Part shown: in pieces, positions 1 through 64,000 of the stretch
Layout: each line of letters starts with the position of its first letter
Numbering within the stretch: position 1 is the first letter of the stretch
Source of the DNA: Argopecten irradians
Lineage: Eukaryota; Mollusca; Bivalvia; Pectinida; Pectinidae
Length of the DNA stretch: 64,000 bases
Direction of reading: 5' to 3'
Assembly (NCBI RefSeq): GCF_041381155.1
Contig: NC_091135.1
Coordinates: 65,065,067-65,129,066, forward strand
Program-made: the position numbers and the translations under genes
The notes under the pieces: model-generated
Databases searched by the model: none
Told to the model about the DNA's origin: nothing
The model's input: the letters and a program-made list of their open reading frames with translations, nothing else

Positions 1-389
1 AATTTTACATGGTAAGTTACATGTAACAGTTTTATTTCCAGAGCCTAGGGTGCAGAAAGAACACAATGTAGATATTACAACATATGCAAAAAATCTATGT
101 ATGCACAAATGTCATTATTGTATTTTAAACTTTGGGATGGAAGGGTGCTGTTTATATGGAAAAAAATCAATCATCTACATGTATATTCTTTCTGTGTCTA
201 ATCCAAAATACAGCAACCACAAACTAAGGCACAAAACTGTTCACATGTTTGAATACATACATTGTATTTCTATTTCAAATGACAAGAGTCCTACATTATA
301 ATAGACACCACATATGAGAGGTAAAAAACGGTGCGTGAACTACATATAGTGGTTTCCATCACCAATTTGGATCATGTTTTATGTACTTG
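1..389. other. AT-rich flank, no gene seen
   Basis: AT-rich DNA left of the Ty3/Gypsy element. An 83-codon open frame at 50-301 has low-complexity composition and no recognisable domain, so I do not call it a gene. Confidence 0.5.
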
Positions 390-394
390 TAAAT

Positions 395-582
395 TGTTGT
401 AAACACGACTCATATCTCAGATCCGGTCCAACTCAAGTCATTTATTCAAGGTCTACTAGGCGCTTGTACATGGTATAACAACATGGGTATATCAATAAAC
501 CGTTTCACTGATCTTGATCATGAGGTCATACTAAATAACCACTAGGCTTATTAGGATAGCTATAATTAGCAAATACATAACA
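395..582 (-). repeat. 3' LTR of the Ty3/Gypsy element
   Basis: 188-bp terminal repeat matching 4862-5030. It starts TGTTGT and ends ATAACA on the + strand and abuts the TAAAT duplication at 390-394. Confidence 0.92.
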
Positions 583-979
583 TCCTTTCTCTTTTATAAA
601 AGTTGAAATGTCTAGTAAAAATATTAACTATTATCAATTATTAATTACTAATTTTTAAACTTATGATAAGCACATTATCAAAGCACTCATTACTGTCCAT
701 GGAATAAAGTCTTTCATATTCATATTTTTGTAATATACTTATAGTGCTGATATACTAAATTGCATATTAATTAATGCACACTTGTTATTATTTCTCATGT
801 AAGCACAGTTCATCACAAAAATGTCCTGAGATAACTAAGTGAAGTTATCATATTGCTTGTTTGGTATAGCTCAAACTATTTGTTCATTTTGAAACAAAAT
901 TAACTATTAAAGTTCACACCGGTTCAATTTAGAAATAATTGTAACAAATTAACTCGCGAATAATATTTACAAAGTCAAG

Positions 980-2690
980 ACTAGTCTTCGAAGCGACTGG
1001 GAATACGGACCACTCTTCCACTTCGGATTACCAGGGGTACAGGTGGTGATGTAACAGATGGACTAGGTGGTGCCGGTGTCTCCTCAGGTGGTTCCATCGG
1101 ACCCACATGTGGTTCCCTTTCCGGTTTCGCCTTAGAATCACTGTGATGTTCATCTGACACTGTGTCAGGCACTTCTGGAGATAGAACTGACTGTTTTGGC
1201 TGGAAGTCAGCTCTTGTAGGTCTAATATGGCGTCTATTACGTCTGTATAGACGACCATTTGTAGCCTTCACAAGGTAAGACCTTGGATGAGAATGTCTTT
1301 GTTCAATTTTTCCAGCGATCCACTTCTACTCATTTTGAATGAGAACTGTATCTCCTTCGTGGAGAGGTTTCAACTCGCGTCCCGCATTTTTGTCATAATT
1401 GCTTTTTGCTTTTACTTGCCTCGTTTTCATTCGAAACTTGAGTTCCTCCTCGTTCGTTGATGTTTGCTCTAACAACTTTGTTGTAGTCGGTATGTCTGTT
1501 TTTAATCTCCGACACAGGAACATTTGTGCCGGTGACACACCCAATCCATCAATGGGAGTGTTTCGGTAGTCAAGCAATGCACGAAATGGATCCTCTGCTT
1601 TACGAATCAAGTTTTTAACAGTTTGGACGGTCCTTTCGGCTTGACCGTTGGACTGCGCATATCGCGGACTCGACGTAACATGTTCAAATCCGTACTCACT
1701 GCTAAACCGTTTGAACTCCTCTGATGCAAACTGAGACCCATTGTCCGTTTTCACAATGGCTGGTACTCCGTATCGAGACATTTGACCTTTTAGGTAGGAA
1801 ATGGTGTTTCTACTACTCAGATTTGAGTAATTGTCGACGGAAACAAGATAGTGGTTTCCCTTGTATTCGAATAGATCGGCTGATATCGCGGACCATGGTC
1901 TGTTTGGTAGCTCGGTCTCTACCAACGGCTCTTTCGGATTCCCTTGAGGGGTTTCCGCACACACAGAACACCTCTGGACAGTGTTCTCAATATCCGTCGC
2001 CATACCTGGCCAGCACAGAATGTCTCTCGCTAAGGATTTGGGCTTGACTATTCCTTGATGAGATTTGTGAATAATTTTCAGCATTTCTGGACGCATGGAT
2101 TTTGGAATGATGAGTTTGTGGTTCTTGTACAGCAAACCATCCACACACGATATTTCATTTCTGAAATTCCAGTAGGGTAGAATCTCCGTTACTACCTCAA
2201 CTTTGGTTTCTGGCCAACCTTCTAACACAACATCCTGAAGTGTCTGTAACTCTCTGTCCTTTGCTGTCTCCTCTTGTAGTTTACGGTACATTACTGGAGA
2301 TACAGGTAGATACGAGGTTAGCAAAGAGTTTATCGCTAAATCTGGAACGATGTCATCTGAGCTTTCAGGTAAGAATGCTCTGCTAAGAGTGTCCGCAATG
2401 AACATCTCCTTACCCGGTTTGTATACAACGTTCAAGTCATACTTCTGCAATGTTAGCAATATTCGTTGCAGTCTAGGTGGCGCTGTCATCAACGGTTTAC
2501 GGAATATCGACTGAAGCGGTTTATGGTCACTCTCTACGGTAACCTGGCGTCCGTATATGAATTGATGAAATCTCTGACATCCAAAGGCTATGGCTAAGGC
2601 CTCCTTCTCAATTTGAGCGTAATTCTGTTGTGCAGGGGTTAAGGCCCTTGATGAATAAGCAACAGGTTTTCCTTCCTGTATAATTGCTGC
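980..2690 (-). pseudogene. RNase H-integrase part of the Ty3/Gypsy pol (fossil)
   Basis: The minus-strand translation shows an RNase H tail, then an integrase with an HHCC zinc-binding region and the core catalytic signature around KTDNGSQF, and a C-terminal extension. The resemblance is to integrases of K02A2.6-type Ty3/Gypsy elements. It belongs to the fossil element and is not a host gene. Confidence 0.85.
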
Positions 2691-4165
2691 TCCTTAACCC
2701 TTTGCGCTTGCGTCGACTGTTAACGTCAGTTCCTTTTCAGGGTTGTAATAGCACAGAACTGGTGCTTGCGTTACTAGCTGTTTGAGTCGCTTGAAGCTAT
2801 TTTCTTGAGCGTAGTCCCAATACCACTCTGTGGTTTTCTGCAAAAGTTCTCTCAGCGGTGCACTAACCTCTGATAAGTTGGGCACAAACTTACCCAGGTA
2901 TTGCACGAATCCTAGAAAAGTTTGTAGTTCTTTCTTGCATGTTGGTGCTGTCATTTCAATCACTGCGCGGACTTTAGACTCATCAGGCTTAGCACCAAGG
3001 TCACTTAGCACATGACCTACATATGTCAGTTTACTTTTCCTAAACTCACACTTGTCAGGACTCAATCGGAGGTTATATTCCTTCACACGGTCCAGGACTC
3101 TCTGTAGTCTAGCGTCATGTTCCTCGAGGTTGGTTCCCCAAATAAGGATATCATCAACTATTGCCTCACATCCCTCGAGACCTGCGATCATTTCTGTGAT
3201 AGCGCGTTGATACACTTCCGGTGCACTCTTAATACCGAAGGGAAGTCTCGTGAAGCTGTATCGGCCAAATGGTGAGTTAAATGTACACAGTTTTGTACTT
3301 TCACTGTCTAGGCGTAATTGCCAAAACCCTGACGTCGCGTCAAGTTTTGTAAAGACTTTTGCGTTGGGTATCTCTGCGAGTACGTCCTCGATCGTTTTCA
3401 TGGGGTAATGTTCCCGCTGAATCGCGACATTCAAGTCCCTAGGATCAATACATAAGCGTACTTTCCCGTTTGACTTAGCTACGGAAACCATAGAGTTCAC
3501 CCATGGAGTCGGTTCGTTTTGCTTTACCACTATGCCTTCAGCCTCCATTCTGTCTAGTTCCGCTTTCACCTTTGCCTTTAAGGCTAACGGTATCTTCCTT
3601 GGAGGGTGTATAACTGGTTTTACACCAGGGTCCGTCTTGATAGTATGTACTCCTGGCATACATCCGATACCTTTGAAAAGAGATCCATAGTCCTTGACTA
3701 TGTCGTCCGGAATGTTCTTGTGGGTTTGTTCTATGCGATACATTCTAGCCACCAAACCCATGTCCTCACAGGCCTTTGCTCCGAGAATTGGCTTTATGTT
3801 CGTACTGTCCACAACCTGGAAAACTGTGTTGTACTGGGTACCTTTGTACTTACAATCAAGAGTTACTACCCCTTTTGGTATCATCTTGTGTCCTGAGTAG
3901 GAACGTAACGGAACACTGGTAGACTTGAGGTCGGACAACTTGTTCAAATCTTTCACGTTCTGATAACTTAGGACATTACAGGCTGCACCAGTATCTAATT
4001 GAAAGTTTATTTCACAATCCTCTACGTTTATCGTCTGAGTCCATTCGGTGACTTCTGTGTGGTCGCGCTTGATCGAGCCTACATATATTTTTGCAGGTTT
4101 GGCCAATGGCTGGACAGACTTTGTGTTTCTTACTATATCCACATCTACCACATTCATCATCATTG
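2690..4165 (-). pseudogene. Protease-reverse transcriptase part of the Ty3/Gypsy pol (fossil)
   Basis: The aspartic protease signature LDTGAA is followed by reverse transcriptase motifs typical of Ty3/Gypsy: LCIDPRDLN, LPFGIKSAPEVYQR and the catalytic VDDI box. An RNase H start follows. Part of the fossil element at 395-5030. Confidence 0.92.
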
Positions 4166-4169
4166 TCAG

Positions 4170-4770
4170 TGATAGTTTTTCTTCTTAAATTTAGATTTCG
4201 CAACCATGTTTACTTCTTCCAAATCAATCTTGGACATATCTCTGGCTTGAGCATGACTGAGTTCATAATTTCTAGCTGTGTCAAGTGCCTTGGCTAGGGT
4301 CAAATCTGATCCAATATTTATCAGTTTTTCACGTACCTTGGGATTTTTAACTCCAAAGACAATGCGGTCCCTAACCATCTCGTCGCTGTTGTCATAGTTA
4401 CAATCTTTCACGAGTACCTGAAGTTCAGTAACAAATTGTTCAAATGTTTCGCCTTCACTCTGTTGTTTACTATGAAATCGATAGCGATTGTAGATTACGT
4501 TGGATCTTGGTTTCACATAGGACTCGAAACGATCGTAGTAAGTTTACAGAAGCTTACCTTCATCTGCGGTCAACGTCCATGTTGAGTAAATGTTCCTGCC
4601 CTTTTCACCAATCCAAAGCATGAAATAAGAACATTTCTCTACTTCATCTTTCTTTATGAGCGGTCCTGAGAACATAAACTCCACGTGTTGTTTAAAACTT
4701 TTCCACGCGGTCACTAGATCGGTTTTACCCCAATCCATCTGAGGTGTATGTCCGGCTAAAATATCCATCG
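4170..4770 (-). pseudogene. gag-like part of the Ty3/Gypsy element (fossil)
   Basis: A gag-like region with the usual retrotransposon-gag flavour (FEQFVTELQ, VRDRIVFG) lies directly downstream of the 5' LTR leader. It fits the expected position of gag in the element. Confidence 0.75.
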
Positions 4771-4861
4771 TGACTTCTCGTCGTGTTTAAGGACTATTCA
4801 CATAGGATTTATAGCTCGATGGCTGCCGATTGCTGCAGAGTTCGTCAAAATTCTGACACCA

Positions 4862-5030
4862 TGTTGTAAACACGACTCATATCTCAGATCCGGTCCAACT
4901 CAAGTCATTTATTGTACATGGTATAACAACATGGGTATATCAATAAACCGTTTCACTGATCTTGATCATGAGGTCATACTAAATAACCACTAGGCTTATT
5001 AGGATAGCTATAATTAGCAAATACATAACA
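4862..5030 (-). repeat. 5' LTR of the Ty3/Gypsy element
   Basis: 169-bp copy of the LTR, followed by TAAAT at 5031-5035. It is collinear with 395-582 apart from one short length difference. Confidence 0.92.
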
Positions 5031-5035
5031 TAAAT

Positions 5036-5718
5036 TACTTTCAAAGGTAGGTCAAAAACAGTCTCACTCTGCAGACGGACATCGTGATTTTCTAGTTTGG
5101 AATTTAGGCGTGACATGCCAGTGAATGTACCCAGTTCTTTTAAAAACTTCGATCTGTACACACACAAACATACACCTATATATATATGTAAGATGTATAC
5201 AAACACCTGTATACAGTTTATGTTTATGGTACATATATGATGGTTTTAGTGAGAAATGTCGGAATAAACGCATACATTATCGTGATAAGTGGATATATTA
5301 CCACATGCTATTTTCACCATGCTTTAATACATTCTCGGGGAAGATGGAAGACGTAAGATCGGACTTACAAAGTTGAATGAACCCTCCATTGAAACTTTTT
5401 AATAGCGGCAACGCCCACTCAAAAAATGAACGAAAATGTTGGGAACTGTCCAATATTTACGATAAAAAACACCTACATACATGGAAATATGTAATTCAAA
5501 TAATATTAGCAGCAACACAGCAAAGAAACGTGTTACAAATCGGGAAAATTCGTTTCAAAGGTAGTAAGCGGTTACTATATTACAGTGTACGTAATGAAAA
5601 CCGGAAGTGTCTTTACTCCGATCAAGGGGAGGATAACTCTAAAATTTCAAGATGGCGGATTGATGTGGATAGGTCTATATAATTAGGCTTTCCTAGATCT
5701 CGTAACAAATACACACTA
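5036..5718. other. Spacer between two mobile elements
   Basis: No supported gene. It contains a stretch resembling a recurring GGGARGTAACTC-type motif near 5625 and ends at the left target duplication of the large DNA transposon. Confidence 0.5.
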
Positions 5719-6669
5719 TTAAGTGAATAGTCGGGCAAAGCTAGAAACCAGTCTAAATGCGTTCTTTGGCCTTCCAAAAGTCATTGTATACCATAATGAT
5801 GGTCAAGTTCTGCTTACGGTGTCCAGTTTTGACCATTGAAATTTTGGGGAAGCCCCGTGTAAATTTAGCACAGTTCTAAATATAAATTCGCCAAACTCTT
5901 TGAAAACGAGGCTGCGTGGAAATGTCAACATGCATCTTGAACTAATCGGGTATTATCACGAAAATACACGGTAATATCTATTCCCCGAGGAGTTCCGGAT
6001 GGTCAACATGGACATGTGTTTCTCAGTCGTGTCGGTTTCGTTTCGTGTGATAAACCACTAATGCGGTATGTAAATTGTTGTTTTGAGATGATACATTTGA
6101 TGCAAATGAAGTATTCTTACATTAATGACAATGCTTTGTAATCATTTTTCGATAAAAGCATCTTTATACATGGAAATCGACACAAATATTCGGCCGATGC
6201 AGAGATGGGGCCCCGGCAAGGGGCAATTATTGCAGCATCGCATTCGTCGTATTTTACATCAACCGAATCATGAAGGTTAAATACAAATAATCGTAACAAA
6301 ATTTCCCATTTAAAACCACACGAAAACGTTCCATACAACGTCCATGCATGTAGCTGTCAAAGATGTGAAAATAAATTAGCTCATACATAGATATTTTACA
6401 AGTACAATATATGTGTTCAATTATTCGTGTAGTTTTTTGCAGAGATTTAATTAAATTATCTATGTCTCTGTTTTTTTTTTTTTTTTTTTTTTTGTAAACA
6501 ATATTTGAGTTCTGGAGAGAGATGACATGAATGTCCAGCTGGAAGGAAAGAAACTTTTATGATGTACATGTATTGTACAATGTATATACATGTATGTAAA
6601 CGTACATTCTATGTAGCTGCTATAGAATTACAACTAGGAAATTCTCTCAAACATTGATAATATTTAATT

Positions 6670-7864
6670 TGTAATAGGGAGGGTTTTCCACAAGAGACCC
6701 GGAGGGGCGATCCGACTGTAGCTCCCGTTATATGTATAAGTCCCAAATCGTGATCGTATAGTATTTTTAGTATACAACAGAGTCCACAGTCGTCACAAAT
6801 CCTCTCCGGATCCCGTTTCCTCCACAGGTTACAGGCCTGTATCTCAACAGGTTCGATCTCTAGGATGTAGCGGAAGCACTGACACTAATCCAATAACTCA
6901 ACTAGGTAAATACAGGTACAAATAACTATTTATTATATAAAAGACAAGTAATACAGAATTGATAAAGAATATATTTACAATAGTGCCTGATGTAGACAAC
7001 TTACAGTAAGAGAAACAAGTATACAATTATCCTATATGAAGCAAAACCCTAATTATATAGCTACAGAACAACAAGACCACGTGTTCCCAAACACAGTCCA
7101 ACAACACCTAACGGGAGACAACCGACCTACCAAATGTTCCCAACTCTAAGAGACATAACTAACTGCGTAAATAGGTTTCCTATGGATGTCTAAGCCCTAA
7201 GCCCCTGACGATCCCCTACTACACTGTGCGAACTAGGTTTCCTATGGATGTCTAAGCCCTAAGCCCCTGACAATCCCCTAGAACGACACGAACCCTTGTT
7301 AGTTATGTAGCTCTAAGTATATACCCAAATGGTAGTTCAGAGACCCCACAAGTGTTGCACTGTTGACAGTGCACGGCGTGGTTCTGTCCCTAACCCATTC
7401 TCCCTAGTCAAGACCAAAGCTTCCTTAGAAGCAGCCCCTTTTATAACGACACATCAACCCAGTCCCCCAAAGTGACCACTGATTGGTCAAAGTCCGGACA
7501 GAGCACCATATTTAGGTTAAACCGTTGCTACAACAACCCACCTACACACTAAATATAACTTCCGCTTAAATACAGACAAGGCTCAACTGACTGATAAACA
7601 CCTCCCACGTGTACCACACGTGTACTCCGGCCAGCAGTCAGCGGTCAGCATCGGGGTGATCATGAGGACAACTAGGTTGATGAATGTGACTGCTAAACAG
7701 CAAGCACACCATAGATAAGACATGTTCTCATGTAGTATTCCCCTGAATTTGGGTCAAAGATACATAAACAGATCACTGAAGTGAAGACTTAGAAGAGTGC
7801 AATAACAAATATACATACTGTACAAATAAATGCAACAATAACGATAGAAACCTGTTCTATCACA
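6670..7864 (-). mobile_element. Solo LTR (fossil), 1195 bp
   Basis: The inserted segment has TG...CA ends and a 4-bp duplication AATT (6666-6669, 7865-7868). The inverted copy of this region near 17785-17800 lacks it and shows the empty site with one AATT. On the minus strand it has a CCAAT box (about 7480) followed by TATAAAAGG (about 7437-7445), as expected of an LTR promoter. A roughly 60-bp internal segment is tandemly repeated at about 7167-7280. No internal coding region remains. Its ends resemble those of the LTR at 29376-35508, suggesting one family. Confidence 0.75.
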
Positions 7865-7887
7865 AATTCTTCACATTCATGTAGGCC

Positions 7888-7980
7888 TATGCTGTGAGAA
7901 TTAACACATCATATATATTTCCAGAAAACATAAGGTCTATGCTGTGAGAATTAACACATCATATATATTTCCAGAAAACA
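7888..7980. repeat. 50-bp tandem duplication in the left flank
   Basis: The stretch beginning GCTGTGAGAATTAACACATC occurs at 7891 and again at 7941. Both copies are also present in the inverted inner element (about 17690-17775), so the duplication predates the split of the two copies. Confidence 0.85.
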
Positions 7981-8363
7981 TATAGGCCTACATGTATGTT
8001 ACTTTCCTTTTCTGTTGTTTCCTATTCTTTTTTGTGCTCTGGAGAAAAAGATGATTGAGTTGGAAGAAAAGTAATTAATTAAGAGAAATGTGTACCACAG
8101 TACTTTGTCTGTAGCCGAGGTTCTATACTGTTTTAATAGTCCAGTAATTAATTAAATTGAAAATTTCAAAATTAAGATGAAATTGTAAATTCCATTTTTG
8201 AATGAAGTTGTTCCCCTCCTTTGAGAGTACACAGTGTGTATACCCTTTTTGGTTTTTAGGAATAATACCTGAATAGGAACCTGAAATAACATGACAATCA
8301 ATCAGGTATGTGTGTGTTGGGGGGTGGGGGGGGGGGGCTAAAAGACATAAGAATCATGAGGTT

Positions 8364-8622
8364 TGGAAGTTGTAACTTGGGTGGGGGGTGAAATATAGAA
8401 GAAATAGCTACAGATAACTGGAAGTGGAAGGATGCTTTATCATTGATCTGGTCATTGCATATTTGGGGTTTACATGGCTTTTTTGGTTATTTAGTCTCAT
8501 TGATTTTTGAGCAACTTTGAATCCATATGGTACTGTATATCTTTCTTTTTTCCATGTGTAGCTATTTCTTCTGTATATAAACCCCCCCCCCCCCCCCCCC
8601 AAGTCACAACTTCCCAATAGGT
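8364..8622. repeat. Foldback (MITE-like) unit inside the transposon flank
   Basis: Sequence at 8364-8421 is repeated inverted at about 8560-8619, with the GAAGAAATAGCTACA core on both sides and C/G runs next to it. The same unit is present at about 17038-17295 in the inverted copy, so it was already in the parental transposon. Confidence 0.7.
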
Positions 8623-10291
8623 ACCACTTTTTTGTTTAGAACTCAAATCAAAGACAGATGTAAATAGTACTACATACTACATTTTAGTCTATGTGTTTGT
8701 AATCACTGTTACTACAGTATTAATACACAAATGGTCTATGTACAAGTTACACATAGACAATAAATGTGAAATTTGGTTCAGACAAAAGATTTGTAACATT
8801 TCAGATAACTTGCTAGTTTTATGGTTTTATTTATATGTTGAGTCTACTCTCTTGTAAAGTAGAATTTAGAAATCCTAAGACAATGGTATCTATATATTGC
8901 TATATGTAAAAAAAATCCTTATATTTTAAAAGTAATTGAAAAGCTATCTCACAAGCCCTGACAAACAAATGGGCAGGCATATGGATGCAAGAATTATAAT
9001 GACTGGATCTAGAGGACTAATATAAACAAATATTTCTACAAAGTTAAACAATGAAAAAGTATTGCATCATAATTTTATTTAATGATTACAGTTGAAAGGA
9101 ACATTTAATAAATTAATACTGTTTAAATGTTCTGTTCATGATCTTCTAGGTCCATATTGGTAAAGTTTACTTTCAAGAGCACTCAAATCAACATTCTTCA
9201 GTCTTCATATGATGCTAATTGTATGTATATGTATACATACACTTGTATACAGGTCCAAGGGATGAACTTTCTGTATTCATGTCACTATGCATGCATGGTG
9301 CCTGAAAAAAAAAGAACCAACAATTTTTTATATCTGTTGAATATGACAAAAATTGAAATGATCAATTTCAAATATATATAAATGAATAAATGTAGGTTCA
9401 TTCTACAGGTTTTTTTTTTTTATTTTAGAGAAAACATTTTATAAGTTGTGAATGTGTCACTGATGCATTTGATAGAATCAAATATTGTTTCAAAAAAGAT
9501 ACAAAATTCATTATCTATAGTTCCGACAAAAATTCAGAATAATTATAAATGATACATGGCTGCAGTACATTTCAACTCTGTAAAGTTTGTCACATATATG
9601 AACACATGAACCAGGTACAGTTGTAATAAATATACAAACACTATTTATTATTATGACCAGAAATAATACTGTATGTGTCCTCCAAATATATCTAAAGAAC
9701 AAGCTAAAACCTAAATGTACATATGTATATGTGTATATCAGAACATAAACAATACAATTTTACCAATTAACCTACAATGTAAATCCTAAATACAATGTAC
9801 GTGTATAACACTACCAGAACATGTACAGAACAATAATTTACAAATTAAAAATCTATGAATATATACATCAGAACTGTATGAATTGACCGGTATCATAATA
9901 TTATAGATTAATTGAAACAAATCTTAGCTTGATAATGCACTAGCGGTTACATTCTAACTGTACATGCATTACAACGGTACATTTTATAAATATACAGGGC
10001 ATTCATTACCCCTAATGAGGCCCCACGAAAGAACCGCTATTTACCCCAGGGTTACGTTTTACGCGATTGGGGAACAGGTATGAAACATGTGACCATATGT
10101 GACCACTCATTCATGAAAAAATACTGCTAGGGACTATTTACATAATGATCAAAATATTGTTGGGATTGTCGCTGCTCCATTGCCTTTCCTTTCGCATTTT
10201 AGCTTTCTCATCCATCAGAGTTACTTCCCTTCATTTCACTCTTTCAGTACCTCTGATATATCCTGCGAGATTTTCTGGAGTGAGGCTCGGT

Positions 10292-10334
10292 CACGTGACC
10301 CTTCTAAGCCAATCAGTGCTTTACTTTATAAAAG
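10292..10334 (+). promoter_or_regulatory. Helicase promoter: E-box, CCAAT and TATA
   Basis: CACGTG (10292-10297), CCAAT (10309-10313) and TATAAAAG (10327-10334) are spaced as in a standard RNA polymerase II core promoter, about 90 bp upstream of the helicase ATG at 10424. No transcript evidence is available here. Confidence 0.7.
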
Positions 10335-10423
10335 TGTCGCGAACAATTTTCCAGCTGTGAAAAAAGGCTTCGACCAATCACTGCCCCGCTTGCAAACGCT
10401 GTTCGGCATAGGCGGCGAGTAAA

Positions 10424-12120
10424 ATGGACGACCAAGATGAGCGAAGAGTATGCGATTTCTTTTCTATCGACAGCCTACATACACACCAGAAGGAAGTTTT
10501 ATCGACTATCCTACGTGGTAAGGACGTTTTCCTGTCGACTACAACTGGAAGCGGCAAGTCATTGTGCTATCAGGCTATACCAGTGTTGACTGAAAAGTTG
10601 GTACTTGTAATTTCACCTTTGATTAGCATCATGAAGGAACAGTCGGAGTTTCTGTCTGCATTAGGGATCAGATCCACCTATATTGGTAAAGATGACGAGG
10701 AGAAAGCGTCCATATTTAACGGGGATTTCTCAGTAGTATATGCGTGCCCCGAAAGGTTACTTGGTGAAGAGATGTGGAGAGGCTTGTTGCTGTCGGATGT
10801 ATATCGCCAGAGATTGGGGGCCGTAGTAGTGGATGAAGCGCACACGGTTTTGCAGTGGTATGTATATTTTATACAAAATGTATGTGTGTGTATGAAATGA
10901 TCTCATTATAAGTCTCATGAGAGTAAAAAAACATGAACAGAACATGTGCAGATATGACTAGATTGAAAACTGTGGAAATATATGTTTTAACAGTTGTTGA
11001 TATTATGCAATGTTAGAAAATTGTTTCTAATAAAAAAGTTTTAATTCCATGCATGATGATTTGATCACTTCTTCAATTACTTTAACCCCCCCCCCCCCCC
11101 CCCCTCCAGCAATCATGACATTTACTGTTAAGATTTTAACTAAATTTACCTACATATGTTTTTTTTTTGGTTTTGTTACATTAAAATTTTATAATTTCCC
11201 CCACAAACTTTATATCTTTATCTTTTCTGATGTTTTACAGGGGTGAAGAAAGGCATGCAGAAAGTGCGTTCAGAGGATGGTTCGGGAAGTTAGGGGAAAT
11301 TCGGTCGCTTTGCCCAGATGCTCCAGTGATGGTACTCACAGCAACAGCCAGTAAAAAGAACAGGTTAGGGATATGTGCAAAGCTCTGTTTAAAATCACCA
11401 ATGGAATATATCCAGTGTCCGGATCGTCCCAACATTAAACTAAATGTGAAACTGTGTAATTCTAACATGGATGTTGCGGACATGATGCAGTGGGCAATTT
11501 CAGGGTTGCAGGAGGAAAGGAACAATTTTCCAAGACATGTGGTTTTTACCAGAACAATCAGGGAATGTGCTGCCCTCTACAATGCTCTGAGATTACAGAT
11601 TCCCGGTCTCCAGCATCTTTATCAGATGTATCATTCCTGTACACTGAACCGGATTAAGGAATCGATTACTGCAGACATGGGATCCAATACAGGACAAATC
11701 CGCATCCTTATTTGTACCAACGCAGCAGGTATGGGTGTAAATTTTAAAGGTGTATCCCATGTGGTCAACTTTGGCTCCCCCATTGAACTGGACACATTTG
11801 TACAGCAAGTTGGACGTGCTGGTCGAGATGGTGCGTACTCTGATCATATTCTCATATGTACTAAAAGACAACTGGCAAAGGTGGACAGTGACATGAAGGA
11901 CTATTCCTTAAACAATTCTGCATGCCGTCGCAGTCATTTGATGAAAAACTACACAACAACTTTTTCGTCAGATGTCAAAGGACACAAATGTTGTGATATA
12001 TGTTCAGTAAACTGTGTTTGTGATGAAGCCGATTGTCTTGCTGATCAGTTTCGGCATGCAGCTTTACTCTATTCTTCTACAGACAGTACCAGTGATGAGG
12101 ACACTGGACACATGATGTGA
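10424..12120 (+). CDS. RecQ-like SF2 DNA helicase of the transposon
   Basis: Two exons, 10424-10857 and 11241-12120, joined at TG|GTATGT and TTTTACAG|GG, give 437 residues with no interruption. Superfamily 2 motifs appear in order: TTTGSGKSLCYQ (Walker A), DEAH, LTATAS, TNAAGMGVNF and QQVGRAGRDG. A short cysteine-rich tail (CCDICSVNCVC) resembles the RecQ zinc-binding region. RecQ enzymes unwind DNA 3'-5' in the nucleus; here a role in transposon excision or integration is inferred. The start is chosen for the promoter upstream and a good context (AAAATGG). The protein is shorter than cellular RecQ helicases, lacking winged-helix and HRDC parts. It is convergent with the broken transposase. 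A partial repeat just after the stop (12160-12390) may be the remains of a longer tail. Confidence 0.87.
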
Positions 12121-13376
12121 CGACACGGACATGATAGCGAACTGGTGATAACTTGGATTACTGATGATACATCGATATCAGTGATGGAATTCGAAGTGAA
12201 CAATTTCTGGACGTGACTTGCTATAATACTCTTTTGTTATAGATGTTTATATCTTCGTGTAGTTTCGTAGGTTGTTGTTGGTGTGGTGTATAGATGTATG
12301 ACAAATGAACAACATCGATATCAGTGATAGTGAATTCGAAGTGAACAATTTCTTGGATTACCGTGACTTGCTATAATATCTCTTTTGATACACACAAACC
12401 AATCTCTGCCAAAGATAAGGCATTTGATACACTTTAATTTTATGTAATTGTTCAAGTAACTCTGTTATTGAACGAGGCTCCAATCGCCTTTTGATCTGAC
12501 ATGAATTTCGAGTAACTAGCTGGTTAAAGCCTTAAAAAGTCATAAGCTGCTTGATCTACCAGTGATAACTATATCTGAGTTCCTGGACCGTGGACGCCTT
12601 TGAAACAATTGACCTGGATTAGGTATATAACGCAACGAGAGCTTGTGTATGGTTTTGTGAGTATCATGATGTCGATTCGGATTGGAACGTGTTCATTAAA
12701 TTGTATAAAGGGTTTGTGGAGTAAAAATTGTTGGTGGTCGACTCCTTGTATGCCATTGAATGGGTTCCTCTTTGACAACGGATATTGATTGAATGGCGAA
12801 TATTCATTTCACGCATTGGCGTTTTACTGCCTTATTCAAAATTTTTGTATTCTCCCCCGCATCAACGAATAATCCGGAATTTCCAAACTCATCTTCAAAA
12901 AATCTTACCAAGTGGATGCCAGATTATACCCTTCGTAAAGAAGCTAAGATGCGTTGCGCTTGTGCGACCCTGACGATTAAGTTGGTGGGTTTTAGGTCAG
13001 CCCCACTTATAGCGGTACAACAGACCTGGTGAAATTGGAGTGCACGAAAGTGTTTTTTATTGTGATATTTCTCAAATTGCAGCTTGAAAAGTTTTTCCTC
13101 TAGAGACTAGTTGGCGTTGAGGCCGTTTAAAGTTTAATACATAATCTGTGTTTTGCTCAGTAACCAGTCGTGGAAGTAACTTTTGAACCCAATTCTATGG
13201 GGAGTAGAATTCGACTCTGTACAGAGATTATTGGCGAGTTTAATTGCCACCCACAATGAGTGAAAATCCAACCTAGATATCATATATATAACAATAGTAG
13301 ATGTAATACACACAAATACAGTCTAAATGTTGTTATTACTATATATATAATACACTTCTATACATAAAATACATAC
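12121..13376. other. Space between convergent helicase and transposase genes
   Basis: An imperfect direct repeat of about 80 bp is found at about 12161-12240 and 12308-12390. The transposase donor site at 13377 predicts a further C-terminal exon here, but I cannot find one on the minus strand. Short open frames of about 60-80 codons have no recognisable features. Confidence 0.5.
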
Positions 13377-14057
13377 CAGCACAAAGTTCATAACACGATG
13401 AAAACCTTCTGGGCGATGAATGAAGCCACCAAGTCTTTCAAAATCTGTTTCACCATTTGCCATGGCTTGCTGTGCACTGTAGGCTCTTTCGTTTGTTAAA
13501 ACATCTCCTCCAAACACAATATTCTGTATCACCTTTGGCTTGGTTCCATGTGTGTGAGGGACAAATTTCTGTTGGATCCGGTTGAGTATGGTGATGATTC
13601 CTTCACTGTCATTTTCGCTTCTATCTATCAGTTCACAAAGCATGTATTCTGACTTCTTGCTCATCTCCTCCATGTACTTATGTTCCAGACAGGACGGCAC
13701 AAGGTATGCATACTGTTTCAAGAAAAAGTAACATGTTCTGTAACTGTTTTAGCAACGAAGTGTATAAAATCCGTCTCCAAAGATGAAACATCATCTACTG
13801 AGGGAACAAACAGGGATGTTGGAGCAGTTGAAACAGTCATCTGTGGTGCATCATTTGAGAGGTGGTGGGCATGCACACGTTTGTTGACAGCACAGTATAT
13901 AGAAACCAGTGCAAACTCTTTCTTTGGCTGTCCTTGGTCATTTGATTTGGTGTAATGGATATATCAAAATTGTCCCCAATAATCTCAAAGGGCACACATG
14001 TACACGACTGATCCAATGTGGTACTACCAGGAGAAGGCAGTGTGGGTATCTGAAGTC

Positions 14058-14224
14058 TTGTGATGTCAGAACTCGGATTTGTGATGTCAGAACTCGGTTT
14101 TGTGATGTCAGAACTCAGTTTTACGATGTCAGAACTCGGTTTGATGATGTCAGAACTCAGTTTGATGATGTCAGAACTCGGTTTGGTGATGTCAGAACTC
14201 AGTTTGGTGATGTCAGAACCTAGT
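14058..14224 (-). repeat. 21-bp minisatellite coding a 7-residue repeat
   Basis: About eight copies of a 21-bp unit (GATGTCAGAACTCRGTTT core) lie in the transposase exon and translate as SSDITKP-type heptads on the minus strand. The unit is a multiple of three, so copy-number change does not alter the frame. Confidence 0.88.
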
Positions 14225-14840
14225 TGAGAGGTAGGAAAGTTGAAGTGTTCATTTCCACGCAGGGATGGTTCCAGAGAGTTCAAATCTACGACGATGAGAT
14301 TCATGAATGATGAGCAGTATAGTAGTTGTTGTAATGCAAACACTGTAGATGGATTGATGACAGTTTCAACATTCTTTAGCTGGCTATCAATTTCAATGGA
14401 CTTCACCGATACCGTTTCCTTCACTTTTTTCACCTGCACGTGTCTTTCAATGTCTCTGACAGAATTCTCCACTCTAGCAGAAATCAAATGTCTATGGTGT
14501 GCAACAATGGCCTTCTTTTTTCTTGTAAACTGTTGACGGTGAAACAGACACTCCCAGCTTGTGAAGAACATCTATTGTCTGTAAAAAATTAAGTTGAATT
14601 TTGAATTAAAATATTGTTAAAAAAATTTAAGTAACAGTTATTAAAATAGATTAAACTTTTATAAAACTAGATTACACCTTTTTCTTTGTAGTAGTGCATT
14701 AACTGACTGTGCATCATCCAACCAATACAGATTTCAATATCAAAGAAACAAATCTCATATCAGGCTTTGTCAGTTAAGTACTAGTGTATACGTGCAAGTA
14801 CATTTAAACTTCAATTGGTGTTGTTTTACATATGCATAGT

Positions 14841-14866
14841 AATATATATATATATATATATATATA
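14841..14866. repeat. (TA)n microsatellite
   Basis: Simple TA repeat in the transposase intron. Confidence 0.9.
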
Positions 14867-15094
14867 ACTGAAGTGTCCTGTATGTGTGAACGTCTAATTT
14901 GTTGGTTTTACCTTAAACTTATTAGCAAGTGTGTTATCATATTTTGAAAAGGGTCATATTGTAGTAGTTGGTGGCTACCTAATTAATAGTAAAGGAATTG
15001 GTAAAGTATATATGTTGCGCAAGGATATAAATATAACCATGAAAATACTGTTTCATTTGTGAGCTTCCCAAACAAAATTTCATGGCGAGTTTAA

Positions 15095-18000
15095 AGCGAA
15101 TAGTCGGGCAAGTGACTGTAAAATCGGTAAAAATGGTATTAATATATCCGGTATAATTTCTTATGAATTAGAAAAATAAAACTTTCCGTCAAAATCGCTG
15201 TACTTGCGAAGAAAATAATAATATCTATGGGAATCCTAAAAGTCCTCCCGACCGGCTATGAGTGCAGTTCAATCTTAACGCATGCGCAACATCCACCACT
15301 CTCCGTAGTAAACAAAACATGGCTACCGTAGTTTTGAACCAAAAGGTTTCCGCCAAAACAACCAACTGACTCACCTAAAATGCGAAAGGAAGGGCAATGG
15401 AGCAGCGACAATCCCAACAACTGACTCGGTAAACATTACGACGCATGGAGAGTGTTAATACAACTTGTTATAGTGAAGAGAACAGTTCAAACGAGCACGC
15501 GGCTCCGGACCGCTACTGAACGTACAAATGTACCTAGGCCTACTACCCGGTACTCCCTGCTCAGCTGATAGTGAGTGAGACTTCGTATTTTGATCATTAT
15601 GTAAATAGTCCCTAGCAGTATTTTTTCATAAATGAGTGGTCACATATGGTCACATGTTTCATACCTGTTCCCCAATCGCGTAAAACGTAACTCTGGGGTA
15701 AATAGCGGTTCTTTCGTGGGGCCTCTTTAGGGGTAATGAATGTCCTGTATATTTATAAAATGTACCGTTGTAATGCATGTACAGTTAGAATGTAACCGCT
15801 AGTGCATTATCAAGCTAAGATATGTTTCAATTAATCTATAATATTATGATACCGGTCAATTCATACAGTTCTGATGTATATATTTATAGATTTTTAATTT
15901 GTAAATTTTTGTTCTGTACATGTTCTGGTAGTGTTATACACGTACATTGTATATAGGATTTACATTGTAGGTTAATTGGTAAAATTGTATTGTATATGTT
16001 CTGATATACACATATACATATGTACATGTAGGTTTTAGCTTGTTCTTTAGATATATTTGGAGGACACATACAGTATTATTTCTGGTCATAATAATAAATA
16101 GTGTTTGTATATTTATTACAACTGTACCTGGTTCATGTGTATATGACAAACTTTACAGAGTTGAAATGTACTGCAGCCATGTATCATTTATAATTATTCT
16201 GAATTTTTGTTGGAACTATAGATAATGAATTTTGTATCTTTTTTGAAACAATATTTGATTCTATCAAATGCATCAGTGACACATTCACAACTTATAAAAT
16301 GTTTTCTCTAAAAAAAAAAAAAAAAACCTGTAGAATGAACCTACATTTATTCATTTATATATATTTGAAATTGATCATTTCAATTTTTGTCATATTCAAC
16401 AGATATAAAAAATTGCTGGTTCTTTTTTTCAGGCACCATGCATGCATAGTGACATGAATACAGAAAGTTCATCCCTTGGACCTGTATACAAGTGTATGTA
16501 TACATATACATACAATTAGCATCATATGAAGACTGAAGAATGTTGATTTGAGTGCTCTTGAAAGTAAACTTTTCCAATATGGACCTAGAAGATCATGAAC
16601 AGAACATTTAAACAGTATTGATTGAATATTTGTTTATATTAGTCCTCTAGATCCAGTCATTATAATTCTTGCATCCATATGCCTGCCCATTTGTTTGTCA
16701 GGGCTTGTGAGATAGCTTTTCAATAACTTTTAAAAGATAAGGATTTTTTTTACATATAGCAATATAGATACCATTGTCTTAGGATTTCTAAATTCTACTT
16801 TACAAGAGAGTAGACTCAACATATAAATAAAACCATAAAACTAGCAAGTTATCTGAAATGTTAAAAATCTTTTTGTCTGAACCAAATTTCACATTTATTG
16901 TCTATGTGTAACTTGTACATAGACCATTTATGTATTAATACTGTAGTAACAGTGATTACAAACACATAGACTAAAATGTAGTATGTAGTACTATGTACAT
17001 CTGTCTTTGATTTGAGTTCTCAACAAAAAAAGTGGTACCTATTGGGAAGTTGTGACTTGGGCGGAGGGTGAAATACAGAAGAAATAGCTACACATGGAAA
17101 AAAGAAAGATATACAGTACCATATGGATTCAAAGTTGCTCCAAAATCAATGAGACTAAATAACCAAAAAAAAAAAGCCATGTAAACCCCAAATATGCAAT
17201 GACCAGATCAATGATAAAGCACCCTTCCACTTCCAGTTATCTGTAGCTATTTCTTCTATATTTCACCCCCCACTCAAGTTACAACTTCCAAACCTCATGA
17301 TTCTTCTGTCTTTTAGCCCCCCCCCCCCACCCCCCCAACACACACATACCTGATTGAATGTCATGTTATTTCAGGTTCCTATTCAGGTATTATTCCTAAA
17401 AACCAAAAAGGGTATACACACTGTGTACTCTCAAAGGAGGGGAACAACTTCATTCAAAAATGGAATTTACAATTTCATCTTAATTTTGAAATTTTCAATT
17501 TAATTAATTACTGGACTATTAAAACAGTATAGAACCCCTCGGCTACAGACAAAGTACTGTGGTACACATTTCTCTTAATTAATTACTTTTCTTCCAACTC
17601 AATCATCTTTTTCTCCAGAGCACAAAAAAGAACAGGAAACAACAGAAAAGGAAAGTAACATACATGTAGGCCTATATGTTTTCTGGAAATATATATGATG
17701 TGTTAATTCTCACAGCATAGACCTTATGTTTTCTGGAAATATATATGATGTGTTAATTCTCACAGCATAGGCCTACATGAATGTGAAGAATTAAATATTA
17801 TCAATGTTTGAGAGAATTTCCTAGTTGTAATTCTATAGCAGCTACATGGAATGTACGTTTACATATATACATTGTACGATACATAAACATCATAAAAGTT
17901 TCTTTCCTTCCAGCTGGACATTCATGTCATCTCTCTCCAGAACTCAAATATTGTTTACAAAAGAAAACAACCAGAGACATAGATAATTGAATTAAATCTC

Positions 18001-18628
18001 TGCAAAAAACTACACGAATAATTGAACACATATATTGTACTTGTAAAATATCTATGTATGAGCTAATTTATTTTCACATCTTTGACAGCTACATGCATGG
18101 ACGTTCTATGGAACGTTTTCGTGTGGTTTTAAATGGGAAATTATGTTACGATTATTTGTATTTAACCTTCATGATTCGGTTGATGTAAAATACGACGAAT
18201 GCGATGCTGCAATAATTGCCCCTTGCCGGGGCCCCATCTCTGCATCGGCCGAATATTTGTGTCGATTTCCATGTACAAGATGCTTTTATCGAAAAATGAT
18301 TACAAAGCATTGTCATTAATGTAAGAATACTTCATTTGCATCAAAATGTATCATCTCAAAACAACAATTTGCACACCGCATTAGTGGTTTATCACACGAA
18401 ACGAAACCGACACGACTGAGAAACACATGTCCATGTTGACATTTCCACGCAGCCTCGTTTTCAAAGAGTTTGGGGAATTTATATTTAGAACTGTGCTAAA
18501 TTTCCCCAAAATTTCAATGGTCAAAACTGGACACCGTAAGCAGAACTTGACCATCATTATGGTATACAATGACTTTTGGAAGGCCAAAGAACGCATTTAG
18601 ACTGGTTTCCTTTGCCCGACTATTCACT
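15095..18628 (-). mobile_element. Non-autonomous deletion derivative of the AcademH-like transposon
   Basis: A 3534-bp element with the family terminal repeats (AGCGAATAGTCGGGCAA at the left, its complement ending CTATTCACT at the right), flanked by TTAA (15091-15094, 18629-18632). Positions 15095-15383 match the right end of the 16-kb element (21530-21819); 15375-18628 match its left flank (5722-10202). The two parts meet at GCATTTTAG (complement at 15375-15383), which occurs at both parental edges (10194-10202, 21530-21538). It lies inverted in the second transposase intron and has no coding capacity. A 166-bp stretch at about 15422-15587 has no match in the left flank. Confidence 0.87.
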
Positions 18629-20311
18629 TTAACACACTCAGTTCTATTTCACATCAGGTTATAAACCATTAATACTCCATCCGATTATAATCATCAATCA
18701 ATGTTTACACTGCCAATGACAAAACTTCAATTTATCGGAGAGTAGAGTTTACTTCCAATACTATTATTACACGTGTATTATGTATAAAAATCCTCATACA
18801 TCAGAGTTACTTCACTTCATTTTCAATGACATATTTAGCATGGCGCTTGACACAGCCGATACACAGTCTACATATATATATGCAATCTTAAGTCATACTA
18901 AACGCGTTAATTCTGCAAAATCTGTGCTTTAGTACCACTACCACTTCAAGATTTACTTACGAAAAGAAAGAGTTTGGAAATCACATTTTTGTCACCATTT
19001 ACAGGTAGAAAAAAAAAAATCATTTAAAAAACCTAGTTAATAATTATAGCTATGCAGAAATGAAACTAAAACAAGGTATGAGTGGTAATTATAACTAAAA
19101 TGAATCTTAGGATTGTTCAGGAAATCAGGTCTAATTATATATAATATAATGGACCACCAAAAATTAATGCAATATGTCCTAATTATATCTTGCCAGATAA
19201 GTGAAATGTATATATATTTCTGACCTGGAATATGTATATGTAAATTTACAATAGTGGTGGTTAATAATTAGTTCTGGGAATCGCTCTGATATCCAAGATC
19301 GATTAACGGTCTTGTAACATCGATCAATAATTAATATCTTATGGTCCTGCTGGCCACCGAATGAATAAGTTAGTGTCAACCCCATGTGTAATATATATAA
19401 TCAATGATAATTAAATCACCCAAATAAATCACTTTATGATATATCCCAAAATCATTATCCAGTAGTTCAATAGTATATATTAATATTTCAGCAAATATTT
19501 TAAGTACATACCTCATTGGTTGCTCCACCTTCATCCATCACTAGTCCTGTCGCACAATGCAGTTGGTTTAACTCTGGGCACCGGCATCTTATCAAGGAAG
19601 CTCCTGCGAAGATGACAGCTGGATTGAAGCCCTCGTCGAAGGATCCAGAGTTTGAAATGGTTCTTAAAACATGTGCAAACAACGGAGATGTCTGTTCCCA
19701 TTCTTTCAGGATGACGTTTAAATCTAAAGATTTAATATCCTCAGGTGTTACCTTTCTCAACTCTGAACTGTTGGTTTTCTTTGTAATTAATTTACATTCT
19801 TTTTCCAGTTGCTTAAGAAAGCAGTTTTCCAATTCATTTCTAAAAGTTTCCTGCTTAAGAAGAAGACGTGCTACATGCTGTGAGGTGCGTCCTTTGGCAA
19901 TGGCCTGACAAATGACTTGAAATTCTTTGTCTTTCACTCTGGTTGTCTGGATTTGCCCTCCATTACTGGTTAAAATCTGAAAAAAAATTAACGCACTTAT
20001 ATTTTCCTGTACAAATATGATTTATGCTATATAATATCCCTATATAAATGGACTAATTTTAGTTATCGATCATGATCATATCCCAGACGCATCAACATTC
20101 AGATTTATAAATTAAATATACAAAAAAATAATTATATACTTGTTAATAATAATCACATATAGACATCTGCTTATATCAGGATTCTAACTTGGCCAAGATA
20201 AGTTATGCATAATGGACTGATCTCATCAAAAAAAATTATCATAATTTTCATTCACATTCATTATACAGATGCTATATATATTAAAACAATAATTAAACAC
20301 TACAAATCTTA

Positions 20312-20660
20312 AAGGCCCACTACCTTTCCGAAACGTTTTTTGATTTTTAAAATGGGAATGTAAAACGAGATTAATAATTTAGTCGAGTGGCAAAAGTTAT
20401 TAACTTAACGTTAATACTACACTTATTATCACCTCCTAAACAATTTAATTAAAGTATATAAAATGTTAATTTTCATAACGCGGGTCGTCTTATGATTTCC
20501 CCCGTCGAAATGACTCTCCATTGTTATCATATATTACGCAGGAAATCTTGCATATGTTTGGTGTTGTAACCTCATCTTAGGCCATCGGTATATATTTTCT
20601 GAGGTAATTAATGTTTTTAAAAAAATCTTTATATTTTGCTCCGGAAAGGTAATGGGCCTT
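20312..20660. mobile_element. MITE with TA target duplication
   Basis: 349 bp with terminal inverted repeats AAGGCCCACTACCTTTCCG at the left and the matching complement at the right (one or two mismatches), flanked by TA (20310-20311, 20661-20662). This suggests a Tc1/mariner-type non-autonomous element. It lies in the first transposase intron. Confidence 0.8.
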
Positions 20661-21822
20661 TAAAGGACATATGAGTGACATTATATATAATTATATATAA
20701 TTCATATATGGTCAAGTAGCTATATTGTAATAGCGACAGTACAGACAAGTCGATATAATTATAAATTAATAGATATAATAATTAATTCCTTACCTGTACA
20801 TCTGAAGCATTAGTGAAAGGAACATTTGAATTCCTCGCTGGTTTCTTCACAGGGTCACTGTCTTTTGCATTGAACTCTGTTTGCGTTGATGCAGATACAT
20901 GGATTGGTGTCTGAAGCCTAATAGTTGGTAATCGAATCTGTCGTGGTGATTTTAATTTAACTTTTTTCGACGACTTCGGAGTCAGCTTTAATTTCCGTTT
21001 GACACACGGATGTTTGACAGGGGTGGAAGGTAATCTTTCGATTTTTTCATACTTTAAACAATGTTTGCGTAAGTCCTGAATGCACGAACTCTTTGCAGTC
21101 TCTAACTTTTCATGCAATGTTTCTATGTCCTGTTCAATTTTAATCACGCGTTTACACTTGTAAATGCAATGGTGACATACATAGCCATCCTTTGATAAAG
21201 TTCTGTCTGATAACTGGAAAACAGACTCGAACTGGTCCAAAACATTACCACACTTACGGTATGATGCCTTGGGGTCAATGTTCTGGAGGCAAATAACACA
21301 TGTCTTTTCCATTTTTAGCTCCGTGATTGTTAGTATTGTCACTCATGACTGCGTTTTCATGTAAACAAATATGGCGCCGACCTGTCAAAGTTTTCGCGGA
21401 TTTTTTTGTGTGGATGGCTCTGATTGGTCAGCGCGAAATGACGCACTGCGCATGTAATCCAGAAAATATCGAAGGATAACCCAGAGGTTGGTATAGCGAT
21501 AGCTTGACAGCCGATGGGTGCCGAGAATGGCATTTTAGGTGAGTCAGTTGGTTGTTTTGGCGGAAACCTTTTGGTTCAAAACTACGGTAGCCATGTTTTG
21601 TTTACTACGGAGAGTGGTGGATGTTGCGCATGCGTTAAGAGTGAACTGCACTGATAGCCGGTCGGGAGGACGCATTAGGATTTCCATAATAAATATTAAT
21701 TTCTTCGCATACAGAGCGATTTTGATGTGAGATTTTATTTTTCTATTTCATAAGAAATTATACTGGATATATTAACACCATTTTAGCGATTTTAGCCCTT
21801 CTTTGCCCGACTATTCGCTTTA

Positions 21823-22193
21823 ATATACCTCTACTTTATTTACGCTATATAAAAGTTACTTGGTTAAATTGACTAGCTCCCTACTTTTTTCCAAAACCCT
21901 CGCTCAGTTGTGTGCTAGTACACCCCTGGAAGCTAGCACACACCCGGACTCGGCTATTTCCGTTTAACCAATCAGATTCGAGGTGGGCGGGACTTGTTTC
22001 CGATCACGCCATCAGTTGCTAGGTGACGTAACAATTGGGCGGAGCTAGTTTCCGATCACGCCATCTCCGTTGACGCAGAGATTTAAATAGTATTTAAATC
22101 TCTGGTTGACGTACTCAGACGACGTTAGTATCGATCGGAATCTGTTACCGAACACGTCGTCATGTTTATCTTGTAAGTGAGAGGGGGGAGTTT
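21823..22193. other. GC-richer stretch without a recognised gene
   Basis: Contains a CCAAT motif and two GGGCGG-like boxes near 21970-22040, a short direct repeat (TTTCCGATCACGCCATC, near 21997 and 22049), and a local palindrome of AGAGATTTAAATA. It could be an old promoter or CpG-rich element; no open frame of note follows. Confidence 0.4.
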
Positions 22194-22197
22194 CTAG

Positions 22198-22984
22198 TAT
22201 AGCGGACCCCGGAAGTTTAGAAACATAATAATCAGTGCGCATGTCAGAGGTTGCTACGGATCATGTAAATATGTCGCCATTTTGAATCACCGCTTCGAAG
22301 AGCCGACGGGGGTTCGGGGGTGAAACCCCCGAGAAAAGAAAAAAAAAAACAACTCAATTTTACATCTTGAACTCATCTTAACTGTTTTTGTAGCATTTTA
22401 AATATTTAAAAAACAATTCTAGGACGTTTGAAAGGAACTTTGGCCTCAATGTGATCTTCGATAATGTTTGGACCATGGCCAGCACATGTGAACACCGATT
22501 CGCTGTCTTTTCCATGCCAAATTTTCCTCTGTTGAGCAATATTTACCTGACAAACTGAAAAATGATCCAATTTCAATAAGCCAGTGGATGGATATTGCCA
22601 CGTTTTCATTATTTCTGTCATATATCCTTCATTCGAATCGTCACCATCGTAAACTACACGTGTACTTGTGTTTACAAATAAAATCAAAGTCCGTAAAATC
22701 ACTCATTGCGCATGTTCAGCGCGTGCTCGGCTGACAACCAAAACGAAATTCCGAATTTTTTTCTCGTACAGTCTACAATGTTTTCCGCATGATCCTTAGT
22801 TAAAAACTTTGTTGAAAACTTCAGTTTTTAACCAAAAAAGGACACGGTAAGCTCAAATTTTAACATTTTTTTGCATAAAAACCCATATTTTTAATTTTTG
22901 ACCGCCCGCTCACGCGGTCTCTATATATACAGGTCGCCGTCAATAAACTCGTGATATTTCGCGGAAAAAATGGGGTCCGCTATA
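22198..22984. mobile_element. 787-bp TIR-bounded element carrying an ORF
   Basis: Perfect 13-bp terminal inverted repeat TATAGCGGACCCC (22198-22210) and its complement (22972-22984), each bordered by CTAG (22194-22197, 22985-22988), giving 17-18 bp of inverted match overall. The interior is not repetitive on its face and includes a minus-strand open frame (22406-22702). The superfamily is not assigned. Confidence 0.72.
22406..22702 (-). CDS. Unrecognised ORF inside the TIR element
   Basis: A 98-codon minus-strand frame (starting from GTG; the first internal ATG is at M28) of balanced composition, ending IEAKVPFKRPRIVF. I do not recognise the family. An overlapping frame starting at an upstream ATG (MSDFTDFDFICKH) looks like the natural start, with the two frames offset near the join, so this may be the decayed first exon of a captured gene. 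No splice structure is evident. It may equally be chance. Confidence 0.3.
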   Translation of the reverse strand: MILRTLILFVNTSTRVVYDGDDSNEGYMTEIMKTWQYPSTGLLKLDHFSVCQVNIAQQRKIWHGKDSESVFTCAGHGPNIIEDHIEAKVPFKRPRIVF

Positions 22985-22988
22985 CTAG

Positions 22989-23917
22989 ATGTGTTCCGTG
23001 AGAGGATTGTGAAAAATGCAATGGGGTCAGAGGATTTACCTTTAATATGTACAAGTACAATGTACGTACAGTTGTTATGTATATATTTAGGCTACCTGTA
23101 AGTGGTTAACGTCTCGGAATTTCAACAATACTTGTATATTTTAGTATCATGCCTAGTGGTATAAATGTTGAAATATTGAGAAATCATAGCTGAATCAAAT
23201 TTTAACCTGCGGTTTGAATAGAAGCAAAACAAGACGGAAATGGAATCACAATATTATCATCTCGGAATAATTTGTATGTTTGAAGATAAGATTACACTGT
23301 GTAGATCCATTACAATGTCAAATTCTCTCAATCTCTAATGACCATTGCCGTAACGTTACGCGACAGGAATATATAGCGTATGAGAGAAATATATTTTAGT
23401 CCAATCATAGCTTTTGTATGTAGGCCTATCGGTATATTGTGCTCCGCCTCGGGAAATAGACAAGTCTCGGGAAACCCATTCTCGGCACCCATCGGCTGTC
23501 AAGCTATCGCTATACCAACAGACAGAGTGAAATGAAGGGAAGTAACTCTGATGGATGAGAATGCGGGAAACCGGAAACTTGCTATATCCCTCAACCCCAT
23601 ACTTTAACTGTATACTGTCGCATACTAAAAAGTATTTCGTTAGCACGAAAGGACTGCTTTCACACGCAATAACATTTTTTATGTCCTATATACATATATA
23701 CACATACATGTGACTACTGATAGGGAAATTAGGACCAGATGGAACTACAGTAGAAGTGGGAAATGCTGAATGTAATTGAAGTGGAAGCGAAATATCACAG
23801 AAACAATAGCATTGGATAAATCTTTTACTTGATTTAAAAATACAACATAGAATCGTAGATTCATATTACATCCAAAGGAGTTTATCAGTTTTCAAAACGA
23901 AGACTCAAAAGTTGTTT
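22989..23917. other. Intergenic DNA with a transposon-related fragment
   Basis: No gene recognised. 23476-23519 is a 44-bp inverted match to the inner right flank of the big transposon (21487-21530). 23526-23563 is an inverted match to 10205-10243, just upstream of the helicase. The remainder is AT-rich. Confidence 0.6.
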
Positions 23918-24095
23918 GGTTGATTGGTGAAACATCCAATTAACAGCCAGTGCATGTTATTAAAAAGGGTTTAGGAGGAGGAGGGATGCTGGAGTATCCT
24001 GTAGAAAAATCACCGGACTAAGGTCAGTACCTGGCGACTATCCTACGTGGAATTCGAATTTAGGACCCAGAAGCGAATATCTTTGGACTCAGAAT
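23918..24095 (-). mobile_element. Old SINE copy, molluscan type
   Basis: A diverged relative of the SINE at 45848-46065, in the same orientation. It shares the AACAGCCAG tail region, the GGAGTATCC and GTCAGTACCTGGCRACT stretches, and a decayed B box (GGAATTCGAAT complement). Many mismatches suggest considerable age. Confidence 0.65.
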
Positions 24096-25914
24096 TCAAA
24101 AGTGAAAACCATTTGTTTAGTTGTATTTATTGCCTTAATTTTCAAGGGCATTGGGCACAATTTTTACAACTTATCTTAATTCATTTTTCTTAAATGATAG
24201 AATCGTTTATATACACACGGAACAAGATGGCATAAAATAGCTAAAAGACAATATACATTACAGAATTTCGAGAGAGAGAGAGAGAGAAATGGGGGAGGGA
24301 CAACTATAATAAGGAAATGTATTTGTTTTCACACGAGCCGATTTTCTTTCCAATACAATACCGACGGCAAAAGTTAGTATTTCATGAACGATGCACAAAC
24401 GATACAGGTAAATATTCATACTTTTTCCAGCCCATAAATGTTACATTATATAGTCTGGGGCCTTAGGGAAATCCGTGTGCATTTTCTGAAGAAAGTTAGC
24501 GACTATGTGTAATCTATTATACACGTGTCAGTATTGCAGAAAACGTATGCCTTGTCTCCAAACCCCGCGACGGTGGATTTGTATGACGTCATCAACATTT
24601 AACAGCTGAATCTGATACAAAATTTTGCATTAACTCCTAAAAAATGATAAATATGATGTTTAATGACAACATAATTATGTATTGAATAATTTGTGTCATA
24701 GGAACCCTAAATATTATATTTAGTGACGCTGAAAAGAACATTTAGGGACAAATTAGCATAAAAAAAGTCATTTCCGCACTTCAGAATTGATTTTTGTTTT
24801 TTTTGCAAAATTGCTCTCAAATGAGTAAAATTATAATTTTTTCCCATTACGTTTTGTTTGTAACACATCCATCTGGTGTATGTGAAGAAATTGGGTGGTC
24901 AAACTTTGTGACCAAATTCTACTTAAAATTTTTGAAAATCAAAAAATCTTTGCCCTACCCCCAAAAGTCTGTCTCCGATGTCCATCGTCTGTCATGCAAC
25001 GTAAACCATTTATGTTATACTCTAAGCTTCTTCAGAACCACTGAAGCGAATTCTATGTATTTTTACAGCCTAAAGCTCATCAAAGTCCTTGTTAATCATA
25101 TGTGTTACAACCCCTAAAATAGGAGCCGGCAAACGTTGGCGTGCGAATATTTGCAATTATCTTATTTACCTGAACAGTAAGATATTTGCCAGATATACAA
25201 ACGGAAATATAGGAAATTGTTGCTCGAAGCAGGAGGTCAAGCGCAACAGTTTCATAGACGTCCCTACTACCGAGGTCCATGCTTTGACTGTTTTCAAAAG
25301 TACCTAGTCATAATAATATGAAACGAATGGTTTATTACATGACTCAATAAAATAAATTTGGCTTTGAAATCGAAAACTTCATTATTAAGAATAGAAAAAA
25401 TATGCACCGCATCGATGGGATTAAATGGTGTACCATAGGGGAGAGAACTGTACACATTTTGGCACAAAAAAGAGTACTAGGCAGCAGAGCTATGGTTATA
25501 TTTGATTTCAAACTGTGAAGTTTTGGACGGATGCCCTCAAGCTGATTCAGAAAAGTTAGAATCATAACTGGTTTACCATGTTATACAAGAAATGATCCAA
25601 TTTGCTTGTAAAGTGCATCTCCATTGGCTAAAAATTTGCTTAATCAGCCAGTAAAGGAAAAATGGTGTCGTCATTTGTAACGTTGCTTCTGAGACAGTGG
25701 CGTTATGATTTCATTGACAAAAAAAAGTCCCAAAATGAGTTTAGAATTCTGAAGAGGTTATCATTAGTAAATTGAATTATATGGATTAACTTCGCGGGCT
25801 AATTCAGAGTAAACTAAGATTTTTCTGTTATATCCCCATAACATAAACAAAATCTATTCAAATTAATCCTTACATGAATCTTTATATTTTGAAATAGAAT
25901 TGGAACCCCTTTCT
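24096..25914. other. AT-rich intergenic DNA, no gene seen
   Basis: Includes a short GA microsatellite at about 24270-24288. Open frames of up to 107 codons have low-complexity composition and no domain I recognise. Confidence 0.5.
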
Positions 25915-26222
25915 AAGGTGACTGATTTCGGCCATATCGCACTGTCGCATTGTCGACCCCGCCAAGCGATCTTAATCGAAATACGACAATGCGCAGAGCG
26001 ACAGTGCGCCATGCGATAAAATTTTCCCGCCACGCGACAAAATTATCCCGTTAATGCGACAGCATTTTCTGTCGCACTGGCATACTGTCGCTCTTTGCTT
26101 TGCGCATTGTTGCACTGTTATATGATGCAATGTCGCTCTTCGCTTGGTGCGTTGTCGCTCTTCGCTTGACGGGGTCGCCAATGCAAAAGTGCGACATGGT
26201 CGAACTCAGCCACCACACCTTT
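25915..26222. mobile_element. Foldback MITE, 308 bp
   Basis: Imperfect terminal inverted repeats of about 57 bp start AAGGTG at the left and end CACCTT at the right, with the shared inner core CGACCCCGYCAAGCGA. The interior is rich in short GTCGC/GCGAC words, giving high self-complementarity. No coding. Confidence 0.75.
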
Positions 26223-26974
26223 CAGACAAAAGAGGTAAAAGAAAACCTTCAATCACTACTGGTTGGGGACATATTATAGTGAAGAACATATTATCGTGAT
26301 TTTGATTGGCGGCTTACACTGAATGCGATTTTTAAACGGTTTTGTGTTTAGAAAGATGACACCTACCAAAATTGCCAACAATATTTTCAAATTTAGAAGA
26401 AAATTTAATTTTTAACATAAAAATACCAAATTTCAGTAAATCTTACCTCACAAGTACAACATTAGCCAGGGGAAATGCATGATATCGGCTTTATTCTAAG
26501 ATAATAGTCCCGATTTATATATCGTCTGCTTCCTCTGATGACACAACAGCGTTCAAAAAACGAAAGTTGTAAGGGAGGTAATTCAATCTTAGAAAAGAAC
26601 GCTGATCGGGGTCACTCAAGCGCTTTTGACCAGACGACAAAATACAAGGTAGTAAACAATGCTGATTTTATTTGTTATTTAATTGTTTACAGAACTAATC
26701 ACCACCAGAAATCATTCAAATATCTTTAATATTTATTCAGAATACTAATAATTTATACAGACATGGGAGAAATAATCGTCATTTTGCCAGAAATAGATCG
26801 GTAAATGGCGACCTCTTCATTTCCCGTCTGCGTAATATTTAACGATTTGATATGTCATAAACAATACACGTTTTCTCTCTTTTGCAACGCAGTTTTTATA
26901 TCAATTATATTTTTAAAAATTAGTCAAATGTTTATCTTTATGTTGATTCCAAATTAAATTTATTCCATCACAGG
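26223..26974. other. AT-rich intergenic DNA, no gene seen
   Basis: No supported gene. A GGGAGGTAATTC motif occurs near 26570. Confidence 0.5.
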
Positions 26975-26979
26975 TAACT

Positions 26980-27817
26980 CAGTGGCGTAGGAAGATGAAA
27001 CGTCATGGGGGGGCAAAGGTCCTCAATATTTTGTAACCCCCCCCCCCCCCCCCCCCCACGCCACACCTACAGGAGGAGATTATGCTTTATGTACATTTTT
27101 CATATATCACTAAATTTAATCCTTGTACACATTTATAGACAGTGGGGTCGCTAAAAGGAAATTAACGAATACGCAAATTGGCCAAATTAGCGTGTGAGCG
27201 TCGAAGGCGCAAGATTTTGGTGTTTTATTAGGGGTCTGAGGGTGACTCCCGGGATGAGTTTTATGTATTTTGATGATTTTGCGATCGCCCGAAAGCACGA
27301 GAAATTTGGTGTTTGGGGGGTTCGGGGGTCTCCCCCGGGAAAAAATTACAATTTAGAATGGCTTAGATGAGTTTTTCGATGCATTTTGATGAATTTGCAA
27401 ACGCCCAAAGGCGCGAGAATTCGGTGTTAGGGGGGTCCGGGGGGTCTCCCCCGGGAAAAAAAATACGATTTAAAATGGCTGAGATGAGTTTTACGATAAA
27501 GTTTAATGATTATAAAGCGTTCTTAACATGGTAATTTTTCGATTTAAAGCTACCTGCATTTAGAAATGATAATTGTGTCGTCATAACATTATGGAACCCT
27601 ACTCGATCTGAATATACCGGCTTCACACCATCGGTACATTGTTGTGTAACAGAAAAAAATGAATTAATTGTCTCGCTAAGACATATAAACAAATTGATCT
27701 TTTAAGAGACATTTTTAAATAGTACATAGAATCCCTTGATGGACATTTTTAGTCAAATGTTTATCTTTTATCTGCCCCCCCCCCCCCCCCCCCCCCCCCC
27801 CGCTTCCTACGCCCCTG
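26980..27817. mobile_element. Non-autonomous hAT-type transposon, 838 bp
   Basis: Ends CAGTGGCGTAGGAAG and CTTCCTACGCCCCTG form a 15-bp inverted repeat with one mismatch, typical of hAT elements (CAG...CTG). It is flanked by TAACT on both sides (26975-26979, 27818-27822), a 5-bp duplication as reported for the hAT5 group. The interior has long C runs near both ends and two to three tandem copies of a roughly 125-bp unit with a GGGGGTCTCCCCCGGG-like core (about 27180-27500). No coding. Confidence 0.78.
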
Positions 27818-27822
27818 TAACT

Positions 27823-29371
27823 ATTTTTAATATTTTTTTGAAAAAAATCACGATAATATGTTCAGTAAAATGACACGAAAACCTATTTGACCGACTTTTT
27901 TCAAAGGGCTGTGTTTATTGTAAAATATCATATAAATTCACTTAAAGCTTATTTATTTAAAGTGTTGTGGAATAAAGCTTATTTACAACTCTAAAAATCT
28001 AAATTTAAATACAACGTTTAGAAACAAATCGAGAAAAAACGCTATTTTTTCACGATAATATGTCGCCAGCCAGTATACAAGATAAACATTAATATGACTC
28101 AAAATTATCTATCAAACTTATTACCTTCTTCAGTAGGCTATATAGTAATCCTTACATTTTAAGAAACAGTGAAATCTTCATTACCACATCAACGATATCC
28201 TTCTTTCCTACTACTTTAAGAATTACTTTAATTATGGGGAAAGAAAACTTAATACTTTACATACTAAATTAAGACATCAGTTTAGTTTTCTCAAAGATGA
28301 TCCTTTCCGTGTATATTTGGCACCAGGCTCTATTTGAATGCTAAACATTTCTTTTTTTAAATGTCAGTTATGCTACTTCGAACAAATATGCTCCAATTTT
28401 TAAATGACCTCAATATAAAAGTTAATTTAAATTTATTACTTTATGAATATGAAAACTTGCAGTCATTTATAAAGTCGAACAGAAGATTTTAAACACAATA
28501 TCATTGTATACCTTATTATCTTGTACGTTAGATGTTAAATTCATATATGTCATTACCTGTGAATATTTCATGCTGATCAAACTACATGTATTTTGAAGGT
28601 TCCTGGGCTTACCGCAGTGCATTTTCTACCTATAGTATAAACAATGATGAACATGTGTGATGTCTATTGTTTACACAACCGTTTATTTTGCCCAACGACA
28701 TATAAGCGTACGTATTATACATAGCTTACAGAATACGATAAATAATAGGAACGTTTTACAAGCTAATGAAACATGGCCTTGCCTAATATGTACACATTAG
28801 ATCTAAGGCAACGTTTCGGTAGTGTATATGTAGGAAACAGGAATAGAGGTAGGGTGTGTGCATGTACATGTAGGAATATACCAGTGTGTGAATCGTGAAC
28901 AAAGGAAATATAACATGATGTTGTAATACATGACTTAATGTCTTCCTTAAATCAAAATCACTTTTATGAAGACAGCAACTGGACATATTTCTCTGAGGAT
29001 GGCGATTCTATAAGATAACTTTATCGCTAATTTTTTCTGTTATTTTAGTTTTGCCTACAATAATGACATAGAATTATTATTTTCGTTTTTCGGAAACTTC
29101 TTATTGCCACATGCGGCGGCCTATGGCAAAGATTACTAAAAATAATGTCTCTTGGTGGAAAAACCAACGAAAGCAAGCTTTTAACTAACGTTTTTGAATT
29201 TGGAATAGCATTTTCATTGGCAATCAAACTAAATTAGAATAGGTGAAAGGAAGATGGTACGTGTAATATTGATGTTAATTCAACTTTGTCGACTTCTGTA
29301 AGAAAAGAAAAAAAATGATGCTGCTCTTAAATATCAGTATAGTTAGCGTCAAAACCATACGTTCAGCGGAC
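27823..29371. other. AT-rich intergenic DNA, no gene seen
   Basis: No gene or repeat recognised. Open frames of up to 67 codons look random. Confidence 0.5.
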
Positions 29372-29707
29372 ATACTGTGACAAAAACCGGACCCGGGTGC
29401 GGTATTCCTGAGTATTCCTTGGTAGCGTGCAGGTAGTACCCAGCACCCAGGTCGCAGTTTCTGTCTAACCTTATATTTTGTATGATCCGTAGGTTAAGAC
29501 TACAAGTCTCAACGATTGCTTATCCGGAATGATCCAGTATAATAAAAGACTCAAGCCAGTAATAAAAGTTAAAGAATATATTATATAACTGAGAAAGTCA
29601 CAACATGTGTTAAATAAGAATGATAATCTCCATAATTTCAGTAATCTCACAGAGGCTAAGAGCCGTACTCTTGAAACTTATGAGTCTTTCCTAAGAAATC
29701 AACTATT

Positions 29708-32700
29708 TTTTTTATTCAATAGTACATGTTGAATATAATACAATGTCCCTTCCACCGAAGGCCTCTCTTACAAATTTCCATATTTCTACATATTTTACTC
29801 TCTTTCTCACCCATCCAATATAGTACTTTATACTTATTTATATACATGTATAAATATAATTCTTGAAAAGACTTTTCTTATTTTAAGTTTTAAATTTTGT
29901 GTTTAATTGACCACTTAAGCATTATTTTACAGTGCGGTCTACAATATCTGCATATATATTGAATTATCAAAAAAGGAAATGTTAATATATAAAGTTAGAG
30001 TTTTGATATTACAGTAGATAAGATATTTGCTGGTAATAAATAAGGGGAGGTAACTCCTTCTACAAAGGGAATTGTATAAGGGAGACAACTCCTATATACA
30101 AACCGTATTATTCCTTCCTCTCATTTCTCATTCACTCTCTATTCATACCGCAACTGAAGTTCTGTACATAGTAGTTCAAATTCTATATATAGTATAAATA
30201 ATTCAGAAAGATTATGATATTTTGACTATGCTATGGCATTTGATAACATTTTGTACAGTTCCTTTTTTCTTGAATTTTGACATTTCAAATAATTCCCAAT
30301 ATTTTCTATAATAATGCTTTTAAAGATAATAAGTGCAGATTGGACACTTATATTCTTGTTTTGGTACTTCACAATATTTCTAACTTTCCATACTGTAACT
30401 TTAGTGCTGATAACAATTGTTTCCAATAAATCTTTCTCTTCATCTTCATAATTACCTAGCAGAAATTTTGCTTCATTACTAAATATATCAATAATTTTCT
30501 GTTTCCAAGTGATTTGATTAGAAATATTGTGTTTTATACAAGACAAGAGATTTTGGACATAATTACATGTATAAAATAAATGACACAGTGTTTCAGCATT
30601 TTCACAAAAATGACATTTTCCATCCGATCTATTCATTAACTGCAATTTTGTTTCAGTAAAAATGATTCTATGTAATAAATTCCACTCAAATTGTTTAATT
30701 TTTTGTGAAATAGCAATATACTGAAATTTTGTCCATATTATTTGCCAATTCTTTTTATCTAAATTACTGTTTTGGAAATATTCTTTCCATTTTACTTCTG
30801 CAATGGGTTCACAATCCGGCATCAGAATTTTTTGTATATATTTCTCTTTTAGCTTTTCAGAAGAAATTAGTGTTTCTTTATTCAATTTGTTGTTTTTAAT
30901 AATTATTTTTAAATCAGAATTTATATACTGTTCAGTATCTTGAACATAGTTATCTCTGAGTATTTGTAAAAAATTTTGTGGAATTGAATTTTTAATAATA
31001 GTAAATTCTGCTATCCAGTTATTTTTTTTGTGTAGCTTTCTTAGAAGTAGCTCACTATCAATGAACTTTTTTTCATCTTCATTCCAAATATCTTTAATTT
31101 TTGTCAGCTGTGACCGTAAAAAGGATTTAAAACATTGTGATTTACCATTTACCATTAAATTGGTATTTCTAAAAAGGTTTTGGTTCATAATTTCATTTTT
31201 ACTAGTGGCAGGGATTTTGGTTCTGAAAGTTGACCATGCTTTGATACATTTTTGATAAAAGACAGGTATTCCACTTAAATCTAGTCCTTGTAGATTGGAG
31301 CAATTACATATAAAATATTTTGTGTTATGTATTTCATCAAACTTTTGTAGGAAGTGTTTCCCAAATGCATTCCAATTATCCAATTTTGACTGCAGTATCC
31401 TGTATGTAGTCTTCACATATTTACTTAATATAAAAACATCAATATCTACCATATTAATTCCTCCTTTATTTTTATTGTTACAGCACGTTTTTCTATTAAC
31501 AAGATTAATTTTGCTATCCCATATGAAATTCCATACAATCAAGTTAATTTCATTTTTGTACTTTCTGGGATACCTCTAGCTTCAATTTCGAAGCTTATTG
31601 TAGATAATATTAGAGACCTGATAATCAACACTTTACCTCCAATACTAAGGTTTCTAGTTTTCCATATTTGCACACAGTTTTTTTATTTTTTGAACTTTAT
31701 CCTTCCATAGATTGTCTATATCAATATTATATCCATGATGTATACCTAAAGTTTTGACAGAATGTTTTGTCCATTTTATCTTATCAAATACTGGTTTCTT
31801 ATTTTTCCATTTCCCTAGATATATAGCTTCAGTTTTATCATAATTTATCTTTGAGCCTGATGCTCTCTCATATATTTCAAATAGTTCAAAGGATTGTGTA
31901 ATAGATTCTTCAGTTCTGTGAAAATGTTGCAGATCATCAGCAAATCCATTTAATTTTACTTCTGAATTATTGGTATTTGGTAATTTGATTCCTTTAATAT
32001 CCGAAGTTGCTCGTATAGTACATGCCAGTGGTTCTGCTTGTAAAATGTACATTATTGGCGCCATTGGGCAACCCTGTCTCGCTGATCTTGATAACTGAAA
32101 ATATCTTGAAGTAAAACCATTTGTTTCTATACAAGTTGTAGCATTACCTACAAGCATTTTTATCCAATTACAATATTTAGGTCCAAAATTAAATTTTTCA
32201 AAGCAATGAAATATCCAATCCCATTCTATTCTATCAAAGGCTTTTTGTTGATCAATGAATACAATGGCTCCATTCTCTTCCTCAATATCACAATATTCAA
32301 TTATGTCTTGTAATTGTCTGTTGGCATTCATGATATTTCTTCCTGGCACAAAACCCTTTTGGTCTGTATGTATAATTTTAGCAAGAAGAGGTTTGATTCT
32401 ATTACTGATAACCTTTGCAATAATTTTATAGTCTGTATTTAATAGCGTTAGAGGCCGCCAATTTTTTATATCTTCTCTTTCACCCTTTTTGAATAGTAGC
32501 TTCAGTATTCCCTTCCCCTGAGATTTAGACATAGTATTATATTTAAATACATATTTTATTACCTCCAGAAATTCTTGCTTAATTATTTCCCAGTATTTTT
32601 TGTAAAATTCTGCTATAATTCCATCCTCTCCTGGAGATTTATTGTTTTTAAGAGTTCTTTATAGCTGAGTATATTTCTTCATCTTCTATATCTCTGTCTG

Positions 32701-34308
32701 TTTTCTCTTTATCATCTTCACATATTTTATTTTCAATGAATTGAGTTAAATATTCTGCATTCTCTTTATCCCATCCTTCTGTTTTAAAAAGTTTTTCGTA
32801 GAAATTCACTTGTTCTTGTAGAATATTTTTTATTCCAGTTTTATAGTTCCCATCTGCAGATTTTATTCTATACCACTGCTTCTTCTGTGCATTATTTTTC
32901 TCTAAATTAAAGAAATAAGCTGTTGATTTTTCGTTTTCTTCAAAGTTTTGTATTCTTGACCTTATCCGTGCAGCATTAGCTTTGTTAGTGTAGTGTTCTT
33001 TAATACTTTTTTCTAACTTTTGAATATCTTCTCTGAAACCATTTTCTTCCCTTAACTTTTCTAATGTTTTCTCATCCTCTTTTATTATCTTATCTTTTGT
33101 ACTTAGAATTTTACCAATTTCCATAGACAACTCCTTTATTTGAATTTTAGTCACTTCCCACCATTCCAATATGTTTGTATATTTATTAATATTAGTAACC
33201 CAGGATCTCCAACAGTTTTTGAAAGCTTGTGAAAATAGTGTGTGTTCTAAAACTTTAACACTCATCTTCCAGTTTCCCGGTCCACGCTCTATTTCTTGTG
33301 GTAATAATTTAACTAATATCATATTATGGTCACTATATGGACAAAATTTTATACAAGGGTCACTGAAAAGGTGTCGCATCTTAGAAGGAGAGAACATATT
33401 GTCAATTCTTGATTCTGAATGACATCTCTTAAATGTAAATTTCTTCTTAATAACATATTGAGAACGCCATATATCCTCAAGATTTTTTTCACTAATCAGG
33501 ATGCTTAATTCTCTTTGTCCTATATCTTGTTTGTTAAGTGCTGGTTTTCTATCTATGCTATTATTTAGCGTGCAATTAAAATCTCCCACTAAAATACATT
33601 CTGATAATTGACCTTTGTTGTCATCTATTATCTTACTTGTTTGTGTGAAAAAATCTTTACGTTCATTACCATGGTTAGGTGCATACACATTGTACAGTTC
33701 AAATAGTTTATCTTCAGATTCTATGTTGGCTGATATAATTCTGCCATTACCACATTTGTGTTTTTCTGATACATTTGCTGCAAAAATATTTTTCCATAAG
33801 ATTGCTACCCCCTTTGATGAATTAGTGCCATTATTCCACATGCTTCCACCCCCCTTAGTTATGTCTTTCCATTGTTTGCTCCATGAAATTTGGTCAGTGT
33901 CTGTGCAGTGAGTTTCTTGTAAACATATTATATCTATTTTTTGGCTCTGCAACCAATACATCACTTTTTCTCTTTTCTTATTGTCTCTCAAACCATTTAC
34001 ATTTATACTGCTAATCGTTACATAATTTTTGTTTGCAGATGGCATTATGAATAATGTCTATTATGAGGAACCACTTTTCATTGATTCCCTTACCTGTTAA
34101 CACTATGTGGAAAAAGTATACACAGAGAAATACTAAATGAACTACAGATATAGGGTAATTTACATTATAGGTTTGTGTTTGCATTAAGAATTTTAAGCTG
34201 CAATTTTCTGTGTTTTTTTTGGATAATCTATCCTCTGGTGGAGTGGAATTGTCACTTAACAGACGTGTCTTAAAATTTGGATCGACTGGGGTTTTGGGCC
34301 CTTCATCG
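29708..34308 (-). mobile_element. Tx1/L1-like LINE, 5'-truncated
   Basis: A 4.6-kb minus-strand insertion flanked by a perfect 20-bp direct repeat (TTCCTAAGAAATCAACTATT at 29688-29707 and 34309-34328), with a short poly(A) (T run on +) at the left end. It carries an ORF2 with apurinic endonuclease, reverse transcriptase and C-terminal zinc-knuckle regions. Only about 260 bp precede ORF2, so ORF1 and the 5' leader are missing, as usual for truncated LINE copies. The intact long target duplication indicates a fairly recent insertion. Confidence 0.93.
30226..34045 (-). pseudogene. LINE ORF2: endonuclease-reverse transcriptase, frameshifted
   Basis: It starts at the ATG at 34045. The APE-type endonuclease shows ICLQETHC, YAPNHG, VGDFNCTL and YSDHN. 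Reverse transcriptase follows with NWRPLTLLNTDYK, FIDQQKAFDRI, RQGCPMAP and the FADD catalytic box. A C-terminal CHFC...H...C zinc knuckle follows (CHFCENAETLCHLFYTC). The resemblance is to the Tx1/L1 clade. Frame changes are needed near 32655 (between endonuclease and RT), near 31660 and near 31570, so the copy cannot make full ORF2. The enzyme would nick target DNA and copy LINE RNA in the nucleus. Confidence 0.9.
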
Positions 34309-34331
34309 TTCCTAAGAAATCAACTATTGAC

Positions 34332-34545
34332 ATCTCACAGAGGCTAAGAGCCGCACTCATGAAACTTCAGATAAGAGTCTTTCCTAGGCTTGTCATAAAA
34401 ATATATGATAACTCATAGAGGCTAAGAGCCGCACTCTTGAAACTTATGAGTTTCATATCCTATAACCAAATAATCCAAGAAATAAATAATTAGACAACTC
34501 ATAGAGGCTAAGAGCCGTACTCTTAAAACATGTGAGTGTCTAATC
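34332..34545. repeat. Hairpin repeats with a GGCTAAGAGCC core
   Basis: Three copies (cores at 34342-34352, 34420-34430, 34506-34516) plus a fourth at 29654-29664 across the LINE. Each has a GGCT-AAG-AGCC mini-hairpin inside an outer pairing of ACTCATA with TATGAGT. They belong to the LTR at 29376-35508. Confidence 0.7.
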
Positions 34546-35332
34546 CTAACTTAAAACGTAACCAATTTAGTCTGGCGCTATTATCCTGCGAGAGCGTAGT
34601 GACCGCTCGCTGGTACCGGTGAAACAGAAGTGGCGAGGCCCTGTGCTCACCCCTATTTATAACCTTTGGGCCTCGGCCGAGGCTAGGCCGCCCGCTGATT
34701 GGCTGAAAGCCTCGGTTGGCCTGTCTCACACCCGAGACCTTACGCAAAGGAACTATAATATAATCCCTCCGATACTATAAAAATACACATCGTATACAAT
34801 GCATCTGTACCTAAATCAAATACACAAATCTTCATAAACAATAAAACGATCTAATTATAATAACAGACATTCTTAACAATATTTCTACAACGAATACACT
34901 CGAAACGCCGACTACGTCATTTTGACAACAAGTTGTCAGCGACGAACACATGACTGTCAACAACGACATTTACAGCTAAATAAAGTCGTCTAACAATGAA
35001 ATCGACAGTATCTCAGCGAGATAACTAACACATGGGTTTGTACATTCATTGATTTACATGTAATGTCGATTACTTAATCTTATATCGAACACATTCCACA
35101 CACTAGTCATGTTTGTGTATTGACGGAAAGATCGAGACCGTGACGTGATGAACTCGTACATTATTTCAATCACTCTCGCATCTTAACAATTAATTCATAC
35201 AATGCAATAACTCAATGAATAACAATCTTCAGCATTTATATTTCTATGTCCACAGCATAAAACTGCCACGCTACGTCCTAGCGCTATTTATGTCAGAATC
35301 TTCAAATATTCTCTACCACACAGTATCGTTTA

Positions 35333-35508
35333 TGTAAACTGGAACACCTCGACCCGATCTCTGATCGGGTATATGCCCAAACTACAGGCCACTAACCTGT
35401 TTTGTTACATCTTAAACACTGTATCTTAAATGTAAACTGGAACACCTCGATCCAATACCTGATCGTATATATGCCCAAACCACAGGCCACTAGGCCTATT
35501 TTGTTACA
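35333..35508. repeat. Tandem roughly 99-bp duplication at the LTR end
   Basis: The segment from TGTAAACTGGAACACCTCGA to TTTTGTTACA occurs twice in a row (from 35333 and 35431). The second copy forms the LTR terminus. Confidence 0.75.
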
Positions 35509-35512
35509 ATAC

Positions 35513-36553
35513 CATACGAATTTGACGTCATGTGCATAATGCATATTTAAGCATATGAACATACACTTCTATACTATATAAAAAAACGTTATTCAAATGT
35601 AAATGCTATTATTGAGAGAGCATCAAACGTGATTTTCCAGTAGGTAACAGGCTTGTGACGAGCCTCTTAGTTAGATTCCTGTATTCTGAACGCCTTGTCA
35701 GAAATGGAATTTCTTATTCTACTCATGATTATTTCTTGCTTATACACTGTTGTAACAGTAGAACAAGATATGTACTAATAGAAACTATCAAAACCACATT
35801 AAATTGTCATATTTGTATAAATGTAGACAACTAACAACTTGACCGGAAGTCTTGGATGGCACGAAAATGACTTAAAGGAAATGGCCGCCGGATCCGGAAA
35901 CAATAATGCTCGATAATATCTACTTCAAACAAAAAATATTTAAAAATCGGTTTTATGTCCAACATATATTTTTATGATTTTGATATGTTTGGGTGTTATA
36001 AATGGCCTGTATAATAAATTAAAAACATCAAAAAGTGCTTTATCTTTTGAATATAGTGGAAATATATTACCTTCACCTCAATTTTAGCAAGGAGTCGGGC
36101 GTTATTATTCTAAAAATGCAATAAATGTCGGAATACATCTTAAAACTGTATGCATACGAGTAACACTCATACATTTATTGACTATATGAAACAAGTTTAA
36201 GTAATGGTTATGATAAAGGTAACGAGAAAAAAACGTTTTATTTTTGGTCTTCTGTGATACGGATATCGGGGTCATCGGCCATCTTTATGACGTCATATTG
36301 ACCACTGATCGCGACCAGGCATTGTTTTTCGGATGCCCACGGTTGTTCTTAACAAAATGGCATATGCCTTGATATTTCTTCACGAAATGCATACGGAAGC
36401 CTTTTTTATGCCCTAAGGTACCGGACTATATAATATAACTGTGCTTATTTCATTCCCTAATGAAAATATAGCAAACAGAGTGCTAATGCATGCTCGAATT
36501 AAACTTGAGCAGAAATGTTATTACTCCAAAATAAGCATATTACAGCATATCAA
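35513..36553. other. Downstream flank of DEG/ENaC gene 1
   Basis: AT-rich DNA following the stop codon of gene 1 on the minus strand; probably 3' UTR and intergenic. No gene recognised. Confidence 0.5.
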
Positions 36554-39500
36554 TCACTTGTTGTAAAGTCGAAACAGGATGTACCGAAAGCATTCAACGA
36601 GTAAATGAATGAGTTCTACTCCGCTGAGGACAGATGCACCCACAAACAAACCAATGGTACCGCCAATATCGGACATAAACTGGACATCCTGAAAGAGAGT
36701 GAAACGAATTCACGTCATCGATATCCTGTATGTTAAAAATAAGTATTATTTAATATTAAAAAATCACATTGCAAGCTGAAAAAATAACTTTTCCGCTAGA
36801 GCAAAATATCAATTTGAAAGAATTTCTATTAGTTATGTATCATATTAAGCTCGGATGTTTGATTCTTCCAAAACTGTAAAGTAACACACTTGATGAAATG
36901 AAGACAGGAAGGCATAACGGCATGAACAGACTATTTTAATGAATTTGATAAAAAGACAAAAAGCACATATACTACAGATAGATAGCAATGGATAATGATG
37001 AATTCAGGAAAGGACCAAATAATGTTAAAAAGGAATTAAGGAGACCGATAGATAAGAATGTCTATTATGGTTTTATACATCTTTATATAATATTGAAATT
37101 TTAACTTATTTATACTTACTCCGTAAGCTGGTGCTTCCTCTATGTGCTCGTAGGATAGCTCCTCGAAGTACAAATCCAGCTTCAAAAAGTTGTTGCGAAG
37201 CCTGTAAATGAAATAATTGGTAGGTAATGGGTAAAACAACTAAACTTTTGGCTATATTCGATAAAGTGGTCAAGTAGGTCTTTAGGATTGTACCTGATAC
37301 ACCCATGGCATGATCGTAAACGCCTGATCAACCAACACGGATGTTTTGAATAGTTCATGCACTTATCTTGCACATACACAACGCATACATACTGAATCAA
37401 CCGTCCTTGACTGAGGTATAAGGATAATGCAGATTGTGGCTAAACTGAAAGTGAAATTTATGTACTAAGCGATAAACTACCTACCTGTCTATATTAAGTG
37501 AGCTGTTAATGGGGTCATCGACAAACTCATTACAGTCATATCCGGTCACCATTTTAACCTTCACAGCTTGGTGTTCTTCTGAACACATTAATGGTATCAG
37601 CTCCTTTCTCTGTAAAATTATTGGATTGTATGTCAACATTATACAAATATTGATATTTTGGAGGTTAAAAGTCTCTTCCAAGAAAGCAATGCTTTTATAT
37701 GCCATCTTACCAGGTAGTCGTCGTGAGGCCAGCTGAGACTGGACACGGTAGTAGAGTACTGGGTCTCGCTGTATAAAGATAGAAGTATTATCTTTAATAT
37801 ATAAATTCAGACATTTTAATACTTTCATTGAGTTTAAAAGAATTTGATGTTTAAGTTAAAAGCTAATGCTATTATCACACATTTCTTGAAATATAGTTTT
37901 GACCTGCAACTAATGGTTCGTTCGTAGGAAGAAATCCAGAAGTAATCTTTATACTAGAATTGGATCTAAAATGCAGTCTATATGTGCGCAGTTTAACTGG
38001 AGGACATGCAACTTCATCTAAGCAAAATTAGGTTTGCTTCATTCCGACCATCTTACCTACAAAGAGATTATAATTGCTTCATTCAGACGATCTTACCTAC
38101 AAGAACATTAGGATTACTTCATTCCGACCTTCTTACCTACAGGGATATTAGGATTGCTTCATTCCGAGCCTCTTACCTGCATGGAGATTAGAATTGCTTT
38201 ATCCCGACTATCATATCTGCAAGAAGATTAGGATTGCTTCATACCGACCAGCTTACCTACAAGAAGATTAGGATTGCTTCATTCCGACCAGCTTACCTAC
38301 AAGAAGATTAGGATTGCTTCATACCGACCATCATACCTACAAGAATATTAGGATTGCTTCATTCCGATCCTCTTACCTGCATGGAGATTAGGATGGCTTC
38401 ATCCTGACTATCCTACCTGCATGGGGATTAGAATTGCTTCATTTCGACCATCTTACCCACAAGAAGATCAGGATTGCTTCATTCCGACCCTCTTACCTGC
38501 ATGGAGATTAGAATTGCTTCATTCCAACACTCTTACTTGCATGGAGATCAGGATTTCTTCATTCCGACCTTCTAACCTACATGGAGATTAGGATTTCCTC
38601 AATATGACCATCTTACCTACATGGATTGGTACATGGACATGGTAGATCACCATTCAACTGAGCTTCTAGCACCAAAATGGAACATACAGCTGTAAACCAG
38701 AAACATAATTACAATTGTAGTTGAGAATAAATGAAAAAAGGAAGATAGGCCTTATAGCTTAATTACAGGTATCTTGTGACATACACAGTAAAGAACACCA
38801 GTTGTCTGGACCTTACCAGTGCGATAAGCAGGGAATGTCATTCGTTGTGTGAGTGAACGTTTGTATGTTTTGGGAGGCTGCAGTATAATCGTGTTGTGTC
38901 CCCTTGTAATAGTTTGGTTAGGTTTGATTTAATATATTTACGTCCTATAGTGCTACACGACTGAAACATACACGACATAGACAACACCAAGAAGCACACC
39001 ACACCCGGTCACATACTGACAACGGGCGAACCAGCCGTTCCAATCGCTATATGCTGAGCACTAAGCTGGAGCAGAAGCTACCACCTTTCAGGAGCGAGCG
39101 CTAAACCGGATGCCGAATGTGAGGTTGTACCAAGGAAGACGTTAGGAAGAAGAAAGTAAGTTAGTAAGAAGAAACAAAATAAGATCATACCTCCAGAGCC
39201 TTGTAATAGCTGGACCTTTTATTATGATATCTCAGTGGAGCACCAAAGAATATGTACAACAGTTTAATATTGTAAAGTGACTTTCATATAAAACCTTCAC
39301 CTAGTCCTTAAAATGAACACACTTACACTCGATGTTAGGTCCACAGGTTTTGTTGGAGCTGGCGACTGTAGTGGTATCCATGGAGACAAAGCCTGTTATA
39401 CAGCCACAGATATCTTCTGTTAGAGTGACGAGGCAAACCTGCTCACAAGTCTGTAGGTAACAGGAATTACACCAATACTGTATTTCAGTTCTAAGTCGAA

Positions 39501-42500
39501 GATAGATATAGTATCTATTAGAATATTAGTGTTCTCAACTCAGTTAATTACATACTGTAAGAGGTTTCATTTCTTAACTTTTGTTTTGTTTTGTTTTTGC
39601 TTTTCGTTAAAGTGACAATTCAATGAGGCTAATTCTGTCACTTAACCACGAAGCAAAATATTAACTTAATGTATTGTTCTACATTCCTTATGAAACAGAT
39701 AACAAGAAATATTGACAAATTCCACGACATTGTTAAGTATTTTGATTGATACCGTTGAAATTCCAATTCGTTGATCAATACGATTAAGCAGGTATAACAT
39801 GCATGCTGTACCCATACCCGAGCCAAAGTCACGTACATTAAACAAATGCAATACATAACCACTGAGGATTTGGTGGAATTATATTTAGACAAGAACATAC
39901 ACCTATTAACGTAAACACTCTACTGTAAGAGCGATTTGAGTAGTCCTAAACAAAATTTTCTTTACTACACTGGCAAGTGCCAGGGTTCGGTATACAAGAC
40001 GTCTGACCACAATGTGTAATAGTGGACAACAAGAGAGTTTGAACATTTCACATACATTTCACTTTTCTGGCTTATCACAGTAAAACAAACTAATTTAATT
40101 TCCATTGGAACTGGTTTGTTTCCGATATATATGCAAATCTTAATGTAATCTTAGACTGAATTGTCCCTTTAATGTTTATTTGATTGTAACAGGTTTTAAT
40201 TGTACATAGTTATACGGTTGCCTTCTATCAGTATGTACAAATGAAACCAGCTACATGACTAAATATTTCAAGGAAATACAACTTATGTCGCTTTTGTGAA
40301 AAAAAATATCCAAGATTCTTTCAATATTACAGTCTGAAAGTTCTATGAAAAAGTAGGATTCATGAAATGAATTACAGTAAAATGAAATGGTCACCATATA
40401 TATCAAGTGACCTTTCCGTCATCACGTACCATCCTTGTGTATTCCATACCGTACTTGCGCCTGTATTCCGTCTGTTTCTGACAGTTTCCATGCGGATAAC
40501 CCAGTCTATCGATTGTTTTCTGAAATAAAATTTAACTGCTCAACATTTGTTTGAAGAAACGAGAGATAACGTAGTATTATAGTGTGTAACGATAATATAG
40601 AAACTACAATAATGGTATATAGCTTGGTCGGTATCTCCTCATGTTTTATAGTGTTTACCTCCTTTCGATCGATTGTGAAACAAAAGTCATCATCTAAACT
40701 CTCGTTTGTTAAGGAGGTAAACACTATAAAACATGAGGAGATACCGACCAAGCTTTATACCATTATTGTAGTTTCTATATTATCGTTACATTAGTAACAT
40801 TAGTTTTCACTTTAGCGTATAATTGAAGTTTACAATAACGGTTTATGGTGTTGACATTACTCTTACATATTAACATTGTTTGTAATCAAAGGTTTTGATG
40901 TAATATGAATACCTGTTTGAGACTAACAAATGTCCATGTGGGCGCTAACGTAAGTCCTTGTTCCTCAATGAATGGGTATGTTCCCGGCTCGTGAACCAAC
41001 AGTTTCAGGCCATAGCCACTGCTGTATGGACTAACGTACTCATTTATGTCGAGGTTCAGCATCAATGTCAGGCCTAAATAATTAAAGTTGATAGGAAACA
41101 TAAATAATAGTTAAAGCAATAACAGCTACTTTTTCTTGATACGGAACTTACCGAAAAATATGCGGGCTTTATGATACAAATTATTGACTTTTACAGAAAG
41201 CATGTGAATAGCTCCACTCATGTAAAAGTACTTAAAAAATCCAACAGATATTACTGCTTTTTATCTTAAATTTTACATGTCATTTTTCTTTTTAAATGAA
41301 ATCCTAAAAGCCTCGCATGTTATTACTATTAAAATGATTTGGCACAACTAGCGATAACAAGGATTGGTAACGGATGTGCCACGGACGAAATAGGATTCGA
41401 ATAACCAACCATCTGGTCAAGGTGTAAAGGCTCATAACATTTTCAATGGTAAAAATACATTGTAATAAAATGAACCGTTTATCTATGGTAGGTGTGAAAT
41501 TGAAGCTATTTACCGAAGGCAGGTCCAGGCACTGTCGCCACAAATTGGTCAGTTTGTATCGTGTAACAGTTGCCAAATCTAGCACTTTTAAAGTGCCTAA
41601 AAATACTGAAAATGAACAATATTATTTGTTTTTCAAACAAAAGATACTGAAATTGAAATGAAGGCTTCAGTTTGATTAGTAATATTGCTGTCGGGAGTTG
41701 TTGATGAAAATTAAAAAAAAAACAACGAATCTCTTATTTTCGTTATAACTTTACCTTTGTAAAAATCTCAGTGACATTTAATTATGTGAATGTTTTGACG
41801 ATTGTAATAGTTTATTTTCGTTATCATATTCGAGTGAACATACGTTGTACTTTAATTAGTAATCATTGTCCCTCAACATGCCCGCAATAAGATAGTCGTC
41901 ACCAGTTATAATTTAATAACGACTCTATTGACATACCTGGAATTACATCGCATTCCGTCAATCGAACAGTGAATCAACATATCCTCGATCGAGTGTCCAG
42001 TTCTCAAAATGTCATCTCTACAACCACAAATTGTAATGCGAGCTACGTTCACGGCAACGATAGCTGATTTGTTGTTTTTAAATGAGTTAGAATTATACAG
42101 ATACATATTGTCGTCTGTATATTCATGAGGGCTAATATTGATAAATATTTAACATCGCATCAAAGAGCTTACTTTAAGTAAGATATATTTCTGTCAGATA
42201 CCATATCGCCACATGTGAATAATATATCGATAGAACATATGTATAGTTACTAAAGATAATTTCGAACATAATGAAACAGTGTTACATATTTCATTGATCA
42301 ATTAGCGGTCGTTTAAATGTAAAACATTAAAACATTACAGAAAGGTTTCACTTATAAACTAACATAGCCATTTCATTGATTGCTTGTGTGACTAGCATAT
42401 TCCGGATTTGTAAATGGTTGGTTGGTATGCTCTTAGCTAGATCCCATTGTTCTTTATGCACACCATATTCCTCAAACTTTTTCAGGAAGGCAAATTCCGG

Positions 42501-44853
42501 GTTACTTTTGTCAACGACCGAACGCTCCTGTATTGCACTTTCTCGCATCTGCAATAGAATCACAATTTACCTTCATTGAGAAATAATTGAAAAAAACCCA
42601 ATATCTGTTGGCCTGGAAAAAAAATTAAATAAAAACAAAGAAGCAACGGTTGCCGAGTGGTTAATGTGTCCCGAACTTCTTCAGCTCACCCTCCGCCACT
42701 TGAGTGCAAATTAAAAACTTACTTTTGGCAATATACTGACCGTAGGTCAACGGGTTTCTCCGGGTACTATGACTTTTATCTTACTCAAAAAACCTGATAC
42801 GTCCAAAGACCCATTGATTATCCCTTGCAATCTTCATAATTTGATTTTAAAGTTGAAACCGACAAAACGACGAAAATAGGAGTTACACAAAAAGTAGTTT
42901 TGGTATTTTTTTTATTGGGAGGCAGTAGTGGAGGATTTCGCCTTACAAACAATATTAAATCAGAGTTGCATAAAAAAAATTCTTACTTTTGATTCAATCT
43001 TATAAACATTATTTTCTTGAAATTATAAATCAATTTAATCCCTAGGAAACAATGCCGTCGTTGTATCAGTCAACCTGAAGCGATATTTTCTTGTTGGGTT
43101 CAATAAGTATATTTAAGATAATGAAATTGCTCGTTACAGGCAATATCGAACAATTATTATATAGACCAGGGTTTATTGTGACGTCATAATACGGACACGT
43201 CATAGCTTTTATAGATGGAATCCGCAGAACGAAATAGTTTCTGTTGTAGAAATTTTCAAAATGTAGCTTTGCGATCCATATAAGCTTAAAAGGACTTCGG
43301 CTGGAGTGGATGCCGACATGTGTAAAAACTATACGGCTAACGTTCCTTTTTATCGAATACACTAGCCTCATTTATTTATATAAATTAAATGCTATAGCGA
43401 CCAATTTGGACCTGATTTTTAGTGATAATAATATTAATTACTACTTAATAATTGTTTTGAAGTTAGGAAATTAACAGGGGGGGGGGGAGGTGAAAAACCA
43501 AAAAAAACTTCGTACTTTTTATTATGGACTCAAAACTCTGAATTTTAATTTTAGCACAGCGCGCTAAAAATGAATTAAGAATGAAAAAAATAAGAATTTG
43601 ATAATGCATGCTTACCTCAAGCTCTGGAACTCTCATGTAAAACTCTAAGATGCCGATGGAACTATCGTCAAGTTGAGTGTTTTTTAATGGATTAATATTG
43701 CAGAAAGAAACGACAGGAAATGTTAGTGCTCCATACTTCAAATTTATCGATGTCTGCTTTGGTCGCGAAACAAACATTGATGACAATTTGAAAATCTGAA
43801 AACAAAGGCCTGTATATGTCAGCAAACACAAACTAATCCAGAGAACCTTTTTGTAAGCCTGGTTTGCGGAGACAATGTGAGCTACTCCGTGTACTGTTGT
43901 GTTCATGGCTAGATCTCTTAGAACCTCTTTAAATTTGGCCCTCCTTTTCTCCACAGCTTTGTCGCTGACAGACTCCTATACAGAAAACGAAATGGACTTA
44001 CTGTTAATTGATAAGCTGAAATACAGCGGAAGATAATTGTATTTACCCGATATTTATCAATTAGTAATTGCTGATCTTGTTTGCATGTAAAATAATCATT
44101 TCTAATTGTTACTCTTTTTTATTTCATGTGAAAATATGAAACGTTGAATGGAAAGGTGACACACACAATGGTGTTGAAAAAAGCAAAATTACTTAGTATA
44201 GTTTGTATATATTGTACTTACCTCAATCTCTTGGGCTTCTTCCAGCTCCATTAGTTCGTCTTGTAGCTATTACGTGTCACAAGGTTAAGAAAACCTTAAA
44301 AAAGAAATCACATGTTTCACATGGTCACATTTTAATGAGTAGGATCAACCTTCTAGTATCTCTAATAATCGGTCGGTGAGAATAAATTATACAGTTTACA
44401 AAGGATCCAAAATAATCTTCTGTTTGGTGGAATCTAAAAACAGCAGCTTTCTTTAAACGTATAAGTATACACTAAATAATTCCTAACGCAATGGGCGTAC
44501 TTATTGTATCGTAATCATCCACGAATAAAAGTTCTGAAATCAAAATTCCAATGGAGAGATGGGATGTTATAGATATCAATATATCTCACACATCTAACTT
44601 TAAATAACAATATCAACAAATGGTACATGATATTAACTCAAAAATCACATAGGTCTAATTGAAAGACAAACAGAAAAAAAATCTTAATTTGACGAAACGA
44701 CAGTAATGTTAACAGGACACTGTAAAGAAAAGATAGTTGAATAATGTATGCCATTAAGAAACTAGTTTTACTTACCCCACACACAAACCAGATCATTTGC
44801 ACACTTGTAGTATGTTCTGCTGTGACTTAAAGTCAACCAACGTTTCACTGATA
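36554..44853 (-). CDS. DEG/ENaC-family sodium channel, gene 1 (FaNaC/ASIC-like)
   Basis: Core exons (minus): 44222-44266 (or -44259), 43616-43975, 42364-42548, 41937-42131, 41514-41596, 40913-41073, 40430-40519, 39327-39450, 38617-38689, 37711-37768, 37485-37609, 37120-37201, 36554-36688. All phases join without a stop, giving about 571 residues. Features: N-terminal TVHG gating motif, TM1 (ISLCLLTYTGLCF), a cysteine-rich extracellular loop with RFGNCYT, YPHGNC and CPCTNPC, then TM2 with the GAS selectivity site, ending in TGA. Homotrimeric channels of this family pass sodium across the plasma membrane and are opened by peptides or protons; ligand unknown. Possible further N-terminal exons at 44501-44533 and 44776-44853 also keep phase, using the 44259 acceptor. 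The start codon is not found. Exon 38617-38689 is followed by a splice-donor minisatellite. Confidence 0.88.
38020..38634 (-). repeat. 40-bp minisatellite made of a 5' splice site (gene 1)
   Basis: Fourteen units of exactly 40 bp run leftward from the real donor of exon 38617-38689. Each unit repeats the last few exon bases, the TGTAG|GTAAG junction and about 30 bp of intron. Donor-like boxes fall at 38051-38060, 38091-38100, 38131-38140 and so on to the real one at 38611-38620. A few units have lost the GT or its context. Confidence 0.9.
38921..39135 (-). mobile_element. SINE-like dispersed repeat in a gene 1 intron
   Basis: It begins with the TTTACGTCCTAT stretch shared with the SINE at 45848-46065, then runs through a different middle (GGGCGAACCAGCCGTTCC, GCTGAGCACTAAGC) that I recall as common in bivalve genomes. 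It is probably a related composite SINE; exact ends are uncertain. Confidence 0.5.
39611..40168. mobile_element. MITE with TTAA target duplication, 558 bp
   Basis: Terminal inverted repeat AGTGACAATTCAATGA at the left and its near complement TGAATTGTCCCT at the right, each bordered by TTAA (39607-39610, 40169-40172). The target suggests a Kolobok- or piggyBac-type parent. It lies between exons 40430-40519 and 39327-39450 of gene 1. A relative is at 53172 in gene 2. Confidence 0.78.
40585..40790. repeat. Near-perfect 79-bp-arm palindrome in an intron of gene 1
   Basis: Arms 40585-40664 and 40711-40790 are inverted copies with a single visible mismatch, around a 46-bp loop. In the gene 1 transcript this would fold into a long hairpin. 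Confidence 0.92.
42648..42830 (+). mobile_element. tRNA-derived SINE, plus orientation
   Basis: A-box-like GGTTGCCGAGTGGTTAA at the start, a decayed B box about 45 bp on, then GACCGTAGGTCAACGGGTTTC and a trailing region. It lies in the intron between exons 43616-43975 and 42364-42548 of gene 1. Confidence 0.7.
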
Positions 44854-45468
44854 CTATTGGCAGTTATGGTTTATTAAACAGGGCCCAGAACGAATAATGC
44901 TGGAATGTGGATTATTACCATCACACATTATCAAGGTATCCCATGTGATTGTCCCCAGTGTAATTAAAGCTGTGTAATATGCCATTATTAAAGTAGCTTA
45001 CTTTGATGAAATAGAGTGTTCTAGACAGTATCTGTGTCAAATCTGGTGTTTTTTTAGCTTTGATCACAATGACGCGTTTACAGTTACTATCTCTGATCAA
45101 AGCTCGATATATCTGGTGCCAAAAACAATTGATCTATACTCAAGCGCTTTAGCTTTATTTTGCCAGGGTTTATGTTTCACTATATTTGCGATCTATTTCA
45201 AAGCGCGAATTCAACCCCCCCCCCCCCCTCCAGTGAAATTTAGAACTGCAGACTATTTCAGTATAAATATATAATGAGCATACATGAGCCAAAACGCCCA
45301 ATTATTTTGCTGCATATGTAAACATGACGATATTTCTTTTTGAAAATTCACGATTTAGCTTTAGATATTTAATATCCTTTTTTGATACCGGTGTAGCGCG
45401 AATAAGCGAAATGACACGCTTAAAAATGAGAACAATTATACGACTGCTTTTTCAAGAATGTACCAATA
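44854..45468. other. 5' side of gene 1, no exon identified
   Basis: The putative exon 44776-44853 begins at an acceptor, so at least one more exon or a promoter should lie to the right, but none is clear. A C run lies at about 45216-45229. Confidence 0.4.
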
Positions 45469-47652
45469 TAGCACACCCCATGAAGAAGAATATACCAACA
45501 ACTCACCCCACGAAGAAGAATGTACCAACAGCACACCCCATGAAGAAGAATGTACCAACAACACACCCCATGAAGAAGAATGTACCACCAGCACACTCCA
45601 CAAAAATGATGTTCCAACAACACAGCCCATGAAGAAGAATGTACCAACAGCACACCCCTTGAACAAGAATGTACCAACTGCACACTCCACGAAGAAGAAT
45701 GTACCAACAACACACCCCATCAAGAAGAATGTATCAACGGCGCACTCCACAAAAATGATGTTCCAACAACACACCCCATGAAGAAGAATGTACCAACAGC
45801 ACACTCCATAAAGAAGAATGTACCAACAGCACATCCCATGAAGAATGTTTGGTTTGTTTTAGTTTTACGTCCTATTAACAGCCAGGGTCATGTAAGGACG
45901 TGCCAGGTTTGTTGGTGGAGGAAAGCCGGAGTACCCGGAGAAAAACCACAGGCCAGCGGTCAGTACCTGGCAACTGCCCCACATGGGATTCGAACCCGCA
46001 TCCCAGAGGTGGAGGGCTTGTGGTAATATGTCGGGACATCTTAACCACTCGGCCACCGCGGCCCCATGAAGAATGTACCAACAACACACTCCATGAAGAA
46101 TTATGTACTAATAGCACACCCCATGAAGAAGAATGTACCAATAGCACACTCCATGAAGAAGAATGTACTAATAGCACACCCCATGAAGAATGTATAACAT
46201 CACGTCCAATGAAGAATGCACCAACAGCACACCCCAAGAAGAAGAATGTACCAACAGCACACTCCACGAAGAATAATGTACTAATAGCACACCCCATGAA
46301 GAAGAATGTACCAACAGCACACTCCATGAAGAAGAATGTACTAATAGCACACCCCATGAAGAAGAATGTACCAACAGCACACTCCATGAAGAAGAATGTA
46401 CTTATAGCACACCTCATGAAGAAGAATGTACCAACAGCACACTCCACGAAGAAGAATGTACTAATAGCACACCCCATGAAGAAGAATGTACCAACAGCAC
46501 ACTCCATGAAGAATTATGTACTAATAGCACACCCCATGAAGAAGAATGTACCAACAGCACACTCCACGAAGAAGAATGTACTAATAGCACACCCCATGAA
46601 GAATGTATAACAGCACATCCAAAGAAGAATGCACCAACAGCACACCCCAAGAAGAAGAATGTACCAACAGCACACCCATGAAGAAGAATATGCCAACAGC
46701 ACAGCCCCACGAAGAAAAATGTACCAACAACAAACCCCATGAAGAAAAATATACCAACAACACAGCCCCACGCGGGAAGAATGTACCAACAGCACATCAC
46801 ATGAAAAATGTACCAACAGCAAACCCCATGAAGAAGAATGTACCAACAGCACATCCAATGAAGAATGTACCAACAGCAGAGCCCCACGAAGAAAAATGTA
46901 CCAACAACACACCCCATGAAGAAACATGTGCCAACAACACACCCCATGAAGAAAAATGTTCGAACAACACATCCAATGAAGAATATACCAACACCACAGC
47001 CCCACGAAGAAGAATGTACCAACAGCACACCCCATGAAGAAGAATGTACCAACAGCACACTCCATGAAGAAGAATGTACCAACAGCACACCCCATGAAAA
47101 AGAATGTACTAATAGCACACCCCATGAAGAAGAATGGACCTACAGTACACCCAATGAAGAAGAATGTACTAATAGCACACCCCATGAAGAATGTACCAAC
47201 AGCACACCCCATGAAGAAGAATATACCAGCAGCACACCCAATGAAGAAGAATGTACAACAGCACACTCCATGAAGAAGAATATACCAACAGCACATCCCA
47301 TGAAGAATTTACCAACAGCACAGCCCCACGAAGAAGAATGTACCAAAAGCACACCCCATTTAGAAGAATGTACCAACACCACAGCCCCACGAAGAAGAAT
47401 GTACCAACAGCACACCCCATGAAGGAGAATGTACCAACAGCACACCCCATGAAGAAGAATGTACCAACAGCACGTCCAATGAAGAAGAATGTACCAACAG
47501 CACACCCCATGAAGAAGAATGTACCAACAGCACAGCCCCACGAAGAAGAATGTACCAACAGTACACTCCATGAAGAAGAATGTGCCAACAGCACATCCAA
47601 TGAAGAAAAATATACCAACAGCACATCCCTTGAAGAATGTACCAACAGCACA
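45469..47652. repeat. 30-bp minisatellite, about 65 units
   Basis: The unit is GAAGAATGTACCAACAGCAC within a 30-bp repeat that has CCCCATGAA at its joint. Because 30 is divisible by three, many frames stay open on both strands ([10 protein letters not shown] on +, [10 protein letters not shown] on -), yielding long spurious ORFs. A SINE interrupts it at 45848-46065. Variants with CCACGAAG alternate with CCATGAAG and often come in pairs, hinting at higher-order units. It lies between the two channel genes. Confidence 0.93.
45848..46065 (-). mobile_element. tRNA-derived SINE inserted in the minisatellite
   Basis: On the minus strand it starts with a tRNA-like head: A box TGGCCGAGTGG and B box GGTTCGAATCC (complement 45986-45996). 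It continues to a body ending in the TAAAACAAACCAAA-type tail. It is flanked by ATGAAGAATG on both sides (45838-45847, 46066-46075), although that string is also part of the array unit. It looks well preserved. Confidence 0.85.
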
Positions 47653-49189
47653 AGTCTTTACATGTTACAGAGGTAGCTCCCTTGCGGATAGGTATCGGTT
47701 GTCACGTCATTATGTTGTGAGCGCAATTCACGTCAATTTTTCCGAAAAAGCTTGACGTTACGCTAGTAAAAACATGACGTCAGAATCAATACTTACCTAC
47801 AAGTTCATATAACTCTGTAATATGCAAATACAGAATACCGGTGCCAAAACTTACGACCATGTTTTATCACAAAACCAAAACACTTAAAACTACCTAAAAC
47901 AAAATAAACATGTTCATCCGAACTACTTAAAATACCAATTATGTTAACCTGAAGTTTCTACTGAATATAATCGAAATGGATTATACAAAGGTTAAAAGTA
48001 TTCTCCTAAGACTTCAGTGATAACCAATCGTAAATGATGTAGAAGATATAGATAAAAAGGTGCCTAATGCCTCAAACTCAAACATGATGTTAACAACATA
48101 GATGGACGGGAGTGATTTAACTTTAAGAAATTAAAATTAAATTTAAGAAAGTAATTCTGAAAATTTCCATCTTGAATTCAGTATTGTATAACATCAATTA
48201 AAAATATTGAAAATAAACTAATAAAGTATCATGTTATGAATGAATTCAATATTTTCATCAGAATGAAATTTTTGAGACAAAACACACACATTCAGAAAAT
48301 ATTTGAATGTGGTTAGGAAATATATGAAAATGTCTGATTGCTGTGACATCTAAAAAATGATATATGTTTTATCGTTGTGCCCATAGAGAATGTCAAGTAC
48401 AATTGATGTCGATAATTCACTCATTTCTGTGTTTGATAAATGTTTTTCGTTGGCTTTATTAGTGAATCGTTTAATTGTTAATCTGTAAGGGGAATCATTT
48501 GCGTCATAGTCCCTGATTAATATACCATTGCTGCCACCGGACACTCACTGAAAATGTCAGTCGAATCAACCTTTCCGACGTGTCAGAAAACACGTGGTTA
48601 AAGGATGATGTGTTATGTACGTGATCTTTGTTAACATATATGTATGTTTTTCAATGTTGCAATATTATTGTTTGAACTGAATTAATATTACTTTAATTGT
48701 TTTCATTTTAATAGCCTGACCCCTCGCCGAAACATACAAGAATATAAAAAATATGGTAGTTTCTGCTTCTGCTTAATGCTTCGTTAGCTTCGTTAAAAGG
48801 CTACATAGAACAACATATGGAGAAGAATAGCTCGGGACTCCCAATACTTGTGTAAAAAACAACTATGATATTCTATATCAGAGATGTTTTGTGAAAAATA
48901 TATATTCTATACAACCTTCGAACTGTTGATACATTTTTTTCGATACATTTGTATATCTAAATACATGACAATTTAACTTCGTCATTCCTAAGGGATTATC
49001 CCTTTTGGACAGTTGATACATGATTTACTTTTTACGGGGTATTCACTATCAAATGAAAATATCGGAGACATAATCTCAACTTCATTTTATATTTGATTTA
49101 CGAAAATGAAATAATTGATATGTTTTAGATCATCACAATTTGTTTTGTCCTTTTGAATCCATGTCCATCTGCCTCTTGTTAGATTGACA
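47653..49189. other. Space between the two channel genes
   Basis: Probably the 3' flank of gene 2 and upstream sequence of gene 1. A 64-codon minus-strand frame at 48350-48544 (GTG start, with an in-frame stop just upstream) has natural-looking composition but no known domain, so I do not call it a gene. Confidence 0.45.
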
Positions 49190-52100
49190 CTACTTTTTGG
49201 TAAGCCTGTTCACAGCGTATTTGATTACTTCTACGATTACTTGTACGACCTCCACCAGACTCAGTACAGACGCCCCGACAAACAGTCCCGTCGCTCCACC
49301 GATATCAGACAGATATTGATATACCTGAAAGATAATACACAAACTTTATAATGAAAGCAATAACCAAACCAAAAAAAAATTGCAAAAAATATAAATAAAC
49401 ATAACGTTGTCATGGGAATACAAGGGAATTGATATTAGGTGTTCTAAAAAACAAAGGTGTTCAAATTTATAGGATTTGTTAATAAACTATTGACATATGG
49501 ATGGCCTTTTCTGAGAATACAGTCTTGTTCAAGTCTCGTTAAGACCTTGATCAAACGGCTTTTGAGACATTCAAAAGAGTTTTTGTCAATATTTGTTGCG
49601 AGTTGACATATAATGATTGATGACACTACCAGACTAAAGCTTTTACATGTTCTAGGTAAGAATTTTATTTGGTAAATAGATACAACACTAATGTACTACA
49701 GTTTCCCAAAACACTGTATAAAGGGAAGACCGTACTTAAAAGACCCTAGCTTTTACTAGGCTGTAGAACCCAACCAACAACCAAACCAGGTAAGCCATTG
49801 TGCAACTTGTATTCGGTAAAGCAAAACATAAATATTCAGAACGACGACATTTAAGATATCTAACACTATCACACCGTAAAGCTCACATCGTACGCATCAG
49901 CCTCCTCGACATGCTCGTAATTCAGATCTTCAAAATAAACGTCCAATTTCACGAAGTTGTCCTCAAAGCTAGAATAAGAATAAAATTTAAAATTTCTAAG
50001 AGTATTAATTTCAAACGTGGAGTATTCAGATGAGTCCATCGCTGAACACCTTTTCCGGGGTCTGGTAATTAGTATCATCATGCTGTAAAACCATATATTA
50101 AGGGGTTAAATATAAGGCCTGATTCAGAAAAAGGAAGGTTCCTTCAGTTAATTTTTGTCAACATATAATGAAAAATGAAAAAACTAAATCTTAAGTTGTA
50201 ACCATTGAATTAAAGCAAATAATATTTCGAACTTTTATGGAAAAAAGGGAAAAGAAGAAAAAGGACAGAAATCTTTTCCAATGAAATCTATGAATGAGTA
50301 CCCCTTTATGATAAGGGTGTCACTATATAGCTGTCAAAATAGATTACCAAACTAGAAATACTGTGCATATACTTACGGGCGGACGGCTGCCTCGGGTAGA
50401 TCATCCCGGAGAAGGAAGTCATCACATGTGTATCCGGTTATATGTAAAACTTTCTGTGCTCGCTCTGTATCTTCACATATCAAAGGTATGATTTCTTGGA
50501 TCTATCAAAGAAATTGTATATTATACAGTGATAGGGGGATTTATATTGTAGAGATATGAAAAGTCGTAAAAAAAAAGTTAAAAAAAGTTCTTCTATTAAA
50601 CCAATTATAGGATGCGATCCTCATTTCTTACCAGATATTTCTGTCGAGGCCAACTATGACTTGATATTGTCTTGGTGTATACATTTTCCCTGTGAATAAG
50701 ATAATTCTCATCATTACATTTTACCGATATTTTCTTGGTGTATACATATTCCCTGTGAATAAGATAATTCTGATCATTACTTTGAACAACATTTATACCG
50801 AGGGAATGTAACCCTCATATTTGGTATTATCAAGTTTACGTTCGGTTAAAGTTTTATGGTCTATCACTTTCGCTCTTTTTGGCATAGTGAAAACTGTTTA
50901 AGCATTATACTATTTTTTCTCCGTCTGTCTGAGGTTTAAACTTCCTGTTTTACTACTTTTTATAAAGTTGCAGCATTGGAAGTATTTTTTTAATTATAAA
51001 AGTGAAAAATCTTTTCACGTGAAAAATAGGCTCGAAAGATGCCGAATCATTTCGAACTCTTCCGAACATCGTCGTGACAATCTCGAAGTAACACGAGAGT
51101 TGTGAAACCAAGAAAAAATGTCAAATTTTTTTCATTAAAACATGTGGTTGACCTCAGCAGACTGGATCTACAAAGAAAATAATTCTCGCACATTACAATA
51201 TTTGATACACACAATATTTAACGGCAATGTGTGAATTAGATGTTTCAAATACTCACTCTGTGGACATATACCAGCATGATTTGCTCATATCAGCCAAAGG
51301 AAAAACGTAAACAAACACATGAAGGCGCTTTATTTAAAACCAGGAATATATGCTCCCTATATTTCATCTCTCTTTTAGGCCGACATTGCTTTTGGAGAGT
51401 TAAATCATTAATTTGCATGTCCATATCCAAATAGCAAGTGTTTAAGTTACATATCGTTACAGTGAAATTAGCATGAGATATAACTTTAATATTAGTCAAT
51501 TTTTGGTAAATGACAAAAGTAGAAATCTCACCGCGAACTTGATGTAAAAATTATGCAAATTAATTCCATTGACATTCATAAAAAGATTATTAGACCAACT
51601 TATTTCGGAATAGATAGGAAACAATACGTACAGACAAGGGTTGGTACAAGGACAATGTAGATCGCCTTTCACCTGGGCCTGTCTGACGAGAATTGCACAC
51701 GGAACTACAAGATAAAGAATTAGCAATTTGATCTAATCAATATTTTAATTGATGAATGATTGATGATTGTATCTGCAGAACGTTTCTTCAACATTGATCA
51801 CAATACATTTTTTTAAACGGCAAACTTCATTTTGACAACTCGAAACATTAACATTCACAAATGCTTTCAGTTAAATGCATTATCATTAATAGTTCAATAT
51901 CATAATACGACAGTGAATTTTAACTTTGCAATGAGCAAATAACTTGATAAAGGGACTTGTGTTCAGGTTGATATGTATCACACACTATCCAGATATCAAA
52001 CCCACTGTCTAAGGTCGCGCAGACTTTAGAATTACTGGTGATAATGGAGGCATCTATAGATACAATCGTTGGAATACAGCCACATATATCCTCAGTGAGG

Positions 52101-54869
52101 GTCACCTGACAAAGCTGCTCACACGCCTAAACAAAACAACTGCATTAGTATCACATGGAATAGCAAATGAAGCACGTAGCCTTTGTTACTGGAACTCCCT
52201 AACTATCACATCAGATGAAACGCATAAATGGAATAGTAGAGGACAAATGAACACGTAGACTTTGTTACTGGGACTCCCTAACTATAGATGCTATCACATC
52301 AGATGAAACGCATAGCTGATGGAATAGTAGAGGACAAATGAAGCACGTAGCCTTTGTTACTGGGACTCCCTGTCTCTAGACGGATATTTAATCGTTTGAG
52401 TTTATGCTCGCTGATTATCAGCCAGGTCCTGTCCCATCAACGTTGTTGTGACCAGTCTCTTAAACGGCGGCGCATTGAAGTACAAATCATGACCAGTAAA
52501 ATAAATAGATCGACTCACTGATCCAAGATAAGGTTTCATGATATTGAATTATGATAATAACAAAAAAGAGAATAGTTTTACCTGTATTGACCTAACTCTT
52601 TATGAACAATGATACCCTTATACCCTTACTTTTCTGCTATTTTTTAATGATTTTATTCGCTAATTTTTTTTGTTTAATTGACTTTAAATTTGCTTTTGGA
52701 TAAACGTTTTTTATTGAAATAACATTCTAGAATCCTACCATTTTTGAATATTCAATTCCGTATCGGTCGACATAGTCATTATGATATTCACAGTTTCCAT
52801 GAGGAGGAGTAAGCCGTTGGATTTCTATCTGCAAGCGTAAACATATAGGTTACAATTAGTATCTGTGTCACGAAGTAGGAAATCGATTCAAGTACTGCAT
52901 TGATTATGGCAATGTTTATTTCAAGTTAAATGAAAATCTAAGTCACCTCAAAGTTAGTGTCTCACCCGATTTAAGCCGATGGATGTCCGGCCCGGTCCAA
53001 CGTTCACCCCGTGCTCCTCCACAAAAGGATACGAGCCTGGTTCGTGAATCACGAGTTTCATTCCATTGCCACTGCTAGACGGACTGACGTATTCGTAAGT
53101 CTCCAGATCCAATATCATTGAGAGACCTGTTGGTTTCATATAACACAATAAGTTTGCTTCTAAATAGTTAAAGGGACAATTCACTCAGGCTAATTTTTTT
53201 ACATAACCAAGAAGCAAAATATGGCATAAATGTATTGTTCTACATTTCTTATGAAACATATAACACATTAATACATCACGTGACAGAATGCTGGATTCTG
53301 ATTGGCTACACAGATGGATACTATTTGCAATAGTGCCCGGGCAAGCGGCGCAAACTTGAACGTGAATGTGTTGTGACGTCACCATTACATGACGTCATTA
53401 TAACGTTGCGCTTCGACCAAGACGTCAAAACGGCGGACAGGCTGTTGTGTGCGGGGATGAAAGCAAACGTTGCTTTTCTACAGAAGACAGTTCACTCATG
53501 TTCAATATTAATCTACTTTCCCGTTTTTTCTACTAATCCCGTTTTATAGAAACACAGATTTCTGCAACAATTCATATGTTGTACTTTTAATGTAACAACG
53601 TGGTGTGGAAATGGAGATAGCGTTGCGAGGTGTCGCTTGACGTGCTCTGTTACGATGACATGAAAACGGGTCTCATGTGAGGGTGATGTACTAAACCCAT
53701 TATGGCCTGTTTGAGAGGGCACTATTGCCTCATAGTATTGTCGAGGGATAGGATAGTGTATCATCCTCCCTATCACCATTGACCCTCCTATCAATGTCCA
53801 GTTGAGAATACACATCTCAGGGTTCTCAGCCAATGAACATGTTCCTAACATCATATCCGTGGACGATATATAATGGTCCAGATAATGGTTGGACAGTAGT
53901 TGTTTTTATATTTGTCTTCTTATATCTAAATCAATCAATGTCTCAGGGTATATTTAGTTTATAGCTATTTAATGAATGCCATGTATACCGTACGGCGGTC
54001 CAGGTACTGTGGTGACCAGATCGTCTGTCTTTAGTGTGTAACAGTTTCCATACCGGGTATTAGTGATGGGTGTAAATAAACTGTAAAACAAATAAATGTT
54101 CCCTAAATCATTAATATATGTGTTACATTATACTTAAGTCTATAATATTTTTCGTGACGTATCAACTGCAGAGTTTAGTCTATTAAAAGTTTTTGGTTTA
54201 TAATAACTTAAGACGTCAAAGGACGAAAATGATATTATTTCCGGTATTTATTTGTTGTTGTTTACACAAATCATGTATTGGAGTTAAATAATATGTTTTC
54301 AAGTTTCTGCTTGAAAGTCATAGGTCTATGATTTTCGATTCACAAAAGATTCGAAAATGTGCGTGACTGTGACAAACTTAAACAATTGATAAAGAATAAC
54401 CCAATGTGATGCCCATTCATTTGAAAGAAAAGAAAACCAAAAAACAAGTAGCAAACTTTAGCAAAAATATACATGCTACAGACATTCATGCAGTTTGCAA
54501 TTTCAAAGTTAGACGTAGAAAATGCGAATAGATATCATTACTATGTATTTCTTTGTATTTTAGCATTGATCTGTAAAATATCAGTGTATAAATGTGATAT
54601 TGGATGCAATGGGTGTTAAATAAATGAAATAAACAACATTTCGCCCATTTATACAAATACGGTGAATATTAATGTTTACGTCTTAATGGAAATTTTAAAT
54701 ACATGTACATCCTCTCTCGTCTTTAAACTATACATTCTTATTTTTGAGAAGTTAAAAAGAAATATTAACATAACAAATATGATCAAACCTTGAGTTGCAT
54801 ATCATGCTGTTGAAAGAACAGTGGAGTAGCATATCATCAATGCTATGGCCGACTCTCTCAACGACACTC
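49190..54869 (-). CDS. DEG/ENaC-family sodium channel, gene 2 (3' part)
   Basis: Exons (minus): 54789-54869, 53989-54080, 52966-53126, 52739-52828, 52006-52126, 51632-51704, 50632-50689, 50377-50501, 49887-49968, 49190-49324. All phases join, giving 338 residues plus TAG. The order matches gene 1: GHSIDDMLLHC, RYGNCYT, EYVSPSSSG, PPHGNC, LTEDICGC, CPCTNPCL, a WPRQKYL segment, then TM2 with GLFVGAS. Seven of the ten exons have exactly the same length as in gene 1 (161, 90, 73, 58, 125, 82, 135). The N-terminal half with TM1 must lie beyond 64000, past the giant array. It would be a plasma-membrane cation-channel subunit; ligand unknown. A tandem paralogue of gene 1. Confidence 0.88.
50662..50775 (-). 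repeat. Tandem duplication making a possible pseudo-exon (gene 2)
   Basis: A roughly 63-bp segment spanning the acceptor and first ~27 bases of exon 50632-50689 is duplicated just upstream in transcript order. The extra copy has its own acceptor (ATTCACAG) and, at its other side, a GTAAAA donor. This would define a 28-nt mini-exon at 50725-50752; inclusion would shift the frame. Confidence 0.75.
52159..52377. repeat. Tandem roughly 90-bp repeat in an intron of gene 2
   Basis: About two and a half copies of a unit containing ACGTAGCCTTTGTTACTGG and CATCAGATGAAACGCATA, with small indels between copies. Confidence 0.8.
53172..53285. mobile_element. Partial MITE related to 39611-40168
   Basis: It begins TTAA|AGGGACAATTCACTC and matches the left ~100 bp of the MITE in gene 1. 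The right end is not found before the next exon, so the copy is truncated or rearranged. Confidence 0.65.
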
Positions 54870-57800
54870 CTGTCAAAATAAATAACAAAATGGTATTACT
54901 GACTCTCTAATCAACACTCCTGTTAAAATAAAAAACAAAATAGTATTACTGACTCTCTCAACAACACTCCTGTCAAAATAAAAACAAAATAATATTACTG
55001 ACTCTCTCAACGACACTCCTGTCCAAATAAAAAACAAAATAGTATTACTGAATCTCTCAACAACACTCCTATCAAAATAAAAAACAAAAAATTAATTACT
55101 GACTCCCTCAACGACACTCCTGTCAAAATAAAAAAACAAAATATTATTACTGACTCTCTCAACGATACTCCTGTCCAAATAAAAAAAAGAATAGTATTAC
55201 TGACTGTCTCAAAAACACTCCTGTCAAAATAAAAAAAAAAAAAAAAATAATATTACTGACTCTCTCAACAACACTCCTGTCAAAATAAAAAAAAAACCAA
55301 AATAATATTACTGACTCTCTCAACAACACTCATGTCAAAATAAAAAACAAAATAATATTACTGACTCTCTCAACGACACTCTTGTCCAAATAAAAAACAA
55401 AATAAAACTACTGACTCTCTCAAAGACACTCCTGTCAAAATAAAAAACCAAAATAATATTACTGACTCTCTCAACAACACTCATGTCAAAATAAAAAACA
55501 AAATAATATTACTGACTCTCTCAAAGACACTCTTGTCCAAATAGAAAAACAAAATAGTATTACTGAATCTCTCAACAACTCTTGTGTCAAAATAAAAAAA
55601 AATAAAATAAAACTACTGACTCTCTCAAAAACACTCCTGTCAAAATAAAAAAACAAAATAATATTACTGACCCTCTCAAAAACACTCCTGTCAAAATAAA
55701 AAACAAAATATTATTACTGACTCTCTCAACAACGCTCCTGTCAAAATAAAAAAAAATAAAACTACTGACTCTCTCAAAAACACTCCTGTCAAAATAAAAA
55801 AAACAAAATAATATTACTGACTCTCTCATCAACACTCCTGTCAAAATAATAAAAAAAAACAAAATAAAACTACTGACTCTCTCAACGACACTCCTGTACA
55901 AATAAAAACAAAATAGTATTACTGACTCTTTCAACAACACTCCTGTCAAAATAAAAAACAAAATAGTATTACTGACTCTTTCAACGACACTACTGTACAA
56001 ATAAAAACGAAACAGTTTTACTGACTCTCTCATCAACACTCATGTCAAAATAAATAAACAAAATAGTATTACTAACTCTGTCAACGACACTCCTGTCAAA
56101 ATAAAAAAACAAAATAGTATTACTGACTCTCTCAAAAACACTCCTGTCAAAATAAAAAACAAAATAGTATTACTGACTCTCTCAACAACATTCATGTCCA
56201 AATAAAAACAAAGTAGTATTACTGAATCTCTCAACGACACCCCTGTCCAAACAAAAACAAAATGGTTTTACTGACTCTCTCAACGACACTCCTATCCAAA
56301 TAAAAAAAAATATTTTTCTGAATCTCTCAACGACAGTCCTGTCCAAATAGGGAACAAAATAGATTTACTGACTCTCTCAACGACAATCCTGTCCAAATAA
56401 AAACAAAATTGTTTTACTAAATTTCTCAACGACATTCATGTCCAAATAAAAACGAAATAGTATAACTGAATCTCTCAACGACACTCATGTTTAAGAAAAC
56501 GAAATTGTATTATTGACTCTCTCAACGACACTCCTGTCCAAATAAAAACAAAGTAGTATTACTGAATCTCTCAACAGCACTCATGTCCAAAATAGAAACA
56601 AAATAGTATTACTGAATCTCTATACGACACTCCTGTTTAATTAAAACCAATATGGTTTCATTGACTCTCTCAACGAAACTCCTGCCTAAATTAAAACAAA
56701 GTAGTATTACTGAATCTTTCAACGACACCCCTATCCAAATAAAAACAAAATAGTTTTACTGACTCTCTCAACGACACTCCTATCCAAATAAAAACAAAAT
56801 TGTTTTACTGAATTTCTCAACGACATTCATGTCCAGATAAAAACGAAATAGTATAACTGAATCTCTCAACGACACTCATGTCCAAAATAGAAAGAAAATA
56901 GTATTACTAAATCTCTCAACGACACTCATGTTTAAGGAAACGAAATAATATTATTGGCTCTCTCAACGACACTCCTATCCAAATAAAAATACAAAATAGT
57001 ATTACTTACTCTCTCAACGACATTCCTGTCAAAATAAAAAAACAAAATAGTATTACTGACTCTCTCAACAACACTCCTGTCAAAATAAAAACAAAATAGT
57101 ATTACTGAATCTCTCAACAACACTCCTGTTAAAATAAAAAACGAATTAGTATTACTGAATCTCTCAACAACACTCCTGTCAAAATAAAAACGAAATAATA
57201 TTACTGACTCTCTCAACGACACTACTGTCCAAATAGAAAAACAAAATAGTATTACTGACTCTCTCAACAACATTTCTGTCCAAATAAAAAAAACAAAATA
57301 GTATTACTGACTCTCTCAAAAACACTCCTGTCAAAATAAAAAACAAAATAGTTTTACTCTCTCTCTCAACGACACTCCTGTACAAATAAAAACAAAATAG
57401 TTTTACTGACTCTTTCAACGACACTCCTGTCCAAATAAAAAACAAAATAGTTTTACTGACTCTCTCAACGACCCTGGTGTACAATTAAAAAAATAGTATT
57501 ACTGAATCTCTCAATTATACTCCTGTACAAATAAAAAATAGTATTACTGAATCTCTCAACGACAATCCTGTACGAATAAAAAAAGTTTAACTGACTCTCT
57601 CAACGCCACTCATGTCCAAATAAAAACAAAATAGTATTACTGACTCTCTCAACGACACTCATGTCTAAATAAAAAACAAAATAGTTTAACTGAATATCTC
57701 AACAACATTTCTGTCCAAATTAAAACAAAACAGTTTTACTGACTCTCTCAACGACACTCCTGTCAAAATAAAAACAAGATAGTTTTACTGACTCTCTCAA

Positions 57801-60800
57801 CGACACTCCTGTCAAAATAAAAACGAAATAGTTTTACTGACTCTCTCAACGACACTCCTGTCAAAATAAAAACGAAATAGTTTTACTGACTCTCTCTCAA
57901 CGACACTCCTGTCACAATAAAAACGAAATAGTTTTACTGACTCTCTCAACGACACTCCTGTCAAAATAAAAACGAAATAGTTTTACTGACTCTCTCAACG
58001 ACACTCCTGTCAAAATAAAAACAAGATAGTTTTACTGACTCTCTCAACGACACTCCTGTCAAAATAAAAACGAAATAGTTTTACTGACTCTCTCAACGAC
58101 ACTCCTGTCAAAATAAAAACAAGATAGTTTTACTGACTCTCTCAACGACACTCCTGTCAAAATAAAAACGAAATAGTTTTACTGACTCTCTCAACGACAC
58201 TCCTGTCAAAATAAAAACAAGATAGTTTTACTGACTCTCTCAACGACACTCATTTCAAAATAAAAAAAATAATATAACCGACTCTCTCAACGACACTCCT
58301 GTCAAAATTAAAAACAAAATAGTATTACTGACTCTCTCAACAACACTCCTGTCAAAATAAAAACGAAATAGTATTACTGACTCTCTCAAAAACACTCCTG
58401 TCAAAATAAAAACAAGATAGTTTTACTGACTCTCTCAACGATACTCAAGTCCAAATAAAAAAAATATAACTGACTCTCTAAACGACACTCATGTCAAATT
58501 AAAAAACAAAATAGTATTACTAACTCTGTCAACGACACTCCTGTCAAAATAAAAAACAAAATAGTATTACTGACTCTCTCAAAAACACTCCTGTCAAAAT
58601 AAAAAAAAACAAAATAGTATTACTGACTCTCTCAACGACATTCATGTCCAAATAAAAACTAAGTAGTATTACTGAATCTCTCAACGACACCCCTGTCCAA
58701 ACAAAAACAAAATAGTTTTACTGACTCTCTCAACGACACTTCTATCCAAATAAAAAAAAATATTTTTCTGAATCTCTCAACGACAGTCCTGTCCAAATAG
58801 GGAACAACATAGATTCACTGACTCTCTCAACGACAATCCTGTCCAAATAAAAACAAAATTGTTTTACTGAATTTCTCAACGACATTCATGTCCAAATAAA
58901 AACAAAATAGTATAACTGGATCTCTCAACGATCCTCATGTTTAAGCAAACGAAATAGTATTATTGACTCTCTCAACGACACTCCTGTCCAAATAAAAACA
59001 AAGTAGTATTACTGAATCTCTCAACAGCACTCATGTCCAAAATAGAAACAAAATAGTATTAGTGAATCTCTCAACGACATTCCTGTTTAATTAAAACCAA
59101 TATGGTTTCATTGACTCTCTCAAAGAAACTCCTGCCCAAATTAAAACCAAGTTGTTTTACTGACTCTCTCAACGACCCTGCTGTACAAATAAAAAAATAG
59201 TATTACTGAATCTCTCAATTATACTCCTGTAAAAATAAAAAATAGTATTACTGAATCTCTCAACGACAATCCTGTACGAATAAAAAAAGTTTAACTGACT
59301 CTCTCAACGCCACTCATGTCCAAATAAAAACAAAATAGTATTACTGACTCTCTCAACGACACTCATGTCTAAATAAAAAACAAAATAGTTTAACGGAATA
59401 TCTCAACAACATTTCTGTCAAATAAAAAAAACAGTTTTACTGACTCTCTCAACACACTCCTGTCAAAATAAAAACAAGATAGTTTTACTGACTCTCTCAA
59501 CGACACTCCTGTCAAAATAAAAACAAAATAGTTTTACTGACTCTCTCAACGACACTCCTGTCAAAATAAAAACGAAATAGTTTTACTGACTCTCTCAACG
59601 ACACTCCTGTAAATAAAAACAAATAGTTTTACTGACTCTTCAACGACACTCCTGTCAAATAAAACGAAATAGTTTTACTGACTCTCAACGCACTCCTGTC
59701 AAAAAAACAAATAGTTTTACTGATCTCCACACACCCTGTCAAAATAAAAACAAAATAGTTTTACTGACTCTCTCAACGACACTCCTGTCAAAAAAAACAA
59801 AATAGTTTTACTGACCTCTCGCACTCCTGTCAAAAAAAATATTTTACTGAAACGACACTCCTGAAATAGTTTTACTGACTCTCTCAACGACACTCCTGTC
59901 AAAATAAAAACGAAATAGTTTTACTGACTCTCTCAACGACACTCCTGTCAAAATAAAAACAAGATAGTTTTACTGACTCTCACGCACTCTCACAACTGTA
60001 AAACAATAGTTTTACTGACTCTCAAGCACTCCTGTCAAAATAAAACGAAATAGTTTTACTGACTCTCTCAACGACACTCCTGTCAAAATAAAAACAAGAT
60101 AGTTTTACAGACTCTCTCAACGACACTCCTGTCAAAATAAAAACGAAATAGTTTTACTGACTCTCTCAACGACACTCCTGTCAAAATAAAAACAAAACAG
60201 TTTTACTGACTCTCTCAACGACACTCCTGTCAAAATAAAAACGAAATAGTTTTACTGACTCTCTCAACGACACTCCTGTCAAAATAAAAACAAGATAGTT
60301 TTACTGACTCTCTCAACGACACTCATTTCCAAATAAAAAAAATAATATAACCGACTCTCTCAACGACACTCCTGTCAAAATTAAAAACAAAATAGTATTA
60401 CTGACTCTCTCAACAACACTCCTGTCAAAATAAAAACGAAATAGTATTACTGACTCTCTCAAAAACACTCCTGTCAAAATAAAAACAAGATAGTTTTACT
60501 GACTCTCTCAACGATACTCAAGTCCAAATAAAAAAAATATAACTGACTCTCTAAACGACACTCATGTCAAATTAAAAAACAAAATAGTATTACTAACTCT
60601 GTCAACGACACTCCTGTCAAAATAAAAAACAAAATAGTATTACTGACTCTCTCAAAAACACTCCTGTCAAAATAAAAAAAAAACAAATTACTGACTCTCT
60701 CAACGACATTCATGTCCAAATAAAAACTAAGTAGTATTACTGAATCTCTCAACGACACCCCTGTCCAAACAAAAACAAAATAGTTTTACTGACTCTCTCA

Positions 60801-62342
60801 ACGACACTTCTATCCAAATAAAAAAAAAATATTTTTCTGAATCTCTCAACGACAGTCCTGTCCAAATAGGGAACAAAATAGATTTACTGACTCTCTCAAC
60901 GACAATCCTGTCCAAATAAAAACAAAATTGTTTTACTGAATTTCTCAACGACATTCATGTCCAAATAAAAACAAAATAGTATAACTGGATCTCTCAACGA
61001 CACTCATGTTTAAGCAAACGAAATAGTATTATTGACTCTCTCAACGACACTCCTGTCCAAATAAAAACAAAGTAGTATTACTGAATCTCTCAACAGCACT
61101 CATGTCCAAAATAGAAACAAAATAGTATTAGTGAATCTCTCAACGACATTCCTGTTTAATTAAAACCAATATGGTTTCATTGACTCTCTCAAAGAAACTC
61201 CTGCCCAAATTAAAACCAAGTAGTTTTACTGACTCTCTCAACGACCCTGCTGTACAAATAAAAAAATAGTATTACTGAATCTCTCAATTATACTCCTGTA
61301 AAAATAAAAAATAGTATTACTGAATCTCTCAACGACAATCCTGTACGAATAAAAAAAGTTTAACTGACTCTCTCAACGCCACTCATGTACAAATAAAAAC
61401 AAAATAGTATTACTGACTCTCTCAACGACACTCATGTCTAAATAAAAAACAAAATAGTTTAACGGAATATCTCAACAACATTTCTGTCCAAATGAAAACA
61501 AAACAGTTTTACTGACTCTCTCAACGACACTCCTGTCAAAATAAAAACAAGATAGTTTTACTGACTCTCTCAACGACACTCATTTCCAAATAAAAAATAA
61601 TATAACTGACTCTCTCAACGACACTCCTATCAAAATAAAAAACAAAATAGTATTACTGACTCTCTCAACGACACTCCTGTACAAATAAAAACAAAATAGT
61701 ATTACTGACTCTCTCAACAACATTTCTGTCAAAATAAAAACGAAATAGTATTACTGACTCTCTCAACAACACTCCTGTCAAAATAAAAAACAAAATAGTA
61801 TTACTAACTCTTTCAACGACACTCCGGTCAAAATAAAAAACAAAACAAAAATTATTACTGACTCTCTCAACAACACTACTGTCAAAATAAAAAGCAAAAT
61901 AGTATTACTGACTCTCTCAACGACATTCATGTCCAAATAAAAACAATGTAGTATTACTGAATCTCTCAGCGACACTCCTGTCCAAATAAAAAGCAAAATA
62001 GTTTTACTCTCTCTCTAAACGACACTCATGTCCAAATAAAAACAAAATAGTTTTACTGACTCTCTCAACAACATCCCTGTCCAAATAAAAAACAAAATAG
62101 TTTTACTGACTCACTCAACGACACTCCTGTCCAAAAAATAGTTTTACTGACTCTCTCAACGAAACTCCTGTCCAAATAAAAACAAAATAGTTTTACTGAA
62201 TCACTCAAAAACATTCATGTCCAAATAAAAACGAAAAAAGTATAACTGAATCTCTGAACGACACTCATGTCCAAATATAAACAAAGTAGTTTTACTGAAT
62301 CTCTCAACGAAACTCCTGTCCAAATAAAAAACAAAATAGTTT

Positions 62343-62430
<88 letters not shown>

Positions 62431-63597
62431 AACACTAATGTCCAAATAAAAACAAAATAGTATAACTGAATACCTCAACAACACTCATGTCCAAATAGAA
62501 ACAAAATAGTATAACTTAATCTCTCAACGACTCTCGTGTCTAAAAATAATTTTATTGACTCTCTCAACGACACTCCTGTCAAAATAAAAACAAGATAGTT
62601 TTACAGACTCTCTCAACGACACTCCTGTCAAAATAAAAACGAAATAGTTTTACTGACTCTCTCAACGACACTCATGTCCAAATAAAAACAAAATAGTTTT
62701 ACTGAATCTCTCAACAACATCCCTGTCTAAATAAAAAAACAAAATAGTTTTACTGACTCACTCAACTACACTCCTGTCCAAAAATAGTTTTACTGACTCT
62801 CTCAACAATACTCATGTCCAAATAAAAACAAAATAGTTTTACTGAATCTCTCAACAACATTCATGTCCAAATAAAAACGAAAAAGTATAAATGAATCTCT
62901 CAACGACACTCATGTCCAAATATAAACAAAATAGTATTATTGAATCTATCAACAACACTCCTGTCCAAATAAAATCAAAGTAGTATTACTGAATCTCCCA
63001 ACGACACTCGTGTCCAAATAAAAACAAAAAAGTATTTCTGAATCTCTCAACGACATTCATGTCCAAATAAAAACGAAATAGTAAAACTGATTCTCTCAAC
63101 GACACTCATATCCAAATAAAACCAAAATTGTTTTACTAACTCTCTCAACGAAACTCCTGTCCAAAGATAAATCAAATAGTTTTACTGACTCTCTCAACGA
63201 CACTCCTGTCAAAATGAAAAATAGTATTACTGATTCTCTCAACGAAACTCCTGTCCAATTAAAAAACAAATAGTTTTACTAAATCTCTCAACATCATCCC
63301 TGCCTTAAATAAAAATATTAAAAATAACTCTCTCAACGACACTCCTGTCTAAATAAAAACAACTGTTTTACTGACTCTCTACACGACACTCCTGTCTAAA
63401 TGAAAACAACTGTTTTACTGACTCTCTTCACGACACTCCTGTTTAAATAAAAACAACTGTTTTACTGACTCTTTACACGAAACTCCTGTCTAAATAAAAA
63501 ATAGTTTTACTGACTCTCTACACGACACTCTAGTCCAAATTAAAACAAAATAGTTTTACTGACTCTCTCAACGACACTCCTGTCCAAATAAAAAACA
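54849..63597 (-). repeat. 8.7-kb minisatellite made of a 3' splice site (gene 2)
   Basis: Roughly 170 units of 48-51 bp. On the minus strand each unit is a T-rich tract (TTTTGTTTTTATTTTGACAG), the AG, and a copy of the first ~20 exon bases (GAGTGTCGTTGAGAGAGTC) of exon 54789-54869. The true exon is the last copy in transcript order. Many units keep the acceptor (CTCCTGTC on +); others have CTCATGTC, which destroys the AG. Some 2-kb blocks are themselves repeated, for example from 58249 and from 60322. Chance open frames in it code for hydrophobic repeats and are not genes. Confidence 0.95.
62346..62427. repeat. (CT)n run inside the array
   Basis: About 80 bp of pure CT, evidently an expansion of the CTCTCTC part of one array unit. 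Confidence 0.95.
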
Positions 63598-64000
63598 AGA
63601 TGCCCATGGGCCTTAACGGTCATCTGACTCATTGCACAAAACAACAAAGTCACAGTATAAAGTATTGGTTAAAGATTAATATAAACAATACGAGGAATCC
63701 CTTAGTTGAATATGTAAGTTTCTGAAATAGGTAAATGTCATTTGTTGAACAAACTTGGTAGCCCTTCATCCATATATGGTTGTAACCCATTTATGGATTA
63801 ATATAAGGAGGAGTCAGATTTTAAAGCCAAATTTCAGCAAAGCTTCCATTTTGGACATCCGCCGTACTATCCCCATGGGTCTTAGCTAGGTCCTTTATAA
63901 AATATGATTGTCCTCACCTGAAGTTCCCCCTTCTGAATCAATTAAAACCCCTATAGACCAATTTTCCTTGAGATCGGAGACTGAAACCTGAAAACAGGAA
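63598..64000. other. Intron of gene 2 upstream of the array
   Basis: Unique-looking DNA beginning GATGCCCATGGGCCTTAACG, which I recall as a frequently dispersed bivalve sequence. No exon is recognised. In transcript order it precedes the array, so the TM1-side exons of gene 2 should lie further right. Confidence 0.5.

Follow-up and report, generated by a model that had tools for sequence, protein, structure and literature searches.

In the 64,000-nucleotide stretch of Argopecten irradians DNA analysed here (the window), the 3′ splice site of one exon of a predicted DEG/ENaC channel gene forms the last unit of a minus-strand array at 54851..63601, in which about 49 bp around that site (−30 to +19) are repeated in 180 tandem units. 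This acceptor array is most likely an unusually large case of a repeat type already described, the mirage, and the tests made do not support its standing as a new splicing system. It is best read, with good though incomplete confidence, as a giant mirage minisatellite that is nearly neutral and whose last acceptor is the one mostly used.

The array was delimited by TRF, by wrap-around alignment and by core matches. TRF returned a single array at 54851-63594 with a period of 49, 179.7 copies and 80% matches, and the wrap-around alignment of the minus strand placed 180 units from 63601 to 54851 with a score of 12052, against 22 to 31 for the controls (three shuffled sequences and two 3-kb pieces from elsewhere in the window). 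Each unit consists of about 30 intronic bases, AGTAATACTATTTTGTTTTTATTTTGACAG, followed by 19 exonic bases, GAGTGTCGTTGAGAGAGTC. When the 28-base core that covers the acceptor and runs through +19 was sought in the whole window at up to 3 mismatches, 114 matches were found, all on the minus strand and all inside the array; there were none in the rest of the window and none in 100 shuffles. A 23-base sequence from the unit had no exact match in viral_contigs. The last unit is the start of the real exon (54789..54869, minus strand) and supplies its first 19 nt, which are identical to the array consensus. In the one assembled haplotype, the exon-side end of the array at 54851 lies in the exon, with the authentic junction as the outermost unit. 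An earlier note on this DNA had proposed both the tandem array and the real exon as its final unit, and these results bear it out on both points; its figure of about 170 copies gives way to about 180 units, or to 127 if acceptor AGs are counted. By comparison with the paralogous gene described below, the array would lie within an intron. The window is rich in tandem repeats, with 20 TRF rows of which some overlap, and a foreign minisatellite or transposon-borne satellite might have come to lie beside the exon by chance, which is barely credible for a unit that holds the first 19 bases of the exon, themselves coding sequence of the gene family, in splice register, and whose core is confined to the array at that stringency.

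The interior of the array is made up of homogeneous runs and duplicated blocks, and the exon-side unit is close to the consensus. Units resemble each other most when they stand 43 units apart (mean identity 0.857, where the median is 0.815), and, gaps aside, the blocks 58430-59430 and 60500-61500, which are 2.07 kb apart, share 99% identity. Divergence is higher in the first 40 units at the far end, which carry about 8 edits each, than in the other blocks, where the figure is 4 to 6.5 per unit. A stretch of short units with many deletions, which may reflect unpolished assembly, was delimited at 59420..60050 by eye and from binned deletions, and a pure (CT)41.5 tract found by TRF at 62345..62427 sits within one unit. 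Deleted positions amount to 2.5 per unit in the bin 59500-59999, which is raised but not unique, as other bins (e.g., 62000-62499) are high too. The deletion-rich stretch at ~59.4-60.05 kb and the CT tract are marked here as local instability or assembly error. It is possible in principle that the array is real and that its length, its block copies or its deletion-rich stretch have been inflated or misassembled. The deletion-rich units and the nearly identical blocks would fit such an artefact, as would the one lancelet mirage that, in the available text of PMC3087553, was apparently misassembled in the draft genome. Nevertheless it is very unlikely, given that the many diverged unit variants and the more diverged far end look like those of a real old array, and that the array joins the exon on one side.

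The host gene, gene 2, continues downstream of the array on the minus strand over approximately 49193..54097. Its homologous segments were placed by paralogue matches at 54097-53984, 53184-52954, 52831-52736, 52126-51930, 51704-51634, 50501-50412 and 50000-49880, and its second transmembrane exon at 49345-49193. A tandem paralogue, gene 1, occupies ~44.0-36.5 kb on the same strand, and the two genes share homologous exon segments as far as the second transmembrane exon. Pfam ASC was matched by the gene 1 segment with the first transmembrane exon (43463..43972, minus strand; 3.8e-16) and by gene 2 at 53184-52954 (8.2e-9), and below the cut-off by gene 2 at 50105-49869 (6.3e-4). Over nine pieces from both genes, three scored above the cut-off, one below it and five gave no match, the 26-residue exon being among these. 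The peptide GLFVGASVLS precedes the C-terminus in both genes. On this homology, both are assigned as DEG/ENaC channel genes, and both appear to be intact, judging from their open homologous segments. A subfamily search, made with a query that contained one wrong stretch, returned SCNN1B (3.7e-6), FaNaC (6.7e-6) and ASIC2 (2.1e-5). The first exons of gene 2, including the exon upstream of the array, were not found in a search of the whole window, in which the gene 1 exon peptides convincingly matched gene 1 only.

The real exon of gene 2 is 81 nt long, is in phase 2 at both ends, encodes (K)SVVERVGHSIDDMLLHCSFNSMICNS and is followed by a weak donor, GTTTGA. It carries a conserved cysteine motif. 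Against ASIC1 its peptide aligns as ERVGHSIDDMLLHC with DRAGHDIRDMLLSC (E = 0.037 over 26 residues, which is weak alone). The homologous exon of gene 1 (41937..42017, minus strand) has the same 81 nt and the same phase 2-2 and, like that of gene 2, places GHSI after one split codon and six further codons; its acceptor is TTGTGGTTGTAG and its donor GTATGT. No array accompanies it. The homologous intron, which would occupy 42018..42351 (334 bp, minus strand), contains no repeat, and against gene 1 41800-42360 the array consensus reaches a score of 18, which is background. Since the same exon is present in gene 1 without an array, the exon and its acceptor predate the array, and since the exonic part of the unit continues the ASIC1 homology, the coding sequence is also older than the array. 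It is simpler to suppose that the array grew from the gene 2 acceptor after the two genes had separated than that gene 1 lost it. The proposal that the array was built from the gene's own 3′ splice site is upheld by this comparison. The founding repeat would have come from a tandem duplication in which some 49 bp spanning the acceptor of the DEG/ENaC exon were copied, and unequal exchange together with the duplication of blocks of about 43 units may then have brought it to 180 units.

The acceptor AG is present in 127 of the 180 units, real site included. Where it is missing, position −1 is T in 43 units, C in 4, A in 3 and a gap in 2, and one further unit has kept the G and lost the A. The strength of the acceptors was gauged by two crude measures only, the pyrimidine count and the AG-free zone. 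On these, 106 of the 127 AG units (again with the real site) equal or exceed the pyrimidine count of the real site and have an AG-free zone of at least 20. The 8.7 kb of the array hold 116 acceptor-like sites of comparable quality, against 171 in the remaining 54.8 kb of that strand, the minus strand. As far as such measures go, the decoy acceptors appear to be good by local sequence. The earlier note had every unit copying the acceptor and about 170 sites resembling the true one; the copying of the 3′ splice site stands, and the resemblance holds for those 106 units, but neither the AG nor the resemblance extends to each copy.

The G at −1 is conserved in 71% of the units, the fourth lowest value among 49 columns, and with 18 parsimony changes the −1 column is tied first with −6, the mean over columns being 6.1. 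Selection that keeps the decoy AGs is disfavoured by this low conservation. Selection that destroys the decoys was considered as well, and the raised number of changes at −1 might point to it, yet of the 20 units closest to the exon 15 keep the AG, and the nine closest (real unit included) all do. The other highly variable columns are likewise positions with two common alleles, and they resemble −1 in their changes. For this reason, and because the units recombine, no selection is claimed in either direction on the −1 column, and the copies do not look as though they have been kept as acceptors.

Splicing of the upstream exon to any of the 126 decoys would leave no open frame through the end of the real exon, as a stop intervenes in every case. 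The period of 49 is not a multiple of three, and for 40 of the 126 decoys (41 sites if the real one is counted) the shift is divisible by three. The use of a decoy would be expected to lead to a premature stop and, probably, to mRNA decay. It had been suggested that the array acceptors add hydrophobic peptide repeats to the channel, and the minus strand within the array does contain open stretches of up to 150 aa that are rich in F, L, I and V; with a period out of frame and no decoy open through the exon, in a count that covers array acceptors read on through the real exon to its end, this suggestion is disfavoured and such an addition is most improbable.

The donor of the real exon, AAG then GTTTGA, has 6 of 9 consensus matches and a log-odds of −0.14, against 5.66 for the donor of the homologous gene 1 exon; both values were calculated from general human frequencies only. 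Among the 914 GTs in the array, 111 reach at least 6 of 9 matches, 98 of these being AGA then GTCAGT (log-odds −1.13), four are at 7 of 9, and seven reach the log-odds of the real donor. An argument that the array units lack good donors was dropped, as the real donor itself stands at 6 of 9, the level reached by those 111 GTs. With a weak real donor and comparable GTs in the array, exon definition would not strongly single out the last unit, and cryptic exons might arise within the array. When the RNA at the exon edge was folded (210 nt), the repeats paired with each other, with z = −2.24 and 6 of 200 shuffles as good.

On the reading of the array as a nearly neutral mirage, growth on the intron side would be tolerated, as the extra acceptors are spliced away while the last copy is used. 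That last acceptor would normally be the one chosen, being the only copy that continues directly into the whole exon and its donor. General knowledge of branch points, exon definition and mRNA decay underlies these arguments. Observations that count against a neutral reading include the weakness of the real donor beside that of gene 1, and the comparable donor VNTR in ABCA7, which alters splicing with its length (PMC5954066, in the text available). Because the donor of the exon is weak, a length-dependent tuning or skipping of the exon is possible, and skipping would keep the frame, since 81 nt is a multiple of three and the phase is 2-2. Along these lines, the decoys could draw on the same splicing factors or engage the upstream donor in unproductive pairings, and array length would then set the share of productive mRNA or of in-frame skipping. 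This is an unlikely account but one to be weighed: the AG units that match the real site on both crude measures, the concentration of such sites in the array and an exon that can be skipped in frame, with a weak donor where that of gene 1 is strong, speak for it, and the poor conservation of the acceptor G, the paralogue without an acceptor array and the lancelet mirages reported not to disturb splicing (PMC3087553, PMC3902484, as far as their available text goes) speak against it.

A mirror case is found in gene 1, where 15 units of 40 bp make up a donor array on the minus strand (38027..38625). An exon ending in ...ACCAATCCATGTAG at 38617 leads into it, and the array starts in the exon at 38625, with the authentic donor junction as its first and outermost unit. 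Each unit joins CCATGTAG or CTTGTAG, which resembles an exon end, to a donor such as GTAAGA. The GT is kept in 14 of the 15 units, and many units pair a branch-like CTAAT with TAG/GTAAG. Translation past the first donor reads TGT AGG TAA and stops at once. At the homologous donor of gene 2, CTTGTCT/GTACGT, there is no array and no TRF row. The donor 9-mer has a mean major-allele frequency of 0.889, against 0.877 elsewhere, and ranks 20 of 40 circular windows; selection on the donors of the array was considered on this measure and none was seen. The adjacent paralogues thus carry one acceptor array and one donor array. It is conceivable, though decidedly unlikely, that these mirror-image arrays, one with 126 AG decoy acceptors and the other with 14 additional donor units, 13 of which have GT, are both length-dependent rheostats. 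The acceptor array and the weak donor would then titrate splicing away from the 81-nt exon or cause it to be skipped in frame, exchange between array and exon could feed coding variants, and the donor units could serve as serial recursive-splicing sites.

If the acceptor array is truly as long as assembled, it puts splice-site choice to a natural stress test, with 126 AG-bearing copies placed before the true acceptor. As the decoys are mostly as good locally and the donor of the exon is weak, the choice of the correct site would have to read beyond the local signal. The presence of acceptor and donor mirages in adjacent paralogues suggests repeated origin and tolerance in some genomes, and splice-site arrays that are repeated and tolerated bear on how introns grow and are gained. 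An RNA study of the acceptor array would be worthwhile in view of its extreme copy number, the weak donor and the pairing of an acceptor array with a donor array.

The closest relatives of these arrays are the mirages of the lancelet (amphioxus), which the available text of two papers describes as tandem repeats spanning 5′ or 3′ exon-intron boundaries (PMC3087553, PMC3902484). In the globin gene BflGb6, one haplotype has 6 mirage units and another has 3, and AG/GT are found in many units but not in all (PMC3087553). Another globin gene, BflGb9, carries a mirage as well (PMC3087553, PMC3902484), and similar ones are attributed to Adh, troponin C and PGBD5 (PMC3902484). Data on Adh3 and RT-PCR of globins suggest that regular splicing is undisturbed by them (PMC3087553). 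The two arrays described here share with these mirages a unit that spans the exon-intron boundary, an authentic junction that is outermost, and splice signals in many but not all units (AG in 127/180, GT in 14/15). As in BflGb6, the 3′ end of the intron and the 5′ part of the exon are duplicated in the acceptor array, and the 49 bp of its unit are bracketed by the 10-72 bp of the Adh3 mirage units (PMC3087553, PMC3902484). The differences are that BflGb6 has 6 and 3 units where 180 are found here, and that the lancelet mirages come with evidence on length variation and RNA, whereas the present arrays belong to DEG/ENaC genes and are known from one assembled haplotype. The earlier claim that no such system has been described does not hold for the kind, in view of these mirages and of the ~427 copies of the ABCA7 VNTR discussed below; as to scale, no acceptor array of this copy number was found in the literature searched, which was covered with few terms and had most subscription journals outside it.

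Splice signals in tandem are also known from other systems, here again from the parts of the sources that were available. In a human herpesvirus, internal repeat units are reported to carry splice acceptors. Introns may be gained through the tandem genomic duplication of AGGT segments (PMC3443670), where splice signals are likewise copied in tandem; there a new intron is made within an exon, whereas here the end of an existing intron has been amplified. In human IFI6 (6-16), the units of a minisatellite give multiple donors, which are reportedly used and yield three mRNA species (PMC4526556; Turri et al. 1995, as cited in PMC4526556 and PMC2572611). As here, minisatellite units supply multiple splice sites of one gene, although in IFI6 those sites are donors. 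The VNTR in intron 18 of human ABCA7 has a 25-bp unit that includes the donor, and it ranges from ~12 to ~427 units and up to 10.7 kb (PMC5954066). Its length affects splicing, the isoforms including exon 19 skipping and the retention of one unit, which shifts the frame and leads to a premature stop (PMC5954066). The acceptor array resembles this VNTR in starting at and including a splice site and in its comparable size, and differs from it in repeating an acceptor rather than a donor in units of 25 bp, so that the nearer match to ABCA7 is the 40-bp donor array of gene 1.

The two neighbouring DEG/ENaC channel paralogues, genes 1 and 2 on the minus strand, differ in the donor of their 81-nt exon, which is strong in gene 1 (41937-42017, log-odds 5.66) but weak in gene 2 (54789-54869, log-odds -0.14), as computed with human frequencies. 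Given this difference, the 81-nt exon may be used alternatively in gene 2.

A gene 2 intron carries 2.4 copies of a 91-bp repeat (52164-52371), which stops 37 nt short of the exon start at 52126, and each paralogue has one copy of an apparently non-coding 99-bp stretch (39606-39704 and 53167-53265, 85% identity). Between the genes lies a 30-bp array of 73.7 copies (45454-47652), partly open on its plus strand with KNVPTAHPMK-like decapeptide repeats, and inspection by eye revealed no splice-site register in it. Elsewhere, a 50-bp repeat occurs in opposite orientations at 7878-7990 and 17667-17779, surrounded by ORFs that appear mirrored by eye (about 6.1-9.8 kb and 16.0-18.3 kb), and together these make up a large inverted repeat. 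The ORFs at 981-4786, 10412-12120 and 30226-34057, judged by eye from their motifs, presumably encode a retroelement-like polyprotein, a RecQ-like helicase, and a LINE-like endonuclease and reverse transcriptase.

Gene 1 also has a tandem array that spans a donor (38027-38625, 15 units of 40 bp). CTAAT is present in these units too, shortly 5' of TAG/GTAAG, with 12 occurrences of CTAAT and two of CTGAT counted across 38027-38688. With CTAAT followed by TAG/GTAAG, the units resemble serial recursive splice sites.
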